Assembly (NCBI GenBank): GCA_017473115.1
Contig: JAFUNC010000012.1
Coordinates: 124,001-188,000 of the forward strand
Direction of reading: 5' to 3'
From: Lachnospiraceae bacterium
GTDB lineage: Bacteria > Bacillota > Clostridia > Lachnospirales > Lachnospiraceae
DNA: 64,000 nucleotides
A program made the position numbers and the translations under genes. How positions within the stretch are numbered: position 1 is the stretch's first letter; every line of letters begins with the position of its first letter. A model generated the notes under the pieces. The model saw nothing but the letters and a program-made list of their open reading frames with translations, ran no database searches and was not told where the DNA came from. Positions 1-64,000 of this stretch are shown piece after piece.

Positions 1-485
1 GATGCAGTGGCAATCAAAGCCCCCGTTAACGTATAGCGGGTTTTGGTGATTTTAACCACCATAAAATACACGCTCATTGTATAAAAAACTGTCTCCGTGG
101 AAGACATAGACAGGGACACTAAAGTACCTATGTAAGAATCCGTGCCGTAGGTTTTAAACAAATCCAATGCAAGGCCCGTAGCTGCTGAAGACGAAAACAT
201 TTTAATCAAGATAAAAGGAACCACCTCAGCCGGCAATGCAAGATATTTTACAACCGGCGTCAGAATCCATGATAAAAAATCAAAAAAACCGGATGCGCGA
301 AGCACGCCTACCGCCACCATCAAACCGATTAACGTCGGCATAATTTTAATTACGGTTTGAAAACCGTCTTCCGCGCCTTTGATAAAAAGAGCATACACAT
401 CCAGTTTGCGCCCTAATCCGATGACCACAATCAGCAAAATAACAACAGGAAGAATCATATTGGAAATCATAACGAGAGTATTCAT
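1..485 (-). CDS. spmB: Spore maturation protein B (partial, C-terminus cut by window edge)
   Basis: About 161 codons are visible, from the ATG at 485 to the window edge. The protein is a multi-pass membrane protein of the nucleoside-recognition (Gate) family. A hydrophobic N-terminus (MNTLVMISNMILPVVILL) is followed by the family's conserved stretch with KIMPTLIGLMVAVG and later FSSSAATGLALDLF. It starts one base after the stop of spmA, so the two are translated together, the usual spmA-spmB order. In Bacillus and Clostridium the pair is needed for spore core dehydration. The pairing and the motifs make the name fairly safe. The last part of the gene lies outside the window. Confidence 0.85.
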   Translation of the reverse strand, partial: MNTLVMISNMILPVVILLIVVIGLGRKLDVYALFIKGAEDGFQTVIKIMPTLIGLMVAVGVLRASGFFDFLSWILTPVVKYLALPAEVVPFILIKMFSSSAATGLALDLFKTYGTDSYIGTLVSLSMSSTETVFYTMSVYFMVVKITKTRYTLTGALIATA

Positions 486-486
486 T

Positions 487-1092
487 CTACATCCCCCTTT
501 GCTCTTTGCAAAAGCGGTTCACAATGCAGATAAACACAATTGCCACTACCGTAGAAAACAACGTTGCCAAAATAGCCGGCGCAATGATTCCCGCCGGATT
601 CTCCGAGCCGTAACTACTGCGATATGCAATCAAATTCACGGGAATTAACTGCAATGAAGATATATTTAAAATCAAAAAGTTACACATATCATTGGTCGCA
701 ATTCCGGGTGTCAGGCCGCGTTGCTTCCGCAATCCGTCCAATTCCTTCATTGCATTTAAGCCTGCAGGCGTGGCCGCCCAGCCCAGTCCCAGTACATTAG
801 CAATTACATTCAGCGAAAGATATTCCTCCGCCTTACTTCCCTTTGGTACGTTTGGGAACAGAAAACGCAACGCCGGGCCAATCCATTTGGACAAACGCTC
901 TACAATCCCTGCTTCCTTAGCAATTTCCATCAATCCTACCCACATGGACATCACACCCATCATGGTAATGCACAGGGTTACGGCATCTTGTGCCGATTGA
1001 ATCGCCGCATCCGTAACCGCCTCTAAATTCCCTGCAAAAGCAGCATAAATAATTCCTATGACAATCATACCGCCCCACAAATAACTCATCAT
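487..1092 (-). CDS. spmA: Spore maturation protein A
   Basis: A 201-residue integral membrane protein of the nucleoside-recognition/Gate family, the usual length for SpmA. Visible features are the hydrophobic N-terminus (YLWGGMIVIGIIYAAF), the segment MGVMSMWVGLMEIAKEAG, and the conserved LGLGWAATPAGLNAM block near residues 101-117. It is immediately upstream of spmB with one base between stop and start. Together they act in spore core dehydration and heat resistance in related Firmicutes. The ORF begins with two Met codons; either could be the start. A short palindrome, TGACA-gcggt-TGTCA, sits upstream at 1144-1158 and could be an operator, but no clear sigma-factor boxes were found. Presence of spmAB suggests a spore former or a recent descendant of one. 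Confidence 0.88.
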   Translation of the reverse strand: MMSYLWGGMIVIGIIYAAFAGNLEAVTDAAIQSAQDAVTLCITMMGVMSMWVGLMEIAKEAGIVERLSKWIGPALRFLFPNVPKGSKAEEYLSLNVIANVLGLGWAATPAGLNAMKELDGLRKQRGLTPGIATNDMCNFLILNISSLQLIPVNLIAYRSSYGSENPAGIIAPAILATLFSTVVAIVFICIVNRFCKEQRGM

Positions 1093-1181
1093 AAAAAGTC
1101 CTCTCAGGCATACTGCACCCTTGCTTTTTATAAAATGTATTTGTGACAGCGGTTGTCATATTCGCAGAATGATTATATTTT

Positions 1182-1204
1182 AAAAAAAGGGTGCTGATGC
1201 ACCC
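1182..1204 (-). terminator. Rho-independent terminator after the mini-ORF pair
   Basis: Read on the minus strand, GGGTGC-ATCA-GCACCC is followed directly by seven T. It lies just past the stop of the 46-residue ORF at 1211, so that ORF is the end of its own transcript and is separated from spmAB. Confidence 0.75.
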
Positions 1205-1210
1205 TCCTGG

Positions 1211-1351
1211 TTATTTCTTTTCTTCTGTTTTATAACTTTGATCACCGGTTACAATGTACAGAATGTGATTGATAATTTCTGTATCACTCCACCCTTTTGC
1301 TCTAAGGTCAAGAATTAACCTTGCAGTTTCTGTCATATTCATAGGCTCCAT
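1211..1351 (-). CDS. Small protein, 46 residues, downstream of Rpn-like gene
   Basis: The reading frame begins MEPMNMTETARLILDLRAKG and ends TGDQSYKTEEKK. It is shorter than usual ORF cut-offs. Support is a purine-rich ribosome site (AAGGGGGTG) ahead of the ATG, a terminator directly after the stop, and a protein-like composition with a predicted helix holding ARLILDLRAKGWSDTEI. I believe similar free-standing short proteins with an 'ARLIL.LRA.GW...EIN' pattern occur near Rpn-family genes in gut Clostridia, but this is memory, not a search. Its function is unknown. It starts two codons after the stop of the 24-residue ORF, so the two are probably translated together. Confidence 0.6.
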   Translation of the reverse strand: MEPMNMTETARLILDLRAKGWSDTEIINHILYIVTGDQSYKTEEKK

Positions 1352-1354
1352 TCC

Positions 1355-1429
1355 CTACACCCCCTTATTAGGGATATTGTAGGTTCTTCCCCCCTTTCTG
1401 TCAAGATTCGTTGTCTTCAGAATTGCCAT
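1355..1429 (-). CDS. Candidate mini-ORF, 24 residues
   Basis: The ORF (MAILKTTNLDRKGGRTYNIP, then NKGV and stop) follows a very strong ribosome site, GAAGGAGGGGGATT before ATG. Its stop lies three bases before the start of the next small ORF. It could be a leader peptide that couples translation of the next gene, or a leftover from decay of the Rpn locus. No function can be assigned. The ribosome site is the main argument for translation. Confidence 0.4.
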   Translation of the reverse strand: MAILKTTNLDRKGGRTYNIPNKGV

Positions 1430-1493
1430 AATCCCCCTCCTTCTCTTTTGTCTTTTAATTTGTTGATGTATTTATTTGGACCCTCACTGTGGG

Positions 1494-2081
1494 CTACCTT
1501 TTGGTGTATGCTGTTTTTCCCTGGTGTCTTCTTGCAAATTCTCTCTGGCTTGCCTCCATATCGTTCTGTTGCATACGTTGATACTCTTTGACATATATGG
1601 AATTGTGTTTTACCCGACGCACTTCATCATCCAGCATCTTTGTCAAATTACTTCTTTTCTCTTCACAATTAAGAATATAAACCACAAGTGCCTGCAACTC
1701 CGCATCACCTGTTTTCTCTAACGTTTCCTGTGTCGCACAGATAAATATTCGATGCGTACCCTTTTGTAATTCCAATGTGGGGATACCGCGACATTGCTCC
1801 GTAAAATGATAAATGCTCTTTCCTTGGCCAAAAATATCCTCCTTGAGAATATATAGTTCCACCTTCCAGATACTCTTTAAAACATTCGCAATATGTACGG
1901 TAAGCTTTATTCCGTTAGTGCCCTCCCTGTATTCCACAGTATTATTCTTGTCCGCATCGATTTTATATACTTTCACATTTGTAATTTTCTCCAGAAACCT
2001 CTTCGCCACCCTTTCATTTTGCATTATTTTGGACAACAAAAAAGCATCACAGACAGTCAACTCCGCAAATTTCTTATTCAT
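1494..2081 (-). pseudogene. Rpn-family recombination-promoting nuclease/transposase, internally deleted
   Basis: The 195-residue product begins MNKKFAELTVCDAFLLSKIM, which matches the N-terminus of PD-(D/E)XK nuclease-family transposases (Rpn/YhgA-like) common in Lachnospiraceae. The later part (IFGQGKSIYHFTEQC, then LELQKGTHRIFICATQ) matches their middle region. The segment that should hold the catalytic core (the 'VYNIEMQ' block and the following 'RSRYYQ..ID' helix) is missing between about residues 65 and 75: VHIAN runs straight into VLKSIWKVELYI. Full-length members are near 280-320 residues. I conclude this is an inactive, shortened copy, though the frame is intact and could still be expressed. 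The assignment rests on remembered family patterns, with no alignment. Confidence 0.6.
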
Positions 2082-2507
2082 AACACACTACCTCTATTCT
2101 GTTTAACAATGATTATTATTTCTGCTCAGTTCAGTACGCTTTCCCCGCGTATTCAATAGACCGTCCTTTTATGACCATAGATGCGGAACAGATAGGTTTT
2201 TACAGACGCGTAAACCTCTTATATTGTATCAATGGTTCTACCGTCTGCCTATGTGCAAAATGACGAATTTAACTGATATCATTCAAAAACGGTCCTATGG
2301 TAATTATTTCATTCCTTTGTGGAAAATTTGGTCGATTCGACTGTGAATACAGTTGCTTTCTGTAGTAGATTGTGACAGCAGAATTCTGCCACCCAAAATG
2401 ATTTTACTATTTTCTCCAAAATTCGACAAGAAAAACTCATCGCGCAATTCGACATAAACAGTTCCGACATACGGTGAACATTGCTATTGCGTTACCGATT
2501 TCGCTCT
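2082..2507. other. Gene-free stretch between the Rpn remnant and the GH18 gene
   Basis: About 425 bases with no credible reading frame on either strand. No repeat, RNA or clear promoter was recognised. It may hold decayed sequence from the same insertion that left the Rpn remnant, but I see nothing that proves this. Confidence 0.5.
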
Positions 2508-2538
2508 AAAAAAATCCGCCACTTCCGTGACGGATTTT
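2508..2538 (-). terminator. Rho-independent terminator of the GH18 gene
   Basis: On the minus strand the stem AAAATCCGtCAC / GTGgCGGATTTT with a GGAA loop is followed by T residues, just past the stop at 2547. Confidence 0.8.
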
Positions 2539-2546
2539 ATACATTT

Positions 2547-4301
2547 TTATGAATTTACATATGCCTCAATAACATCCCAAACAGAAGGATTTTCAAAATC
2601 CAATTTCCATTCGGCAACACCCGCTATATTATTGGCATCCATTACATTTAATTTTACCTGAATGGATTCATTCTCTTCCATCCAAATCTGATATAAAGTG
2701 CCATCTTTCTGGATTTCTCCGTAATACTGGCAAGTCTCGTTATCCCAATAAAGTTCAACGCCGTTACTGTCAATCCAGTTCTGTGCAACATCCATTCCGA
2801 TGGTTTCACAACTTACCGCGCCGCCGTATGTTTTCCAAAGTCTTGTATAAAAAGGAATCGCATTGATAATCTTCTCTGCCGGAACTTCTTCCATCGTTCT
2901 CTGGATACCGGTTTCCACGAAATTAATGGAAGCCACGGAACCCGCTGTCTGGGAACTTGCCCAGTGCTCATCATAACCCATAATCACAACGTAATCTGCC
3001 ACAAGTCCCTGTTCGGCACGATTGTAATACATTGTAGACGCCGTAGGTGCATAATTGTCTACCGACAATACCAAATTATTGGCATGGGTCTGAATAGACA
3101 ACTCTCTTAAGAACTGCACGAAGTCATCACCATAATCCGCCCCCACGGTTTCAAAGTCCACATTGATGCCATCCACTCCGTATTGCAATGCATACGAAAT
3201 CAAGGCCGAAACCATTGCTTCCCTCTTCTCTGATGATGAAAGAATTGCGCCGATTGGCACTTCATAATCCACATCGGTTACTACGGCCCATACTTCAATG
3301 CCCTGATTATGAGCCTTGGTTATATAATCAGAACTTGCAATGCACTCAAGCGTACCTTCTTCATCTTTCACACGGAACCAGGTAGGCGCAATCACATTGA
3401 CAGCCTTAGTATCCGCCATATAAGAATCATATGTACTGTTTGCCGCTGCAGAGAACACCTGATGGAAGGCCATATTAATCTTACCTTCGTGACTAATACT
3501 CTGATAATTCAGAACCACAGCATCCGTTACAGGTGTCTGGGTAACCGTTTCTCCGGTTTCCAGTCTTTTGTTCTCAATATAACCGATTAATCCGTCTTCA
3601 CTAATAACCTTCGTCCATTTTTCCATTTCTTCCAGCACATATACCTTATCGCCTTCCGACATATCTTTCAAAATAGGACTCTTTACTCCGCCCTGATAAC
3701 GAAGTTTGGTATCTTTTACAATGTTTGCACTCTGTCTTGTTCCCCATTCGGTGTAAAGCAACATACGATTGGGTTCTTCAAAAAATTCATACGAAAAGTT
3801 TGCAAACAACTTAACAAATTCCGCCGAAAGATAAATTTCCTCATCAACTAATATCGCTGCCGGAGCTGACAAAGGATTCTCTGCACCGGATATGGTATAA
3901 TAAGAATATTCTTCCCCGATAAAAGTTTTATATATATCTTTCTCCGTAGTATAAAGAATAATTCCCTCATCTCTGTTTATATAGAAACGATCCGTAAAAT
4001 ACTTCTCCACTGTTGCCATATCAAAATAACAGTTTCCGTCCACCAGTTTTGCTTTTTCGTCAATATGGGCATCCTGTAACATAATGGCAACATCATCGGA
4101 TTCCACCAATTCGAAATACTGGTACAAATCCTCCCGTTCCGAAGTGTAATACACACTTTCAATCAATGTTTCCCCATAAAAAATACCCACCAGGGCTATA
4201 ATAAGGACAATCGCAATCACAACAGGGATTGCTTTGGCTAACATGGCCTGTCTCTGTTTTTTTCTCTTTTTCTTTCGCTTATCCTCGCGTTTCGGTTCCA
4301 T
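2547..4301 (-). CDS. Membrane-anchored glycosyl hydrolase family 18 protein with SH3 domain
   Basis: 584 residues from the ATG at 4301, chosen because GGAGGAAACGCC precedes it and because a promoter lies inside the longer open frame. A Lys/Arg-rich cytoplasmic tail is followed by one membrane helix (about residues 20-42). Next come a region resembling copper-amine-oxidase-type N domains (about 50-190), an SH3-like domain (about 194-248), and a GH18 barrel to the C-terminus. The GH18 signature DGINVDFE (about 377-384) holds the catalytic Glu; Asn replaces the usual second Asp, as in many YaaH/YdhD-type spore and envelope enzymes. It probably cuts or binds cell-wall GlcNAc polymers outside the membrane. 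A role in spore cortex or vegetative wall turnover cannot be decided here. Confidence 0.82.
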   Translation of the reverse strand: MEPKREDKRKKKRKKQRQAMLAKAIPVVIAIVLIIALVGIFYGETLIESVYYTSEREDLYQYFELVESDDVAIMLQDAHIDEKAKLVDGNCYFDMATVEKYFTDRFYINRDEGIILYTTEKDIYKTFIGEEYSYYTISGAENPLSAPAAILVDEEIYLSAEFVKLFANFSYEFFEEPNRMLLYTEWGTRQSANIVKDTKLRYQGGVKSPILKDMSEGDKVYVLEEMEKWTKVISEDGLIGYIENKRLETGETVTQTPVTDAVVLNYQSISHEGKINMAFHQVFSAAANSTYDSYMADTKAVNVIAPTWFRVKDEEGTLECIASSDYITKAHNQGIEVWAVVTDVDYEVPIGAILSSSEKREAMVSALISYALQYGVDGINVDFETVGADYGDDFVQFLRELSIQTHANNLVLSVDNYAPTASTMYYNRAEQGLVADYVVIMGYDEHWASSQTAGSVASINFVETGIQRTMEEVPAEKIINAIPFYTRLWKTYGGAVSCETIGMDVAQNWIDSNGVELYWDNETCQYYGEIQKDGTLYQIWMEENESIQVKLNVMDANNIAGVAEWKLDFENPSVWDVIEAYVNS

Positions 4302-4335
4302 GGCGTTTCCTCCGTTTTGGTTTTTGACCGACCTT

Positions 4336-4364
4336 ATTATAGCAGAATAATTCAGCATCGTCAT
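4336..4364 (-). promoter_or_regulatory. Promoter of the GH18 gene
   Basis: On the minus strand ATGACG, 17 bases, TATAAT. It lies within the upstream extension of the open frame, which supports the later ATG at 4301 as the true start. Confidence 0.55.
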
Positions 4365-4423
4365 TAAATTTTTATTCTTTTTTCCTTTTTTGCATAAGTA
4401 CACGTTCGTTTGAGGGACTTACT

Positions 4424-4600
4424 ATGTTTAAACTTTTGCAAAAAGGATATGATTTCAGACAGAAGACAATCCGACTTCATTTCGCTTTTATCCCAAAAGG
4501 AACCGTGACGTATTTGTATCAAAACGAAATTTCCATCATAAAATATCTTAAATGTGACGATACTACTAAAACGAAAGATGCTCGGGAAGTACCAAAATAA
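4424..4600 (+). CDS. Candidate small ORF, 58 residues, unknown
   Basis: ATG at 4424 is preceded by GAGGGACTTACT, a reasonable ribosome site. The product begins MFKLLQKGYDFRQKTIRLHF, continues with an IPKGTVTYLY segment, and ends with a charged stretch, KCDDTTKTKDAREVPK. I do not recognise it. The 660-base gap before mecA otherwise has no gene, which slightly favours a real small gene. No promoter was identified, and the antisense strand also has an open frame here, so it could be chance. Confidence 0.3.
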   Translation: MFKLLQKGYDFRQKTIRLHFAFIPKGTVTYLYQNEISIIKYLKCDDTTKTKDAREVPK

Positions 4601-4960
4601 AAAATCCAAATTCTGAATTATTATGCTTTGAAAATTATTTGGAATTACAAGCGTGCGAACGCACACCAGCCTATAAGACATTTCGGAAAGAATCCTCCGA
4701 AAGAAGATCGTTATAAGGAAATAAGTATATGAATATAGATGAAAACCACTGCCTCCTAACCGGTACATTTTTCCGTCGGGGCACCTTTCGCTTTCAGTAT
4801 AAAACCAACGCAAGCCTTTTACAAGAAAAAGACGTCGACAAATTTCGCACTTTTATAACTGCAACAATTATAGCATAGGGACCGGAATAAATTATCATAA
4901 AAAGAAGTTTCATTGGCAGAATTTTCTCTTTAAAATTTAGTGAACAAAAGTCCATAAGTA
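4601..4960. other. Intergenic stretch upstream of mecA
   Basis: No confident gene. A further short plus-strand frame at 4729-4878 (49 residues) has only a weak, distant ribosome site. No RNA structure or repeat was recognised. The mecA promoter starts at 4961. Confidence 0.4.
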
Positions 4961-4989
4961 TTGACTAAAATTCGCGAAAAGATTAAGAT
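4961..4989 (+). promoter_or_regulatory. Promoter of mecA
   Basis: TTGACT at 4961-4966, a 17-base spacer, TAAGAT at 4984-4989. It lies about 75 bases ahead of the mecA start and leaves a 5' leader of roughly 65 bases. Confidence 0.7.
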
Positions 4990-5063
4990 ACTGTAAAAAC
5001 TTTGCGTTTTTATGTCGAAATATAATATGTAATATAATCCGTTTATATAGATTGGAGTATTGA

Positions 5064-5816
5064 ATGAAGATAGAAAGAGTAAATGATCATCAAATACGAT
5101 GTACACTTACCAAAAAAGAATTAGAAAAACGTGACTTGAAGTTAAGCGAAATGTCCTACGGAAACGAAAAGGTGAAACGTCTTTTTCAGGATATGATGCA
5201 AAAGGCTGCCTACGAATGCGACTTTGAAGCCGAAGATACACCGTTGATGATTGAAGTCATTCCTTTTACGGAATGTGCAGTCATCATTATCACCAAAGTA
5301 GAAGACCCTGATGAACTGGATACCCGTTTTTCAAGGTTTGCCCCTTCCGTGCACGATGGTGAGAATCCATTGGCCGGTATCTTAGGCGATGTTTTCCAAA
5401 GTTTAACCGAAAAGAATGAGGACATTGCGGAATTATTCAAGAAAATGCAGCAGCATAATGATAAGGAAGCCCCTGCTCTGGCAGAATGTGCCGAAGAAAG
5501 TGAAAACAATGTTTCTGCGGAAACACATAGCATTTTCTATGAGTTTGCGTCTATGAACGAAGTGCTTCGTGCCTGCCGTGCTCTCGGTTCCGCATTTGAC
5601 GGAAACAGCATTTTTTATAAAAATACCAGAAAGAATACTTTCATTCTTTATTTATATAACATCGAATCATCTCAAGATGATTTTGCCAGAATCTGCAGCA
5701 TTCTTTCAGAATATGCCGGCACTGTTTATGACAACGGCTATTTCAAATTTTATGCAGACGAACATTGCGAAGTATTAATTCCGGAAAATGCCGTAGAATC
5801 CTTGGCCGCAATTTAA
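5064..5816 (+). CDS. mecA: Adaptor protein MecA
   Basis: 250 residues, a normal length for MecA. The N-terminus (MKIERVNDHQIRCTLTKKEL) and the following LSEMSYGNEKVKRLFQDMM are typical of the substrate-binding domain. A variable acidic linker (about 105-160) leads to the C-terminal domain that in Bacillus docks on ClpC (FASMNEVLRACRAL, then FYKNTRKNTFILYL). MecA hands substrates such as unfolded proteins or ComK-like regulators to the ClpC-ClpP protease in the cytoplasm. It is a single-gene unit with its own promoter and terminator. No clpC is in the window. Confidence 0.9.
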   Translation: MKIERVNDHQIRCTLTKKELEKRDLKLSEMSYGNEKVKRLFQDMMQKAAYECDFEAEDTPLMIEVIPFTECAVIIITKVEDPDELDTRFSRFAPSVHDGENPLAGILGDVFQSLTEKNEDIAELFKKMQQHNDKEAPALAECAEESENNVSAETHSIFYEFASMNEVLRACRALGSAFDGNSIFYKNTRKNTFILYLYNIESSQDDFARICSILSEYAGTVYDNGYFKFYADEHCEVLIPENAVESLAAI

Positions 5817-5851
5817 TTTTTTAAATAATATACTTTATTCATATTAAAAAT

Positions 5852-5892
5852 AAAAACGCTTAGACCGCATGATGAGGTTTAAGCGTTTTTTA
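5852..5892. terminator. Terminator between mecA and the DUF1858 gene, probably bidirectional
   Basis: AAAACGCTTAgaCC and GGttTAAGCGTTTTTT form a stem with T runs on both strands. It can end mecA from the left and the minus-strand gene at 5919 from the right. Confidence 0.8.
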
Positions 5893-5918
5893 TAATAATT
5901 CTTTTATCTAAAACTATT

Positions 5919-6110
5919 TTATAACTGGTTTAATGCTTCAAGCAATGCATCCACATCCATACCGTGAACCATAGCTGCTTCTTCAAGGGTTTCTCCCTGT
6001 GCAGAAGGGCATCCGATACAATGCATACCTGCACTCATAAGTACGGGCGCAACTCCGGGGTTTGCTCTTAACATCTCACCGATTGTCATATCTTTATTAA
6101 ATTCAGCCAT
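5919..6110 (-). CDS. DUF1858 domain protein (hybrid-cluster/ScdA-like disulfide domain)
   Basis: 63 residues. The sequence is a complete DUF1858 domain: [20 protein letters not shown], then [19 protein letters not shown] with the typical C-x2-C pair, and an acidic helix at the end. This domain is found alone or fused to hybrid-cluster and redox proteins in anaerobes. The Cys pair suggests a redox or metal-related role, but no reaction is known for the stand-alone form. It is divergent from pflB with a separate promoter, so the two may respond to the same redox signal; that link is only inference. Confidence 0.85.
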
Positions 6111-6149
6111 TTTATATTCCTCTCTTTCCTTAACTTTTTTACATTTTTC

Positions 6150-6178
6150 ATTCTAAAACAGATTGTACGAATGTGCAA
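6150..6178 (-). promoter_or_regulatory. Promoter of the DUF1858 gene
   Basis: On the minus strand TTGCAC, 17 bases, TAGAAT, ending about 40 bases before the ATG at 6110. Confidence 0.65.
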
Positions 6179-6243
6179 GATAAAGTTATCAAAAAATCCT
6201 TAATATTCCTGCTCTTTTTATCAATTTTCTCATGGCTTTTGAC

Positions 6244-6272
6244 TTGACTATAATGATTTAGAGGAGTACAAT
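6244..6272 (+). promoter_or_regulatory. Promoter of pflB-pflA
   Basis: TTGACT at 6244-6249, 17 bases, TACAAT at 6267-6272. A TATAAT at 6249-6254 overlaps the -35 box and might be a second, weaker start. The leader to the pflB start is about 50 bases. Confidence 0.65.
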
Positions 6273-6328
6273 TATTGATAGTCTTTAATAAACAATTTTT
6301 TTAAAATATATATTAGGAGGATAAAACA

Positions 6329-8641
6329 TTGAGAGAAGAATGGACAGGTTTTAAAGGCGAGTTATGGCAAAACGAAATCAATGTCAGGGACTTCATTCAG
6401 GCCAACTATGAACCCTATGACGGAGATGAGTCATTCCTTGCTGATGCAACACAGAATACAAAGGACTTATGGGATCAGGTATTAGAACTCTCTAAGCAGG
6501 AAAGAGAAGCAGGTGGTGTTCTTGATATGGACACTAAGGTTGTTTCTACAATCATTTCCCATGGCCCCGGCTATTTAAATAAGGACAAAGAAACCATCGT
6601 AGGTTTCCAGACTGACAAGCCCTTCAAACGTGGTTTACACGTATTCGGTGGTGTTCGTATGGCTGAAAAAGCTTGTGCTGATAACGGTTATACATTAGAT
6701 CCCGAAGTACAGGACTTCTACACAACATACAGAAAGACACATAACGCAGGTGTATTTGATGCTTACACACCTGAAATGCGTGCATGCCGTTCTAACCACA
6801 TCATTACAGGTCTTCCTGATGCTTACGGACGTGGACGTATCATCGGTGACTACAGAAGAATCGCTCTTTACGGTATTGACCGTTTGATTGAAGACAAGCA
6901 GGCTCAGAAGGCTTCCTTGGTTCGCCCTATGACTGATGACGTAATTCGTCTTCGTGAAGAAATTTCAGAGCAGATTCGTGCTTTGGAAGATATGAAGAAA
7001 ATGGCTGCATCTTACGGATGTGACATTTCAAATCCTGCAACAAACGTACAGGAAGCAATTCAGGGTGTATACTTTGGTTATCTTTCTGCAATCAAGGAAC
7101 AGAACGGTGCTGCCATGAGTATCGGACGTACCTCTACATTCCTTGATATTTATGCTCAGAGAGACTTAGCAAACGGAACATTTACAGAAGAACAGATTCA
7201 GGAATTCGTTGACCACTTCATCATGAAGTTACGTCTTGTTAAATTCGCAAGAACACCTGAATACAACAGTTTGTTCTCAGGTGACCCCGTATGGGCTACC
7301 GAATCATTAGGTGGTGCAGGTCTTGACGGAAGACATATGGCAACTAAGATGTCATTCCGTTACCTCCATACTTTAGAAAACTTAGGACCCGCTCCCGAGC
7401 CCAACTTAACAGTTCTCTGGTCTGAATTGTTACCGGAAGGCTTCAAGAAGTACTGTGCTAAGATTTCTATCATTACTTCTGCTATCCAGTATGAAAACGA
7501 CGATATGATGCGTAAAACACATGGCGATGACTACGCTATCGCATGTTGTGTATCTTCAATGCGTGTTGGTAAGGAAATGCAGTTCTTCGGCGCAAGAGCA
7601 AACCTTGCAAAGTGTCTCCTTTACTCATTAAACGGTGGTATTGATGAAAACACTAAGAAACAGGTTGCTCCTAAGACCTTTAAGGCTTACGAAGGCGACG
7701 TTTTAGAATATGATAAGGTAATGGAACTTTACAAAGAGATGATGTCTTGGTTAGCAGGCGTTTATGTAGATACATTGAACTGTATTCACTATATGCATGA
7801 CAAGTACTGCTACGAACGTGCACAGATGGCACTTCATGACAGAGATGTAAGACGTTATTTCGCAACAGGTATTGCCGGTCTTTCTGTAGTTGCTGACTCA
7901 CTTTCAGCTATTAAGTATGCTAAGGTTACAGCAATCCGCGACGAAAACGGTATTATCGTAGATTACAACGTAGAAGGTGACTTCCCTAAATACGGTAATG
8001 ATGATGACCGCGTAGACTCTATTGCACAGGAAATCGTTACTACATTTATGAACTATGTACGTAGCCACCACACATATCGTGATGGTTTCCCTACAACTTC
8101 CGTATTAACCATTACTTCTAACGTAGTATATGGTAAGAATACCGGTGCTACACCTGACGGACGTAAGGCAGGCGTTCCTTTTGCTCCCGGTGCTAACCCT
8201 ATGCACGGAAGAGATACAAGCGGTGCTGTTGCTTCACTTGCTTCTGTTGCTAAATTACCTTTCCTTGATGCACAGGATGGTATTTCAAATACCTTCAGTA
8301 TTATTCCGAATGCACTTGGTAAGAACAACGAACTTTTCGCAGATAACATTGATGCAGAAATCTGTGGCGATTGCGGCTGCGGAGACAGCATTTGCGTTGA
8401 TGGTTCCGACTCATTCCAGGTAGATAACTTAGTTTCTCTCTTGGACGGTTACGTACAGAAAGGCGGACACCACTTAAACGTTAACGTATTCAACCGCGAA
8501 ACTTTAATGGACGCTATGGAGCATCCTGAGAAATATCCTCAGTTGACAATCCGTGTATCCGGTTACGCAGTAAACTTTATTAAACTTACTCGTGAACAGC
8601 AGATGGATGTTATCTCCAGAACATTCCACGAGTCACTGTAA
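6329..8641 (+). CDS. pflB: Formate C-acetyltransferase (pyruvate formate-lyase)
   Basis: 770 residues, full length for the family. It converts pyruvate and CoA to acetyl-CoA and formate in fermentation by a glycyl radical mechanism. The active-site Cys pair is at about residues 406-407 ([10 protein letters not shown]), and the glycyl radical loop RVSGYAVNF places the radical at Gly745. The start is TTG at 6329: AGGAGG at 6315-6320 is correctly spaced, and no ATG fits better. The activase pflA follows after 7 bases, so both are made from one transcript. Codon use is strongly biased (many GGT, CGT, GTA), as expected for a highly expressed gene. The last 70 residues closely resemble the separate glycyl radical protein at 52668. 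Confidence 0.97.
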
Positions 8642-8648
8642 GAACTAA

Positions 8649-9401
8649 ATGAATAAAGGATATATTCACTCAATCGAAACCTTCGGTGCCGTTGACGGCC
8701 CGGGGGTTCGATTTGTAATATTCTTTCAAGGTTGCCCTATGCGTTGTGCATATTGTCATAATCCTGACACTTGGAAACCAAACGTTGGCGAAGAGCATAG
8801 TGTCGAAGAATTGTGGGAACGTTTTGAACGCAACCGCGCCTTTTATGGCAACGGTGGAGTAACCGCTACCGGTGGCGAACCCTTGATGCAGATTGATTTT
8901 TTAATTGAACTTTTTACGAAGTTTCACGAAAATGGTGTTCACACCTGTCTGGATACATCAGGCATCTGTCACAACCCGAACAATCCGGAATGGCTCAAAA
9001 AATTGGATGCACTTTTAAAAGTCACCGATTTGATAATGCTTGACCTAAAGCATATTGATGATGAAAAACATCATAAACTTACCGGTCATTCCAACAAAAA
9101 CATTCTTGCTTTTGCACGATATTTATCAGAAAAAGGAGAAGATATGTGGGTGCGCCATGTCTTAGTTCCCACCGTTACGGATTCGAACGAAGACCTGTAC
9201 CGCTTAGGTGCATTTTTAGGCGAATTAACCACACTTCATGCATTGGATATCCTTCCTTATCATACTATGGGCATTCCCAAATATGAGAAATTAGGTATTC
9301 CCTATCCACTGAAGGATGTTCCCGCAGCGGATAAGTCCCTGGTTCTTGAAAAAAAGCAGATTGTGTTAAGAGCAATTAGTGAAACAAAACAGAATATTTA
9401 A
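8649..9401 (+). CDS. pflA: Pyruvate formate-lyase activating enzyme
   Basis: 250 residues, normal length. It is a radical SAM enzyme that uses a 4Fe-4S cluster and S-adenosylmethionine to make the glycyl radical on PflB. The cluster motif is C29-x3-C33-x2-C36 (GCPMRCAYCHNPDTW). The ATGGEPLMQ segment is the usual GGE SAM-binding motif. It lies 7 bases after pflB. The same enzyme could also charge the stand-alone glycyl radical protein at 52668, which has the same radical loop; that is inference. No terminator is obvious before the ferredoxin promoter. Confidence 0.96.
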   Translation: MNKGYIHSIETFGAVDGPGVRFVIFFQGCPMRCAYCHNPDTWKPNVGEEHSVEELWERFERNRAFYGNGGVTATGGEPLMQIDFLIELFTKFHENGVHTCLDTSGICHNPNNPEWLKKLDALLKVTDLIMLDLKHIDDEKHHKLTGHSNKNILAFARYLSEKGEDMWVRHVLVPTVTDSNEDLYRLGAFLGELTTLHALDILPYHTMGIPKYEKLGIPYPLKDVPAADKSLVLEKKQIVLRAISETKQNI

Positions 9402-9451
9402 TATTATACAAAAATTTGTAAACATATCACTGTTAGGTTGTTTTTAACCAC

Positions 9452-9480
9452 TTGATATTCATAATTTTTTGTATTAAAAT
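9452..9480 (+). promoter_or_regulatory. Promoter of the ferredoxin gene
   Basis: TTGATA, 17 bases, TAAAAT at 9475-9480, about 50 bases before the start codon at 9531. Confidence 0.75.
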
Positions 9481-9530
9481 AGTTATAGGCTTAGAAAAGC
9501 ATATTCGTATTATTCAAGGAGGGTTTGAAC

Positions 9531-9701
9531 ATGGCATATGTAATTGGTGATTCTTGTGTATCTTGTGGCGCATGCGCAGCACAGTGCCCCGTAGAAGCTA
9601 TCAGCGAAGGCGCTGACAAGTATGTAATTGATGCTGATGCTTGCATCGATTGCGGCGGATGTGCAGATGCTTGTCCTGCAGAAGCTATCACAGAAGGTTA
9701 A
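9531..9701 (+). CDS. 2[4Fe-4S] ferredoxin (clostridial type)
   Basis: 56 residues, the size of classic clostridial ferredoxins. Two cluster motifs are plain: CVSCGACAAQCP in the first half and CIDCGGCADACP in the second. Each has C-x2-C-x2-C-x3-C-P. The start ATG follows CAAGGAGGGTTTGAAC. It is a soluble low-potential electron carrier for pyruvate oxidation, hydrogenases and radical SAM enzymes. It has its own promoter and terminator. Its position behind pflBA may be chance, although PflA needs a low-potential electron donor. Confidence 0.95.
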   Translation: MAYVIGDSCVSCGACAAQCPVEAISEGADKYVIDADACIDCGGCADACPAEAITEG

Positions 9702-9723
9702 TTGAATAAAAACATACAGAAGG

Positions 9724-9752
9724 AAGCATTCACCAAAGTGAATGCTTTTTTC
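9724..9752. terminator. Terminator of the ferredoxin gene, overlapping the 3' end of the MerR gene
   Basis: GAAGCATTCAC-CAAA-GTGAATGCTTTTTTC. The stem and T run lie inside the last codons of the converging gene that ends at 9730, so the hairpin is also coding sequence on the other strand. Confidence 0.8.
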
Positions 9753-10404
9753 TTTTATTCGGTAATTTTTCACGAAGCAGTTCATCAATGCGTGTATAGT
9801 GCGTATTCTCTCTTTCGACTCGCATTTTTTCACGCTCTTCCTCCCTCTCCTCCTGCATGCGGAACTGATAGTCCATCTCCTTTTGCACAATTTCTTTTAT
9901 ATCATTTCCTAATTCACGATTGTTTTCACTCACTGCTTCTGCAATCATTGCCCTTAAAAGCATCTGTAAGCGGTACGCTTTCTCCTGCTTGTCCTCTTCA
10001 TCCGCAATATTTGCACTTCTTTGGGGTTTTAACCGATTGGAATTTAAAAGCATTAATTGGGGCGATATTTCATCCCTTGCTTCCCTTGATTCTATGGTTA
10101 CTACTTTCTCTGCACTACTTTTACCCGTATTTCTTTCAAACAGTGTTTTCTTATCTGCTGCCTCTGCTCCTTTTACCACACCCTGTTTTTCCAAAAGATT
10201 ACGAATCGCTTTCAACTGCAATCCTTCCTCTTTTAATTCTTTAATATAAATAAAACGTTCAATATCCTCCTTGGTATAATAGCGATGTCCCTGCTCATTT
10301 CTTTTTACCGGAAGATTTAATTCCTCCTCCCAATAACGCAAAACATGATTTTCAACTTTTACCTCTTTAGCCGCCTCCGAAATATAAAACATAGTTTGTA
10401 CCAT
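9730..10404 (-). CDS. MerR-family transcriptional regulator
   Basis: 224 residues. The N-terminal winged-helix domain is clear: FYISEAAKEVKVENHVLRYW, then LPVKRNEQGHRYYTKEDIERF and a helix ending in LLEKQ. The rest (about 75-224) is charged and helical with a likely coiled coil rich in Glu and Arg, as in a chromosome- or phage-type MerR subgroup that lacks the ligand domain of metal sensors. There are no Cys residues for metal binding. Target genes are unknown. Its 3' end overlaps the ferredoxin terminator. It is transcribed in the same direction as dnaB but upstream genes end with a terminator at 10501-10537. Confidence 0.8.
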   Translation of the reverse strand: MVQTMFYISEAAKEVKVENHVLRYWEEELNLPVKRNEQGHRYYTKEDIERFIYIKELKEEGLQLKAIRNLLEKQGVVKGAEAADKKTLFERNTGKSSAEKVVTIESREARDEISPQLMLLNSNRLKPQRSANIADEEDKQEKAYRLQMLLRAMIAEAVSENNRELGNDIKEIVQKEMDYQFRMQEEREEEREKMRVERENTHYTRIDELLREKLPNKRKKHSLW

Positions 10405-10500
10405 TGTTGTTTGACTCCTTTCCTATTCATAAAATAAATGATGATTCTTTCAAAATTCGTTTATCTTATGTTCACACCTACATCTCTCCTCATGCAATGA

Positions 10501-10537
10501 AAAAAGAACAAACCACCAAATGATTTGTTCTTTTCTT
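10501..10537 (-). terminator. Terminator after dnaB
   Basis: Minus strand: AAAAGAACAAA and TTTGTTCTTTT form the stem, followed by further T. It closes the gdpP-rplI-dnaB unit. Confidence 0.8.
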
Positions 10538-10553
10538 TCGTACATTCATGCGC

Positions 10554-11885
10554 TTATTTCGCAAGATTCTTGAATTGTGTATAATCCGGCAACCATGCCA
10601 GTTCAATCGTACCAATGGGGCCGTTACGCTGTTTTGCAATAATAATTTCTGCCACATTAGGCTTGTCCGTATCTTTATTATAATAATCGTCTCGATATAT
10701 GAACATTACCACGTCAGCATCCTGTTCAATGGCACCTGATTCACGCAAATCAGACATCATAGGTCTGTGGTCCGGTCTCTCTTCCACCTTACGGCTCAAC
10801 TGTGATAAAGCAATGACAGGGACATTTAACTCTCTGGCAAGCGCCTTTAAAGAACGTGAGATATCCGAAACTTCCTGCTGTCTGGAATCTGTTTTACCGC
10901 TACCGGTCATCAACTGCAAATAGTCGATCATAATCATATCAAGACCATGCTCTAACTTAAATTTACGGCACTTGGAACGAAGTTCCGAAATACTGATACT
11001 ACCGGTATCGTCAATAATCAACTTGGCATTGGCAACTTCCAAAGCACCTTCTACCAATTGTGCCCATTCTTTATCGGACATTTTACCGGTTCGTAAGTTC
11101 TGCGAGTTTACTTTGGATTCCATAGCAAACAAACGGTTTACCAACTGTTCCTTGGACATTTCCAAACTGAATACCGCTACCGACTTCTGGCATTTTAGAG
11201 CCGCATGAAGGGCTATATTCAACGCAAACGCCGTTTTACCCATAGAAGGACGTGCAGCAATCAAAATCAGGTCAGAAGGCTGAAAGCCGGCCGTAGAATA
11301 ATCCAAATCCGTAAATCCGGTCGGTACACCTGTGATGGCACCTTTATTCTTTGCTGCCTTTTCAATCATTTCCAAGGCATTCATAACAACCTGTTTAATC
11401 GGCACAAAGTCTCCGGTATTACGTTTCTGAACGATTTCAAAAATCTTCTTTTCCGTTTCTTCCAAAATCGTTTCTACATCGTCTTTTCCCGTATAGCAGG
11501 TATCCGAAATCTGTTCCGTAGTGCGAATCAACTTGCGCAAAACCGCTTTCTGCTGTACAATCTGCGCATAATCTTCCACCTTAGCCGAAGTATAAACCAT
11601 ATCCATAATATCACGGACATAATCCAAACTGCTGACTTCAGGCGGAGCACCTTTTTCTTTTAATTTATTCTGTAATACTACCAAATCTACAGAGCCGCCG
11701 GTGCTTCCCTGCAATTCAACAATCGTATCAAAAAGCAAGCCATATTTTTTATTATAAAAATCATCACCGGTAATCATTTCCGCTGCCGAAGTAATGGCTT
11801 CTGCATCCATCAACATGGCACCGAGTACTGCTTGCTCTGCCTCCGTAGAATGTGGTAATACTCTTTTTACTACCATTTCATCCAT
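10554..11885 (-). CDS. dnaB: Replicative DNA helicase DnaB
   Basis: 443 residues, standard length. The N-terminal domain (about 1-110, beginning LPHSTEAEQAVLGAMLMDAE) mediates hexamer and primase contacts. A linker follows, then the RecA-like motor domain with Walker A ARPSMGKTAF, Walker B LDMIMIDYLQLM and the SRQQEVSDISRSLKALA region. It unwinds DNA at the replication fork. The start is the ATG at 11885 behind AAGGGGAACTACA; MVVKR four codons later is a possible alternative. The order gdpP-rplI-dnaB is conserved in many Firmicutes. In Bacillus subtilis this helicase is called DnaC. Confidence 0.97.
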   Translation of the reverse strand: MDEMVVKRVLPHSTEAEQAVLGAMLMDAEAITSAAEMITGDDFYNKKYGLLFDTIVELQGSTGGSVDLVVLQNKLKEKGAPPEVSSLDYVRDIMDMVYTSAKVEDYAQIVQQKAVLRKLIRTTEQISDTCYTGKDDVETILEETEKKIFEIVQKRNTGDFVPIKQVVMNALEMIEKAAKNKGAITGVPTGFTDLDYSTAGFQPSDLILIAARPSMGKTAFALNIALHAALKCQKSVAVFSLEMSKEQLVNRLFAMESKVNSQNLRTGKMSDKEWAQLVEGALEVANAKLIIDDTGSISISELRSKCRKFKLEHGLDMIMIDYLQLMTGSGKTDSRQQEVSDISRSLKALARELNVPVIALSQLSRKVEERPDHRPMMSDLRESGAIEQDADVVMFIYRDDYYNKDTDKPNVAEIIIAKQRNGPIGTIELAWLPDYTQFKNLAK

Positions 11886-11897
11886 TGTAGTTCCCCT

Positions 11898-12347
11898 TTA
11901 TTTTGCAGCATCTACCTTAACACTTAATTTGGCAGTTACCTTAGTATGAAGTTTAACGGGAACTTCAAAACTGCCGATACTCTTAATAGAATCTGCCAAC
12001 TGGATTTTCTTTTTATCCACTTCCTTACCAAACTGCATCTGAAGCGCTTGCGCAATTTCCTTTGCAGTTACAGCACCGAACACCTTGCCGCCTTCACCTG
12101 CTTTTACCGTAACAACGACTGTAATTTCTTCCAGTTCCTTGCCCAAAGCAACCGCAGCATCATATTGCTCCTTGGCAATCTTTTCCTGATTTGCCTTCTG
12201 CAATTTTAAATCATTCTTATTCGCTTCATTGGCTTCTACACCCAACTTTTTCTTTAAGATAAAATTTCTGGCATAGCCGTCGCTTACCTCTACCATATCT
12301 CCCTTTTTTCCAAGGGCTTTTACATCCTGCAATAAAATTACTTTCAT
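11898..12347 (-). CDS. rplI: 50S ribosomal protein L9
   Basis: 149 residues, full length. The N-terminal RNA-binding domain ([20 protein letters not shown], then [16 protein letters not shown]) is joined by a long helix to the C-terminal domain ([16 protein letters not shown]). It binds 23S rRNA at the base of the L1 stalk. It lies 12 bases before dnaB and 92 bases after gdpP, so it is part of one operon. Confidence 0.97.
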
Positions 12348-12439
12348 CTTTCTTCTCTCCGTTCCTGCTTAAGACATTTTCCTAAGCAGTTCTATTGTAA
12401 ACTTTTTCTTTTATAAAATATATAGAGTTCTGGTTAAAA

Positions 12440-14485
12440 CTAAATATCTTTGTTTTCAATCATTTCATCCAAAGTTTCCTGCAGACGTTTAACCGCCTCG
12501 TCTACACCCACTTCGGTAAACTGTGCACCTGCAATGTTCATATGACCACCGCCACCAAGTCTTTCCATTACAATCTGAACGTTCAACTCATCAATGGAAC
12601 GGGCACTTAAATATACCTTACCTTGATATTCCGTAAATACAAAACTTGCCTTTACGCCGTTGATGTTCAACAATTCATTGGCCGCTTGCGCCGCCACAAT
12701 CGTAGGACTTTCACAACCGGAACCGTCACACACGGAAATCGCGTAGTCATTACGATAAATCATGGTGTCGCGGATGGTTTTCGCCTTTGCCATATATTCA
12801 GACGCCTCTTCGCGGAATAATTTACGCACACGGGTCACATCCGCACCGCTACGACGTAAAAATGCCGCTGCTTCAAAGGTTCGTACACCTGTCTTCGTCA
12901 TAAAATTATTGGTATCAATCATAATGCCGGAATACAGGCAATCCGCCTCAATCGACTTGATTTTAGCACCGGTATCCACGTACTGAAGAATTTCCGCTAC
13001 CATTTCACAAGCAGAGGATGCATAGGGCTCCACATAGGAAAGCGTTGCATTATCAATGGTTTCCTCGCCCTGTCTGTGATGATCCAACACTACGATTGCT
13101 TTACAATTCTTTAGAAGTTCCGGACACTCGGTAATGGAAGGCTTATTAATATCTACCACAACCAAAACTGCATTATTGCCGACCTTTTCCAATGCTTCCT
13201 GGCTGGTAAGAATCATATCTTCATCATAATCAGCACTCTGCGTAAAAAGTTCTACCATAGGACGCAAAGACGTATTAACGTCATTCATAACAATATGCGC
13301 CTTACGTTGCATGGATTTTGCAATAGTATAAATACCCACTGCCGCACCAAAACTGTCTGCATCGGGAAGTCTGTGTCCCATAACAAACAACTGGTCTTTG
13401 GCTTCGATAATTTCCTTTAACGCTTGAGCTTTTACACGGGCTTTTACGCGGGTACTCTTCTCCACCTGTTGGCTCTTTCCGCCAAAATACTGAATATTAC
13501 CGGGAATTTTTACAACAGCCTGGTCACCACCGCGTCCCAATGCCAAGTCAATAGCCGCACGGGCAAATTCGGTATTCTGACTGTAACTCAATCCGCCAAG
13601 ACCGATACCGATACTTAAGGTAACCGCTATTTCATTACCGATATTTACGGTTTTAACATCTTCCAGAATCTCAAACTTTGCTTCTTTTAACTGTGCCACG
13701 GCTTTTTTACGAAGAATCAATAAATACTTGTCCTTCTCAAGTTTACGAACAATACCATCCACAGACGCAATATACTTATTTATCTTACGGTCAATCAACG
13801 CAAGCAAAAGGGAGCGGCGCACTTCTTCAACACCTTCCAATGCTTCTTCGTAATTGTCCAAATAAATCATACCTACAGCAAGACTCTGATCATCGATTTC
13901 CTGCAAAGCAATCTTCAATGCAGTTTCATCAAACAAATATAAGCCAATGATAAAACTTTCATTCTCATCCGTTTCTATCATCTCATTATTCTGAATCATA
14001 TCATCAATGCTGATTCGTTTCATTTTCGCAAGAAAATCTCTCTCACCGTATGCAATCTCATACTGAACTTCCTCTTCCTCAATCGGAAGTTTGTCCATTG
14101 TGATGGACGGAAAAAGATTGGTAACAGATTTGTTATATCCACGTTCTTCCTCCACCAATTTTTCAAATTCAGCATTGGTCCAAAGTACCTTTCCGGTTTG
14201 GTCCAAAAGGGCATGAGGCAACTGAAGTTCGCGGAGAATCTGACGCTGTACCTGTCCGTACTCCGTAGCAAAACTAATCAATTCGTTCATGAGAAACTGT
14301 CTGCTTCGTATATTTGCAAAAAGCAAACCGCCAAAATATAAGATTACAAATATATTCAAAATGATTCCCGCTCTGTAATCCAGGAAATAAAATCCGATGG
14401 TCATAGCAGCAAGAATCACACCCAGAACATACAATGTTATTTTATATGTGCGAAATCTTCCCTTAAGTTTTACATTCTTTGACAT
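12440..14485 (-). CDS. gdpP: Cyclic-di-AMP phosphodiesterase GdpP
   Basis: 681 residues from the ATG at 14485 (GAGGGTTGCT ahead); the open frame extends further upstream, but a TATAAT at 14555-14560 lies in it, so the later start is preferred. Two membrane helices near the N-terminus are followed by a PAS-like domain, a degenerate GGDEF domain, and the DHH/DHHA1 phosphodiesterase. Catalytic signatures are GHRLPDADSFGA, VVDINKP, DHHRQG and GGGGHMNIAGAQ. It hydrolyses c-di-AMP to pApA at the inner face of the membrane. KtrA/KtrB, known c-di-AMP-controlled K+ uptake proteins, are encoded at 35.5-37.5 kb. Confidence 0.95.
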   Translation of the reverse strand: MSKNVKLKGRFRTYKITLYVLGVILAAMTIGFYFLDYRAGIILNIFVILYFGGLLFANIRSRQFLMNELISFATEYGQVQRQILRELQLPHALLDQTGKVLWTNAEFEKLVEEERGYNKSVTNLFPSITMDKLPIEEEEVQYEIAYGERDFLAKMKRISIDDMIQNNEMIETDENESFIIGLYLFDETALKIALQEIDDQSLAVGMIYLDNYEEALEGVEEVRRSLLLALIDRKINKYIASVDGIVRKLEKDKYLLILRKKAVAQLKEAKFEILEDVKTVNIGNEIAVTLSIGIGLGGLSYSQNTEFARAAIDLALGRGGDQAVVKIPGNIQYFGGKSQQVEKSTRVKARVKAQALKEIIEAKDQLFVMGHRLPDADSFGAAVGIYTIAKSMQRKAHIVMNDVNTSLRPMVELFTQSADYDEDMILTSQEALEKVGNNAVLVVVDINKPSITECPELLKNCKAIVVLDHHRQGEETIDNATLSYVEPYASSACEMVAEILQYVDTGAKIKSIEADCLYSGIMIDTNNFMTKTGVRTFEAAAFLRRSGADVTRVRKLFREEASEYMAKAKTIRDTMIYRNDYAISVCDGSGCESPTIVAAQAANELLNINGVKASFVFTEYQGKVYLSARSIDELNVQIVMERLGGGGHMNIAGAQFTEVGVDEAVKRLQETLDEMIENKDI

Positions 14486-14693
14486 AGCAACCCTCTTATT
14501 ATCTTTCGTCCTGCTATTAATACCTTCATCGTATGAACGAATCCATACGCTATGATTATACCATTTTCCCGTGAGAACTTCCATAACATTATTTTGATTG
14601 TCTTCGTATTTTTTCACTATATTTAGCGTCAATCTGACAAAGTTCGATAATTCACCCGGTAATGTACTTAATTTCTCCATTAAACAATATCTT

Positions 14694-14736
14694 TATAAAA
14701 ATAACCCTCCTTACCGGAATGTCCGGTAAAGAGGGT
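14694..14736 (-). terminator. Terminator of the SGNH hydrolase gene
   Basis: On the minus strand ACCCTCTTTACCGG-ACATT-CCGGTAAGGAGGGT followed by TATTTTTAT. It separates this gene from gdpP. Confidence 0.8.
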
Positions 14737-14775
14737 ACATATCAAAAAACGACAGCCTTTATTTTTCATCAATTT

Positions 14776-16152
14776 CTATTGTATTTTTTGCGCTATTTTG
14801 CTACCAAACAAAAACCTGCCTTCTTCATTGAAATGACATCCATCACTTAATAATTCATTCCAATTCTCTTCTGAAATTGGCAATTCATTATAATTATCTA
14901 TAACGTCGATGTCCATTTCTTCAGCTACTTTATTGATTATATCTGCGTAATCTTTTAATACTCCGCCGTTTTCTCCCATTATCTGACGACCGTAATCGCA
15001 CTGTATTGTAAAATTGGGAGTACAGATTACGATTTCCGCATCCGGATATGCCTCTCTTATTTTCTGAATTATGCTTCGCATTGCTCCTTCAAAACTTTTT
15101 TCATCATCGCCGCATAGGGCGCATCCTTCAAAATAATCATTAAGCCCTAAATTAATGATAAACATTACTTTTCGATTCCCGTCTCGGTTCACAAAATTAT
15201 AACAATCTTCATATATATGATGTTCCTTAGGTAACGCAGACAAATCCCCGGTAATTAACGCATCTGCCACAACATTAGCCGACAAAAATCTACCCCAGAC
15301 AGTTGTCGCACACTGTCCTCCTATACTGCAATTATATGTATTTGCATTGGTCAAGCCGTTAACGACTCCGGGAATAGACATACTGTCGGTATAATTTCCG
15401 AAAATACTGTCCCCCAGAAACACAATGTCATAACCACTACCATCCGCATAGACAATCGGTTCATCCCTATATGTACTGATTAACTGCCTCATGTCGTCCA
15501 TACAGTCTTGCACTTTTTCCGGTTGTAAAAGGTATTTATGTTTATAATCACTTACACACATCAACCGAAGCGATACCGATATGTTGGTAAGATTTTCTGC
15601 TTCATAATTAGCAGGATTACATACCAGCCACTCTTCATTACCAAAAAAATACACCCTTGCATTAGGCAAAGTATATACTGACTCATAAAATTTCTGATAC
15701 TTGTCTATTACTTTGCCACACTCAGTCTCATTCATACTTGTCCAATACTGAATTTGCGGATGAAAAAGCACAATTTCATACATAATCGTGGGATTTTCCT
15801 GTATCATTTGGGCAATATCTGCATTATTTGTTTTCTGCGGATCAACTCCCAGATAAATTGTTGTTACTGCATTGGAAGAATTATTAATCTGACGCATATA
15901 CAATTGCATCATCTTAGTATTCGGAATTTCATATTCACATTTTACAGTCGTCATTCCTCTATATGTTTTATAATCTTCTTCATAATAATTATCAATCGGA
16001 TACATCGACATAAAAACAGTATCATACGTTTCTCCTGCCAAACGCTTTAAATCCGGTCTTACCTGAAGATATACATATATTATAAATACCAACACTATAA
16101 TTAAAATAATGGTTAGCACACTTGCAAACCAAACGCTCCTTTGTCTCTTCAT
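14776..16152 (-). CDS. Membrane-anchored SGNH/GDSL-type hydrolase
   Basis: 458 residues. One N-terminal membrane helix (about 9-30) is followed by a long extracytoplasmic part. The second half carries the SGNH blocks: IVFLGDSIFGNY (nucleophile Ser), LGLNDYFEG (Gly and Asn of blocks II-III), and DGCHFNEEG (catalytic Asp and His). The first part (about 40-230) is unassigned. Such enzymes deacylate or de-esterify cell-surface sugars or wall polymers; the DHHW/AlgX-like group is closest in layout, but the substrate cannot be read from sequence. It is a single-gene unit with its own promoter and terminator between the rpsR and gdpP operons. Confidence 0.75.
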   Translation of the reverse strand: MKRQRSVWFASVLTIILIIVLVFIIYVYLQVRPDLKRLAGETYDTVFMSMYPIDNYYEEDYKTYRGMTTVKCEYEIPNTKMMQLYMRQINNSSNAVTTIYLGVDPQKTNNADIAQMIQENPTIMYEIVLFHPQIQYWTSMNETECGKVIDKYQKFYESVYTLPNARVYFFGNEEWLVCNPANYEAENLTNISVSLRLMCVSDYKHKYLLQPEKVQDCMDDMRQLISTYRDEPIVYADGSGYDIVFLGDSIFGNYTDSMSIPGVVNGLTNANTYNCSIGGQCATTVWGRFLSANVVADALITGDLSALPKEHHIYEDCYNFVNRDGNRKVMFIINLGLNDYFEGCALCGDDEKSFEGAMRSIIQKIREAYPDAEIVICTPNFTIQCDYGRQIMGENGGVLKDYADIINKVAEEMDIDVIDNYNELPISEENWNELLSDGCHFNEEGRFLFGSKIAQKIQ

Positions 16153-16187
16153 ATAGCCTTACCTATCATTTGCATTTTATATATTGT

Positions 16188-16216
16188 ATTATATCTTATC
16201 GTAATATTGGGGTCAA
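16188..16216 (-). promoter_or_regulatory. Promoter of the SGNH hydrolase gene
   Basis: Minus strand TTGACC, 17 bases, TATAAT, about 35 bases before the start at 16152. Confidence 0.75.
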
Positions 16217-16245
16217 TAAAAGCAATGATTCCTTTTTACTTAAAT

Positions 16246-16279
16246 AAAAAACCGATTGCTATTTCAACAATCGGTTTTA
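16246..16279 (-). terminator. Terminator of the rpsF-ssb-rpsR operon
   Basis: Minus strand AAACCGATTG-TTGAAATAG-CAATCGGTTT followed by TTTATTT, eight bases past the rpsR stop. Confidence 0.8.
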
Positions 16280-16286
16280 AATCATA

Positions 16287-16550
16287 TTAATCTACTGAAT
16301 AAGGCATAAGTGCAACGTGACGTGCTCTCTTGATAGCAACTGTCAATGCTCTCTGATGCTTTGCACAGTTTCCGGTGATTCTTCTGGGAAGAATCTTACC
16401 TCTTTCGGATACGTATCTCTTTAACTTAGCAGTATCCTTGTAACTAATAACATTATCCTTGCCACAGAAAACGCAAACTTTCTTTCTTCTGCGCATTCCG
16501 CCTTTTCTCTTCATGGGAGAATCGGATTTATCTGCTTTAACGAATGCCAT
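16287..16550 (-). CDS. rpsR: 30S ribosomal protein S18
   Basis: 87 residues. The core is typical: [17 protein letters not shown], then [20 protein letters not shown] and the [12 protein letters not shown] tail. It keeps C-x2-C and a later Cys, as in the zinc-type S18 of many Clostridia. It binds with S6 to the central domain of 16S rRNA. It is the last gene of the rpsF-ssb-rpsR operon. Confidence 0.97.
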
Positions 16551-16582
16551 AATATTGCCTCCTATCTGAAATCCATAAACAC

Positions 16583-17023
16583 TTAACTAAAAGGTAATTC
16601 CTCAACGATTCCTTCCGGAATGCTCATAAAATCGCCATCTGCTGCTGCAGGTGCGCTATTTCTGCTGTAATTACCTGAACCCCCGTCGCTTGAAGAAGCA
16701 TTCTTGCTCTCAGCGAACTCCTGTTCTTCCGCTACAACATCTGTTGTATAAACCTTCTGACCATCTTTGTTGACATAGCTACCGGTCTGAATACGTCCGG
16801 TTACTAAAACCTTCGTTCCCTTGTGTAAGTATTTCTCAGCAAATTCACCGGCCTTACCGAATGCAACAATATTGATAAAATCAGTATTGTTATCGTCGTT
16901 TCCGCGGTTAAATCTTCTATCAACTGCAAGTGAGTATCTGGCAATTGCCATTGAATTCTCACCCTGTGAATATCTTACATCGGGATCTCTGGTCAAACGA
17001 CCCATAAGAATAACTTTATTCAT
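16583..17023 (-). CDS. ssb: Single-stranded DNA-binding protein
   Basis: 146 residues. The OB fold occupies about 1-105 ([20 protein letters not shown], later [20 protein letters not shown]). A short Ser/Gly/Ala-rich linker follows, then the tail [13 protein letters not shown]. The usual SSB tip ends in a terminal Phe after acidic residues (DDDIPF); here a Ser follows the Phe and the acidic run is only Glu-Glu. The stop codon TAA directly follows AGT, so this is not a misread end. It lies between rpsF and rpsR as in most Firmicutes. Confidence 0.95.
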
Positions 17024-17038
17024 TTATTAACCTTCTTT

Positions 17039-17329
17039 CTATGCTTCGTCCTGTCTAACGCACAAATATCTGATTACATTGTCCATGATACGAACACGGT
17101 TTTCGATTTCGATGGGCGCAGTAGATTCAGCTTCGAAAGCGATGAAATAGTAGTATCCTTCACGCATCTTCTGGATTTCGTAAGCTAATAACTTCTTACC
17201 CCAGTCGTCTACGTTAGTAATGGTACCACCGAATCTTTCGATGAGAGCCTTGCACTTGTCTACAACAGCTACTCTTTCATCTTCTTCGATTTTAGCATTG
17301 ACAACAACAGCTAATTCATACTTGTTCAT
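17039..17329 (-). CDS. rpsF: 30S ribosomal protein S6
   Basis: 96 residues, full length. It begins MNKYELAVVVNAKIEEDERV and shows the family's WGKKLLAYEIQKMREGYYYF segment and the RVIRYL-like end (NVIRYLCVRQDEA). It pairs with S18 on 16S rRNA. It is first in the rpsF-ssb-rpsR operon, behind a strong promoter and a leader hairpin that may bind the S6-S18 complex. Confidence 0.97.
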   Translation of the reverse strand: MNKYELAVVVNAKIEEDERVAVVDKCKALIERFGGTITNVDDWGKKLLAYEIQKMREGYYYFIAFEAESTAPIEIENRVRIMDNVIRYLCVRQDEA

Positions 17330-17357
17330 GCTTGTTACCTCCTTTTGGTCTCTGGCC

Positions 17358-17383
17358 CCTTGCTTTTTATGCAGGGAGCAAGG
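17358..17383 (-). promoter_or_regulatory. Leader hairpin of rpsF operon, putative S6:S18 autoregulatory RNA
   Basis: In the minus-strand leader CCTTGC and GCAAGG pair around a 14-base loop, followed by GGCCAGAGACC and then the AGGAGG ribosome site. rpsF leaders in many bacteria carry an RNA bound by the S6-S18 dimer. The location fits that element, but I could not match its conserved core with certainty. Confidence 0.4.
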
Positions 17384-17407
17384 AATTTTATTACATCACG
17401 GAAAATC

Positions 17408-17436
17408 ATAATAGCACACTTTTCAAGGGTTTTCAA
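17408..17436 (-). promoter_or_regulatory. Promoter of the rpsF operon
   Basis: Minus strand TTGAAA, 17 bases, TATTAT, placed about 80 bases before the rpsF start. Confidence 0.75.
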
Positions 17437-17515
17437 GCACTTTTTAACTTTTATGCCATAATTTTCCGCAGGTTTCCGTATTTTAATTCAATCATTCATC
17501 CGACCTCCGGACTTT

Positions 17516-17689
17516 TTATCGGACTTCTTTTATGCTCTTCTCAAGAACACGTCTCGCCATCATCACCTGATGTCCGCAACCCTCACACTGCAATCGGAAG
17601 TCTGCGCCTTCCCGCAATACCTTCCATTCATAACTTCCGCAGGGATGCTGTTTTTTTAATTTTACGATATTGTCTACATGGATTTCCAT
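17516..17689 (-). CDS. DUF951 domain protein
   Basis: 57 residues from the ATG at 17689, chosen because GGGAG lies eight bases ahead; the frame is open five codons further. The sequence MEIHVDNIVKLKKQHPCGSY, then WKVLREGADFRLQCEGCGHQ and the VMMARRVLEKSIK end is a complete DUF951 domain. It is a small basic protein with three Cys in HPCG and CEGCG, which could bind a metal. Function is unknown. The gene is commonly found near rpsF in Firmicutes, as here. Confidence 0.88.
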   Translation of the reverse strand: MEIHVDNIVKLKKQHPCGSYEWKVLREGADFRLQCEGCGHQVMMARRVLEKSIKEVR

Positions 17690-17768
17690 TCTGCTTTCTC
17701 CCATTCACCGGACATTGTAAACTGCGCGGTCACACGAATCATGCCCGTATTTTGCCTTGTGGCATAAA

Positions 17769-18488
17769 TTACAGTCGGCTCATCACTTCGCCGATTTTAC
17801 CTTCAATCACAAGGTTTGCGCGGGTCTCACGCTGCGTTTGCGACTTATTAATCAAGACAAGTTTATCTCCCCTATAATAGTCAATCAAACCTGCTGCCGG
17901 CCACACTGCCAAGGAAGTTCCGCCAATGATTAAAATATCCGCGTTTGCAATATACTGAATGGATTTGGAAATGGTTGTATCATCCAGACCCTCTTCATAC
18001 AGAACCACATCCGGCTTAATCACACCGCCGCAAGCCGGGCACCTGGGCACGCCCTCGCAACCGGTAATGGCATCAATGCCATAAAACGCATGACACTTGT
18101 CGCAATAATTACGGTGCACGCTTCCGTGCAGTTCCATCACCTCTTTACTGCCGGCCAGTTGATGCAATCCGTCAATATTCTGGGTAATCACCGCTTTTAA
18201 CTTGCCCTGTTCTTCCCATTCGGCCAGTTTCAAATGAGCCGCGTTGGGTTTTACATTGTCGATAATCATTTTATCACGATAAAAGCGATAAAACTCCTCG
18301 GTTTTGCGCCAGAAAAAAGTATGACTCAGAATCGTCTCCGGCGGATAATCATACTTCTGATTGTACAATCCGTCAACGCTGCGGAAATCAGGAATACCGC
18401 TTTCCGTAGATACTCCGGCACCGCCAAAAAATACGATGTTGTTGCTGTTTTCAATCCACTCTTTTAATATGGTAATTTTCTCTTCCAT
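17769..18488 (-). CDS. NAD-dependent protein deacylase (sirtuin)
   Basis: 239 residues, typical for bacterial Sir2/CobB proteins. The NAD-binding motif FFGGAGVSTESGIPDFRS, the TQNIDGLHQLAG segment, the catalytic His in ELHGSV, and four zinc Cys (CDKC and CPAC) are all present. It removes acyl groups from lysines using NAD, producing nicotinamide and O-acyl-ADP-ribose. Members of this type often help control acetyl-CoA synthetase and other metabolic enzymes. It stands alone upstream of the DUF951 gene. Confidence 0.94.
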   Translation of the reverse strand: MEEKITILKEWIENSNNIVFFGGAGVSTESGIPDFRSVDGLYNQKYDYPPETILSHTFFWRKTEEFYRFYRDKMIIDNVKPNAAHLKLAEWEEQGKLKAVITQNIDGLHQLAGSKEVMELHGSVHRNYCDKCHAFYGIDAITGCEGVPRCPACGGVIKPDVVLYEEGLDDTTISKSIQYIANADILIIGGTSLAVWPAAGLIDYYRGDKLVLINKSQTQRETRANLVIEGKIGEVMSRL

Positions 18489-18601
18489 GGGTACTCCTTT
18501 CTTCTTGTACTATTACAACATTTTGAATCATTTCATGTAATACTATTGAACTTTAATCACGTCAGATTTCACTTCTGATGTCCGTCTTATACATTGCATA
18601 A

Positions 18602-18778
18602 CTACATCTGCTTACGCACAACCCTGTACTCGTCACCATTCTGATAAAAAGGACAGGTGCTGCGGGGATTATTCATCAAACGGGCGTAATCGTCCTCATC
18701 CATATCTGCCGCGCACAAATACTCTTCATAATCCTCATCATAGTAAAGATGTGCACATTCATCACAATTTGCCTGCAT
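18602..18778 (-). CDS. Small Cys-containing protein (DUF6472-like)
   Basis: 58 residues from the ATG at 18778, which has GGAGTAGAT ahead; the longer open frame lacks such a site. It begins MQANCDECAHLYYDEDYEEY and ends with YRVVRKQM. Cys residues in CDECAHLYYD, LCAADMDEDD and TCPFYQ suggest a small zinc-binding fold. I recall very similar short proteins in Lachnospiraceae annotated as DUF6472. No function is known. It lies 77 bases downstream of the isochorismatase-type gene and may be cotranscribed with it. Confidence 0.65.
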   Translation of the reverse strand: MQANCDECAHLYYDEDYEEYLCAADMDEDDYARLMNNPRSTCPFYQNGDEYRVVRKQM

Positions 18779-18855
18779 ATCTACTCCGTTCCAACGGTTA
18801 AAACCGTCTGTTTTTGTTATTCTGTTCGCCTTTTTTTCACCCGGCAATCCCTATA

Positions 18856-19386
18856 TTATAAAACCTGAATCTGACACATTTTCATAGTGGTCAGAGCCGC
18901 TTCGTTGCTCTCCGGTGTCACAGCCGCAACGCAGGAAGCATCCAACGCAATGGGCATCTCCGGATAATTTGCTTTCAAAAGAAGGGCATTGGATACCACA
19001 CAAATATCGGTGCAAAGTCCTACCAGTTCCACGCTGCACTCTTCCTTTGCAAGATCTTCTCCTACAAGTTCTGCCAAGCGCACGGAACCGAAGGTAGGTT
19101 TCTCTACTTTTACCACAGGACAGTCAACTGCCTGCAAAGCCGCTTCCACCTCAGAATTTAATTCCCAGCCCTTGCTGCCTTTGATACAATGGGGCACGGG
19201 AAGATTCTTACCTTCGGAAGTTTCCATATAATTCTCACCGTGGGTATCGTAGGTAACATAGATTTTATCCCAGAAATTGTCCGTAATCTTTTTTACCACG
19301 TTCGGTACGATAGCAATGGCTTCCTTGGTTCCCAATGCCATATCAATAAAATCATTCTGCATATCTACAACTACTAATATTTTCAT
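18856..19386 (-). CDS. Isochorismatase-family cysteine hydrolase (nicotinamidase-like)
   Basis: 176 residues from the ATG at 19386 behind AGGGGGATGCGAA. The family fold is evident: VVDMQNDFIDMALGT with the catalytic Asp, the Lys in VKVEKPTFGS, and the nucleophile in ELVGLCTDICVVSNA. The Asp-Lys-Cys triad matches nicotinamidases and related amidases. A nicotinamidase would return nicotinamide from the neighbouring sirtuin to NAD salvage, which is attractive but not proven; no metal-binding D-x-H-x3-H trio is clear. Upstream it follows a zinc-ribbon gene after 11 bases. Confidence 0.8.
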   Translation of the reverse strand: MKILVVVDMQNDFIDMALGTKEAIAIVPNVVKKITDNFWDKIYVTYDTHGENYMETSEGKNLPVPHCIKGSKGWELNSEVEAALQAVDCPVVKVEKPTFGSVRLAELVGEDLAKEECSVELVGLCTDICVVSNALLLKANYPEMPIALDASCVAAVTPESNEAALTTMKMCQIQVL

Positions 19387-19397
19387 TTCGCATCCCC

Positions 19398-19727
19398 CTA
19401 TAACTTTTCTTTTATGATTGTAACCCAGACAGCCACGCAAAAGACCATCATCGCGCCAAAAAATACCATCATCAGTGTATACCGGTCAAAAACAGTTTTG
19501 GCAACTACCGCCAGAACGGCACATACCACAGCCAGTATAATAAAAAGCATTTTCCAAAACCTCTTATCTTTCAAACCGGCACCTTTCGCATGCTTCTTTT
19601 CATATTCTTCCATTTCTTTGTTTTGACGAAGTTCTTTCATTTCATCCGGCGTAAAATAATGTCCGCAAAAAGGACAGTTTTTTACATTATCGCCAACCAT
19701 TTCATTACAGTTCATACATTGAAACAT
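19398..19727 (-). CDS. Zinc-ribbon membrane protein
   Basis: 109 residues from the ATG at 19727 (AAGGAGAAGAGTAAG ahead). The N-terminus is a zinc ribbon, CMNCNEMVGDNVKNCPFCGH, followed by a charged helix and two membrane helices (about 55-76 and 82-103). The ribbon faces the cytoplasm in the likely topology. Such small ribbon-plus-membrane proteins are common in Clostridia and have no known role. Its start is two bases after the stop of the 48-residue gene (TAAGATG), so translation is coupled. Confidence 0.7.
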   Translation of the reverse strand: MFQCMNCNEMVGDNVKNCPFCGHYFTPDEMKELRQNKEMEEYEKKHAKGAGLKDKRFWKMLFIILAVVCAVLAVVAKTVFDRYTLMMVFFGAMMVFCVAVWVTIIKEKL

Positions 19728-19728
19728 C

Positions 19729-19875
19729 TTACTCTTCTCCTTCTGACATACTCTCTTCCATCGTACTTTCGGCGTCCGAATCACGGTCTTCTCCCTTTGC
19801 AAGACGGTTGAGCGTTTCTTTATAGCGTTCGCTGGTTTCTTCAATTATTTGCATTAATTTCTGGTCGGTATCCAT
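19729..19875 (-). CDS. Small acidic protein, 48 residues, unknown
   Basis: Begins MDTDQKLMQIIEETSERYKE and ends MEESMSEGEE. A near-perfect ribosome site (AAAAGGAGATCTCTTAA) precedes the ATG, and a promoter (TTGAAA, 18 bases, TATACT) is just upstream. The stop overlaps the region of the next gene's start. It is hydrophilic, helical and rich in Glu, with no Cys and no membrane segment. I do not recognise it. It heads the unit of zinc-ribbon protein, isochorismatase-type hydrolase and small Cys protein. Confidence 0.65.
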   Translation of the reverse strand: MDTDQKLMQIIEETSERYKETLNRLAKGEDRDSDAESTMEESMSEGEE

Positions 19876-19928
19876 TTAAGAGATCTCCTTTTCCGTATTA
19901 AAACCGGAGAGTATTTATGTACTGTTAT

Positions 19929-19958
19929 AGTATAGCACATCAAAATCCCCGGTTTCAA
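19929..19958 (-). promoter_or_regulatory. Promoter of the unit starting at 19875
   Basis: Minus strand TTGAAA, 18 bases, TATACT, followed about 50 bases later by the ATG at 19875. Confidence 0.6.
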
Positions 19959-20025
19959 TTTATAATGTCATTTTATCCAGCCATTTATCTAATTTATTTT
20001 TGTCAGCCTACCGTCTGTTGCCTTT

Positions 20026-20130
20026 CTACACACGAAAAACGTTCTCTCTCCGCACAAGTTCTATCGCTTTGGTCTCTCCAATCCCCAGATAGTTGCACAA
20101 CTCTTTCAGCGTCAGCAACTTTCTCTCCAT
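20026..20130 (-). pseudogene. Truncated excisionase-like HTH protein
   Basis: 34 codons: MERKLLTLKELCNYLGIGET, then KAIELVRRENVFRV and stop. The ribosome site AGGAGGGAAAAG is excellent. The sequence matches the first helix-turn-helix of Tn916-type excisionases and similar 'helix-turn-helix domain' proteins, which normally run on with a 'VGRRVLI..KLL..WI' wing. Here the frame stops just before the wing. It is probably a remnant of an integrated element and marks the left edge of the accessory island. A functional mini-protein cannot be ruled out because the ribosome site is intact. Confidence 0.5.
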
Positions 20131-20224
20131 CTTTTCCCTCCTCTCTTCTAAAATACTTGTTAAGTATATTGGGAGGAATATAAGGCGGCATTTGAACTTC
20201 GTAAAGTGGCGGGTACAAAAGAAA

Positions 20225-20247
20225 AACCCGTCAAAAATTGACGGGTT
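20225..20247 (-). terminator. Terminator after the gene at 20296
   Basis: Minus strand AACCCGTCAA-TTT-TTGACGGGTT followed by TTTCTTTT. Confidence 0.8.
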
Positions 20248-20295
20248 GGGGTGGGATACAATATATAAAACCAATTTTTATAATCATAGTAATCT

Positions 20296-21087
20296 TTATA
20301 TATTATTTATTTTTTCAAACTCATAATATTTAATTTCCGCCGAAAAACGAACCGGCAATTTAAGTTCTTCATCAAACTCTAAATCAGATAACTCTACCAA
20401 TATGTGTCTACCATATTTCAAGGGTATTAGCGTAAAAAGTAATGACTGGTCATTTTCCATCTGTAATTCAATATTTTTTGGCCCATCAGGACAAATCACC
20501 GCAAATCTCACTTCATTCTGAATTTCGTACCCTTCCTTAACTTTGTGAAATATCGATTCAAAACTATCCTTCATTGCCAAATCACAATATTCTATATCTG
20601 ACAACTTATCATTTAAATCATAGTGAATCTTTCCGTAAGCATACGAAAGTTCTGCTTCCACGGCTGCTTTCTGAAATTTATCAATAAAAACTCTTGTATT
20701 CTTTATAGCCATTAATTCTGTATCATCGCCTTGCCATAAAGGTTCTATATATTCCCAAGGTATAACATAGTAGTACTTATTATTATCTGCGTCATAATAC
20801 TTTTCATCATACTTCAAACCATACATACAATAAATATATGCATCATTGTTTTTACGCATATATGAAGTATTACCTAATAAATGCCAAGTTTTCTTATTAT
20901 CTGCAGAATAAAATATTTGAGATGGTATATTAGTTATTACACCTTCATATTTATCATATTGTCCTTCTGTAAGTCCGGCCTTTTTGAATGCCATCTGCGA
21001 ATTCATAAACAACTTGTATTCATCATATAAAGTTTTATTGTATTCAGGTTTGGATATCCTTATTAGCAACAACAATTGCTCTCTCAT
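20296..21087 (-). CDS. Unknown protein, partner of the HEPN-like gene
   Basis: 263 residues, starting at an ATG behind GAGGTGACCAT. It is soluble and has many aromatic residues: a run of Tyr near residues 85-112 and YYYVIPWEYIEPLWQGDD. A later segment, GYEIQNEVRFAVICPDGP, resembles the 'E-E.EyR' motif of DUF2971-like proteins found in defence loci, but the match is weak. No catalytic motif is certain. It lies 79 bases after the HEPN-like gene at 21167 in the same direction, with one terminator after it, so the two are probably one operon. Base composition is AT-rich like the rest of the island. Confidence 0.6.
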   Translation of the reverse strand: MREQLLLLIRISKPEYNKTLYDEYKLFMNSQMAFKKAGLTEGQYDKYEGVITNIPSQIFYSADNKKTWHLLGNTSYMRKNNDAYIYCMYGLKYDEKYYDADNNKYYYVIPWEYIEPLWQGDDTELMAIKNTRVFIDKFQKAAVEAELSYAYGKIHYDLNDKLSDIEYCDLAMKDSFESIFHKVKEGYEIQNEVRFAVICPDGPKNIELQMENDQSLLFTLIPLKYGRHILVELSDLEFDEELKLPVRFSAEIKYYEFEKINNI

Positions 21088-21166
21088 ATGGTCACCTCAT
21101 AACATATAACAATAATTATTTTCATCAATCAGTACATTTTAAAATTTCATTTATTCTCCATTTTAA

Positions 21167-22186
21167 TTACATCTCTGCTTTCTCTAATGGTTTTAATCCT
21201 AGCAGAAAATCTGTAAACAAAATAGCATTTAAAGCCATCTTTCTATTTGGATATGTATTGTACCAACAGTGAGCAATACCATGCCTACCCGGAACATCTG
21301 GCATAAAATCCTCCGGATTGGTACAATTGTAAAATATAAACTCCTCGCAAAAAGATGCGAATATTTTATCAAACTCGTTTGCGTTTATTAACTGCGTTAG
21401 ATTTTTACAAGTCTTACCACTAGTACGAAAACTATAGTCATGCACCTTTTCTTGTATAATGCCCTCCCACAAAGTCGACAGCGCACTTACAGTTAGCGCA
21501 TATTCTCTACGATGATATGCTTGAATTGACTGAACCAATATCCTTGTCATGTAAGACGGAAGATTCATTTGCCTCCATCCGCGCTTTAAATTATTTATTT
21601 CTTCTTTGGTATAATAAGAAAAAATCAACCTATCGATTCTTTTAATACGATTTTTACTAACCTTGCTCGTATCAAGAATTTCGAACATTGCATCAGCAAT
21701 TCTAAAATCAGCGATCCACCCAGCATAAGGAAACCATCTGGCATCAAACATAGCCTTTAAAAATATCTCATTAACTTCCTTATAATCGCAAGCAAAACCA
21801 CTATCACAAATGTTTTCTAAAATACTTGTTAACGGTGAAAAATCAATCGTTTGTAACCACTCGCCAAGAGTAGAAGCAATAGTATGAAGCCCTTGCATCA
21901 TTGGATTTGTAACTAGTGCCATTAGTCCTGTAGCTACATTTTCCACTACACTGTTACTCCATTCATCAAATGCTCTAAGTGCCGGACTTTCAAATTGGTA
22001 ATTTGGAATTGCGGACTTCATTGCAATTTCTCCCAGCGCACAAACCATACTACTGTTTTCAGCAAGAGTATTTATCATAGTTTCATTTGCCAATAAATCA
22101 TTCATGGCACGATTGTGAAGTTTTTCGCCATTATCTATATCCTTAGAAATAGATTCTGAAATTTGTAATTCTTTATGCTCATCCAT
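21167..22186 (-). CDS. HEPN-like protein with C-terminal Rx4H motif
   Basis: 339 residues. The first 130 residues are helical and Met/Leu-rich without clear membrane segments. The C-terminal third is all-helical and contains REYALTVSALSTLWEGIIQE and then GRHGIAHCWYNTYPNRKMAL. R301 and H306 form the Rx4H motif of HEPN RNases, set in a helix after a conserved 'tlwEGii' helix, as in HEPN toxins and Abi proteins. I infer an RNA-cleaving or related abortive role. The start ATG has only a weak, distant ribosome site; a stronger AGGAGG lies about 50 bases upstream without a start codon. It has its own promoter. Confidence 0.65.
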   Translation of the reverse strand: MDEHKELQISESISKDIDNGEKLHNRAMNDLLANETMINTLAENSSMVCALGEIAMKSAIPNYQFESPALRAFDEWSNSVVENVATGLMALVTNPMMQGLHTIASTLGEWLQTIDFSPLTSILENICDSGFACDYKEVNEIFLKAMFDARWFPYAGWIADFRIADAMFEILDTSKVSKNRIKRIDRLIFSYYTKEEINNLKRGWRQMNLPSYMTRILVQSIQAYHRREYALTVSALSTLWEGIIQEKVHDYSFRTSGKTCKNLTQLINANEFDKIFASFCEEFIFYNCTNPEDFMPDVPGRHGIAHCWYNTYPNRKMALNAILFTDFLLGLKPLEKAEM

Positions 22187-22244
22187 TCTGTCTTATATAC
22201 CTTCTCTGCCCTAAATACTTTTCGATATGTTGCTCCTCCTATTA

Positions 22245-22273
22245 ATTATACTGTTAGTTTTTTATTTGTTCAA
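22245..22273 (-). promoter_or_regulatory. Promoter of the HEPN-like gene pair
   Basis: Minus strand TTGAAC, 17 bases, TATAAT. AGGAGG follows soon after, but the first in-frame ATG is about 50 bases further on. Confidence 0.7.
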
Positions 22274-22640
22274 TTGCCTCTTAGTAGACTCGAAAAACAT
22301 CTCCTAATTAAACACAGTGATAAAATGCAAAACTCATTTTTGATTTTCGATAGGATTATTTCAGAAATATACACCATTATCTAGCCTGCCATGCGTCGCT
22401 ATCGCGACAAGGGTTTGACAATGATGTATATTCCTGAATGGGTGTTATATAAGCCAATCAAGCACGCGTGTGTTACACTCAATTCACACACTTCCTAACG
22501 CGTAGAATATCATTTACAAGATACACATTTGTGTACATAAACGCATTTTGTTAAGAGACATCCCCAAAACCTCTCTATAAAATAGTGATGGTGCCACCAT
22601 CTCTTCACTCTTTTGTCTGATCGCACCACCTAGACAGAAA
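22274..22640. other. Gene-free stretch inside the island
   Basis: About 370 bases between the two operons. It contains a short palindrome (GTCGC-TATC-GCGAC near 22394-22407) and a 35-codon plus-strand frame from 22391 with no ribosome site. No gene, terminal repeat or attachment site was recognised. Composition is mixed, with GC-rich patches in AT-rich surroundings, which could reflect a junction of two insertions. Confidence 0.4.
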
Positions 22641-22684
22641 AACCACCCTCAAACCCGGTATTTATATGGTTTTGAGGGTGGTGG
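22641..22684 (-). terminator. Terminator after the MmeI-type gene
   Basis: Minus strand ACCACCCTCAAA and TTTGAGGGTGGT enclose a 17-base loop and are followed by TTTTTCTG. It lies 21 bases past the stop codon. Confidence 0.85.
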
Positions 22685-22704
22685 CAATTATATATTTTCT
22701 ATAT

Positions 22705-25527
22705 TTAACTACTAATCAATCTTTGATACCTTTCCATAAGAGCTACAACACAATCCGCTTCAGACATATCTTTTATGTTAAATCCGTATGCTTTCATAAC
22801 CGCAACATTATTTCTATCATGGGCTTTACTTAAATCGCTTGGCATAAGATTAGGATCATATAACACTTCAAAAGGTGTATCTTCATACTTCTTTCTAACA
22901 TTAATAATATCTTGCGCAGTTTGTTCAATCACTACAATTTGCTCTTTCGATGCATCTGGCCATGGAAAGGTATTATATACTAATTCTTTTGAATATCTAT
23001 ATCTCATTTCCAATCGTCCACATACAGTTCTCATCCATGCCATATGTACATTAGATGTCAAAACACCAAAATGAAATAAACTAGCATTAGGAACTATTTG
23101 TACAGCATTTGATGCAATCACATCTGACTGAACAAATCCAATCGGAACATATCTTCTTCGCTCTGATGACACACTTGGGATAATCAAATAACTAACATTT
23201 TCTGGCTGTGTTATCTGCGCAAACATATGCGGCACTTTGGCATATCCCTTAGTCGTTTTCGCCTTTGAATTTAATCTAAATTCTTTTACAGCTTCAACCT
23301 TATGGTATAAAATGTGGCTTTTCGCAATATCATTTGGCCTAGCATTTTTTAACCATAGGCACCATCGTTCTTTTCCTTTAATAAATTCATCTGCACCAAC
23401 ATATTTTCTTATCCATTTTTCTAATTCCGGTTCTTTTTTTAGCAGTTCCTCTCTCTCTTCTTTATTCAATATGAAATGTCCACCATCTCTTGGCTGATTG
23501 CCAAAATTCATCTTAGGTACATCGCATAAGGCATTTTTTTCTGCAGAAACATATCCTGTCCTAATTGGCAATAAATAAGGATTAATGTAATTAACTATCC
23601 TTTCTTCTGCAGTAGAATCAACTTTTCTATATGTAAATAATCTTTTTCGTTCTCTATCACGGATAGAAAAACCAACAATTATAACATATACATGGGCGTT
23701 TGAATTCGCCTCATTACTCCACTCAAAAGTTTGGTGCGCAAAATTGATTTTTACATTATAATCATTCAACATCACATTCCACAAAATAGGTACTTGTGCC
23801 CCTTGACAAATAGAGTTAGTAGAAACGAATCCCACTTCAATAGTTGTTCCTTGAATATACTCAGCTGCTTTTTTATACCAACCAGTTACATAGTCCAAGT
23901 CTTGAACATCTTTTATCTTTCCAAAAAGGGATTCTATTTCATTCTTTTGCGGACTACCCTGTTCCATCATTCTAGCACCTACAAAAGGTGGATTTCCCAT
24001 TACATATTTACAATTTGATTTATGAAGAACTTGGTTCCAATCTGTTGTTAGCGAATTATCTTCTCTTATATTCACATACGATTTAAGCGGCAAAAATCTA
24101 GCATTAATATCTACAAACGATAAAGTTTCCTTCATCATTTGCGCTTCAGCTATCCAAAGAGCTGTTTTTGAAACCGTCACAGCAAAATCATTAATTTCAA
24201 TTCCATAAAACTGTTGAATCGAAACCTTAATATCAAACATATCATCCATATTAATAAATCCAAAGATTAATTGTCCTGACGCCACATCTTGCTTTAACTC
24301 TTTCAAAATCTCATTCTCTAATTTTCGAAGCGATATATATGACTCCGTCAAAAAATTACCGGAACCAGATGCTGGATCTAAAAATGTTAAAGACGCTAAT
24401 TTTTCTTGCAATTTTTGTAACGCTTTTGTTCTCGCTCCACCAACAGTAGTCTTTGCTTTACACTCTCCAAACTCGGTTTTTAAATCATCTAAAAACAACG
24501 GATCTATTACCTTATGTATATTTTCAATAGATGTATAATGCATCCCACCCGTTCGCCTTGTTTCTGGATTCAGCGTACTTTCAAAGATTGCACCAAATAT
24601 TGTAGGGCTTATTTCACTCCAATCAAATCCATCGGATGCTTTTTCCAACAGAATATCTTTTAACTCTTCTGTAAATTGTGGAATCTTAATATTTTCATCA
24701 GAAAAAAGCCCACCATTCACATAAGGGAATTCAAGAAGATCTTCATCCTCATCCTTATCCCTCTCATTTTCAGGGGTATCAAGTATCCTAAACAAATTTT
24801 TGAGTGCTCCTCGCATATGCCTTGGTTCTATATCCTTTAAATAATCATGGAAAATGCTCTTTTTCCCAAATAAACCAGCATCTTCTGCATACATACAAAA
24901 CACTAATCTTACACACAGAACATTAAGACTTTTTAAAACTTCATCACTTCGTTCTGCATAACTGTTATAGAGTTGGTCGTATAAAATCCCAACAATATCA
25001 CCAGCTTGTATAGACAATTCCAATTCTTTAGATGTTTTTACAGTATCTTTTTTTACCAAAAAGTTTAATCTATAGAAGTCTGTTTGCAAATCTTCTATTT
25101 TTATTTTTTCTATCTTTGCTTCTGGGTCTCTTACATTCATATCATATACCCAGATTTCAGCAAAATTCGAAGTGACAATGTATCTAACTTTTTCATCATA
25201 AGGCAAATTATCATTATAGCGTTTTGCTTGCTCATAGGGAGTAAGCTCAATATCCCCAGAATTATGGTATTTCTTGTCTAATGCCTTTCCCAAACTTTTT
25301 TGTTCAATAATGATTTTCGTGTCAGAAATATACGCATCTATACTTTTAGTATTTCCACTAACCAACACCTTTTTCTGAAAATCAATTTTATCGGTAGCTT
25401 CTGACACCCCTAATATTCTCTGAAATATATCTAGCCAAAAAGAACGATCATCTTCATCCTCTTTTCCTTTTCCACTCCACTTTATTATAAATTGCCTAGC
25501 CGCTTCTCTCTGTTCATCAATAGTCAC
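22705..25527 (-). CDS. MmeI-family type IIL/IIG restriction-modification enzyme
   Basis: 940 residues, close to MmeI (919). The N-terminal nuclease part has D64 with E75-Q76-K77 (IDAYISDTKIIIEQKS) and the family phrase LTPYEQAKRYNDNLP. A helical linker follows. The N6-adenine methyltransferase has SAM motif FLDPASGSGNF (about 382-392) and catalytic NPPF (about 512-515). The C-terminal target-recognition region includes the RYVPIGFVQSDVIASNAVQIV and WMRTVCGRLEMRYRYS blocks. One chain both methylates one strand of its site and cuts DNA about 20 bases away in this family. The start is GTG at 25527. Both activities look intact. It follows the HEPN protein gene by 64 bases. Confidence 0.93.
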   Translation of the reverse strand: MTIDEQREAARQFIIKWSGKGKEDEDDRSFWLDIFQRILGVSEATDKIDFQKKVLVSGNTKSIDAYISDTKIIIEQKSLGKALDKKYHNSGDIELTPYEQAKRYNDNLPYDEKVRYIVTSNFAEIWVYDMNVRDPEAKIEKIKIEDLQTDFYRLNFLVKKDTVKTSKELELSIQAGDIVGILYDQLYNSYAERSDEVLKSLNVLCVRLVFCMYAEDAGLFGKKSIFHDYLKDIEPRHMRGALKNLFRILDTPENERDKDEDEDLLEFPYVNGGLFSDENIKIPQFTEELKDILLEKASDGFDWSEISPTIFGAIFESTLNPETRRTGGMHYTSIENIHKVIDPLFLDDLKTEFGECKAKTTVGGARTKALQKLQEKLASLTFLDPASGSGNFLTESYISLRKLENEILKELKQDVASGQLIFGFINMDDMFDIKVSIQQFYGIEINDFAVTVSKTALWIAEAQMMKETLSFVDINARFLPLKSYVNIREDNSLTTDWNQVLHKSNCKYVMGNPPFVGARMMEQGSPQKNEIESLFGKIKDVQDLDYVTGWYKKAAEYIQGTTIEVGFVSTNSICQGAQVPILWNVMLNDYNVKINFAHQTFEWSNEANSNAHVYVIIVGFSIRDRERKRLFTYRKVDSTAEERIVNYINPYLLPIRTGYVSAEKNALCDVPKMNFGNQPRDGGHFILNKEEREELLKKEPELEKWIRKYVGADEFIKGKERWCLWLKNARPNDIAKSHILYHKVEAVKEFRLNSKAKTTKGYAKVPHMFAQITQPENVSYLIIPSVSSERRRYVPIGFVQSDVIASNAVQIVPNASLFHFGVLTSNVHMAWMRTVCGRLEMRYRYSKELVYNTFPWPDASKEQIVVIEQTAQDIINVRKKYEDTPFEVLYDPNLMPSDLSKAHDRNNVAVMKAYGFNIKDMSEADCVVALMERYQRLISS

Positions 25528-25591
25528 TGTAGCACCCCCAAAAAAATTATGTATTACTCGCTATAAACATAATATTGTATACAATTGCTTT

Positions 25592-26731
25592 TTACTCAGC
25601 ATTTTCTTCTTTCAAATTATTGATTTTGCTTGTTAGTCCAATTATGTTCATATTCGGATTAAATTCTTTAAGTGATTCCTGCAATTCAAACACAGCTTCC
25701 GGTAATTTTATTTTGTATTCGTCGGTAGATGAAATTAAGTTTTGAATTTCTTTAATCGCTGGCGGAATATTAAGTTGAATCTTTTCAATATCCCCAATGC
25801 TTTGCAGAATCGAAAACAAATCTAGCAAATTTATATTTTCTTTTACCAACGCCAAATTGTCATCATTAATAACACTGCTCATTTTTCCTAATGTTGAAAA
25901 AAATAAACTCGCTTTTTCTGAAGAAAACAATTTATGCCAACCTTCTAAAATCTCTTGCCAACTTATTGTTTGCGTCGTTTCTTCCATATCTTTCATAGCA
26001 TTTCCCAGTGTCGTATTAAAATCACTTTCACTGCACGTTTCAATATTTTTATCAATAATTTTTTCTATTTCATAATTTAGTTGCTCATTTATCTCTCTAA
26101 TAAGTTTCATTGCAGTCGAATAGGTTGATGAACTTATATTATGTGCATGCATAATATCATTGCGATACACTTTTACTTTTATAAAATTTGATCGTAACAG
26201 CGGTACTGCATTTTCACCTATTAAATTATCCCACAAGGTCTTTTCATTTAACTGTGTTAACGCAGATATAATTTCATCCTTGGTAAATTGCCATGTTTTA
26301 TCATTGACAGTTTTTTTGACATTTTGAACATAATTTGAATCAGTAAATAACAGCGTAAAAATTTCACCAAAATCTTTGCTTTCTAAATCTTTAATTAACT
26401 CTGCGTCTTTTTTATTTTCACATAATGCACTCTTCAAATAAAGCAATTTTCTTAAATTCCGTTCAAATGTATTATAATGCGGAAATAACGATTTATTATA
26501 ATATGCCGAACAACCATTACTCAATATAGTTGGATTATAGTTTCTTATAACATAATCATTTGCTTTTGATAATGTATGAGCAGTTTTCTCATTTTCTCCG
26601 TCTAAAGAAAATACAGCAATCCAACAACTCGAATTCTCAATATCAAATATTTTAATCTTGACATTTTCTGGAATATTTTCCTTTATTTTTGTTTTATAAT
26701 CCTTCTCAATAAAAAGATATTCTTGAACCAT
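25592..26731 (-). CDS. HEPN-domain protein, candidate RNase toxin
   Basis: 379 residues, AT-rich gene. An N-terminal region of about 85 residues is followed by an all-helical part with FPHYNTFERNLRKLLYLKSA and then VKVYRNDIMHAHNISSSTYS. R190 and H195 give Rx4H with the preferred Asn after Arg, the active-site motif of HEPN RNases such as those in Abi and toxin-antitoxin systems. The last third is helical without a known domain. It sits between the AAA ATPase and the restriction enzyme in one operon (55 and 64 bases apart). I infer a backup that cleaves RNA when restriction fails. No nucleotidyltransferase antitoxin partner is present. Confidence 0.68.
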   Translation of the reverse strand: MVQEYLFIEKDYKTKIKENIPENVKIKIFDIENSSCWIAVFSLDGENEKTAHTLSKANDYVIRNYNPTILSNGCSAYYNKSLFPHYNTFERNLRKLLYLKSALCENKKDAELIKDLESKDFGEIFTLLFTDSNYVQNVKKTVNDKTWQFTKDEIISALTQLNEKTLWDNLIGENAVPLLRSNFIKVKVYRNDIMHAHNISSSTYSTAMKLIREINEQLNYEIEKIIDKNIETCSESDFNTTLGNAMKDMEETTQTISWQEILEGWHKLFSSEKASLFFSTLGKMSSVINDDNLALVKENINLLDLFSILQSIGDIEKIQLNIPPAIKEIQNLISSTDEYKIKLPEAVFELQESLKEFNPNMNIIGLTSKINNLKEENAE

Positions 26732-26786
26732 AATATTCTAATTACTCCCACTTAGTATTTTTATTAAATTTATCATATCTTTCTCT

Positions 26787-28184
26787 CTACTTCATCGCTC
26801 CCAGAATATCCGCATAACTAACCAATGTTACATTACCCATATTCTCAGCCTTTTCCACACAACCTTTTGTAAAACCGGTTTTAGAAAACAAGTAATAATG
26901 CACTTTTGTATAGCGGAATAATTCACTGCGACCAATTAAAGTTTCAAGAATGTCTAAATCTACTTTTTCATTTCTCCACTTACATTCCGCGAACAATGCT
27001 GATTCACTATCCTGTTCACCCATAATATCTATTTCCGCTTGGCATTTCTGTATCGGATCATTTCCCCACCAGCGGCCAAGTGCTCTAAATTCAATCGGCG
27101 TATTTCCTTCAAGAAGTTGTTTCCACAGATACTGAATACAAATCTCTTCAAACACACTTCCCATATAGTCTGATAATTGAGGCTCAATACGCTTGTACAC
27201 TATGTCAGCAGCACCTCGGGCAATCACAGAACTGTTATCCAACACAAAGCGATACCAAAAATAAAACATATTATCTTCAATAGAATAAATAGACTTTCTG
27301 GATTCTTTTTCTCCGTACGGTATCTCTTTTTTTACAATGCCAAGATTTATCAAATTCTTAATATAATTAGCACATACATTGGTATCCTCACCCACCTTGG
27401 AAGAGATCTCAGACATGCGCGTATGCCCGGTTGCAATTGCGGTAATAATAGCATTATAAATTCCCGGTTCACGAACCTCTTGCTTCAAAAGATTAACAGG
27501 CTCCTCATAAAGAAACGACATAGGATTCAAGTATGTGTTTTTAATATTTTCTTCCACACTCAACCAGTCACTCATTTGCAAAAGATATTGCGGAGTACCG
27601 CCTACAATACCATATATCAATGCTTTATCTTCATCCGGCAGGTTATTAAAATAGCGACAACTCTCCTCGAAATCAAACGGTAAAATCTTCATTTGTGCCG
27701 TTCTTCTTCCGTAAAGAGGAGATTTATACGCAAGTACATGATCCTCCATGTAGGACATGGAAGAGCCACATAATATAAGCATCAATTTGGATGTATCTTT
27801 ATATTTATCAATCAGCAACTGCAATGTAGACGCCAGACTTTTCGATGAACGCGCCACATAGGGATACTCATCAATGGTAAGAATGATCCGCTCCTTTTCC
27901 GCCAACCGAAATACATATTCCAAAGCAGCCTGAAAAGATACAAAAGATGTTTCATTTTGAATACCACTACTAAATTCGATAATACTTTTACTAAGATTTT
28001 CCAGATTCTGCTTCTCGTTACTCTCAACGCCCATAAAGTAAATAGACTTCTTATCATCAATAAAATGATTAATAAGCGCAGTCTTTCCCACACGACGGCG
28101 TCCGTATATTACTACAAACTCGAACTTATCTGATTTATATAGTTTATCTAATGTGTTTAACTCTTTGTCTCTGCCTATAAACAT
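26787..28184 (-). CDS. AAA ATPase with DUF234-type nuclease-like C-terminus
   Basis: 465 residues. Walker A is GRRRVGKT (residues 28-35, in VVIYGRRRVGKTALINHF). The Walker B region is IILTIDEYPYVA, followed by an arginine-rich sensor area (SPLYGRRTAQMKILPF). A winged-helix part comes next (about 240-300), then a C-terminal domain with AEIDIMGEQDSESALFAECK, the D...E-x-K core of PD-(D/E)XK nucleases. This layout matches the 'archaeal ATPase plus DUF234' family, widespread in gut Clostridia and often near mobile or defence genes. The start at 28184 has GGAGGTGTTTCG ahead. It is first in the operon and could be its sensor, but that is inference. Confidence 0.88.
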   Translation of the reverse strand: MFIGRDKELNTLDKLYKSDKFEFVVIYGRRRVGKTALINHFIDDKKSIYFMGVESNEKQNLENLSKSIIEFSSGIQNETSFVSFQAALEYVFRLAEKERIILTIDEYPYVARSSKSLASTLQLLIDKYKDTSKLMLILCGSSMSYMEDHVLAYKSPLYGRRTAQMKILPFDFEESCRYFNNLPDEDKALIYGIVGGTPQYLLQMSDWLSVEENIKNTYLNPMSFLYEEPVNLLKQEVREPGIYNAIITAIATGHTRMSEISSKVGEDTNVCANYIKNLINLGIVKKEIPYGEKESRKSIYSIEDNMFYFWYRFVLDNSSVIARGAADIVYKRIEPQLSDYMGSVFEEICIQYLWKQLLEGNTPIEFRALGRWWGNDPIQKCQAEIDIMGEQDSESALFAECKWRNEKVDLDILETLIGRSELFRYTKVHYYLFSKTGFTKGCVEKAENMGNVTLVSYADILGAMK

Positions 28185-28209
28185 CGAAACACCTCCATTT
28201 GATATCTAT

Positions 28210-28238
28210 ATCATATTACTCATTTGCAGTTTAGTCAA
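28210..28238 (-). promoter_or_regulatory. Promoter of the AAA-HEPN-MmeI operon
   Basis: Minus strand TTGACT (28233-28238), 17 bases, TATGAT (28210-28215), about 26 bases before the start codon. Its -35 box forms part of an inverted repeat. Confidence 0.75.
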
Positions 28239-28267
28239 GTATGATTGAGTAAATTATGATTGACTAA
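28231..28267. promoter_or_regulatory. Inverted and direct repeats over the operon promoter, likely operator
   Basis: TTAGTCAA (28231-28238) and TTGACTAA (28260-28267) are perfect inverted copies. Inside them ATGATTGA occurs twice as a direct repeat 15 bases apart (28241-28248 and 28256-28263). The left arm is the -35 box. A protein bound here would block transcription, as expected for a tightly controlled toxic operon. No dedicated regulator gene is visible in the island. Confidence 0.55.
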
Positions 28268-28280
28268 TTTAGAATTATAA

Positions 28281-28308
28281 AAAGGACCGCGCCTATGTCG
28301 CAGTCCTT
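28281..28308 (-). terminator. Terminator after the RlmI-type methyltransferase gene
   Basis: Minus strand AAGGACtGCG and CGCgGTCCTT with a loop ACATAGG, followed by TTTAT. Confidence 0.65.
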
Positions 28309-28339
28309 CCGCACATCAAATTTCGGCACTTTTCACACC

Positions 28340-29539
28340 CTAAAACTCCTCACACACCTGAAATACATAAAACTTCAAATAATACGACTCTTCCGCAGCC
28401 CACAGAATCGGATGATCCGGTGACTGGGTCTTAAATTCCACCTGGCGTAAGCGCTTATGCACCATACTGGCCGCCTGATGAATCGTGGCGGTAAACAACT
28501 CGTAGGTCATAAAATGCGAGCAGGAGCATGTTGCCAGGAATCCACCATCCTTAACCAGTTTCATAGCACGCAAATTAATCTCGCGATATCCTTTTATTGC
28601 ATTTTTAACTGATGCTCTCGACTTGGTAAAAGCAGGCGGGTCCAGAATTACCACATCGAACTTCCGTCCTTCCGCCTCCAGTCTGGGAAGCAAGTCAAAT
28701 ACATTATCCACTTCAAAACGAACCACATTCTCAAGACCGTTTAACTTCGCATTCTCCGTCGCCTGTTCCACTGCCAGATCCGACACATCAATGCCCAATA
28801 CTTCTTTGGCACCGCCAAGTCCCGCATTCAATGCAAAGGAGCCGGTATGGGTACAGCAGTCCAGAACGCTCGCGTCCTTACACAACTTCTGAATTGCCAG
28901 ACGATTATACTTCTGGTCCAGGAAGAACCCTGTCTTCTGACCGTCTTTGATATCGACCCAATATTTTACGCCGTTTTCCACAATCTGCACCGTGGTATCG
29001 AATTCTTCCCCGATAAAACCTTTTATCTGAGGAAGTCCTTCTTTCACGCGCTCTCTGGCATCGCTTCGCTCATATACACCGCGGACAACAATACCATCCT
29101 CAGCCAGCGCACGCTTCATTCCCTCCACGATGGCAAGTTTCCAACGGTCGATGCCAAGTGCCAACGACTGCACCACAAGCACATCTTCAAACTTGTCCAT
29201 CACAAAACCGGGCAGAAAATCCGCCTCACCGAAAATCAGTCTGCAACTGGACGTATCCACGGTTTTCTTTCGGTACTCCCAGGCATTTTTAGCCCTTTGA
29301 TAAAAGAACTCCTCATCAATGACAGCCTGCGCATTACGTGTTAACATGCGCACACGAATCTTGGAATTCACATTGATAAAACCGATACCCATAGGATAGC
29401 CGTCGAAATCCTGCACAGACACTAAGTCACCGTTTTCAAACGCACCTTTAACCTCTGCGATTTCATTGTCAAATATCCAAAGGCCACCGGATTTTAGAAG
29501 TCTGCCTTCTCCCTTTTTTAATGTTATGATTGTATTCAT
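28340..29539 (-). CDS. Class I SAM-dependent rRNA methyltransferase (RlmI/RlmK-like)
   Basis: 399 residues, normal length. A PUA domain comes first (about 1-75, MNTIITLKKGEGRLLKSGGL and the MGIGFINVNSKIRVRML strand). A linker follows, then the Rossmann methyltransferase with VLDCCTHTGSFALNAGLGGA, the EVLGIDVSD acidic loop, and VILDPPAFTKSRAS with the Pro-Pro catalytic motif. The family methylates a cytosine of 23S rRNA at C5. Its ATG overlaps the stop of the zinc-ribbon gene by four bases (ATGA), so it is translationally coupled to it. Confidence 0.9.
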   Translation of the reverse strand: MNTIITLKKGEGRLLKSGGLWIFDNEIAEVKGAFENGDLVSVQDFDGYPMGIGFINVNSKIRVRMLTRNAQAVIDEEFFYQRAKNAWEYRKKTVDTSSCRLIFGEADFLPGFVMDKFEDVLVVQSLALGIDRWKLAIVEGMKRALAEDGIVVRGVYERSDARERVKEGLPQIKGFIGEEFDTTVQIVENGVKYWVDIKDGQKTGFFLDQKYNRLAIQKLCKDASVLDCCTHTGSFALNAGLGGAKEVLGIDVSDLAVEQATENAKLNGLENVVRFEVDNVFDLLPRLEAEGRKFDVVILDPPAFTKSRASVKNAIKGYREINLRAMKLVKDGGFLATCSCSHFMTYELFTATIHQAASMVHKRLRQVEFKTQSPDHPILWAAEESYYLKFYVFQVCEEF

Positions 29540-30057
29540 TCTTCTTCGCTCTCGTTCTCTTTCTCTTTTTCAATCTCTTCTTTTATTCTTGCATCCAGTT
29601 CTTCCAATTCAGTGTACAACACATAATCATATTCGCCCACATACTTTTCATATCGATCGTATGCATCGGTAAAATCTTTATACTTACGATCGTATTTAAA
29701 CATATCGTCTTTCTCATATGCTATAACAAGCACTTCCGCAAGTGCCTTCTGTGCTTCCTCCACATCACGATAGGGTCTTAGAATTTTCAAATAACAATCC
29801 ACAGCCTCTTCATAATCTTCCTCTTCCAATGCCAGTTCCGCTAATGCTGTGTATTTCCCGATTGTCGCAACTTTTATTGCATGATAGATTCCGATAAAAG
29901 CAACCACCCCCACCACTGCTGCGATTGCAAGTAGCAGAATCAACTTTATCTTCTTTTTCCTTTTTTGCACTTTTTCCTCATTCCCGGTTCTCGCTCCGCA
30001 CGCAGGACAGTTTTTATCCCTGAACGATATTTCCTCTCCGCAATGAATACATCTCAT
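29536..30057 (-). CDS. Zinc-ribbon membrane protein with TPR-like tail (paralogue 1)
   Basis: 173 residues from the ATG at 30057; a GTG four codons earlier is less likely because the paralogue begins at the matching Met. The ribbon MRCIHCGEEISFRDKNCPAC is followed by a basic stretch, one membrane helix (about 36-58), and an outside region with a repeat-like helical hairpin (ALEEEDYEEAVDCYLKILR) resembling a TPR unit, ending in an acidic coil. It overlaps the methyltransferase gene by four bases and lies 15 bases after its paralogue. Role unknown. Confidence 0.7.
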   Translation of the reverse strand: MRCIHCGEEISFRDKNCPACGARTGNEEKVQKRKKKIKLILLLAIAAVVGVVAFIGIYHAIKVATIGKYTALAELALEEEDYEEAVDCYLKILRPYRDVEEAQKALAEVLVIAYEKDDMFKYDRKYKDFTDAYDRYEKYVGEYDYVLYTELEELDARIKEEIEKEKENESEEE

Positions 30058-30072
30058 AATCCTTATCACCTC

Positions 30073-30546
30073 TTACTTACAATATTGGTCTATCGCTTCC
30101 CATATTTTATCTACACCTTCATCATTTAAATACACGCCGTATTTTTTAATATACGAATATCCCTCTTCAGCATCTGTAATTTCACCGTTTTCACACATCC
30201 GTATAATGACATCCACAATACCGTTTCTTCCCACACTCGATTTAGGATAATCACTTAAAATACGACAATAACTGTTCAACGCCTTTTCGTAATCTTCCGC
30301 TTCCAAATATTGTCCTGCCTCTAACGAATATTTACTGATGTGAATGCTTCTCTCCACCATCAGGTAAGAAAAAGCGAATATCACTGCACCCAAAATCAAA
30401 CCTGCTAAAATAATGATTGCAAACGCCCTTCCCCTTTTTCTTTTCAATTCCCGTAGGGCAACTTTCGAATGATAATCTTTTGCTCCGCAAGATGGACAGT
30501 TCTTTGCCCATTCAAACATTTCCGCACCGCAATGAATGCATCTCAT
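30073..30546 (-). CDS. Zinc-ribbon membrane protein with TPR-like tail (paralogue 2)
   Basis: 157 residues. It begins MRCIHCGAEMFEWAKNCPSC, has a membrane helix (about 38-62), and then LEAEDYEKALNSYCRILSDY, the same TPR-like hairpin as in the gene downstream. The two are clearly a tandem duplication that has diverged. No enzyme motif is visible. It heads the unit of two ribbon proteins and the RlmI-type methyltransferase. A link to ribosome modification is possible only through gene order. Confidence 0.7.
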   Translation of the reverse strand: MRCIHCGAEMFEWAKNCPSCGAKDYHSKVALRELKRKRGRAFAIIILAGLILGAVIFAFSYLMVERSIHISKYSLEAGQYLEAEDYEKALNSYCRILSDYPKSSVGRNGIVDVIIRMCENGEITDAEEGYSYIKKYGVYLNDEGVDKIWEAIDQYCK

Positions 30547-30627
30547 ACTATCATACCTCGTTGTTATAAATTACGTACATTTTTCATTATATCGTTACAC
30601 ACTAAATTCCGCGTCCGCAAAATCCGC

Positions 30628-31794
30628 CTACCGCCAGTCAAAAAACACCACCAGCACCACAAACAATGCCAATAATCCGAAATTATACAGCGAAAACCAC
30701 CCCATATATTTTCCGCACTGCGCTTCTTTCCGATTGGCGTAAATTTTATAAGAAATCAAACTTGCCATAGACGCAATCAGCGTACCCAGACCACCGATAT
30801 TAACGCCCCATAGAAGCCCTTTAATATCCGTAGAGAACTCTGCAAGCAGCATAGCCGCCGGCACGTTACTGAATACCTGAGACGCCGCAATGCCCACCAG
30901 AATCTCTCTGCCCGCAAGCAGTTCCTCAAGCAACCCTCTCACGCTTTCTATTTGGCCTAAATTGCCGATAAAAACGAAGAAGGCAATAAATGTTGCAAGA
31001 AGCATATAATCCACTTTTAAAAGGATTTTACGGTCAAAAATAATCAACGCAAGGAATACCACGGCAAGCACAATCAAAAAATGCAACACGTGAAATACTT
31101 CCAGAAGACATACTGCAAAAAGCACTATGTACATCACAAGTTTGCCTACCGGAAGTTTCGGTGCAACATTCACTTCCTCCGGTCCGATTAACGCACCTTG
31201 CGCCGCATCAATTGCTTCTGTGCTTTGTGCGCCCACCTGCAATTTTGCTCCTGATGTAAAAAGAGCAAGAAGCACCACTGCCACCAGCGATACTGCTACC
31301 ACAGGCGTCATATCCCACAGAAATGCTCCTACTTCATATCCGCCGAATCCGTATAAAAAAAGGTTCTGCGGATTCCCGATAGGAGTCAGACAACTTCCCA
31401 GATTGGCCGCTATGGTTTCAATGACAACAGCACGGATTACATCGCCTTCTTTTTGTCCTTTTAACATAAGGACGGTAAGGGGCACAAAGGTAATCAGCGC
31501 AACGTCATTGGTAATCAACATAGCCACAAAGAAGCAGACAAGACTCAACAACAACGTAAGACTTCGCACCGTTGTTACCTTGCGGCTCAATGCACTTGCA
31601 ATCCGGTCAAAAATCCCCATCTCCTTCAAACCTGCCACCACTGCCATCAGGCAGAACAAAAGTGCCAGAACCTTATAATCGATATAACCGAAATATTCCT
31701 TATTTGGTACTACAAAAAAAGCGGATGCCAGCATCAGCAGGCATGCCGCACAAAAAACAGGTTCTTTTTTGATAAAATTCATTATTTTTTTCAT
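30628..31794 (-). CDS. SLC13/ArsB-NhaD-type anion or cation permease
   Basis: 388 residues with about eleven membrane helices. Conserved patches are ITNDVALITFVPLTVLMLKG and LGSCLTPIGNPQNLFLYGFG, which form the two inverted half-repeats of the ion transporter superfamily (TNDV and GNPQN motifs). Family members move dicarboxylates, arsenite, sulfate or exchange Na+ and H+, and the substrate cannot be told here. The start overlaps the end of the upstream gene closely (31804), so they share a transcript. The ribosome site is weak (AGAGATGTAGT). Confidence 0.82.
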   Translation of the reverse strand: MKKIMNFIKKEPVFCAACLLMLASAFFVVPNKEYFGYIDYKVLALLFCLMAVVAGLKEMGIFDRIASALSRKVTTVRSLTLLLSLVCFFVAMLITNDVALITFVPLTVLMLKGQKEGDVIRAVVIETIAANLGSCLTPIGNPQNLFLYGFGGYEVGAFLWDMTPVVAVSLVAVVLLALFTSGAKLQVGAQSTEAIDAAQGALIGPEEVNVAPKLPVGKLVMYIVLFAVCLLEVFHVLHFLIVLAVVFLALIIFDRKILLKVDYMLLATFIAFFVFIGNLGQIESVRGLLEELLAGREILVGIAASQVFSNVPAAMLLAEFSTDIKGLLWGVNIGGLGTLIASMASLISYKIYANRKEAQCGKYMGWFSLYNFGLLALFVVLVVFFDWR

Positions 31795-31803
31795 ACTACA
31801 TCT

Positions 31804-32274
31804 CTATTCGTCCATCGCTCCGATGGTATTCTGTAAATTCGTAAGCAGTTGTTCAATCTGCTGTTCCCTATTTTGGCCCTGATCATCAAACATCTGCGTC
31901 AAATGGCTTTCATCCTCTGCAGTCTCGGAAGTCGCCGTCACCATGGACATAAAATGTCCTTCCATCAGGTTCGCTAACACACTACTGCCGCCGGACGAAT
32001 ACAACATCTCTTCCGACAGTCCTTTTAAATCCAATGTATCATCACCAAGAATACTTCTGTCCAAAGTATTCTCCAGTTCAGCCAAAGGCGAAGTTTCCTC
32101 CGTTTGAAGCAAGTCCCTCAATTCCTCCACCTGCTCCGAAAGAATTTCCTGAAAAGAGACCGTATTCTGCCCTACATCTTCCATATCTTTGACTTTTGGC
32201 ACAGACGGTGTGTCTGTCACAGAGTTGATTCTGTTTACCATTTGCAAGTATACGGATGTTAACAAATCAGACAT
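31804..32274 (-). CDS. Unknown acidic soluble protein
   Basis: 156 residues from the ATG at 32274, behind AAGGAGATTGCG; the longer frame has no such site. It starts MSDLLTSVYLQMVNRINSVT and is rich in Glu, Ser, Leu and Gln, with a Gln-rich helical end (QNREQQIEQLLTNLQNTI). There is no signal peptide, membrane helix or Cys. The alternating low-complexity and helical pattern resembles flagellar hook-length or scaffold-type proteins, but I would not assign that. It lies nine bases upstream of the SLC13-type permease gene. Confidence 0.6.
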   Translation of the reverse strand: MSDLLTSVYLQMVNRINSVTDTPSVPKVKDMEDVGQNTVSFQEILSEQVEELRDLLQTEETSPLAELENTLDRSILGDDTLDLKGLSEEMLYSSGGSSVLANLMEGHFMSMVTATSETAEDESHLTQMFDDQGQNREQQIEQLLTNLQNTIGAMDE

Positions 32275-32428
32275 CGCAATCTCCTTTCCGGTACATTTCG
32301 TTGCCCTTTCATCCACAGACAACAATTCACCACGTTTCTTTCCTACATTGTACTACTTTTTAACATAATATAAAATAGGTTTTTGCCATTTTATGAATGC
32401 ATTTATATCATTTTTAGATAAACCTTCA

Positions 32429-32878
32429 CTATAATATATTCAAAAATAACATCATCAAAACCGGACCGACAAACTGCAACGCCGTAAAAGTAAATATAAG
32501 CCCCATTACCAATTTAACAATTGCCGGTGCCGCACTGCCCGGTGCGTCCACAACAATATCAGGATGTTTCTTGTCAACATAGACAACATCCAAAATCGTG
32601 CTCATATTACTTACGTCGGCATATTTACTATCTTCATAATCAAGTTTTGTTCCCCGAATCGTTTGATCATTGTACATGTACTCGTACACAGGGCGATAAA
32701 GGGTTCTTCCCTCCTCCTGTATTTCCTGTACATCAACACAACGCGCCATCACTTTTACATACGCAAACTGACTGTGATATAGTTGCTTGCCGCCTTGAAT
32801 TACGATAGCCACTCCGACTCCGATAAACAACAGCGGAATCCATCCAAACATCAATGCATACATCACATTTTCAGACAT
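32429..32878 (-). CDS. DUF3592-like membrane protein
   Basis: 149 residues from the ATG at 32878, with GAGGAGGGTTAAG ahead. One membrane helix near the start (about 5-27) and one or two near the end (about 118-147) enclose a beta-rich part: MARCVDVQEIQEEGRTLYRP and VYEYMYNDQTIRG. This is the layout of DUF3592-type proteins. No catalytic residues are evident. It stands between the radical SAM gene and the unknown acidic protein and could be cotranscribed with the former. Confidence 0.65.
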   Translation of the reverse strand: MSENVMYALMFGWIPLLFIGVGVAIVIQGGKQLYHSQFAYVKVMARCVDVQEIQEEGRTLYRPVYEYMYNDQTIRGTKLDYEDSKYADVSNMSTILDVVYVDKKHPDIVVDAPGSAAPAIVKLVMGLIFTFTALQFVGPVLMMLFLNIL

Positions 32879-32942
32879 CTTAACCCTCCTCAAAATAATA
32901 CCTTTTATAAAAATAAAACCTGCGTCCCGACAATCTGTTCCA

Positions 32943-33842
32943 TTACACGCCCGTCAAATCAAAAGCAGGAATAAAACTCTCCTGCGCCGTTTCGCCCTCC
33001 TGGATAAAAGCATTCTCAATTCCCAAATCCAGCGCATATTGAATCACTTTCTCATACTCGCGTTTAGTCACCTTGCGGTTCAATTCGGGATACTCCGTAA
33101 ACTCCCGCATCGGCGTATACTGGTTCATCAAACTGATAAAAATAGCATCGCCGTAAGTCTCATACAAATAATCAATCACAGCCTTTGCATTTCCCACGGC
33201 CCCCGGCATCACAAGATGTCTTACGATTACACCTTTTCGCATAAGACCCGTTTCTTCATCATAAACAGGCTTTCCTGCCTGACGATACATCTCATCAATT
33301 GCCGCCTTGGCAATCTTCGGATAATCTTCCGCCTTGGAATACGCCTTTGCAAGTTTAGAATCCATATATTTCAAATCCGGCAAATAAATATCCACCAAAC
33401 CATCCAACATTTGCAACGTTTCCGGTTTCTCGTAGGAAGATGTGTTATAAACAATCGGAATTGTTAATCCCAGTTTTCTTGCCATTCGAATACTCCGGGC
33501 AACTTGCGGTACAAAATGACTCGCCGTTACAAGGTTAATGTTATTGGCACCTTCCGTTTGCAGTTTGAGAAATATTTCTGCAAGCGCCTCTATGCTTACT
33601 TCCTTGCCTACTTCACTTGCCGCAATGGACGCATTCTGGCAGAAAATGCATTTCAAATTACACCCCGTAAAAAATACGGCACCGGAACCTTTTTCACCAC
33701 TGATTACCGGTTCTTCCCAAAAATGCAGTGCCGCCCTTGCAATACGGACACTGCTGCTTTCGCCGCAATATCCTTTTTGGCCTGTCGACCGGTCGCATCG
33801 ACAATTCCTTGGGCACAACATGCAGTTATCCATATTCATCAT
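32943..33842 (-). CDS. Radical SAM protein, PflX-like (putative glycyl radical activase family)
   Basis: 299 residues. The N-terminus has extra Cys (CMLCPRNCRCDRSTGQKGYC) typical of the PflX-like or AmmeMemoRadiSam-type group, followed by the cluster motif CNLKCIFCQN (C-x3-C-x2-C). VIVRHLVMPGAVGN is the usual late motif. The family is related to activases of glycyl radical enzymes, but its true substrate is unsettled. No glycyl radical gene is next to it. It ends a unit upstream of the DUF3592-like gene. Confidence 0.85.
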   Translation of the reverse strand: MMNMDNCMLCPRNCRCDRSTGQKGYCGESSSVRIARAALHFWEEPVISGEKGSGAVFFTGCNLKCIFCQNASIAASEVGKEVSIEALAEIFLKLQTEGANNINLVTASHFVPQVARSIRMARKLGLTIPIVYNTSSYEKPETLQMLDGLVDIYLPDLKYMDSKLAKAYSKAEDYPKIAKAAIDEMYRQAGKPVYDEETGLMRKGVIVRHLVMPGAVGNAKAVIDYLYETYGDAIFISLMNQYTPMREFTEYPELNRKVTKREYEKVIQYALDLGIENAFIQEGETAQESFIPAFDLTGV

Positions 33843-33884
33843 AACCGCCCTCTTTTGATTTTATAATCAACACATTTTATGTTA

Positions 33885-33920
33885 TAAAACAGCCTGCGAC
33901 TGTATGCCACAGGCTGTTTA
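33885..33920 (-). terminator. Terminator of the AGCS symporter gene
   Basis: Minus strand AAACAGCCTGTgGC and TCGCAGGCTGTTTT with a short loop, just after the stop at 33929. Confidence 0.75.
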
Positions 33921-33928
33921 AAATCTTT

Positions 33929-35458
33929 TTATTCTCTACCCTCAGCTACTGCTTTTGCAGCCTCTGCCTGAATTTCAGGATCGTAAGAAAGTACAGGCTC
34001 TTCATCCTTTCCTTTCAACTTACGATTCACGTAGTTTCGTGTAATCTTTACTACCATGGGCGACAGGGCAACAACACCCACCAAGTTGGGCATCATCATT
34101 AATCCGTTAAATGTATCGGAAATATCCCATGCAAGTGAGGATGTCATAAGCGCACCGGATACAATCATAAGTACGAAAACTACTTTATACACTTTAGTAA
34201 CTTTTACACCAAATAAGTACTCAATAGCCTTGCTTCCGTAGTGTGACCATCCAAGCACAGTGGTAAATGCAAATAAAAGCATCGCTATCGCAATAAACCA
34301 CTGTCCTGCCTGACCGAATATGTTACCGAAAGCCTGGGCAACTAAAGTTGCATCGCTGGTACCTTCTACTACAAGACCGGTATCCAAATTAATGAAACCT
34401 GAAGTAAGTACAACGAGTGCTGTCATGGTACATACCACGAAAGTATCTGCAAATACTTCGAAGATTCCCCACATACCCTGCTTAACAGGTTCAACTACGT
34501 CTGAATTTGAGTGTACCATAACGGAAGAACCAAGACCGGCTTCGTTTGAGAATACACCTCTTTTACAACCCTGGGTAATTACTTCTTTAATCGCAATACC
34601 AACTGCAGCACCACCCACTGCTTTTACACCGAACGCAAATTTAAAAATGGATATAAATGCAGGTCCGATTTCCGTAATGTTCGCACAACATACAATTAAT
34701 GCGCCCACTACATAAGCAATTGCCATAAAAGGAACAACTTTTTCCGCAACTGCCGCAATTCTCTGCAAACCGCCAAGAATAATCAAACCGCCCAGAATCA
34801 TTAGCGAAATACCGATAATCAAAGGAACCAATTCCACATTACCAAAAACAACCACAGGCTCTACATTTGCAAAGAAAGCCGACTGGATATTCAAGGTGAT
34901 TTTATTTACCTGTCCCATATTACCGATACCAAAAGAAGCAAGCACAGCAAAACAACTGAACAATACAGCAAGCACTTTACCGATCTTTTCGTAACCGATT
35001 GCTTTACCAAGACCGTCTTTTAAATAATACATTGCACCGCCGGACCATTCGCCCTGGGCATTTCTTCTTCTGTAATAAATACCGAGAACATTTTCGGAAT
35101 AGTTTGTCATCATTCCAAGAAATGCTGCCACCCACATCCAAAATACCGCACCGGGGCCGCCAAGTACAATCGCGGTTGCCACACCGGCAATATTACCGGT
35201 TCCGATAGTAGCCGCCAAAGCAGTACACAACGCCTGGAACTGAGATACGCTCTTTTTATCGTTCTTATTGTGGGATTCTTTCTTAAATACTCCACCCACG
35301 GTTTTTTTCCACCAATGGCCAAGATGTGTCACCTGAAAACATCCGGTCAGGATTGTCATTAAAACACCGGTTCCCACCAAAAGAACAAGTCCTACTTCAA
35401 CCCAAACGAAATTGTTAATTGCATTATTAATGTTTGTTAAAGTTTCAAAAAAACTCAT
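33929..35458 (-). CDS. Alanine/glycine:cation symporter (AGCS family)
   Basis: 509 residues with about ten membrane helices. Family signatures are ALAATIGTGNIAGVATAI, GGPGAVFWMWVAAFLGM and the late FSNEAGLGSSVMVHS. It imports alanine or glycine with Na+ (or H+). The C-terminal tail is hydrophilic and ends in a Glu/Ala-rich stretch. The start has AAGGAGTTACAGC ahead. It has a terminator behind it; ktrA lies 59 bases upstream in the same direction and may share a transcript. Confidence 0.93.
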   Translation of the reverse strand: MSFFETLTNINNAINNFVWVEVGLVLLVGTGVLMTILTGCFQVTHLGHWWKKTVGGVFKKESHNKNDKKSVSQFQALCTALAATIGTGNIAGVATAIVLGGPGAVFWMWVAAFLGMMTNYSENVLGIYYRRRNAQGEWSGGAMYYLKDGLGKAIGYEKIGKVLAVLFSCFAVLASFGIGNMGQVNKITLNIQSAFFANVEPVVVFGNVELVPLIIGISLMILGGLIILGGLQRIAAVAEKVVPFMAIAYVVGALIVCCANITEIGPAFISIFKFAFGVKAVGGAAVGIAIKEVITQGCKRGVFSNEAGLGSSVMVHSNSDVVEPVKQGMWGIFEVFADTFVVCTMTALVVLTSGFINLDTGLVVEGTSDATLVAQAFGNIFGQAGQWFIAIAMLLFAFTTVLGWSHYGSKAIEYLFGVKVTKVYKVVFVLMIVSGALMTSSLAWDISDTFNGLMMMPNLVGVVALSPMVVKITRNYVNRKLKGKDEEPVLSYDPEIQAEAAKAVAEGRE

Positions 35459-35517
35459 GCTGTAACTCCTTACTTTTTCTTATGTTTATCTGCACCGGCC
35501 CGTTCCGGAAACATTCA

Positions 35518-36183
35518 TTAATCTGCCTTTTTGGTTGCTTTCGTTGATAAATCAAAGGCTTCTGCCGCATGCCCTATTACCATAACATGATCGTCTTCCT
35601 GAAATACATAATTTCCATACGGCGAAGGATTTAAATTATTACCATTCTTGATGGCAATAATATTAACACCATATCTTTGACGCACGTTTAATTCCAATAT
35701 GGTTTTTCCTACCCATTCCGGCAAAATCGCAATCTCATACATAGAATATTCCGAAGTCAGTTCCATATAATCAAAAATATTGTTTGCATTATAACGCACC
35801 GCTAGTTTCTCTGCGATTTCTTTCTCCGGATAAAAGACTTCATCCGCACCGACATTCTTCAGGAATTTGGCCTGACGGCTTCTGGATGCCTTACTTACCA
35901 CATAATTCGCACCCATTTCCTTGAGAATGGAGGTAATCTCCAATGTGGCATAAAAGTCGCCATCCACTGTTACAAAGCAACAGTCGAAGTTGTTTACTCC
36001 CAGCGAACGTACTACACCTTCATTCGTGCAATCACCAACAAAACAATCCGAAAATTCAGGCGAAAGTTCCTGAATCACTTCTTCATTCTCATCCACAATC
36101 ATAACGTCATTTCCCATCGCCTGCATTTTACGCGCAAGATGACGACCTAAAATACCCATACCAACTACAAGAATCGATTTCAT
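35518..36183 (-). CDS. ktrA: K+ uptake regulatory subunit KtrA/TrkA-like
   Basis: 221 residues, the size of KtrA. The N-terminal RCK domain has the nucleotide-binding GMGILGRHLARKM and VDENEEVIQEL; the C-terminal RCK_C domain (about 135-221) contains the ELNVRQRYGVNIIAIKNG pattern. It forms a ring that gates KtrB according to ATP/ADP, and in Firmicutes RCK_C binds c-di-AMP, which shuts the channel. It follows ktrB after 11 bases. GdpP, which destroys c-di-AMP, is encoded in the same window. Confidence 0.92.
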   Translation of the reverse strand: MKSILVVGMGILGRHLARKMQAMGNDVMIVDENEEVIQELSPEFSDCFVGDCTNEGVVRSLGVNNFDCCFVTVDGDFYATLEITSILKEMGANYVVSKASRSRQAKFLKNVGADEVFYPEKEIAEKLAVRYNANNIFDYMELTSEYSMYEIAILPEWVGKTILELNVRQRYGVNIIAIKNGNNLNPSPYGNYVFQEDDHVMVIGHAAEAFDLSTKATKKAD

Positions 36184-36194
36184 GCGTATCCTCC

Positions 36195-37541
36195 TTAACC
36201 AATCAAGACCTTCTCAATAGGTCTGGCTATATTACCTTGTCTTTTTTTCTCACCAAAGAATAAGAACAGCGAAAGTCCGCCAATACGTCCGCCAAACATA
36301 AGTATCATAATAATAATTTTGGACGGAACACTTAAGTACGGCGTAATTCCCATAGACGCTCCCATAGTACTTGCCGCCGATGCTGTTTCAAATAAAATTT
36401 CCCTTAACGAAAAGTCTTCAAGTGTACATATCAGCATTGTGGATGCAATAATTGCCGTCACATATATTAATGCAATTACCGCCGCCTGCTTTACGAGATC
36501 ATCTTCCAGTCTTCTCTTAAAAATCGTAACGTCATTTTCTCCTCTGGATTCACAAATAATTGCATACACCAAAATTGTCATAGTGGTAATCTTGATACCA
36601 CCCGCCATAGATGCCGGTGCACCACCGATACACATTAAAACAACTGCAAAAAGGCCGCCCGCCTCCGAAAGGGTACTCATGTCTACCGTTACATAACCTG
36701 CAGTTCTGGATGTTACTGAAAGGAAGGTGGCCGCAAGAAATTTCTGACCTATCGTCATTCCTTCCAATGCTGCATTCCATTCCGTAATCAAATAGATCAT
36801 AGCACCTGCAATTAACAAAACAAAACTGGATAACAAAATAATCTTGCTCTGCAAAGAATATTTTTTAAAGTGCCACTTATTTCGCATAATATCGTTCCAT
36901 ACACTGAATCCGATACCACCCACAAAAATTAAGCACATCATAATCACATTCAAAGGAAGGTTAAACTGATATCCCGGCAAAGTAAAAGAAGCAAACGGCT
37001 GATACTCTCCCGTCAAATCAAAACCTGCATTACAAAAACCGATAACCGCATAAAAGACAGAATGATAAATGCCTTTTAACACACCTTCTTTCGGTATGAA
37101 AACAAACATAAACGCAATCGCACCAATACCCTCCAAAGCAAAGGTTCCGATAATAATCCTTTTCAGCAGTTTCATCACACCGCTCATACGCATATTACCG
37201 GAAGACTGCATCAAAAGTTTTCTCTCATGCAATGTTATTTTACGCTTGGTAAAAATAGAAAACATTGTAATGAATGACATCAAGCCCAAACCACCGATTT
37301 GTACCATACATAAAATTGTAATTTGCCCAAACAGGCTCCATTGCGTATAAGTATCGTATACCGTAAGTCCGGTAACGCAGGTGGCACTTGTGGCCGTAAA
37401 TAAGCAGTTAAAAAAAGGCGTCCATTCACCGCTTCGACTGGATATGGGAAGATGTAAAATAAAACTACCCACAAGAATTACCAGCAAAAAACTCATGGCA
37501 ATAATTCTGGTATAACTTAATTTTTTGATCAACCGATCCAT
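36195..37541 (-). CDS. ktrB: K+ transporter membrane subunit KtrB/TrkH-like
   Basis: 448 residues from the ATG at 37541 (AGGAGGTCGTGGCA ahead); the 22-codon upstream extension lacks a ribosome site. Four repeated membrane-pore-membrane units are seen, with selectivity-filter phrases such as SATCVTGLTVYDT, GFCNAGFDLTG, SVTSRTAGYVTVD and AASTMGASMGIT. It is the Na+-dependent K+ uptake pore at the membrane, regulated by KtrA. It is first of the ktrBA pair. Confidence 0.92.
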   Translation of the reverse strand: MDRLIKKLSYTRIIAMSFLLVILVGSFILHLPISSRSGEWTPFFNCLFTATSATCVTGLTVYDTYTQWSLFGQITILCMVQIGGLGLMSFITMFSIFTKRKITLHERKLLMQSSGNMRMSGVMKLLKRIIIGTFALEGIGAIAFMFVFIPKEGVLKGIYHSVFYAVIGFCNAGFDLTGEYQPFASFTLPGYQFNLPLNVIMMCLIFVGGIGFSVWNDIMRNKWHFKKYSLQSKIILLSSFVLLIAGAMIYLITEWNAALEGMTIGQKFLAATFLSVTSRTAGYVTVDMSTLSEAGGLFAVVLMCIGGAPASMAGGIKITTMTILVYAIICESRGENDVTIFKRRLEDDLVKQAAVIALIYVTAIIASTMLICTLEDFSLREILFETASAASTMGASMGITPYLSVPSKIIIMILMFGGRIGGLSLFLFFGEKKRQGNIARPIEKVLIG

Positions 37542-37629
37542 TGCCACGACCTCCTTTTGTATCATACTTCTCTTTTTCTGTATAGTACACCGCAACGGAA
37601 CTGACACCTATTGCAGTTTATTATAATCT

Positions 37630-38469
37630 CTATAATATTACTTCGTATTCTGTTACATCAAGCACGGTATCACCATCAATCTGTAGTGCCATAGGGGCAT
37701 CAAATGCAACCTTGATGTGATTGCCGTGATGAAGGGTGACGTGCTTTGTATACTTCGTATAACTACCGTCAAAAATCTTCGGAAAAATAGTCAACAATTT
37801 AATTCTGCCAATATCATGTACCACAGCCAGGCATAATTTACCGGAATTACGTCTCTGTCCCGGCGCAACTTTCATACCACCGCCGTAATACTGGCCGTTC
37901 ATAGATGCCGCCAACCATACTCGTCCGTACTTTAACTCCTGCCCGTCAATGGTAATGGTCGCATTCGGTGCTTTATACTTAAACAAACTCAAACGAATTG
38001 CCAAGGTTGTATAATTTACCTTCGTCTTGCCTGCAGCGCGCATTTTATCAGCGTACTCACAGCACATGCCGTCGATACCGTAACCGATACCGTTGATAAA
38101 TTTACACTCAATATCCTTTACCTTAACCGTAGGAAGTTTCTGAATGTATTCGTTGATAGGTCCTATATCAGTCTTACCCAACACATCTTCCAAATCCACC
38201 AGGAAGTCATTGCCGGTTCCTGTCTTGTAATGAAGCAGGGGACAAGGGATTTCCGCACCGTCCAAATCATTTGCCAAGCGGTTCAAAGTTCCGTCGCCAC
38301 CGCAAAGAATGAGCACATCATCAGCGGTTACATTCTGTATCCACTCACGTATATCAAGCCCTACCAAATCAACCAATACGGCTCCTTCGCCTTCTTTTGC
38401 AAGGTACTCTTCCGCCTTTGCCTTACAGGTTCCGCTACTTGCCAATCCGTTGTATAAAAGATATTTCAT
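37630..38469 (-). CDS. Diacylglycerol/lipid kinase family protein
   Basis: 279 residues from the ATG at 38469. The catalytic N-terminal domain has LYNGLASSGTCKAKAEEYLA and the signature ILCGGDGTLNRLAND (GGDGT). The beta-rich C-terminal domain includes GYGIDGMCCEYADKM and NGQYYGGGMKVAPGQ. It phosphorylates a lipid or polyprenol with ATP, possibly recycling diacylglycerol from wall polymer synthesis (DgkB-like) or acting like YegS. The acyltransferase gene is about 100 bases upstream in the same direction, so a lipid role for the pair is likely. Confidence 0.87.
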   Translation of the reverse strand: MKYLLYNGLASSGTCKAKAEEYLAKEGEGAVLVDLVGLDIREWIQNVTADDVLILCGGDGTLNRLANDLDGAEIPCPLLHYKTGTGNDFLVDLEDVLGKTDIGPINEYIQKLPTVKVKDIECKFINGIGYGIDGMCCEYADKMRAAGKTKVNYTTLAIRLSLFKYKAPNATITIDGQELKYGRVWLAASMNGQYYGGGMKVAPGQRRNSGKLCLAVVHDIGRIKLLTIFPKIFDGSYTKYTKHVTLHHGNHIKVAFDAPMALQIDGDTVLDVTEYEVIL

Positions 38470-38568
38470 CCTTTGCAACCCTTTCTTTTCTCTTATGTAT
38501 ATCTGTAATGATTCACGTTAGTAAAACCGGTATCCGTTATCCGAAAACACTGTTTTTCTCAACCGGTA

Positions 38569-39375
38569 TTAAATATTTGCTTTTAAAATGTCATATACGT
38601 GCGCCGACAACTGAGCCGTATTGGAAACTGCTACCTCTTCTACGGGAATCACTTCAATGTGTACGTAAATATCCGTCTTCTTCCAAGGGAAGTTATGCTG
38701 TACCTTGCGTGTATTCTTTAATGCAGCTACCACAATGGGGCATTTTGCCTTGGTTGCAATTTTGAATGCACCGTTCTTAAATTCCAGCAAGGGCTCCGAC
38801 GTTTTATTTCTGGTTCCTTCCGGGAAAATACCAACTGAAACCTGCTGATTCTTTAAATATTCAGCTGCCTTGTTAATGGTAACCAAGGCATTCTTGGGAT
38901 TCTCTCTGTCGATTGGCATATAACCTGCATGATGCATCCACCCACCGGCAATGGGAAGGTTGAAGTTCTCAGGTTTTGATACAAACACCAAATCATTTTT
39001 ACCGAATTTGGAAATACAGGTAATCGGATCAAAATTAGACAAATGGTTCGCTACCAAAAGATATTTTACATCTCTGGGGATATTTTCTTCCCCTTCCATA
39101 TGCACCTTGCTTCGTGAAAAGAAAAGCAAAAGTTTCATCGTCTCTGTTACGAAATAATTATAAAACTTATTCGGTTTGGTGATTTCTTTCTTTTTATCTA
39201 CTAAAATTGAACCAATGAACAGCCAGAGCAGATAAATGAGAATCCAGCCAAGAAAACATCCTGCCCACATTCCGATAAAAATCAAAACCATCCAATACCA
39301 TTCGGTAAAAAAGCCGGTCACCGCCACAATGGCAGACGCAGATAAAAATGCCAACGCTAAAAGAATATATAACAT
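38569..39375 (-). CDS. Lysophospholipid acyltransferase (PlsC-like)
   Basis: 268 residues. Two N-terminal membrane helices (about 1-55) are followed by the acyltransferase domain: VANHLSNFDPITC has the H-x4-D motif, MPIDRENP is block II and FPEGTRNKTSEPL is block III. It transfers an acyl chain to 1-acyl-glycerol-3-phosphate to form phosphatidic acid at the membrane. The start has AAGGAGAGAAATT ahead. The lipid kinase gene lies downstream. Confidence 0.9.
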   Translation of the reverse strand: MLYILLALAFLSASAIVAVTGFFTEWYWMVLIFIGMWAGCFLGWILIYLLWLFIGSILVDKKKEITKPNKFYNYFVTETMKLLLFFSRSKVHMEGEENIPRDVKYLLVANHLSNFDPITCISKFGKNDLVFVSKPENFNLPIAGGWMHHAGYMPIDRENPKNALVTINKAAEYLKNQQVSVGIFPEGTRNKTSEPLLEFKNGAFKIATKAKCPIVVAALKNTRKVQHNFPWKKTDIYVHIEVIPVEEVAVSNTAQLSAHVYDILKANI

Positions 39376-39392
39376 AATTTCTCTCCTTATCT

Positions 39393-40340
39393 TTAGAGGT
39401 TTAATCCCTTGGCTTCATCGCAACCCATAATAATGTTCATACACTGGATTGCCGCACCGGAAGCGCCTTTTCCGAGATTATCAAACTGAGCCGATAACAC
39501 AAAACGCTCTTCGTTACCGGTCACATAAATACGAAGCCCGTCCCAGCCGGAACATTCATTGCCGGGAAGCATATTGGCAGTCTCTTCTTCACTGCCCAAA
39601 GGCATCACACGGATAAACTTTTCATCTTTATAGTACTCATTAAAATACTTCCACAATTCTTCAAGGCTCATTTTTTTCTGCAGGAAGTCTGCATAAAGAG
39701 GAACCGAAACAACCATTCCGCTGTAATAATCGGCAATAATCGGAGAAAACAAAGGTTTTCTGTCAAGGCCCGTAATTGCCTGCATTTCTTTCAAGTGCTT
39801 ATGACTTTGAGAAAGTGCATATTCCCTGGGCGCGTCATACATTTTTTCACGATTTTCATCTTCATAAACCGCAATTACTTTTTTACCTGCACCGCTGTAA
39901 CCGGAAATACCGAAAGAAGCCAAAGGACAATCCTTTGCAATCAACTCTCCCGCGGTCAAAGGATATACCAGCGAAATAAAACCGGTAGCATAGCAACCCG
40001 GAACCGCAATTCGTTTTCCGTTCTTGATTGCATCACGGTGCTTCCCTGATAACTCAGGAAAACCGTAAGCCCAACCTTCGTTGGTACGATGTGCCGTAGA
40101 AGTATCAATAATGGTTACATTCTCATTTTCTACAAGACTTACTGACTCTATACTTGCCGCGTCAGGAAGACAAAGAAAGGTAATATCAGATGCATTAATC
40201 ATCTTTTTTCTCTCTTCCGGATCCTTTCGCAGTTCAGGGTTAATGGTGAGAATCTCCACATCATCCCTGCCTTGAAATCTTTCGTGAATACGAAGACCTG
40301 TGGTACCCTCGCTTCCGTCAATATATATTTTCTTTTTCAT
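39393..40340 (-). CDS. argC: N-acetyl-gamma-glutamyl-phosphate reductase, short type
   Basis: 315 residues from the ATG at 40340 (CGGAGGCTACAT ahead); the 22-codon extension upstream has no ribosome site. NADP-binding motif MKKKIYIDGSEGTTGLRI, the catalytic Cys in VPGCYATGFISLVYPL, and the SGYSGAGKK block mark the type 2 enzyme, which is shorter than the usual 345 residues. It makes N-acetylglutamate semialdehyde in arginine synthesis. No other arg gene is nearby, so it is an orphan with its own promoter. No clear ArgR box was seen. Confidence 0.92.
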   Translation of the reverse strand: MKKKIYIDGSEGTTGLRIHERFQGRDDVEILTINPELRKDPEERKKMINASDITFLCLPDAASIESVSLVENENVTIIDTSTAHRTNEGWAYGFPELSGKHRDAIKNGKRIAVPGCYATGFISLVYPLTAGELIAKDCPLASFGISGYSGAGKKVIAVYEDENREKMYDAPREYALSQSHKHLKEMQAITGLDRKPLFSPIIADYYSGMVVSVPLYADFLQKKMSLEELWKYFNEYYKDEKFIRVMPLGSEEETANMLPGNECSGWDGLRIYVTGNEERFVLSAQFDNLGKGASGAAIQCMNIIMGCDEAKGLNL

Positions 40341-40439
40341 ATGTAGCCTCCGAATATGTCTTTCACATATTTTCCTAAACAATAATTTAAAACGGCAAAT
40401 GGGCACACTATCCCCACTCCCGTAAAAACCTTATCTTAT

Positions 40440-40468
40440 ATCATACCTTTATTCTTGGCATTCGGCAA
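40440..40468 (-). promoter_or_regulatory. Promoter of argC
   Basis: Minus strand TTGCCG, 17 bases, TATGAT, with a leader of about 95 bases before the start at 40340. Confidence 0.65.
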
Positions 40469-40560
40469 GTAAAAATCATTGAATTACCGCTTTCATACAT
40501 AAAATCTTTTATAAAAGAACACTTATTTGACATTCATATCCACCGGATAAATCTGTCTTA

Positions 40561-41931
40561 TTATTTTCGCAATCCCTTAGGATAATGATTCTTCAGCATA
40601 CCGTTGCTGACCTTACCCCATCCTGCGGAATAACCGTCTATGCAGACCAATGTCCATCCTTTTCCCTGTTCGGTTACAAAAGACTCGCCGCGCAGATATC
40701 GCCCTGCCTCTTCCTCTGTCGCAGAAAGAGCAAAGGTATTCTTCACATCTTCCGGTTTTAGTGCCAACGCAAGCGAATGAGAGGGTTCGAAACGCTTTTT
40801 CTCAAAGGTTCCCAAATGAAGGCCGGGACGCAACACTTTTAACCCTTTCAGGCTCATTTCCATTGGCATCACATACAACGCATCCCCAAACAAAACTTTT
40901 TCACCTGCCGGCTCTTCCTGCAAGGTATCTTTGATAAAATCCGCGTATAACCGTTCTTTTTCCTTATCAAGTATCTTAACTGCTTTTTTCTTTTTGCCTG
41001 TAAAATCAAGCGTAGGTAATTCTTCACCGGTATGTACCAGAAGTGCCGCGAAATGTCCCTCACCTTTGATTTTATGAGGCCACAAACGATGCGTATCTTT
41101 TACCCGTTCGTCGTCTGCTCCCCATTCCGGTTTCCCGGGTGCAAACCCGTCAAAATCCATCCCCTTGACCACCTCAAAATCAGGATGCCTTTCCAAAAAA
41201 CGATGTACGCACTCCTCATCTTCCGTCGGTGCAAACGTACAGGTAGAATATACGATTCTTCCGCCGGAGCGAAGCATTTTTACCGCCTCGTCCAGAATTT
41301 CATCCTGCCGCTCGCCGCACATTTTAACATTGTCCAAAGACCATTGTTTTACCGCCTCGTCCTCTTTGCGGAACATTCCTTCTCCGGAGCAGGGCGCATC
41401 CACCACGATACAATCAAAGAAATTCATAAAATGGATTGCCAGTCCCTGTGGAGTCTCATTGGTAACCACTGCATTACGAATCCCCATACGCTCTATATTC
41501 TGGGACAAAATCTTGCATCTGGCAGGATGGATTTCGTTGCTGACCAACAAACCGTTCCCCTGCATAGCCGCAGCCAATTGCGTGCTTTTTCCTCCGGGAG
41601 CAGCGCACAAATCCAACACCTTTTCACCGGGCTGTACATCCGCCAGTTCCGCCACAGACATAGCCGATGGCTCCTGCATATAATACAGACCCATTTCATG
41701 ATATGCGTGTTTTCCCGGCCGTTCATCCTTTTCGTAATAAAAACCGGTTTTACACCAAGGTACCGGTGTCAATGTAAAAGGCATCAGCCTTTTAAAATCC
41801 TCATATTTGATTTTTAGGGTATTGGCGCGCAGTCCTCCAAAAGAGTCTCTTTCATATGATTTTATAAAATCATCATATTCCGCTCCCAAAAGGTCCTGCA
41901 TACGCTTCGTAAAATCCTGGGGTAAGTTCAT
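40561..41931 (-). CDS. RsmF/NOP2-type rRNA cytosine-C5 methyltransferase
   Basis: 456 residues. Methyltransferase core (about 60-300): VLDLCAAPGGKSTQLAAAM binds SAM, VVDAPCSGEGMFRK holds one conserved Cys and VYSTCTFAPTEDEE the catalytic Cys. The C-terminal part (about 300-456) is the PUA-like and RsmF-specific domain, with RYLRGESFVTEQGKGW and a final GWGKVSNGMLKNHYPKGLR. The family methylates 16S or 23S rRNA. The exact target is unknown. The start has AAGAGGATAAA ahead. Confidence 0.9.
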   Translation of the reverse strand: MNLPQDFTKRMQDLLGAEYDDFIKSYERDSFGGLRANTLKIKYEDFKRLMPFTLTPVPWCKTGFYYEKDERPGKHAYHEMGLYYMQEPSAMSVAELADVQPGEKVLDLCAAPGGKSTQLAAAMQGNGLLVSNEIHPARCKILSQNIERMGIRNAVVTNETPQGLAIHFMNFFDCIVVDAPCSGEGMFRKEDEAVKQWSLDNVKMCGERQDEILDEAVKMLRSGGRIVYSTCTFAPTEDEECVHRFLERHPDFEVVKGMDFDGFAPGKPEWGADDERVKDTHRLWPHKIKGEGHFAALLVHTGEELPTLDFTGKKKKAVKILDKEKERLYADFIKDTLQEEPAGEKVLFGDALYVMPMEMSLKGLKVLRPGLHLGTFEKKRFEPSHSLALALKPEDVKNTFALSATEEEAGRYLRGESFVTEQGKGWTLVCIDGYSAGWGKVSNGMLKNHYPKGLRK

Positions 41932-42009
41932 TTTATCCTCTTTTCAAAATATATTCATACCGTAAAAAACACATTTTATTTCATAAATATTTTTTTTCTT
42001 TAAAATCTG

Positions 42010-43080
42010 CTAATCCAGAATGCTCTTTACAGCCATAATGTTATCATAATCCGCTTCATAAATTACTACACCTTTGCGGGAATTGGCAGAGTGAATAATC
42101 TGTCCGTTTCCGATATAAATTGCCACATGGGTACATTTTCCGTTACCGTAACATATAATGTCGCCCGGCTGAATTTCGCTGTAAGATATGCTTCGTCCCG
42201 CGCTGTTGTACTGTCCTGCAGGAGTACGGTCTATGGTGTATCCGAAGTCCTTGTAAATAAAGCAGGTAAAACCGGAGCAGTCCGTGCCGCCTGCCAATGA
42301 CGTACCACCGGATATATAGCAGTTACCAAGATACTGCATGGCATAATCCACAATCTGTTGTCTGAGCAAGGAAGTATCTCCGCCTGCTGCCGCAGCATTG
42401 GCTTCCTCTGTCGCACTGTTATTCTGCAGGGCCGCCAGTCGTTCTGCCTCCATACGGGCCAGTTCCGCTTCACGCCTTGCCTGCTCCTCCGCTGCCAGTC
42501 GCGCCTCTTCTTCTTTCGATAATACGCCTTCCCAACCGGATGGGTCTTCAATATAATCCCTGTCTGCTTCACCACACATAATAAGCAGGGCCAGTTCTTC
42601 GCCGGTGACCAATAAATCCGAGCGGATATATCCTTTGATTTCTCCGGACTCAATTTCGTACCAAACATCTTCTTCGTCTTCTTTTTGTCCCAGAATCGTC
42701 ACCACCGTATCCCCGTAAGCCTTACCGATGACTTCCGACTCAATCGTTGCATCGCTTCGGACATATACATAATTACTGGCAACCGCTACTGCCACGTTAC
42801 CAACCTTTTCTTCAATCTCTTTCCATAATTTCCCTTCTTCGGATAACACCTCAATATTGGCTCCGTAAGCGGCTTCCTCAGGAGTAATCCGGATGGTCTC
42901 CCACTTCTCATCCACTTCATTATTTACATTCAAAAGAGAGGCAACTCCGGCCTCTACATCGAAGTCCGCCTCTCCCTGTTCTTCCGCATAAACACTAACA
43001 GGCCGAAAAATGCACAGCATCATCAGCCCAAGAAGTATAATCATTTTATTCAATTTGAAAAATCGGTTACTTGTCTGCAT
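42010..43080 (-). CDS. Secreted NlpC/P60 peptidoglycan hydrolase with SH3 domain
   Basis: 356 residues from the ATG at 43080. Signal peptide (about 1-33, ending VSVYAEE). An SH3b domain follows (YVYVRSDATIESEVIGKAYG), then a Glu/Ala/Arg-rich coiled coil (SKEEEARLAAEEQARREAEL). A short linker leads to the C-terminal NlpC/P60 domain with the catalytic Cys in GGTDCSGFTCFIYKDFG, and His in CTHVAIYIGNGQIIHSAN. It cleaves D-gamma-Glu to diamino-acid bonds in wall peptides. The start is two bases after the stop of dinB, an unusual partner, suggesting coupled translation. Confidence 0.9.
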   Translation of the reverse strand: MQTSNRFFKLNKMIILLGLMMLCIFRPVSVYAEEQGEADFDVEAGVASLLNVNNEVDEKWETIRITPEEAAYGANIEVLSEEGKLWKEIEEKVGNVAVAVASNYVYVRSDATIESEVIGKAYGDTVVTILGQKEDEEDVWYEIESGEIKGYIRSDLLVTGEELALLIMCGEADRDYIEDPSGWEGVLSKEEEARLAAEEQARREAELARMEAERLAALQNNSATEEANAAAAGGDTSLLRQQIVDYAMQYLGNCYISGGTSLAGGTDCSGFTCFIYKDFGYTIDRTPAGQYNSAGRSISYSEIQPGDIICYGNGKCTHVAIYIGNGQIIHSANSRKGVVIYEADYDNIMAVKSILD

Positions 43081-43082
43081 TT

Positions 43083-44276
43083 TTATATTCTTTCTACAAA
43101 AGACGCGCGACACACAGCGTCACTGCCGTACTTCTTTCGAATATCATCGATTGCTTTATCCAGTTTCTCCAGTTTTTCATAATCCGTATTGTCAAAAAGA
43201 CTCAACTGGCGGTTACTCTCACCGTGGCTTACCCGGCCGGTTTGTACCGCGAGAAGACGAATCGGTGTGCCATCCCACATTTCATCGAACAACCGGCAAG
43301 CCGCACTATGAATCTCTGCCGTAATATTGGTAGGTGAAGACAACACCATCTGATGAGAAATGTTACTCAAATCATAAAAACGGATCCCTACGCTTACTAC
43401 TTCAATCCGAGCATCATCTTCCCTTAATCGTCTACCCACTTTCTCTGCAAGAGATAAAAGAATCTTTTTTGCCTCTGCAGATTCCGTCACATCCGCAGGA
43501 AGGGTTGTGGAATTACCATATCCTTTATTCTCTGCCGGCACCGGTTCTACCAAAGACTCGTCCAGACCGTTTGCAAAACGCCAAATACACTCGCCGTGTT
43601 TTTTTAAATGACTTCTTAAAATCTCCGGTTCCGTCTGTGCCAATTCTCCAATGGTCATAATTCCCATGGAATTCAATTTCTTAGCCGAAGCCTTTCCTAC
43701 AGAGAACAAATCACCTACGGGCAAAGGCCACATTTTCGTTTTGATTTCATTTAAAAACAGGGTATGTATTTTATTGGGTTTTTCGAAATCACTTGCCATT
43801 TTGGCAAGAATTTTACAGGATGAAATACCTACATTTACGGTAAAACCAAGGCTGTCATATATTTCGCTTTGAATACGGGCAGCCGCTTCCAAGGGCGCAC
43901 CAAACAATTTCTCCATACCCGTCATATCCATAAAGGCTTCGTCCACACTGACCTGCTCGACTTTATCGGAATATTTATGAAGAATATTCATAAAAGCCTC
44001 GGAATATTTCCCGTAAATACTATGTGTAGGAGGAATAATCAGGAGATTGGGACACTTTTTTAACGCATCCGTAATCGGTTCTCCCGTCTGCACTTTGTAT
44101 TTCTTCGCCTCCATGGATTTGGCCAGAATAACGCCATGGCGTTTCTCAATATCCCCGCCAACCGCGCATGCGATGGTTCGCAAGTCCGGTCCGGAAATTC
44201 CCTGCTCTAAACGATGCACGGCTTCCCATGACAGAAATGCATTGTTCACATCAATATGAAAAATCACTCTGTCCAT
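43083..44276 (-). CDS. dinB: DNA polymerase IV (Y family)
   Basis: 397 residues from the ATG at 44276 (AAAGGACGGCTGACC ahead); the long extension upstream overlaps the previous gene and is not used. The catalytic residues are in FHIDVNNAFLSWEAV and QVSVDEAFMDMTG. The helix-hairpin-helix and little-finger region follows (GNSTTLPADVTESAEA). The C-terminus has no full beta-clamp QL[SD]LF box; RQLSLFDN at about residue 365 fits it well. It copies damaged DNA. No LexA box was seen upstream, and it sits between a flavodiiron protein and a wall hydrolase. Confidence 0.92.
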   Translation of the reverse strand: MDRVIFHIDVNNAFLSWEAVHRLEQGISGPDLRTIACAVGGDIEKRHGVILAKSMEAKKYKVQTGEPITDALKKCPNLLIIPPTHSIYGKYSEAFMNILHKYSDKVEQVSVDEAFMDMTGMEKLFGAPLEAAARIQSEIYDSLGFTVNVGISSCKILAKMASDFEKPNKIHTLFLNEIKTKMWPLPVGDLFSVGKASAKKLNSMGIMTIGELAQTEPEILRSHLKKHGECIWRFANGLDESLVEPVPAENKGYGNSTTLPADVTESAEAKKILLSLAEKVGRRLREDDARIEVVSVGIRFYDLSNISHQMVLSSPTNITAEIHSAACRLFDEMWDGTPIRLLAVQTGRVSHGESNRQLSLFDNTDYEKLEKLDKAIDDIRKKYGSDAVCRASFVERI

Positions 44277-44361
44277 GGTCAGCCGTCCTTTCTGCATATT
44301 ATTCCGTATGCTTATTTTACATTCATTTTTCGGTTCATGCCTATTCCTTAGGTTGACATCC

Positions 44362-45528
44362 TTATGCGTTCGCCATTTCGTCCGCCAAAGCAGCCAAAGC
44401 AGCAATGGTATCTTCTTTTACCGACGAACGGATGGTTACGGTATTTTCCAATATCTTTATCTCTTTCATGCCTTCCAGAATCTCTCGCATTTTCTTTCCG
44501 GCCATAGGCGCCCACGTACCATTTTCGATTAAGGCTACCGTTCTCTTCTGATAATTCTTTGCTTTTAAATGCATCAGAAAATCTTCCATACAAGGGAAAA
44601 TTCCGCCATCGTAAGTAGAACATGCAAGAATCATTCTGTCGTATCGGAACGCATCTTCAATCGCTTCCGCCATATCATCTCTGGCAAGGTCTGTAATTGC
44701 TACCTTGGAAACTCCTTTTTCCTTAAGCATTTCTGCTATTTTCTTCGCAGCCCCGGCAGTATTGCCATAAATGGATGCATATGCCACCAACACACCTTCA
44801 TCTTCCGGAGTGTAGGAACTCCAGGTATTATACAATCCGATATAGTAACTGAGATTTTCTTTTAAAACAGGACCGTGTAAAGGGCAGATGGCACTCACAT
44901 CTACGCCGGCCAGTTTCTTCAATACAGCCTGCACCTGTGCGCCATATTTTCCTACGATATTAAAATAATATCTTCTTGCTTCACAAGCCCAGTCTTCTTC
45001 TGCATCCAAAGCACCGAATTTACCAAAACCGTCTGCTGAGAACAAAATCTTTTCATAAGTTTCATAACTCATCATTACTTCGGGCCAATGTACCATAGGT
45101 GCCATAATGAATTTCAAGCAATGTTTCCCTAATGTAAGTTCATCACCTTCTGCCACAACCACTTTTTTCGCATCCACTTCAAATCCGAAAAATTGTCCCA
45201 TAAAGGTGAATGTCTTGGCATTTCCTACAATCTTCATATCCGGAAATTCTTCCACTGCTGCCGCAATACTTCCGGCATGATCCGGTTCCATATGCGAAAC
45301 CACCAGATAATCTGGTTGTCTTGTTCCGAGAACCACTTTGATATTTGCCAGCCATTCCTCACTCTTGCGGGCATCTACCGTATCCATCAAAGCAATCTTC
45401 TCATCCATAATCAGATAGGAGTTATACGAAACTCCTTCCGGCACCACATACTGTCCTTCAAACAAATCAATATCTCTGTCATTGACACCAACATATAAAA
45501 TGTTATCCGTAATATCAACCTTGCTCAT
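44362..45528 (-). CDS. Flavodiiron protein (A-type flavoprotein, FprA)
   Basis: 388 residues. The beta-lactamase-like diiron domain has the ligands in VVSHMEPDHAGS (H-x-E-x-D-H), MVHWPEVMMSY, FSADGFGKFG and ICPLHGPVL. The flavodoxin domain follows from about 250 (VLVAYASIYGNTAGAAKKIA binds FMN). It reduces O2 to water or NO to N2O, protecting an anaerobe. Electrons usually come from rubredoxin, which is not encoded here. The start has GGAGGATAAT ahead. Confidence 0.93.
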   Translation of the reverse strand: MSKVDITDNILYVGVNDRDIDLFEGQYVVPEGVSYNSYLIMDEKIALMDTVDARKSEEWLANIKVVLGTRQPDYLVVSHMEPDHAGSIAAAVEEFPDMKIVGNAKTFTFMGQFFGFEVDAKKVVVAEGDELTLGKHCLKFIMAPMVHWPEVMMSYETYEKILFSADGFGKFGALDAEEDWACEARRYYFNIVGKYGAQVQAVLKKLAGVDVSAICPLHGPVLKENLSYYIGLYNTWSSYTPEDEGVLVAYASIYGNTAGAAKKIAEMLKEKGVSKVAITDLARDDMAEAIEDAFRYDRMILACSTYDGGIFPCMEDFLMHLKAKNYQKRTVALIENGTWAPMAGKKMREILEGMKEIKILENTVTIRSSVKEDTIAALAALADEMANA

Positions 45529-45594
45529 ATTATCCTCCGCTGTCTCATTTTGTTTTCACTGAAGCATTTTTCTACTTGTTTATCATTCAGTCAT

Positions 45595-45897
45595 TTATGC
45601 TTCATAATCCATACACGCTCTGGTTTTGGTAAAAGGACGCACCTTTCCATCTGCCACAGCCACATGGTCGGGATGTACTGCATAACCTTTTAACGCTTCC
45701 TCGTCCGTAAAAGAAGAATCCAGCATTACATCCACATTAGAAGATGCAAGACCATCAATCTGTACTTTAATTTCAATCAATCCGGGAATTTTGCCCGCAA
45801 GATTTTCCAAACCTTCTTTTATTCCTTTTTTTACTTCATTCTTTTCTTCTACCGAAAGTTCATCTTTCAACTGCCATAAAATCACGTGCTTTACCAT
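45595..45897 (-). CDS. Dabb-family stress-response barrel protein
   Basis: 100 residues. It begins MVKHVILWQLKDELSVEEKN and has the family's dimeric alpha-beta barrel pattern, with SSNVDVMLDSSFTDEEALKG and YAVHPDHVAVAD. Its His residues could face the barrel cavity. Related proteins include stress-responsive and small catalytic barrels, but no reaction can be given. It lies between the flavodiiron protein gene and a terminator. Confidence 0.85.
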   Translation of the reverse strand: MVKHVILWQLKDELSVEEKNEVKKGIKEGLENLAGKIPGLIEIKVQIDGLASSNVDVMLDSSFTDEEALKGYAVHPDHVAVADGKVRPFTKTRACMDYEA

Positions 45898-45920
45898 TTA
45901 TTATTACCTCTTTCTTTCTA

Positions 45921-45958
45921 AAAACACCCACCGGTAATCACCATGTGGGTGTTTTTTT
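45921..45958 (-). terminator. Terminator of the HD-GYP gene
   Basis: Minus strand AAAACACCCAC and GTGGGTGTTTTT with a 13-base loop, directly after the stop at 45959. Confidence 0.85.
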
Positions 45959-47170
45959 CTACTCTTGTTTTCCTTTGGTCGGATTATCGCAAAAACCTTC
46001 TCGGATCATGGCAAGCATGTGTACCACCACATCCGGATCAAACTGCTTTCCTGCATTATCATCTAACTCTTTGACAATCTTTTCTCTTGGCATTCGCGGT
46101 CTGTAGCATCTGTCGGAATTCATTGCATCATAAGCATCCGCCACACAAATAATACGGGCACACAACGGAATATCAGCACCTTTTAGTCCCTTGGGATATC
46201 CGTTTCCGTCATATCGTTCATGGTGATACAACGCACCGTCTCTGATGCCTGCAATCGCTGTAAAATTCTCAAGAACATATCCGCCTCTTGTAGTATGTTC
46301 TTCTACTATCTTGCGTTCTTCCGTGTCCAATTTTGCAGGCTTGGTTAATACATTATCCGGCACACCTATTTTTCCGCAATCATGCATCAATGCAATATAT
46401 CCCAGACTGCGTATCTCATCCGTATTCATGCCCAATCTGCGTCCAAGTTCCTGCGCATAGATGGATACTCTGGCCGAATGACCCTTGGTATAAGGATCTT
46501 TGGCATCAATCAGTCCGGCAAATGTATTCATGGTCTGAGTAATAATTTTGGCATCGTTTTCCCGCCGTCTTTCGAATGCTCTTATACGAATGGAAACAAT
46601 CAGATACGATAAAAATCCGACTACCCACACGCCTGCCGAAACCACAATCACCCAGAATATGGGATACTGCGTGTATGTCGTCTGTCGATAACCAACCAAT
46701 TCAAATTTGCTAAAATCCAGCACTTCTTTGGAAATCATAATAAAACCAAAGGTTTTCTCTTCACCGGCAGGAATAATGTTTGTATTCTCGTCCGGTGTCA
46801 AAACGATTCGCCCGCCTTCCACAGAATATGTTCCGTTCCATGAACTGTCCAAAACACCTTCTTCCGGCATTGTAATAATCAGTTTCCAATTCTCAATATC
46901 ACTGCTGTAACCATTCAGGATTGTGCCATCGTACTGGGCACCTACGGTTTGACTTTCCAAACCTTCATCATTCACCCAACTCTTGACCACATCAATTCCC
47001 ACATTTACGTGTACCGAATCGTCTCTTCCGCCGTCAAACTGCAGTGCAAACGGATTATTGGAATCTGTTTCTACCTTGTTATCCAAATATAACCAGCCGG
47101 CAACCAAAAGTAATAACGTTACTAATAAGGTGATTGCTCCCACCGGTAACTTCTTAAGTCTTTTCATCAT
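45959..47170 (-). CDS. HD-GYP phosphodiesterase with extracytoplasmic CBM2-like domain
   Basis: 403 residues from the ATG at 47170 (GGGGAAAGGGCC ahead). Membrane helix one is at about 10-28; an outside domain follows (about 45-150), helix two at about 165-192, then the cytoplasmic HD-GYP domain. HD-GYP motifs are ALMHDCGKIGVPDNV and LYHHERYDGNGYPKGL, both complete, so cyclic-di-GMP hydrolysis is expected. The outside domain has WKLIITMPEEGVLDSSWNGT and then NIIPAGEEKTFGF, which follow the 'W.L.....G......WN' and 'I.pG.s..FGF' pattern of family 2 carbohydrate-binding modules. I infer a sensor for polysaccharide. It is monocistronic. Confidence 0.85.
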   Translation of the reverse strand: MMKRLKKLPVGAITLLVTLLLLVAGWLYLDNKVETDSNNPFALQFDGGRDDSVHVNVGIDVVKSWVNDEGLESQTVGAQYDGTILNGYSSDIENWKLIITMPEEGVLDSSWNGTYSVEGGRIVLTPDENTNIIPAGEEKTFGFIMISKEVLDFSKFELVGYRQTTYTQYPIFWVIVVSAGVWVVGFLSYLIVSIRIRAFERRRENDAKIITQTMNTFAGLIDAKDPYTKGHSARVSIYAQELGRRLGMNTDEIRSLGYIALMHDCGKIGVPDNVLTKPAKLDTEERKIVEEHTTRGGYVLENFTAIAGIRDGALYHHERYDGNGYPKGLKGADIPLCARIICVADAYDAMNSDRCYRPRMPREKIVKELDDNAGKQFDPDVVVHMLAMIREGFCDNPTKGKQE

Positions 47171-47232
47171 GGCCCTTTCCCCACAATCTCCCACGTTAAA
47201 ATATTTATGCTACTGCACAAAAATACACATAC

Positions 47233-47261
47233 ATTATACACTATAGTTATATTATTGTCCA
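47233..47261 (-). promoter_or_regulatory. Promoter of the HD-GYP gene
   Basis: Minus strand TGGACA, 17 bases, TATAAT. Confidence 0.7.
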
Positions 47262-47273
47262 TTTTTTTAAGTG

Positions 47274-47300
47274 AAAAGGAGATGCTATTTTCGCATCTCC
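47274..47300 (-). terminator. Terminator of the NhaC-family gene
   Basis: Minus strand GGAGATGC-GAAAATA-GCATCTCC followed by TTTTC, about 10 bases after the stop. Confidence 0.8.
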
Positions 47301-47310
47301 CAAATTATGT

Positions 47311-48618
47311 TTATGAATCAACTGCCTTATTCTTACGTAATAAGATGAAGAACAATGCACTTACAGCCATCAATACCGGATAACAAAGATAAGGCATAAC
47401 CTCAACAGGCGATAAAGATGCTATGGTTGCCGCTGTCAACAGTTGGGCGCCATAAGGAATCATACCCTGCCCTACGGAACTGAAAATATCCAATAATGAT
47501 GCCGAGCGTTTCGGCTCCACACCATATTCATCGCTGATTTCCTTGGCAATGGGACCTGCCATAACAATCGCCACCGTATTATTTGCCGTACATACATCCA
47601 CCACAAGTGCGAGCCCTGCAATGCCCAGTTCCGCACCTCGTTTTCCTTTAATTCCCTTACGTATAATATTCAATACGAACTGAATGCCTCCGTATTCTTT
47701 TACAAGCGAAACAATACAGGCAACAATGATGGAAATTACAGTAATGTCATACATTCCCATAACACCGTCGCCCATTACCGCAAATATGTCTGAAAGCGGA
47801 AAAGCACCAGTTGCCACGCCGACAATCAATGACAACACCGTACCACCGATTAATACGATAAAAACATTGATGCCAATCAACGCCCCCACCAATACAAAAA
47901 GATAGGGTACCACTTTCCAGAAATTATAAGTCATACTGTCTGTCAATGCAAAACTTCCGTTACGTGTAAGCAGAAAAAATACAACCACGGTAATTAACGC
48001 TGCCGGAAGCACAATTAAAAAGTTTTCCTTAAACTTGTCCTTCATATCACATCCTTGGGTTTTCACCGCAGCAATGGTCGTATCGGAAATCATGGATAAG
48101 TTATCTCCGAACATGGCACCGCATACAACAGCACCGACACAGATTGCCATATCAAAGCCTGTTTTATGACTGATTTCCACTGCAATGGGGGTTAATGCCG
48201 CAACCGTACCCACGGAAGTTCCCATTGATACGGAGATAAAACATCCGATGACAAACAGACCTGCCACTGCAAAAGGTGCCGGCAATACCGATAACCCCAA
48301 ATTAACCGTGCTTTCCACACCACCCGAGGCACTCACCGTGCCGGAAAACGCCCCTGCGCAGAGGAAAATCAAACACATGGTAATAATGTTTTCATCTCCG
48401 GCACCCTTTGCGATAATTTTCATTTTATCTCCAAAAGATACCTTCCGATTTTGTAAAAATGCAACAAACAGTGCAATCAAAAAACACACAATAGCAGGAG
48501 TTTTATAAAAATCTCCCGTCACAATCCCCATTCCCAGAAAAAGAACTAAAAATATACCAATGGGAAGCAAGGCAATCGCTTTTCCCTTTATCTCAGTTTT
48601 GTTTACTTCGTTACTCAT
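47311..48618 (-). CDS. NhaC-family Na+/H+ (or amino-acid/H+) antiporter
   Basis: 435 residues with about 11-12 membrane helices. Family patches are SMGTSVGTVAALTPIAVEIS, CGAMFGDNLSMISDTTIAAV and DVCTANNTVAIVMAGPIAKE. NhaC-type proteins exchange Na+ for H+, or in some cases malate and lactate or amino acids. The substrate cannot be set by sequence alone. The gene is alone between terminators and diverges from the membrane protein gene at 48851. Confidence 0.88.
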   Translation of the reverse strand: MSNEVNKTEIKGKAIALLPIGIFLVLFLGMGIVTGDFYKTPAIVCFLIALFVAFLQNRKVSFGDKMKIIAKGAGDENIITMCLIFLCAGAFSGTVSASGGVESTVNLGLSVLPAPFAVAGLFVIGCFISVSMGTSVGTVAALTPIAVEISHKTGFDMAICVGAVVCGAMFGDNLSMISDTTIAAVKTQGCDMKDKFKENFLIVLPAALITVVVFFLLTRNGSFALTDSMTYNFWKVVPYLFVLVGALIGINVFIVLIGGTVLSLIVGVATGAFPLSDIFAVMGDGVMGMYDITVISIIVACIVSLVKEYGGIQFVLNIIRKGIKGKRGAELGIAGLALVVDVCTANNTVAIVMAGPIAKEISDEYGVEPKRSASLLDIFSSVGQGMIPYGAQLLTAATIASLSPVEVMPYLCYPVLMAVSALFFILLRKNKAVDS

Positions 48619-48762
48619 AAAATCCTCTCTTCCGTTGTATCCGTATTGCGGCTATTATATCATTGTTTCTTTGCGGAACGCAATTGTTTTATCTCCGTTT
48701 TTCTCCACATATCAAACCAATTGTAGTGCCATTCCGATTGTAAACCCGATATTAGGTTATAA

Positions 48763-48791
48763 TTGTTTTATAAAAAGAAACGTGCTATAAT
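48763..48791 (+). promoter_or_regulatory. Promoter of the gene at 48851
   Basis: TTGTTT, 17 bases, TATAAT, about 60 bases before the start. Confidence 0.6.
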
Positions 48792-48850
48792 TTTAGTCAC
48801 TTCAGACAGAAAGGAAAATATAGTCACCGGATTATATTGCTGACCGAATT

Positions 48851-50677
48851 ATGACAAAGACAAAAAACAAATCTTATCCCTATATGATTGCGGGATTTTT
48901 ATGTATTTTGATATATTATCTGCCCTATTTTATTTTAGGACAGGATTCCGCTTTCCGAATTACGGATTTTTTGGATGATGAAATTATACAATATCTGTAC
49001 AACGGTAAGTATATGTTTGCGCCTTCCGGCACCATCGTGGAGGAATGGCTGTCCGGCGTGCCCTTGGCAACCATTCAGGCACCTACTTTTACTTTAATTC
49101 TGTTTTTTAAGTTTTTACCTTTTTTTGAAGCAGTTATGGTCAGTTGTATTTTCGGAACGGTATTTGCTTTCCTGGGTATGTTTCTTCTTTGCGACAAGGT
49201 TTTAAAAGGCGAAAAGAAGTATGTTACATTAATGACTTCGGTACTGTTTTGCATTTTACCCTATTATCCGCCTTACGGTTTATCTTCCGTAGGTATTCCT
49301 TTGGTAATATGGGCCTGCATCCGGATGTATGAAGTATCTTCGGAACATAAAGATTTAAAATTCGGCAAATTACTTGTAAAATGCCTGCCTTACATTCTGG
49401 TTTGCATTTTTTATGCCTTATCCTCATCCTTGATTTGGGCAGGATATTTCGTGGTAGGTTTTATGGTTGTTGCTGCAATCATTCTGTTATTCAAAAAGAA
49501 AAAAGCAGGCAACTTCCTTCTGATTGCTTCCGCATTGATGACAATAACTTATTGTTTTGTTTTCCGCGAAACATTAATCAGCGTATTGTTCGGAACCTTT
49601 ACTTCCCATCGTTCCGACCCTGATAAAATTTACTCTGCTTCTGATTTCCTGCAAAGTTTTATCGATATGTTTAAATACGGACAGTATCATGCTCCCAGTT
49701 TGCACACCTATATCATGGCCTTTTCGCTTTTGATGATTGTAATCGGTTTGATTTTTTATAAAAAATTCACTCCGGCCGTAAAAAAACAGGTTATTCTCGC
49801 CGCAAGCATCTGGGGCAGTCTGTTGTTCATTGCACTGTTCCACGCTTTTTATGTCAGCGAAGCGGGCCTTACGGTTCGTAAATATCTCGGTCCCCTGGAA
49901 AGTTTCCAGTTGAACCGCATTTACTGGTTGAACCCCACACTCTGGTATTTGGAACTTGCATTGGCCACCGTGATTCTCTTTGCCGTTGCGGACTTGGTTT
50001 TAAGTTGGCTTTGTAAAATCATCAACTCCCAAAAAGAAAAAATCGGCGCAAAACTACAAAACCTGTTGTTAAGGATTTTTTGCATCGGATTTGTGATTGG
50101 ATTCGGACTGTTTTTTACAAATTATATTATTCATCACATCAACAGTGTAGAATATTATTCCAACCTACAGCGGCTTTGGGGCAATACGAACGGTCACTGG
50201 ACATATCATGAATTTTATGACCATGAATTGTTTGATGAAATCGAAGCCTACATCGGCAAAGACCAAAGCGAATATCGTATCGGTTGTGTCGGATTTGTAC
50301 CTGCCATTGCCCAGGCAAACGGCTTCTATACCGTGGATGCTTATTCCACCAATTATCCCTTGGAATACAAACGCCAATTCCGAACCGTCATCGAAAAAGA
50401 ATTGGATAAAAGCGCCAATCTGACGGCCTATTACGACCACTGGGGCAGCCGTTGCTATCTCTTCTCCGCCGAACTGGATACCAAATTCCAAACCGGCAAA
50501 GACGAAAACATTGTCCTGGAAAACTTTGAAATTAACACTGCCGCTTTAAAAGACCTGGGTTGCGATTACATCTTCTCCGCCGTAAAAATCGGCAATGCCG
50601 AAGAAATTAACCTGACGCTTTTGGACGTATTTACGACAGACAGCAGCAAAATCGAAATATACGTATATGAACTTTAA
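48851..50677 (+). CDS. Multi-pass membrane protein, DUF6044-like
   Basis: 608 residues. About ten membrane helices fill the first two thirds, followed by an outside domain (about 430-608). The opening, MTKTKNKSYPYMIAGFLCIL, leads into an acidic loop, FRITDFLDDEIIQYLYNGKY. An acid-rich first outer loop and a C-terminal globular part are the layout of YfhO/GT-C-like proteins that move lipid-linked sugars. I recall DUF6044 as the closest family but cannot be sure. A role in surface glycan modification is plausible. The ribosome site is not obvious, with the start set by the longest frame. Confidence 0.65.
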   Translation: MTKTKNKSYPYMIAGFLCILIYYLPYFILGQDSAFRITDFLDDEIIQYLYNGKYMFAPSGTIVEEWLSGVPLATIQAPTFTLILFFKFLPFFEAVMVSCIFGTVFAFLGMFLLCDKVLKGEKKYVTLMTSVLFCILPYYPPYGLSSVGIPLVIWACIRMYEVSSEHKDLKFGKLLVKCLPYILVCIFYALSSSLIWAGYFVVGFMVVAAIILLFKKKKAGNFLLIASALMTITYCFVFRETLISVLFGTFTSHRSDPDKIYSASDFLQSFIDMFKYGQYHAPSLHTYIMAFSLLMIVIGLIFYKKFTPAVKKQVILAASIWGSLLFIALFHAFYVSEAGLTVRKYLGPLESFQLNRIYWLNPTLWYLELALATVILFAVADLVLSWLCKIINSQKEKIGAKLQNLLLRIFCIGFVIGFGLFFTNYIIHHINSVEYYSNLQRLWGNTNGHWTYHEFYDHELFDEIEAYIGKDQSEYRIGCVGFVPAIAQANGFYTVDAYSTNYPLEYKRQFRTVIEKELDKSANLTAYYDHWGSRCYLFSAELDTKFQTGKDENIVLENFEINTAALKDLGCDYIFSAVKIGNAEEINLTLLDVFTTDSSKIEIYVYEL

Positions 50678-50680
50678 AAG

Positions 50681-50728
50681 AAAACCATATTTTTACCCTT
50701 GTTTTAAGAGGTAAAAATATGGTTTTTT
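50681..50728. terminator. Long bidirectional terminator between 50677 and 50732
   Basis: AAAACCATATTTTTACC and GGTAAAAATATGGTTTT are perfect 17-base inverted repeats around a 12-base loop. T runs on both strands allow it to end both converging genes. Confidence 0.9.
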
Positions 50729-50731
50729 CAC

Positions 50732-51118
50732 TCACCCCTCCGTATGACACGGCGTAAAAGGACGTTTCTCCAGTTCTTCTTTTAAACTTTCATACGCAAT
50801 AAAAACTTTGCCGGGTTTGGTATATTCCCCGTGAGATTTATACTTTCTGCACAGTTGCGCAAATTTCTGCGCGAAAGCCTTTTGTATTTTAGGATTATAA
50901 TCACGATATCTCCGGAACAAATCCACATCCTCATCTGCCCACAGCACCGGCATCATTCGGAGTTGCCCGTCGTACCTTTGATCACAGATATAATCAATTA
51001 CCCGGATTCCGTACTTTTTAACCGCCCACGCCGATAAGTCGGCAAGCAAAGGCGTTGGTTCTATAGTATTTTCATATAAATCTTTTGCATGCAAAAACTG
51101 TTCTTCACTCAAAAACAT
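50732..51118 (-). CDS. Unknown soluble protein
   Basis: 128 residues from the ATG at 51118 (AAGGAGTGCAAG ahead). It begins MFLSEEQFLHAKDLYENTIE and is helical with many Tyr, Lys and Arg residues (YGIRVIDYICDQRYDGQLRM, then RYRDYNPKIQKAFAQKFAQL). No membrane segment, Cys cluster or known motif is seen. It forms a single-gene unit that ends at the bidirectional terminator. Confidence 0.6.
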   Translation of the reverse strand: MFLSEEQFLHAKDLYENTIEPTPLLADLSAWAVKKYGIRVIDYICDQRYDGQLRMMPVLWADEDVDLFRRYRDYNPKIQKAFAQKFAQLCRKYKSHGEYTKPGKVFIAYESLKEELEKRPFTPCHTEG

Positions 51119-51262
51119 CTTGCACTCCTTCCCCAAAGAAAAAAGAACTCCCTTCTTCATTCTTTGCTCATATAAATATTACTCATTCCGGAAAATTCGG
51201 GCGACCGCCCGGGAAAACAGATTTCTGTCGAAAATGTAAGACAGAACTATTTTTCAAACGAA

Positions 51263-51291
51263 AAAGCACGCAATCAATTTGCGTGCTTTCA
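51263..51291 (-). terminator. Terminator of the dCMP deaminase gene
   Basis: Minus strand AAAGCACGCAA-ATTGA-TTGCGTGCTTT followed by TTCG. It is about 70 bases past the stop. Confidence 0.7.
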
Positions 51292-51358
51292 TTCTAACAT
51301 TCCTTATGACACAATTCAACAACTACACGTCGACAAATATCGACAATAGATATATCTT

Positions 51359-51850
51359 TTATTCCGCGCTCTGCACCCATTCCAGTTCCGTTGCCGCCTT
51401 TACTTCATAACAATCCGGGCCTTCCCCTACGCGTAAATAAACATTACGGATTCCGGCCTGAATAATGGTTCTTGCACACAAAGGACAAGGTTTCGCTTTA
51501 TGAATGGTGTTGTCCTTCGGATTCACTCCGGCAAGATACAAATCCGCTCCGATGGTCTGCTGTCGGGAGCAATTCAAAAGTGCATTGGCTTCTGCATGCA
51601 CCGCACGGCAGATTCCGTATCCGTCTCCCTGGTGCATATCTCTCTCCATACGGGGACACTCACCCAAATCGCAACAATTTTCAAATCCTCTGGGGGCACC
51701 GTTGTAACCCGTAGAAATGACCACGTCATCTTTTACAATGACTGCGCCGTATTTTCTCTTAATGCAAGTGCTTCGGTAAGCAAATACTTCCGCACAGTTT
51801 AAATAGGTATCAATTTTAGAAATTCGTTTTCCGTTCTCAGGCGTAACCAT
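51359..51850 (-). CDS. Deoxycytidylate deaminase (ComEB-like)
   Basis: 163 residues. Zinc motifs are AVHAEANALLN (His and catalytic Glu) and KPCPLCARTIIQAGIRN (C-x2-C). TGYNGAPRGFENC is typical of dCMP deaminases. It converts dCMP to dUMP for thymidylate synthesis; in Bacillus the homologue lies in the competence locus. It starts one base after the stop of the HD-domain gene (TAATATG), so the pair is translated together. Both enzymes act on nucleotides or phosphate esters. Confidence 0.92.
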   Translation of the reverse strand: MVTPENGKRISKIDTYLNCAEVFAYRSTCIKRKYGAVIVKDDVVISTGYNGAPRGFENCCDLGECPRMERDMHQGDGYGICRAVHAEANALLNCSRQQTIGADLYLAGVNPKDNTIHKAKPCPLCARTIIQAGIRNVYLRVGEGPDCYEVKAATELEWVQSAE

Positions 51851-51851
51851 A

Positions 51852-52496
51852 TTATTTCAATCCTTCCCATTCATCCATAAACTCGTCAATATATTCTTTC
51901 ATATACCGTTCCCTATGCTTCGCAATTACCTTGGCGCTTTCGGTATTCATCATATCTTTCAACAAAAATAACTTCTCATAAAAATGATTCACCGTAGTGG
52001 ATACATGATTCTCATATTCTTCCTTGTCCATATGAAGTATCGGCTTAATTTCCGGGTCATACATAATACGATTATGATTACCTCCATAAGCAAAGGCTCT
52101 TGCAATACCCATAGCCCCCAACGCATCCAGACGGTCTGCATCCTGTACACATTTACCTTCCAATGTCTTCGGCACCACGCTGTCAGTCCCCGCAAAAGAG
52201 ACTTCGCCTATCATTTCTTTTATCTCCTCAATGGTTACTTCGGACAAATTCTGCGACTGCATAAAAGTCACTGCCCTGTCCTTATTGACGCAGGTTTCCG
52301 GCGATAGTTTTCGATCATCCACATCATGTAAAAGCGCTGCCAACTGTACCATTTGTACATCAGCATGTTCTTGTAGGGCAAGTTTTGTTGCCATTTTATA
52401 CACGCGCATGGTATGAAAATAATCATGACCGCTAAAATCCGTTGCAAATACTTCTTTCACGTATGCAATTGTATTATCAATCAATCGACTCTCCAT
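51852..52496 (-). CDS. HD-domain phosphohydrolase
   Basis: 214 residues from the ATG at 52496 (GGGAGGGCAT ahead). The HD metal-binding residues are in GHDYFHTMRVYKMA, LLHDVDDRKL and VQDADRLDALGAM. It resembles YpgQ/YedJ-type proteins, some of which hydrolyse nucleoside triphosphates. It is coupled to dCMP deaminase downstream, which supports a nucleotide role, though the substrate is unknown. Confidence 0.87.
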   Translation of the reverse strand: MESRLIDNTIAYVKEVFATDFSGHDYFHTMRVYKMATKLALQEHADVQMVQLAALLHDVDDRKLSPETCVNKDRAVTFMQSQNLSEVTIEEIKEMIGEVSFAGTDSVVPKTLEGKCVQDADRLDALGAMGIARAFAYGGNHNRIMYDPEIKPILHMDKEEYENHVSTTVNHFYEKLFLLKDMMNTESAKVIAKHRERYMKEYIDEFMDEWEGLK

Positions 52497-52578
52497 ATGC
52501 CCTCCCGCAATTTTTATTTTATCATTCACACTTTTTTAATTCAATAGAATACTTTTTATAAAAATTTTTAAAAAGTAC

Positions 52579-52607
52579 TTGCATTTTTTACCTTTACTTA
52601 CTATAAT
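52579..52607 (+). promoter_or_regulatory. Promoter of the grcA-like gene
   Basis: TTGCAT, 17 bases, TATAAT at 52602-52607, about 60 bases before the start codon. Confidence 0.75.
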
Positions 52608-52667
52608 AAATACAAATAACAGTAATAGTTCCTATTATTATAATCATTATATAAGGAGGTATAAATT

Positions 52668-52910
52668 ATGCAAGCAGCTACAAATCAAGTTGATAATCTC
52701 GTTACATTATTAGACGGATATTTTAAAAAAGGAGGGCATCATCTTAACGTAAACGTTTTAGACAAAGAAACTTTAAGAGATGCTCAGAAACATCCCGAGA
52801 ACTATCCCCAACTTACCATAAGAGTGTCCGGCTATGCCGTAAACTTTACCAAATTAACTCCCGAGCAGCAGGAAGACGTAATCAACAGAACCTTCCATGA
52901 TGCAATCTAA
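52668..52910 (+). CDS. grcA: Autonomous glycyl radical cofactor (GrcA/YfiD-like)
   Basis: 80 residues, nearly all glycyl radical domain. RVSGYAVNF places the radical at Gly55. Residues 8-80 match the C-terminus of the PflB in this window very closely (VDNLVxLLDGY.[11 protein letters not shown], then [15 protein letters not shown] and INRTFHD.). In E. coli YfiD/GrcA replaces the oxygen-damaged C-terminus of PFL and restores activity. The start has AAGGAGGTATAAATT ahead and its own promoter and terminator, so it is expressed separately from pflB. PflA would charge it. The gene lies 46 kb from pflB in the window. Confidence 0.9.
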
Positions 52911-52916
52911 ACATAC

Positions 52917-52952
52917 AAAACCCCTTACGAATTTTCTTCGTAAGGGGTTTTT
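52917..52952. terminator. Terminator after grcA, bidirectional
   Basis: AAAACCCCTTACGAA and TTCGTAAGGGGTTTTT around a 5-base loop. It also lies after the stop of the minus-strand gene at 52985. Confidence 0.9.
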
Positions 52953-52984
52953 CTATTTACACTATGTATGCCGTTCGTCAGTTT

Positions 52985-53206
52985 TTATACCATAAGCCCC
53001 GCAATAAACGGTGCTGCCAACATAACAATTGACACCACAACGCTGACAATCATCAAAATACCGCCGCGTTTTCTCATATCCTTCTGGGCATACTCAATTT
53101 CCCGCTCTTTCTCTTTCAAGCAAAGTTTTGGGAAGAAGAACATAAATGCACCCAATAAAAAAATCATTGCTCCGACACCTATTTTTGCAATTTCATATAA
53201 ACCCAT
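52985..53206 (-). CDS. Small membrane protein, 73 residues
   Basis: Two membrane helices (about 5-25 and 48-70) around a charged cytoplasmic loop (LKEKEREIEYAQKDMRKRGG). The start has AGGAGGAGAAAA ahead, the strongest support. No family can be named. It is last in a run of four membrane-protein genes read right to left (56022 to 52985). Confidence 0.6.
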   Translation of the reverse strand: MGLYEIAKIGVGAMIFLLGAFMFFFPKLCLKEKEREIEYAQKDMRKRGGILMIVSVVVSIVMLAAPFIAGLMV

Positions 53207-53236
53207 TTTTCTCCTCCTCTTGTAATTTCTCTTACT

Positions 53237-53572
53237 TTACGAATTCAAATATAATACCGGCCAAAATATCATAAAAAATCCTAAAATAAGACCCTGAATT
53301 GTTCCAATTACAAAGGCAAAAATACCCAAACCGATACCCCATTTACATTTCTTATATTCTGATGTATACGAAGGATATTTTTTACCGCCCACAATTCCGC
53401 AGATAATTGCCACCCATATAGTAGGTCCAATCCATCCCAGAGCTACCGCGGATACGATTCCGCAAATAAACGAAGCCATTGCCAGTCCGGAGCCCGGCAT
53501 CTGTTCGGTAGTGTTGTTTTCTTCCTTTATAATTGTTTCGGATACAGTTCCATACATATCATTTTCGTTCAT
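53237..53572 (-). CDS. Small membrane protein, DUF4190-like
   Basis: 111 residues. An acidic, Thr-rich N-terminal tail (about 1-25) is followed by two hydrophobic segments, MASFICGIVSAVALGWIGPT with WVAIICGIVG, and GIGLGIFAFVIGTIQGLILG. This is the pattern of DUF4190-type proteins. Ribosome site AAGGAGAATAAA. The role is unknown. It sits between two other membrane-protein genes. Confidence 0.6.
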   Translation of the reverse strand: MNENDMYGTVSETIIKEENNTTEQMPGSGLAMASFICGIVSAVALGWIGPTIWVAIICGIVGGKKYPSYTSEYKKCKWGIGLGIFAFVIGTIQGLILGFFMIFWPVLYLNS

Positions 53573-53600
53573 TTTATTCTCCTTTTATGATATACATCCT

Positions 53601-54302
53601 TTATGATTCCCAAATCGGATTTTCAGTGACATAGTAATTTCCGAAACCATAATCCGGCTCTTTGCTCATAATGATATAACTGAATATAATCATTACAATC
53701 GGTATAAACAATGTTAAAATGGAAGCCCACATGGCATGTTCCTGCATTCCGTATGTAATCAACACGTCATAGTACATTCTCCATTTGATAAAATAGAGAA
53801 CTACGGTTGCTGCCAAATACACCACAAGTCCTACCAACATTACAGCCAACAGAAGGAGCATAAGAGCCAATGCTCCGCCTCCCGAAGCGTACGCGCCGGA
53901 ATAATCTGCGTTTTCAGCCGCCACCTGCAAAGCCTGGCTTCCGTAATCACAAATTTCCATAACCAAATCCACAATTAACGTAACAACCATGACAATAATA
54001 TATGCCCAAAATGCCTTTTTACGATTCTTTGTTTTAAACTTGTTAAAAATACTGAACTCCCGATGCGATAATGTCATCGCTATATACTGCTGTCCAAAGG
54101 GAATAAATGCCAACCATGCATGTCGAAAACCTGCTTTTCTTGCCATAATAAAATATGGTATTGCAGATGCAACGTACGTGACCAGCATACTAATAATTGC
54201 AGACCCCATAATCACAACAAACGCAAGCAAAAAAATCCCCACAAACAAAAGTGCTTCTTCATCTGACATACTTCTTGTCATCAATAAGTTAAATTGATTC
54301 AT
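53601..54302 (-). CDS. Multi-pass membrane protein, unknown
   Basis: 233 residues with about four or five membrane helices. A membrane segment near the N-terminus (about 17-50) leads to IARKAGFRHAWLAFIPF-like sequence (IMARKAGFRHAWLAFIPFG), then a soluble loop and two further hydrophobic stretches. The 'A-W-L-A-F-I-P-f-G' phrase is seen in Clostridial proteins of unknown function that sit next to DUF4190-like genes. Ribosome site GGAGGAAACGAAA. Part of the membrane-protein run. Confidence 0.65.
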   Translation of the reverse strand: MNQFNLLMTRSMSDEEALLFVGIFLLAFVVIMGSAIISMLVTYVASAIPYFIMARKAGFRHAWLAFIPFGQQYIAMTLSHREFSIFNKFKTKNRKKAFWAYIIVMVVTLIVDLVMEICDYGSQALQVAAENADYSGAYASGGGALALMLLLLAVMLVGLVVYLAATVVLYFIKWRMYYDVLITYGMQEHAMWASILTLFIPIVMIIFSYIIMSKEPDYGFGNYYVTENPIWES

Positions 54303-54375
54303 TTTCGTTTCCTCCTCAAAATATATCTGTTTCGACGAATTTCTATCAAAATATTATAATTCTATGCAATTAAAT

Positions 54376-56022
54376 TCAAAGAATTTCTTTCACTTCTCCG
54401 GTTTCAATATCGACAAAATACCTATACGTGCCCTCCAGATATCTCGCATAAACTTCACACACAATAAATCCTTCGCCCACAAGCATATTCGTACTGCATC
54501 CATAATCAGACTCTTCAAACGCTACCGGCACGGAAGCAAGCAAGGTTTGGTTTCCGCCGCCCTTATCACAGGAATAAATATCATATCCTGTCTTACCTTC
54601 CTGCATATAATAAATCGTATCATTAAAAATATTGAAATCTACGACCTGCTCCAGCAAATATTCATTCGCGACGTCGGTTTTATCTAATATCAATGTACAA
54701 TCTCCGTTGTAGGAATAAGGATATTCACCGCCGAAATCACGCGGTTCATACGGATCATTTATTAAATCACACAAGCAATATCCGTTTTCGCCGAGAAACT
54801 GATAATCGACACCCGGCCACCAATAAGTATAATTCAGATAAGTATACAAATATTTCTGTACCCATATTCGGCTGTCAAGCCCGGTAAGTGCGTTTACTCC
54901 TTTATCGTAAAGAACCGCATTTCCTGCATCGATGGTTCCTCCTAAATCAATACAATAAATATCCGCAACATATTCTTCTTCCGTAGCCTGAGTGTACAGC
55001 AATTTGCCGTCAACCACGCCGAAAAATATTCTGTTACTTGTGGGGGAACATACTTCCTTTACTGAACCGTCAGCAACAGATACCTGCAGAACAGAAAATG
55101 GTGCCTCGTCACTGTAGCCGCTACAACCTACGTACAAGTATTCCTCGTAATAATAGATTCCGCATGCGTGAATTTTACCATCTCCCGGCAAAGAATATAA
55201 TTTCTCCGCCATCCCGGAACCATCAATCTTCCAAATTGTTTTTCCGGTGGTGTAATACATCACACCATCATGCCAGGTTGCATTTCCTTTTACAACATTA
55301 CCGATTTGATATGCAATCTCCTGATTGATATCGTCGGGATGCTCATTTAATAATTGATTCGCATCATAGCAGACTTTGTAATCAGCACCTAAGTTTTTCA
55401 CAAGGTACGCACCTGCGCCAACGAAACATCCAAGAACACAAACCGCGGTAATACATGTAAGCACAATGGTTTGAACGGTTCCGCCGGCTTTTTTCTTTCC
55501 GTAGTAAATGCAACTGAGTATCGCAAGCAGGAAACCCGCAAGCAACATACTTAAGAAGATGTATGCTTTGACGTTCATCACAAGATTTGCAAATCCAAAT
55601 CCTATGAACACCGGAATATATCCAAGTCCTGTCAGCGATGCCATCAACATCCCTGCAATACGAAGCACATAGCCATACTCACTTTTTTCATAATCCATTA
55701 TAAAAGATGCAACGATAAGCACGATTCCCGCTAATAAAAGAAAAGGCACAACCTTAGGTGCACATACTTCCACAAGTTCCAAATAATCGCGGAAAATATG
55801 ATCATGCAGCATATCATTTATATATGGTTGACGTGATACAAAGGTTAAAAACGGCTCTGCATTTTTAATTGTTAACGCAACATATCCGCAAATCACCACG
55901 GCAAAAAAAGCCAATATTTTTTCTGCGTCAATAAACCAGCCTGTGAACCGTTCTTTTTTTCCGCCTTCAGATTCCTTCACTTCTTTTTTATCTTCAACAA
56001 CTTCCGTTTCTTGATTATCCAT
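54376..56022 (-). CDS. Membrane protein with extracytoplasmic DUF5050-like repeat domain
   Basis: 548 residues from the ATG at 56022 (AAGGGGCATTAT ahead). A charged N-terminus is followed by about six membrane helices up to residue 220. A soluble region of about 320 residues follows, with repeats such as IWKIDGSGMAEKLYSLPGDG and later GYDIYSCDKGGGNQTLLASV. These are beta-propeller-like 'Y/W..d..G....L' blades as in DUF5050 proteins. Outside or inside placement depends on helix count. A sensory or surface role is possible, nothing more specific. It is first in the run of four. Confidence 0.65.
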   Translation of the reverse strand: MDNQETEVVEDKKEVKESEGGKKERFTGWFIDAEKILAFFAVVICGYVALTIKNAEPFLTFVSRQPYINDMLHDHIFRDYLELVEVCAPKVVPFLLLAGIVLIVASFIMDYEKSEYGYVLRIAGMLMASLTGLGYIPVFIGFGFANLVMNVKAYIFLSMLLAGFLLAILSCIYYGKKKAGGTVQTIVLTCITAVCVLGCFVGAGAYLVKNLGADYKVCYDANQLLNEHPDDINQEIAYQIGNVVKGNATWHDGVMYYTTGKTIWKIDGSGMAEKLYSLPGDGKIHACGIYYYEEYLYVGCSGYSDEAPFSVLQVSVADGSVKEVCSPTSNRIFFGVVDGKLLYTQATEEEYVADIYCIDLGGTIDAGNAVLYDKGVNALTGLDSRIWVQKYLYTYLNYTYWWPGVDYQFLGENGYCLCDLINDPYEPRDFGGEYPYSYNGDCTLILDKTDVANEYLLEQVVDFNIFNDTIYYMQEGKTGYDIYSCDKGGGNQTLLASVPVAFEESDYGCSTNMLVGEGFIVCEVYARYLEGTYRYFVDIETGEVKEIL

Positions 56023-56185
56023 ATAATGCCCCTTATAGTGTTCGTATGCTACTAATACTAACATTCTTGTAAATAAAAGTCAATACATATTTTTTAATTA
56101 CGCTTTCATTTTTTTCTTGTAGAGGCGCTCTTAAAATGCCACGCTACGAATATAATACTCCAATCGGAAAGGAACGACCCGCCAT

Positions 56186-56416
56186 ATGCAGGCATTCTTT
56201 GACTATGCCGTTCCAATTTTACGATACCGGCGATATGATCTTATCGGATTTCATTGGAAGTATTCCGGCTCTACCGAACCTTCTGTTTTAATTTTTATAA
56301 CTTTTCTTTTTGCAATCTTTATGATTGTACTGATCTGGATAATAGAGGCAATATTTTATGCCGTTGATAAAAGACAAGGCTTCTATGGCGTGAATAAATG
56401 GAAGAATAAAAAATAA
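56186..56416 (+). CDS. Small membrane protein, 76 residues, uncertain
   Basis: One clear membrane helix (about 34-58, VLIFITFLFAIFMIVLIWII) follows a short basic region, with a basic tail (GVNKWKNKK). The ribosome site is poor: AAAGGAACG is 13 bases from the ATG. An in-frame internal start is not obvious. It is in the same direction as the Cys-rich gene that follows after 37 bases. It may be real but is weakly supported. Confidence 0.35.
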   Translation: MQAFFDYAVPILRYRRYDLIGFHWKYSGSTEPSVLIFITFLFAIFMIVLIWIIEAIFYAVDKRQGFYGVNKWKNKK

Positions 56417-56453
56417 GAATCCGCACACCCTAATAGTGAAAGTGAGGTGCGCT

Positions 56454-56621
56454 ATGATCGGAGATAAAAAGAACAACCCCAACAAAGTATCCAATTCCTA
56501 CGAAAACTGTACCTGTGATAAGGACAAATCCAAGAAAAATTGTGACTGCAGCAAATACTACGAAGTTGAACCCTTACCCGAATCTTCCCGTCCCAGAAAA
56601 GACGGACCGGGTGGGAATTAA
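56454..56621 (+). CDS. Small Cys-containing protein, 55 residues
   Basis: ATG at 56454 has GAGGTGCGCT ahead. The sequence begins MIGDKKNNPNKVSNSYENCT, with Cys residues in CTCDKDKSKKNCDCSKYY, and ends PLPESSRPRKDGPGGN. Four Cys in two C-x-C pairs suggest metal binding. It is hydrophilic throughout. I recall similar short proteins in Lachnospiraceae with a conserved 'YYEVEPLPES..PRKDGPGG' end and no function. A terminator follows 35 bases later. Confidence 0.65.
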   Translation: MIGDKKNNPNKVSNSYENCTCDKDKSKKNCDCSKYYEVEPLPESSRPRKDGPGGN

Positions 56622-56655
56622 ACAAAAGCAGATACCCGTTATCATAATTAGAATT

Positions 56656-56689
56656 AAAGAGTGCACTTCTCTTGAAGTGCACTCTTTTT
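56656..56689. terminator. Terminator between the Cys-rich gene and the P-type ATPase gene
   Basis: AAAGAGTGCACTTC-TCTT-GAAGTGCACTCTTT with T or A runs both sides, so it can serve both converging genes. Confidence 0.9.
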
Positions 56690-56697
56690 GACTATTT

Positions 56698-59316
56698 TTA
56701 TTTATGCGCCTTAATCAGTCCCAGTGCCTTGGAAATTTCCATAACCACTGTGGGCACAAGCACAAGACCTAATGTTACCAGGTATAATTTTGCGGGTAAA
56801 ATTACCAAACCAAATGCTACTCTCAACGGTGTGAAAAGTACCAACGCTACCAAAATCACTGAAATCAAAACTGCTCCGTTTAACTTGCGGTTCGTAAACA
56901 GTCCGATTTTGAAAAGCGAACGTTCCGAACGCATATTATATGACTGCAAAACCTGAGAGAAGGCAAGCACCATAAATGCCATAGTCTGACCGCCTTCCAG
57001 AGTACCGGTCACCGTCTCACCCATCTTGAAACCGATTAATGTAAGCACTGCGAACATTGCCCCCATTAATACAACACGTATGCCGAGACCGTGTGCAAAA
57101 ATGCCTTCTGTCTTCGGTCTGGGCTTATGTTCCATAACATCCTTTTCTACATCTTCCATACCAAGCGCAATTGCAGGAAGCGAATCCGTTACAAGGTTGA
57201 TCCATAATAACTGCATAGATAACAACGGTGTTTTATGCCACAAAAGCATTGCTAAAAATACTGCGATTACTTCACCAATATTGGTTCCGAGAAGGAATCC
57301 AACCACCTTCTTAATATTTGCATAAATGCCTCTACCTTCTTTTACTGCATCTACGATAGTGGCAAAGTTATCATCCGTCAACGTCATATCAGCAGCACCC
57401 TTGGCAACATCGGTACCGGTAATACCCATAGCACAACCGATATCCGCAGCCTTTAAAGCCGGCGCATCGTTTACACCGTCACCGGTCATAGACACAATCT
57501 GTCCTTTACGCTGCCATGCTTTGACAATTCGAATCTTATTTTCCGGTGAAACACGTGCATATACTGAAATGCTCTCAACTTTCTCATCTAATTCACTGTC
57601 AGTCATAGCATCCAATTGCGCACCTGTAATTGCACTGTCGCCTTCTAAAAGAATGCCAAGTTCTTTGGCAATGGCAGATGCAGTAACAACATGGTCACCG
57701 GTAATCATAACCGGCTTAATACCTGCCTTACGACAAACCTCAACCGCAGCCTTCGCTTCCGGTCTGGGCGGATCAATCATTCCGACGAGACCCATAAACA
57801 CAAGTCCGTTCTCCAATTCTTCTGATATGGGATTTTCAGGAATTTTATCAATTTCCTTATAAGCAATTGCAAGCACACGCAGTGCATTTTCACTCATGGA
57901 TTCCGTCATCTTTTTGGCAGTTTCCAAATCTCCCTTCACGCAACGGCTTGCCATCATATCAAAAGCACCTTTTACAATGACAATGTTTTTGCCGTCAATA
58001 TGATTTACGGTTGACATCAGTTTACGGTCTGAATCAAAAGGAATTTCAGCCAATCTGGGATATTTCGCATTTAACTCTTCTTTCGGCATACCTTTCTGAT
58101 GCGCAGCGTATACAATAGAGGTTTCCGTAGGATCACCGATGTGCTGTTCTTCCCCGTCCTCATGGAATACAACGGAACCGTCACAGCAAAGTACACCATA
58201 CATCAAAAGTTTTTGAATATCTTCACCGTTTTCGGCAGAAATTTTTTCAGTATCCGTGCAACCGTCCACAAACGCCCGGGTAAGTGTCATACGGTTCTGG
58301 GTCAGTGTTCCTGTTTTATCCGAACAAATAACGGATGCACCACCTAAAGTCTCCACTGCAGGAAGTTTTCGAATAAGTGCATTCTTTTTTACCATACACT
58401 GAACGCCGATGGAAAGCACAATGGTAACAATTGCAGGCAAACCTTCCGGGATAGCCGATACTGCCAACGAAACAGCAGTCATAAAAATCTCCAACACGGG
58501 AATATCATTTGCAAGACCTACCACAAAAATAATTGCGCAGGCAGCAAGTGCCATAATTCCCAAATATTTACCGAGTTGAGCCAGTTTCTTCTGTAAGGGT
58601 GTCTGACTTTCCTCTTCTTCATCCAACAGGTTCGCAATTTTACCCATTTCGGTATCCATTCCGATTGCGGTAACTACAGCCGTTGCAGTACCGTAAGTAA
58701 TAGAACATCCCGAATATACCATATTATGACGATCACCCAAAGATGCATCTTCTTTTACATCCGCAAGATAATCTTTTTCAGCAGGCACGGATTCTCCGGT
58801 TAATGCGGACTCTTCCGACTTAAGTCCTGCGCTAAGAAGTAATTTGGCGTCCGCAGGAACAAAATCTCCGGCTTCCAGACGAATAACATCTCCGGGAACC
58901 AACTCTGCAGCATCAATTACCTTCTCTTCCCCGTCACGGATTACGCGTGCATGAGGTGCCGACATGTTTTTTAAGGCATCCAAAGCCTTCTCTGCCTTAC
59001 CTTCCTGATATACGCCCATTATGGCATTGAGAATAACAATAAGTACAATTAAAGCAGGCTCAAAAAGTTCTCCCCAATTTTTTTCAACACAAACTACAAC
59101 AAAAGATACAATTGCTGCAGCGATAAGAATCAAAATCATTGCATCTTTAAACTGATCCAAGAATCTCTGAACGGTTGTTTTCTTTTTCTTTTCTTTCAGT
59201 TTGTTTGCACCGTATTTTTGCTGACGGTTCAGAACTTCTGCAGCAGCAAGACCGGTTTTCTTATCCGTCTGTAAACTTTGTAAAAGTTCTTCATTATTTT
59301 GACTGTAAGGTACCAA
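56698..59316 (-). CDS. Calcium-type P-type ATPase (P2 class)
   Basis: 872 residues. The start is TTG at 59316: AGGAGG is seven bases ahead and no ATG fits; the codons before it are the ribosome site itself. The order is cation ATPase N domain, four helices, phosphorylation motif [12 protein letters not shown] (Asp about 333), nucleotide domain with MVKGAFD-like sequence, [11 protein letters not shown] and six C-terminal helices. [11 protein letters not shown] in helix four is the Ca2+-binding signature of SERCA/PMCA pumps. Helix five has no potassium-type lysine that I can see. It expels Ca2+ (or another divalent cation) with ATP. Confidence 0.93.
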
Positions 59317-59687
59317 AATACTTCCTCCTTTATAAAACACAAATATTTAATGCATAATTATGGCATTATTTTTTGTCTGATTTGTTAAATATATTATTAA
59401 ACATATATTTTTGCAATAAAAAAATTAATTTCTGTTGTAATAAAATAATAAATCTTATGCGTATCTTAACCGTTTTAGTCCAAAAAGAAAAGCCGACGGT
59501 CTCCCGCAGGCTCTTCTTTTCAATATTTTAACCCTTCAACATCTATATGCACAGTCTTGGAGTATTAAGACTGAAGCATCCTGTTGTCACAAAAGGTAAC
59601 CCATACTACTTATTTTTTCTTCGAAAACTTACGCTTTATTACTACTTTTATAAGTTTCATTACGCATTTCTGCATAAAAGGTGATTT
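59317..59687. other. Intergenic stretch between the Ca-type ATPase and the GH2 gene
   Basis: About 370 bases without a credible reading frame. A hairpin at 59482-59520 (AAGAAaAGCC ... GGCTcTTCTT, followed by T on the minus strand) may be the terminator of the GH2 operon, about 170 bases past its stop. A second short stem, CAGTCTT / AAGACTG, lies at 59552-59573. The first part, nearest the ATPase, should hold its promoter; AT-rich sequence made the boxes ambiguous. Confidence 0.5.
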
Positions 59688-61919
59688 TCATTTTTTAATC
59701 TGATTTAATTGCGCATTCAATCCAAGAAGTTGTTCCTTGGTAAAGGTGATGCCTGCGGTTCCCATAAGGTTTGCAAGACGGATAATGGTAAATCCGTTCA
59801 TCATCTGCAGCATTCCTTCGTTCATTTCAAAGCCCGCTGCCATACCGCCTGCATTCTTCTGCATCTGCTGCATCAAGCCACCAATCAAAAGTGCGCCCTG
59901 GGGATTTGCCATAATGTCACCCATAGTGTCGTTCAAAGAGAAGTATCCTTCAGGTTCTGTGATATCAAACCAGTTAAGAATTGCACCTTTTTCTTTTAAC
60001 TTATATGCTTCATTGAACTTCTCAACCTTGCGGATTGTGCTGTGATCCGTGCAATCGCCTGCAACTGCTTCCAACTCGGATACGCCCTCATTGGGAACGT
60101 CAAAGTAGAAGAAGTGCTCTGCAGATGCCTGCTTTCCAAGGCTCTTTCCATTTACGAACAATTCAACTTCCGGTAAGTTAGAGTATACGGTCACCTTGGT
60201 AACATCTTCTACTCTGTCTACATATCTCTTACCGCAAATGTGTACGAAAGGATCATCTGATAACCATGCTTTGTATGCATAGAAGGAATCCTTCTTGTAC
60301 TTACGGTCAAAAGTCATAAGACCCTTGTGGTTCTGTCCGTTCTCGCCACCTTCGTTTCTTGCGTCAGCACCGAAGTCGAACATGTTCCATACATGTGTTG
60401 CCCAGAGATACTTTCTTGTGAATAACTGCTTAATAAGTTCTTCGTGATAGTATGCCTGATATTCTTCTGTATAATCGCCCTGTGTCGGCTTAGAGGTATG
60501 CCAGTTAAGAGCTTCACAACCATATTCGCTGACACCGATAGGGATATTCGGGAATGTCTTATGGAAGTTATCAAACCAAGGTCCGTTCATGGAAGTATCT
60601 CCGCCGTACCATCCGAAGTAGTGGTTGTAAGAAACCACGTCGGGAATCTGCACATACGGATCATGAATATCGCACATCGATACACAAGCGATGGTTGTTA
60701 ATCTTGTGGAATCCATCTTGTGAACCATATCATTTAATAAATTGTGGTTATCCAATAAGTCTGCATCAGAACCGGCCATACTGATTTCGTTAGAGAGACC
60801 CCAAACCACGATAGAAGGATGGTTATAATTCTGAACAATAAGTTCCTTCATCTGAGAAATTGTATTTTCTCTACCGTTTGGCATATGCTTAGAAATATAG
60901 GGAATTTCTGCCCAGATTACCATACCCATTTCATCACACAAATCATAGAAGAACTGATCGTGCTGATAATGTGCAAGACGGATTGTGGTTGCACCCATTT
61001 CATAAATGTATTCCATATCTTCTCTGTGGTGTTCAGGCAACAACGCATTACCCAATCCCCATCTGTCCTGATGTCGTGATACACCTCTTAAAGGATATTC
61101 TTCGCCGTTTAAGATAAATCCGTTTTCAGGGTCAATCTTAAAAGTACGGCATCCGAAAGGCGCAGAAACGGTATCAAGAACATCTTCTCCTTTTACAAGG
61201 TCAACTTCTGCTCTGTAAAGATAAGGATCCTTACGGCCGTGCCATAAATGTACTTTGGGAATTGTAATCACTGCTTTCGTATCAGCAACTGCCTGCTTTA
61301 CTTCTGCGATTACATTTTCTTCATAATCATAAATCTTATAAACAAGTTCCTGACCGTCTGCAGGGTTGGTTAAGAATACTTCTACTGCAACGTCAGCATC
61401 TTCACCCTTCACTTCAGGTGTTACCATAAGGCCGGGACCTCCGTAGTAATCAAGGTCAAAGTGTGAATTATTTACTGCAATAATATTTACGTCACGATAG
61501 AGACCGCCATAGAAGGTAAAGTCTGCCATCTGAGGATATACTCTGTCATTTTCTGCGTTGTCAACAGCTACAACAATCAAGTTGTCCATTTCCAAGGCAT
61601 CTGTAATGTCTGCTCTCCAAGTAGAGTAACCGCCGTCATGACTTGCAATCTTCTTTCCGTTGATGTAAAGGTCTGCAGAAGAGTTTGCACCACGGAATTC
61701 CATGTAATATCTGTCTGCTTCGGGTAAATCGAATTTCTTTAATTCTTTTGCATAATATGCGGTTCCGCGGTAGTAGTCTGCGCCACCGTCCTGGCCGTCA
61801 ATGGCATTCCAACTGTGAGGAAGGGTAACCCAATCCCACTTTTCAGGCATAGTTGCCGGTACTTCGGTTGCATTCTTGGTAAAAGCCCATTTTACGTTAA
61901 AATTTATAATCTCTCTCAC
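59688..61919 (-). CDS. Glycoside hydrolase family 2 (beta-galactosidase/glucuronidase type)
   Basis: 743 residues. GTG start at 61919 with AAAAGGAGACAGTTCAA ahead. A jelly-roll domain with WDWVTLPHSWNAIDGQDGG (about 1-165), an immunoglobulin-like domain, and the barrel follow. The acid/base Glu is E378 in WGLSNEIS and the nucleophile E465 in IGVSEYGCEA. It releases beta-linked galactose or a related sugar; the exact sugar is unknown. Beyond the usual end (about 648-743) there is an extra helical, Met-rich tail, IMANPQGALLIGGLMQQMQ and EMNEGMLQMMNGFTIIRLAN. It is made with the upstream transporter, whose gene ends 82 bases earlier. Confidence 0.92.
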   Translation of the reverse strand: MREIINFNVKWAFTKNATEVPATMPEKWDWVTLPHSWNAIDGQDGGADYYRGTAYYAKELKKFDLPEADRYYMEFRGANSSADLYINGKKIASHDGGYSTWRADITDALEMDNLIVVAVDNAENDRVYPQMADFTFYGGLYRDVNIIAVNNSHFDLDYYGGPGLMVTPEVKGEDADVAVEVFLTNPADGQELVYKIYDYEENVIAEVKQAVADTKAVITIPKVHLWHGRKDPYLYRAEVDLVKGEDVLDTVSAPFGCRTFKIDPENGFILNGEEYPLRGVSRHQDRWGLGNALLPEHHREDMEYIYEMGATTIRLAHYQHDQFFYDLCDEMGMVIWAEIPYISKHMPNGRENTISQMKELIVQNYNHPSIVVWGLSNEISMAGSDADLLDNHNLLNDMVHKMDSTRLTTIACVSMCDIHDPYVQIPDVVSYNHYFGWYGGDTSMNGPWFDNFHKTFPNIPIGVSEYGCEALNWHTSKPTQGDYTEEYQAYYHEELIKQLFTRKYLWATHVWNMFDFGADARNEGGENGQNHKGLMTFDRKYKKDSFYAYKAWLSDDPFVHICGKRYVDRVEDVTKVTVYSNLPEVELFVNGKSLGKQASAEHFFYFDVPNEGVSELEAVAGDCTDHSTIRKVEKFNEAYKLKEKGAILNWFDITEPEGYFSLNDTMGDIMANPQGALLIGGLMQQMQKNAGGMAAGFEMNEGMLQMMNGFTIIRLANLMGTAGITFTKEQLLGLNAQLNQIKK

Positions 61920-62000
61920 TTGAACTGTCTCCTTTTACTGTTTTTATGATAAAATTTGTTCTGCTGTTGAACCGAAATCCAACAGCAGAAACTGATTATA

Positions 62001-63536
62001 TTATTCTTCCGAATGTTCTGTAGGAACTTCTTCTTTCACTACAGGTGCTTCTTCTGCTGCTTCTTCAACTGCGGTTTCAACCGCTTCTTCTGTTACGGAA
62101 GCCGCATCTGTTTCGCCATGTTTAATCTTTAATGCTGCAACGTTAGCGTCAACCTGTTTCTTATGAAGAGGATACCAGAACCATAATACAAGACCTAATA
62201 AAAGGAATCCTAATGCAGGAACTAAAGTTGAAATATTAAAGATACCTGATAATACGCTTTCAGTCTGAACCGCACCGCTTGATGCAGCAACAGAATCATA
62301 TCCGATTCCTTCCAATAACCAGCCGGATAAACCTGCTGCCAAAGCCTGGCCGAGTTTACGTGCAAAGGAATACAATGCATATACGGAACCGTCTTCACGA
62401 ACACCGTTTCTAAGTTCTGAATAATCAATAACATCAGTGATAAGTGCCCATGAAACCATAGAGAACATACCAAGACCTAACCAGCAAAGCATCTGTAATC
62501 CGCAATATACCCATACGCTTTCGGGACGGATAATCCAGATGATTACCATAACCACTGCCGCAAAAAGATTTGATACAATTGAAATTTCAGCTTTACCAAA
62601 TTTCTGTGCCAACGGCTTAGCAAAAATTGCTGCTACAATCATACCGCCCATCATCATAAGAGTAGATACGGACTGTGCGTTTGCATTGTTATAATAATCC
62701 GGGAAAATATATGCTGCCATATTCTGCATAGTTAACTGTGCTAACAACATAACTACGGAAGCCGCAATAATGGAAAGCAATGCGCGGTTTGTAACTGCGC
62801 TGATAAGCATCTTTCCGACAGAGGGTCCTTTTTCTCCGGTAGGTTCCACGATTACTCGTTCTTTTACAAGTTTATAGCATAATAAGTAGCAAACAATTGC
62901 CAAAACAGAGAAGATACCTGCTGCTAATGTAACCTTAGGTCCGTTCAATGTTTCTTTTACCACATCTGCCGAAACCTGAACCTTATCATAAGCAATAATC
63001 GGAAGAAGAACACCGATTACCATACCTGCAAGCATACCACCCATAGTACGGAAGGTTGATAATGACTGACGGTCGCCGGGATCTGAAGAAACTGCAGATG
63101 CCATAGAACCGTAAGGAATGTTAATACCTGTGTAGCAGAAAGAACCCCAAAGAAGATAAGTAGCTGCTAAATAAATAATCTTAACATTCGTAGGAAGTCC
63201 TGCTAATCCGCTTTGATACATTAAGAAAGATGCTACCGCAACGGGGAAACACATACGGAGAATCCAAGGTTTAAATTTACCGTTAGGTGTAATCTTACTA
63301 CGGTCACAAATTCGTCCCATTGCAACGTCCGTTACTGCATCCACAAAACGTGCTAACATCATAATGGTACCGATGACACCGGCAGAAACACCCATTACAT
63401 CGGTATAAAATTTCGATAAAATCATTGTGGATAAAATGAAGGTAAAGTCGTTACCGAAGTCACCGAACAAATATCCCATTTTGTCTGCAAGACCAAACGG
63501 TCTTACTGCTTTTGTTTTCTGTTCTTTCACTTGCAT
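62001..63536 (-). CDS. GPH-family sugar:cation symporter (MelB-like MFS)
   Basis: 511 residues with twelve membrane helices. GYLFGDFGNDFTFILSTMIL and the loop DAVTDVAMGRICDRSKITPN (D-x3-G-x2-D) are GPH signatures; FKPWILRM is the usual next element. It imports a glycoside with Na+ or H+. The C-terminus has an unusual acidic, Ala/Glu/Val-rich tail of about 50 residues (AVETAVEEAAEEAPVVKEEV). The GH2 gene follows in the same operon, so the substrate is likely a beta-linked di- or oligosaccharide or glycoside. The gene at 63762 diverges from it. Confidence 0.92.
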   Translation of the reverse strand: MQVKEQKTKAVRPFGLADKMGYLFGDFGNDFTFILSTMILSKFYTDVMGVSAGVIGTIMMLARFVDAVTDVAMGRICDRSKITPNGKFKPWILRMCFPVAVASFLMYQSGLAGLPTNVKIIYLAATYLLWGSFCYTGINIPYGSMASAVSSDPGDRQSLSTFRTMGGMLAGMVIGVLLPIIAYDKVQVSADVVKETLNGPKVTLAAGIFSVLAIVCYLLCYKLVKERVIVEPTGEKGPSVGKMLISAVTNRALLSIIAASVVMLLAQLTMQNMAAYIFPDYYNNANAQSVSTLMMMGGMIVAAIFAKPLAQKFGKAEISIVSNLFAAVVMVIIWIIRPESVWVYCGLQMLCWLGLGMFSMVSWALITDVIDYSELRNGVREDGSVYALYSFARKLGQALAAGLSGWLLEGIGYDSVAASSGAVQTESVLSGIFNISTLVPALGFLLLGLVLWFWYPLHKKQVDANVAALKIKHGETDAASVTEEAVETAVEEAAEEAPVVKEEVPTEHSEE

Positions 63537-63696
63537 ACCCCTTTCTGTAATTAGATGAAATATAGTTGAAAAGTTTAATATTTTGTCTGCGGATATCTAT
63601 CCCCCCGGACATTCCGCAATGCTTGATATCATTTTAACAAAATAGTAACAATAGAGAGAGTATAATTTTTGTGAGTTTTCGTATAATTTTTATTAG

Positions 63697-63725
63697 TTGT
63701 GATTTTTACCTAAAAATGGTACTAT
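63697..63725 (+). promoter_or_regulatory. Promoter of the gene at 63762
   Basis: TTGTGA, 17 bases, TACTAT, about 37 bases before the start. Confidence 0.55.
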
Positions 63726-63761
63726 AAAAGCATAAAAAATTATGGTTGCGGAGGTGTTTCA

Positions 63762-64000
63762 ATGTCATATCATTCAGAACTTGCTTTTACCGAAAAAATA
63801 TTATCTCATTTCCGTCTCAAAACGCGCATTGTGACAGAAGAAACTTTTTCCGTTTCAAATATCGATTTAGGACTGCGTCAACTTCTGGGTTTTGAGGAAA
63901 TCCGTGACTTGTCTCACTTTTTTATCCATAATAAAATGAAATCCAATACAATTTACAAATTAACGGATAATTTCTATTGTAATTATTTCATTCTCCGTCT
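63762..64000 (+). CDS. Probable transcriptional regulator, N-terminal part only (cut by window edge)
   Basis: The ATG at 63762 follows GCGGAGGTGTTTCA. About 79 codons are visible, starting MSYHSELAFTEKILSHFRLK. There is no DNA-binding motif in this part. In Lachnospiraceae this type of opening is often that of AraC-family regulators, whose helix-turn-helix lies at the C-terminus, outside the window. Divergence from the GH2-transporter operon fits a local regulator. The family name is inference. Confidence 0.5.
   Translation, partial: MSYHSELAFTEKILSHFRLKTRIVTEETFSVSNIDLGLRQLLGFEEIRDLSHFFIHNKMKSNTIYKLTDNFYCNYFILR

What the first reader, a model, noticed from the sequence alone, without database searches (positions are those of the whole stretch)
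20026..28267. AT-rich accessory island that looks like a compact defence locus
Five complete genes and one truncated gene are bunched together: MmeI-type restriction, two HEPN-motif proteins, an AAA ATPase with nuclease-like end, an unknown partner and an excisionase remnant. The base composition by eye is much more AT-rich than both flanks. The flanks are ordinary housekeeping genes. The joint occurrence of restriction plus two putative RNA-cleaving proteins suggests layered phage defence. The combination is one I do not recognise as a named system.
Basis: partly seen in the sequence, partly recalled or inferred. Interest (0 to 1): 0.75.

Follow-up and report, generated by a model that had tools for sequence, protein, structure and literature searches.

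The report
Patchwork defence island with HEPN genes
At a site where close relatives carry other genes or nothing, this bacterium holds a small patchwork of probable anti-virus genes: one complete DNA-restriction enzyme and two different proteins that probably cut RNA, one of them from an unnamed family that often sits beside restriction genes.

Summary
The AT-rich island is real: GC 0.336 against 0.402 and 0.414 in the flanks, and no equal-length stretch outside it falls below 0.391. It is an insertion. In relatives G001 and G030 the rlmI-like and isochorismatase-like genes are 11-12 bp apart; G019 holds about 13 kb of other genes there; G027 holds the ATPase alone.

Contents: a complete MmeI-type IIL restriction-modification enzyme, an ATPase_2-DUF234 protein, two unrelated RxxxxH proteins ('HEPN1', 379 aa; 'HEPN2', 339 aa), an unknown 263-aa protein and an excisionase remnant.

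It is not one system: HEPN1, HEPN2, MmeI and the 263-aa gene were not found together elsewhere.

The transferable finding is HEPN2. It fits no Pfam, PADLOC or NCBIfam family, yet in 10 of 17 distinct loci the next same-strand gene is restriction-modification (types I, III, IV), against 8 of 227 other ORFs there. HEPN1 relatives occur beside type III Mod, PARIS and C5-methylases. Likely role: RNase back-up to restriction, a known hypothesis for other HEPN clades. Fold and activity are untested.

The parts
28340..29539 (-). RlmI-like 23S rRNA methyltransferase; stable right flank of the hotspot
   Evidence: PUA_3 and Methyltrans_SAM Pfam matches; best NCBIfam matches are rRNA methyltransferases, below their cut-offs; orthologues at 89-95% in G001, G019, G027 and G030
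26787..28184 (-). ATPase_2-DUF234 protein, PADLOC candidate PDC-S27, with nuclease-like tail
   Evidence: Pfam ATPase_2 1.1e-29, DUF234 3.1e-27, Mrr_cat 0.01 below cut-off; PDC-S27 3.2e-62; alone at the same site in G027 at 95% protein identity; a second DUF234 gene in the own genome
25592..26731 (-). HEPN1, 379 aa: putative Swt1-like HEPN RNase with RNDIMH; 64 bp upstream of the MmeI gene, same strand
   Evidence: No Pfam family above cut-off. R190, N191 and H195 invariant in 5 of 5 aligned members; relatives L095 (HEPN_Swt1 2.6e-8, over cut-off) and L096 (9.4e-5, under cut-off)
22705..25527 (-). Complete MmeI-type IIL restriction-modification enzyme, 940 aa
   Evidence: Five MmeI Pfam domains over cut-off; REase_MTase_IIG 1125.7 bits over its length; full-length match to MmeI 5hr4, E 2.7e-184, with nuclease D..ExK and methylase NPPF aligned
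22187..22704 (-). Structured intergenic element: hairpins followed by a sigma-70-like promoter before HEPN2
   Evidence: 22200-22704 folds with z -5.03, 0 of 100 shuffles as good; 73% identical copy in the G019 island at the same hotspot, before a different gene; TTGAAC-17-TATAAT at 22273-22245, unchanged in G019; no Rfam match up to E 1
21167..22186 (-). HEPN2, 339 aa: putative HEPN RNase of an unnamed, often restriction-linked family, with RHGIAH
   Evidence: 20 loci in genome contigs; R301 and H306 invariant in 17 of 17 rows; next same-strand gene is R-M in 10 of 17 distinct loci; no Pfam, PADLOC or NCBIfam family above cut-off
20296..21087 (-). 263-aa protein of unknown function
   Evidence: No Pfam, PADLOC, NCBIfam or PHROG match at the limits used; 67% identical homologue in G315 among genes that I read by eye as conjugative-element backbone
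20026..20274 (-). Excisionase-like remnant, interrupted soon after its HTH
   Evidence: HTH_17 0.0027 and TIGR01764 'excise' 0.021, both below cut-off; 19913-20005 conserved at 95% in G027 next to the ATPase
19398..19844 (-). Zinc-ribbon protein, also inside the variable segment
   Evidence: No tblastn hit in the loci of G001, G019, G027 and G030; Pfam zinc-ribbon matches below cut-off
18856..19440 (-). Isochorismatase-like gene (name recalled from the sequence, not searched); stable left flank; ORF start extended, conserved part ends near 19386
   Evidence: Orthologues at 81-90% in G001, G019, G027 and G030

Best explanation
The segment 19390-28337 is one filling of a cargo hotspot between the rlmI-like gene and the isochorismatase-like gene, probably left after decay of a mobile element (excisionase remnant, no integrase seen). 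Its core is a self-contained type IIL restriction-modification enzyme, with two HEPN-motif genes of different families. Shown: the insertion and its replacement by other cargo in relatives, the intact MmeI domain set, the invariant RxxxxH residues, and the frequent operon-like position of HEPN2 relatives next to restriction genes of types I, III and IV. Inferred: both HEPN proteins are growth-arresting RNases that act when restriction is overwhelmed or blocked, like PrrC beside its type Ic restriction system but without PrrC's ABC ATPase part. Because HEPN2 partners change type, it more likely senses a general sign of infection or failed restriction than one particular restriction subunit. In this window HEPN1, 64 bp upstream of MmeI, is the candidate partner of the enzyme; HEPN2 has a promoter-like site of its own behind hairpins and is probably a separate unit.
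For: Empty site in G001 and G030, other cargo in G019 and G027. MmeI complete. HEPN2 family: next same-strand gene R-M in 10 of 17 distinct loci, against 6 of 228 other non-R-M ORFs of the same loci with the first reference set and 8 of 227 with three more references; gaps from -50 to 42 bp in 9 of these 10 and 428 bp in L066; partner genes matched in Pfam, except L071, a Mod fragment 92% identical to that of L064. Three further loci have an R-M gene two to four ORFs away (L072, L073, L065). Partner type is not clustered on the tree (type III needs 6 changes; 334 of 500 shuffles as low). RxxxxH invariant in 17 of 17 rows. HEPN1 relatives: overlapping the start of type III Mod in L094, 220 bp downstream of a PARIS AriAB gene in L061, divergent from two C5 DNA methylases in L109. 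General model in print: passages of PMC3710099 and PMC3506569.
Against: No fold could be predicted. HEPN2 matches no HEPN Pfam family above cut-off, and HEPN1 and HEPN2 profiles do not match each other. In the window itself HEPN2 is not followed by R-M; it lies 518 bp downstream of MmeI behind hairpins. Of the 7 of 17 HEPN2 loci without R-M immediately next, L075, L078 and L079 showed none among the ORFs listed (L079 has only one ORF on one side), and L077's only one is a methylase-domain protein among what look like conjugative genes. On either-side counting the contrast is weaker, 10 of 17 against 21 of 243. HEPN1 relatives L095 and L108 show no restriction gene. Eight MmeI relatives on plasmids have no HEPN1 homologue within about 4 kb; one has a weak HEPN2 match (E 0.001, 22% identity) that the HEPN2 profile did not confirm.
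Confidence: 0.6

Rival explanations
1. Unconnected cargo: the genes were collected at a hotspot, each acting alone or not at all, and HEPN next to restriction reflects only defence-island clustering.
For: No co-occurrence of the set elsewhere; ATPase alone at the site in G027 and different cargo in G019; promoter-like site just before HEPN2 in the window; MmeI relatives on 8 plasmids lack a clear HEPN partner.
Against: Clustering alone does not predict the tight, same-strand position directly before Mod, HsdM, HsdR or McrB-like genes (10 of 17 against 8 of 227 in the same loci).
Confidence: 0.3
2. The HEPN-motif proteins are non-catalytic RNA-binding regulators of restriction gene expression rather than toxins.
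For: HEPN domains thought to be non-catalytic exist, such as MtlR (passage in PMC3710099); a position before the methylase gene fits a regulator.
Against: R and H are invariant in 17 of 17 HEPN2 and 5 of 5 HEPN1 rows; the partner restriction genes are of unrelated types.
Confidence: 0.12
3. The HEPN genes are toxins of toxin-antitoxin pairs, with the 263-aa protein, the ATPase or the structured element as antitoxin.
For: HEPN2 and the 263-aa gene are 79 bp apart on one strand; structured element before HEPN2.
Against: The 263-aa homologue lies in G315 without HEPN2; no HEPN2 relative locus has it; the element precedes a different gene in G019; no island protein matched a nucleotidyltransferase antitoxin family in Pfam.
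Confidence: 0.08

Closest known systems
PrrC-PrrI (anticodon nuclease beside a type Ic restriction system; passages of PMC3710099 and PMC3506569)
   Same: HEPN RNase gene next to a restriction system, proposed second line of defence.
   Different: HEPN1 and HEPN2 lack the ABC ATPase half; HEPN2 partners are types I, III and IV by adjacency, with IIL further off in this window; substrate unknown.
R-M-linked HEPN clades of PMC3710099 (12 of 30 passages seen)
   Same: At least 16 HEPN clades are reported there beside R-M systems; HEPN1 may join their Abi2/Swt1 group by way of its relatives.
   Different: HEPN2 has no Pfam model in the copy used; whether it equals one of their unnamed groups could not be checked by sequence.
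MmeI, type IIL restriction-modification (PDB 5hr4; PMC4833311 seen in a search listing only)
   Same: Full length, five domains, catalytic motifs.
   Different: Target sequence not determined; HEPN1 lies 64 bp upstream.
PADLOC candidate PDC-S27 (ATPase_2-DUF234)
   Same: Profile match E 3.2e-62.
   Different: A candidate only; two DUF234 genes in this genome.

Membership tests
MmeI-type IIL restriction-modification enzyme | One chain with N-terminal nuclease, helical spacer, N6-methylase, target recognition domain and C-terminal domain | tested here: met
   Five MmeI Pfam domains over cut-off
MmeI-type IIL restriction-modification enzyme | Nuclease D..ExK and methylase NPPF motifs | tested here: met
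   Aligned with 5hr4; the motif names are recalled
HEPN superfamily (HEPN2, 339 aa) | Rx4-6H motif | tested here: met
   Invariant R301 and H306 in 17 of 17 rows
HEPN superfamily (HEPN2, 339 aa) | Profile match to a HEPN family | tested here: inconclusive
   HEPN_RiboL-PSP in 2 of 17 members, best E 0.017
HEPN superfamily (HEPN2, 339 aa) | HEPN fold | not testable with these tools
   Structure prediction switched off; no credible PDB relative by sequence, best E 0.52 to an unrelated protein
Swt1-like HEPN (HEPN1, 379 aa) | RxxxxH motif | tested here: met
   R190 and H195 invariant in 5 of 5 rows
Swt1-like HEPN (HEPN1, 379 aa) | Match to PF18731 | tested here: inconclusive
   Not in the window protein; 2 of 5 members, over cut-off in L095, under it in L096
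PrrC/RloC anticodon nuclease | ABC-type ATPase fused to the HEPN domain | tested here: not met
   No ATPase domain found in either protein
PrrC/RloC anticodon nuclease | Anticodon cleavage of tRNA | not testable with these tools
   Needs a biochemical assay
A multi-gene defence system made of this gene set | The same genes recurring together in other genomes | tested here: not met
   No two of HEPN1, HEPN2 and the 263-aa gene in any of 397 family genomes besides the own; no two of these and MmeI in 28 loci
Active integrative element | Intact integrase in the segment | tested here: not met
   No integrase seen among the ORFs of 60 aa or more in 19390-28337; only an excisionase-like remnant

The most novel reading that the evidence does not exclude
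HEPN2 defines an unnamed family of restriction guard RNases, mostly in Clostridia and Erysipelotrichia, that is indifferent to restriction type: it is plugged into type I, III, IV and perhaps IIL systems and responds to a signal shared by all of them, such as blocked or bypassed restriction. HEPN1, a Swt1-like protein, takes the same slot before a methylase gene in other loci (type III Mod in L094, MmeI in this window).
Probability: 0.3. Interest if true: 0.68.

Novelty: new member of a known kind. Interest (0 to 1): 0.42.

Why it matters
Restriction-linked HEPN RNases are a proposed second line of phage defence. A family that keeps the same slot beside very different restriction systems would let one ask directly what common signal such guards sense. 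For the island itself the value is modest: it is a clear example of cargo turnover at a chromosomal hotspot, with two close relatives empty and two carrying other contents.

Tried and rejected
One compact system: rejected, because the genes do not recur together. Phage or plasmid source of the HEPN genes: no relatives of HEPN2, HEPN1 or the 263-aa protein in viral contigs or plasmids. HEPN1 and HEPN2 as one family: not supported by profile comparison, probability 0.4%, although the RxxxxH residues fall together. Intergenic element as a known RNA: no Rfam match up to E 1; no match in plasmids or phages; its core not found exactly in viral contigs; in 319 family genomes only three short matches of 26-50 bases besides the own, a sample in which G019, which has the long match, is not among the matches. 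Element as a transfer origin like that of the G315 element: a pattern from it is absent there; not decided either way. The pair count on the hairpin rests on two sequences, so its shuffle control says nothing. MmeI with a HEPN partner as a general rule: not seen beside 8 plasmid MmeI genes picked by me from 30 listed of 262 records. Dropped before the HEPN2 count: L082 (69-base match) and L076 and L081 (near copies of L073), leaving 17 of 20. L063/L066, L069/L070 and L064/L071 are close pairs on the tree, so the binomial tails overstate independence. The restriction reference set (13 proteins, 10 of them checked in Pfam) was taken from the same loci and missed some restriction genes; one search repeats it with three more. 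The ORF lists include spurious ORFs. The tree has 17 rows (16 loci and the window; L078, split in two frames, left out), long branches and open forks, and labels L065 and L077 as without partner, before one search found methylase domains near them.
Full report
WHAT IS THERE. The island 20026-28267 has GC 0.336; the rest of the window has 0.402 (1-19389) and 0.414 (28338-64000), and 393 equal-length windows outside the island never fall below 0.391. By gene: 379-aa gene 0.285, 263-aa gene 0.306, MmeI gene 0.337, 339-aa gene 0.356, ATPase 0.373.

IT IS AN INSERTION AT A HOTSPOT. The window is G000:C11:124001-188000. RlmI orthologues at 89-95% were found in G001, G019, G027 and G030 and neighbouring DNA was fetched. 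In G001 and G030 the rlmI stop is followed after 12 and 11 bp by the start of the isochorismatase-like gene: the site is empty. In G019 the same interval holds about 13 kb of other genes, including a CBASS cyclase (PADLOC E 1.3e-96), a 2TM effector (1.1e-48) and a protein whose kinase part matches PD-T4-6 (9.9e-34). In G027 it holds the ATPase (94% DNA identity) plus the 19913-20005 stretch of the excisionase remnant. So of five genomes with this synteny, counting the own, two are empty and three are filled, each differently. Eight more distant relatives fetched have RlmI at 66-72% identity but no isochorismatase-like hit in the fetched stretch, so they say nothing about this site. The ATPase is separable from the 6.8 kb between 20006 and 26784.

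THE GENES. The MmeI-type protein has five MmeI Pfam domains, fits the PADLOC type IIG profile over its length and aligns end to end with MmeI 5hr4, E 2.7e-184, with nuclease and methylase motifs kept. The ATPase is ATPase_2 plus DUF234 and matches the PADLOC candidate PDC-S27; a second DUF234 gene exists in this genome. The 263-aa protein matches nothing in Pfam, PADLOC, NCBIfam or PHROGs at the limits used; its one strong homologue, 67%, lies in G315 among genes that I read by eye as conjugative-element backbone. The excisionase remnant matches HTH_17 and 'excise' weakly.

HEPN2 (339 aa). In 397 family genomes it was found in 4 besides the own, one a weak 52-residue match. A scan of genome contigs gave 20 loci; by the record titles 19 come from Clostridia- or Erysipelotrichia-type organisms and one from a MAG labelled Bacteroides (L071). 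R301 and H306 of RHGIAH are invariant in 17 of 17 aligned rows. No Pfam family fits above cut-off; the nearest HEPN model, HEPN_RiboL-PSP, is at E 0.017 at best, in 2 of 17 members.

HEPN2 NEIGHBOURS. After removing L082, L076 and L081, 17 loci remain. The next gene on the same strand is a restriction gene in 10 of 17: type III Mod in L064, L067, L068, L069, L070 (split), L071 (a fragment) and L080; HsdM (N-terminal part) in L063; HsdR in L066, where an N6_Mtase-Methylase_S gene also ends 12 bp before; and a McrB-like EVE-AAA protein followed by McrC in L074. L072 has Mod one gene further on; L073 has HsdR, HsdS and HsdM genes three to five ORFs upstream; L065 has an EcoRI_methylase match (over a short part) four ORFs on; L077 has a protein with N6_N4_Mtase three ORFs away on the other strand, among genes that look conjugative; L075 (HipA_C next), L078 (UvrD nearby) and L079 have none among the ORFs listed. 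Other non-restriction ORFs of the same loci have a restriction gene next in 6 of 228, or 8 of 227 with a larger reference set; counting either side, 10 of 17 against 21 of 243. As a background, 20 genomes searched for N6_N4_Mtase gave 64 matches, about three a genome, some of them pieces of one gene. On the tree the partner type is scattered: type III needs 6 changes and 334 of 500 shuffles are as low. This says that the partner type turns over; several forks are weak.

HEPN1 (379 aa). Besides the own genome, 3 of 397 family genomes matched (one strongly) and 9 of 363 order genomes (one strongly); several weak ones match only the C-terminal part. Six relatives were looked at in context: L061, 220 bp after a PARIS AriAB gene; L094, directly before type III Mod, a 167-aa gene and Res; L096, after a DUF234 ATPase (46% identical to the window's) and a TIR/SEFIR gene; L109, divergent from two C5 DNA methylases, with HNH_2 and DUF2971 genes following; L095 and L108, no restriction gene and no defence gene that I recognise by eye. 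R, N and H of RNDIMH are invariant in the five aligned members, window included. The link to Swt1-like HEPN rests on L095 (over cut-off) and L096 (under). HEPN1 and HEPN2 profiles do not match beyond the motif.

THE STRUCTURED GAP. Between MmeI and HEPN2 lie 518 bp that fold far better than shuffles (z -5.03) and hold TTGAAC-17-TATAAT. G019 has a copy at the same hotspot, 73% identical, in front of a different gene that I read as HNH (PADLOC type IV restriction only at 3.1e-5). In the main hairpin all 31 pairs hold in both sequences, and the four substitutions all keep a pair through a G-U step; two sequences cannot prove RNA structure. It may be a leftover of the element that first entered the hotspot, kept while cargo on either side was exchanged (inference).

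MECHANISM. Shown: insertion, intact restriction enzyme by sequence, invariant catalytic-type motifs, frequent restriction neighbourhood of HEPN2. Inferred: RNase activity, growth arrest, trigger by failing restriction. The idea that HEPN toxins back up restriction is in print: passages of PMC3710099 name at least 16 HEPN clades beside R-M systems and propose the PrrC analogy, and a passage of PMC3506569 says that many type I and III systems hold HEPN families. PMC11090510 describes HEPN RNases with McrBC relatives (passages). In the listings I saw no paper that describes the HEPN2 family, but these were word searches and cannot find a family without a name. In the window itself the tight pair is HEPN1-MmeI (64 bp, no terminator-like site found between); HEPN2 is probably a separate unit downstream.

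VERDICT. A real accessory island and a plausible defence island, but an assemblage rather than a system. The transferable finding is the often restriction-linked HEPN2 family.

Noticed in passing
22187-22704 and L032:7962-8523: Structured intergenic element with an identical promoter-like site, shared by two different cargoes at the same hotspot; no Rfam, plasmid or phage match, and its core not found exactly in viral contigs.
   Followed up: partly
L032:3264-16181: The G019 filling of the same hotspot holds a CBASS cyclase and 2TM effector, a PD-T4-6-like kinase part, a gene I read as HNH and a 944-aa protein that looks like a double AAA ATPase.
   Followed up: partly
L034:9844-16845: G030 is empty between the rlmI-like and isochorismatase-like genes but has a 2333-aa protein, repeat-rich by eye, on the other side of the isochorismatase-like gene.
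   Followed up: no
L061:3160-7727: Single-protein PARIS (AriAB) gene followed by a HEPN1 relative and a 411-aa gene without a PADLOC match; an HNH-like ORF by eye lies further on.
   Followed up: partly
L071: Contig of a MAG labelled Bacteroides carries a HEPN2 gene and a Mod fragment 92% identical to a Lachnospiraceae one; possibly mis-binned.
   Followed up: no
L070:10823-12678: The type III Mod gene beside HEPN2 is split into two overlapping frames, so that locus may have lost modification.
   Followed up: no
L101:2293-3813 and L103:7928-9700: Two of eight plasmid MmeI-type genes have a reverse-transcriptase gene within two listed genes.
   Followed up: no
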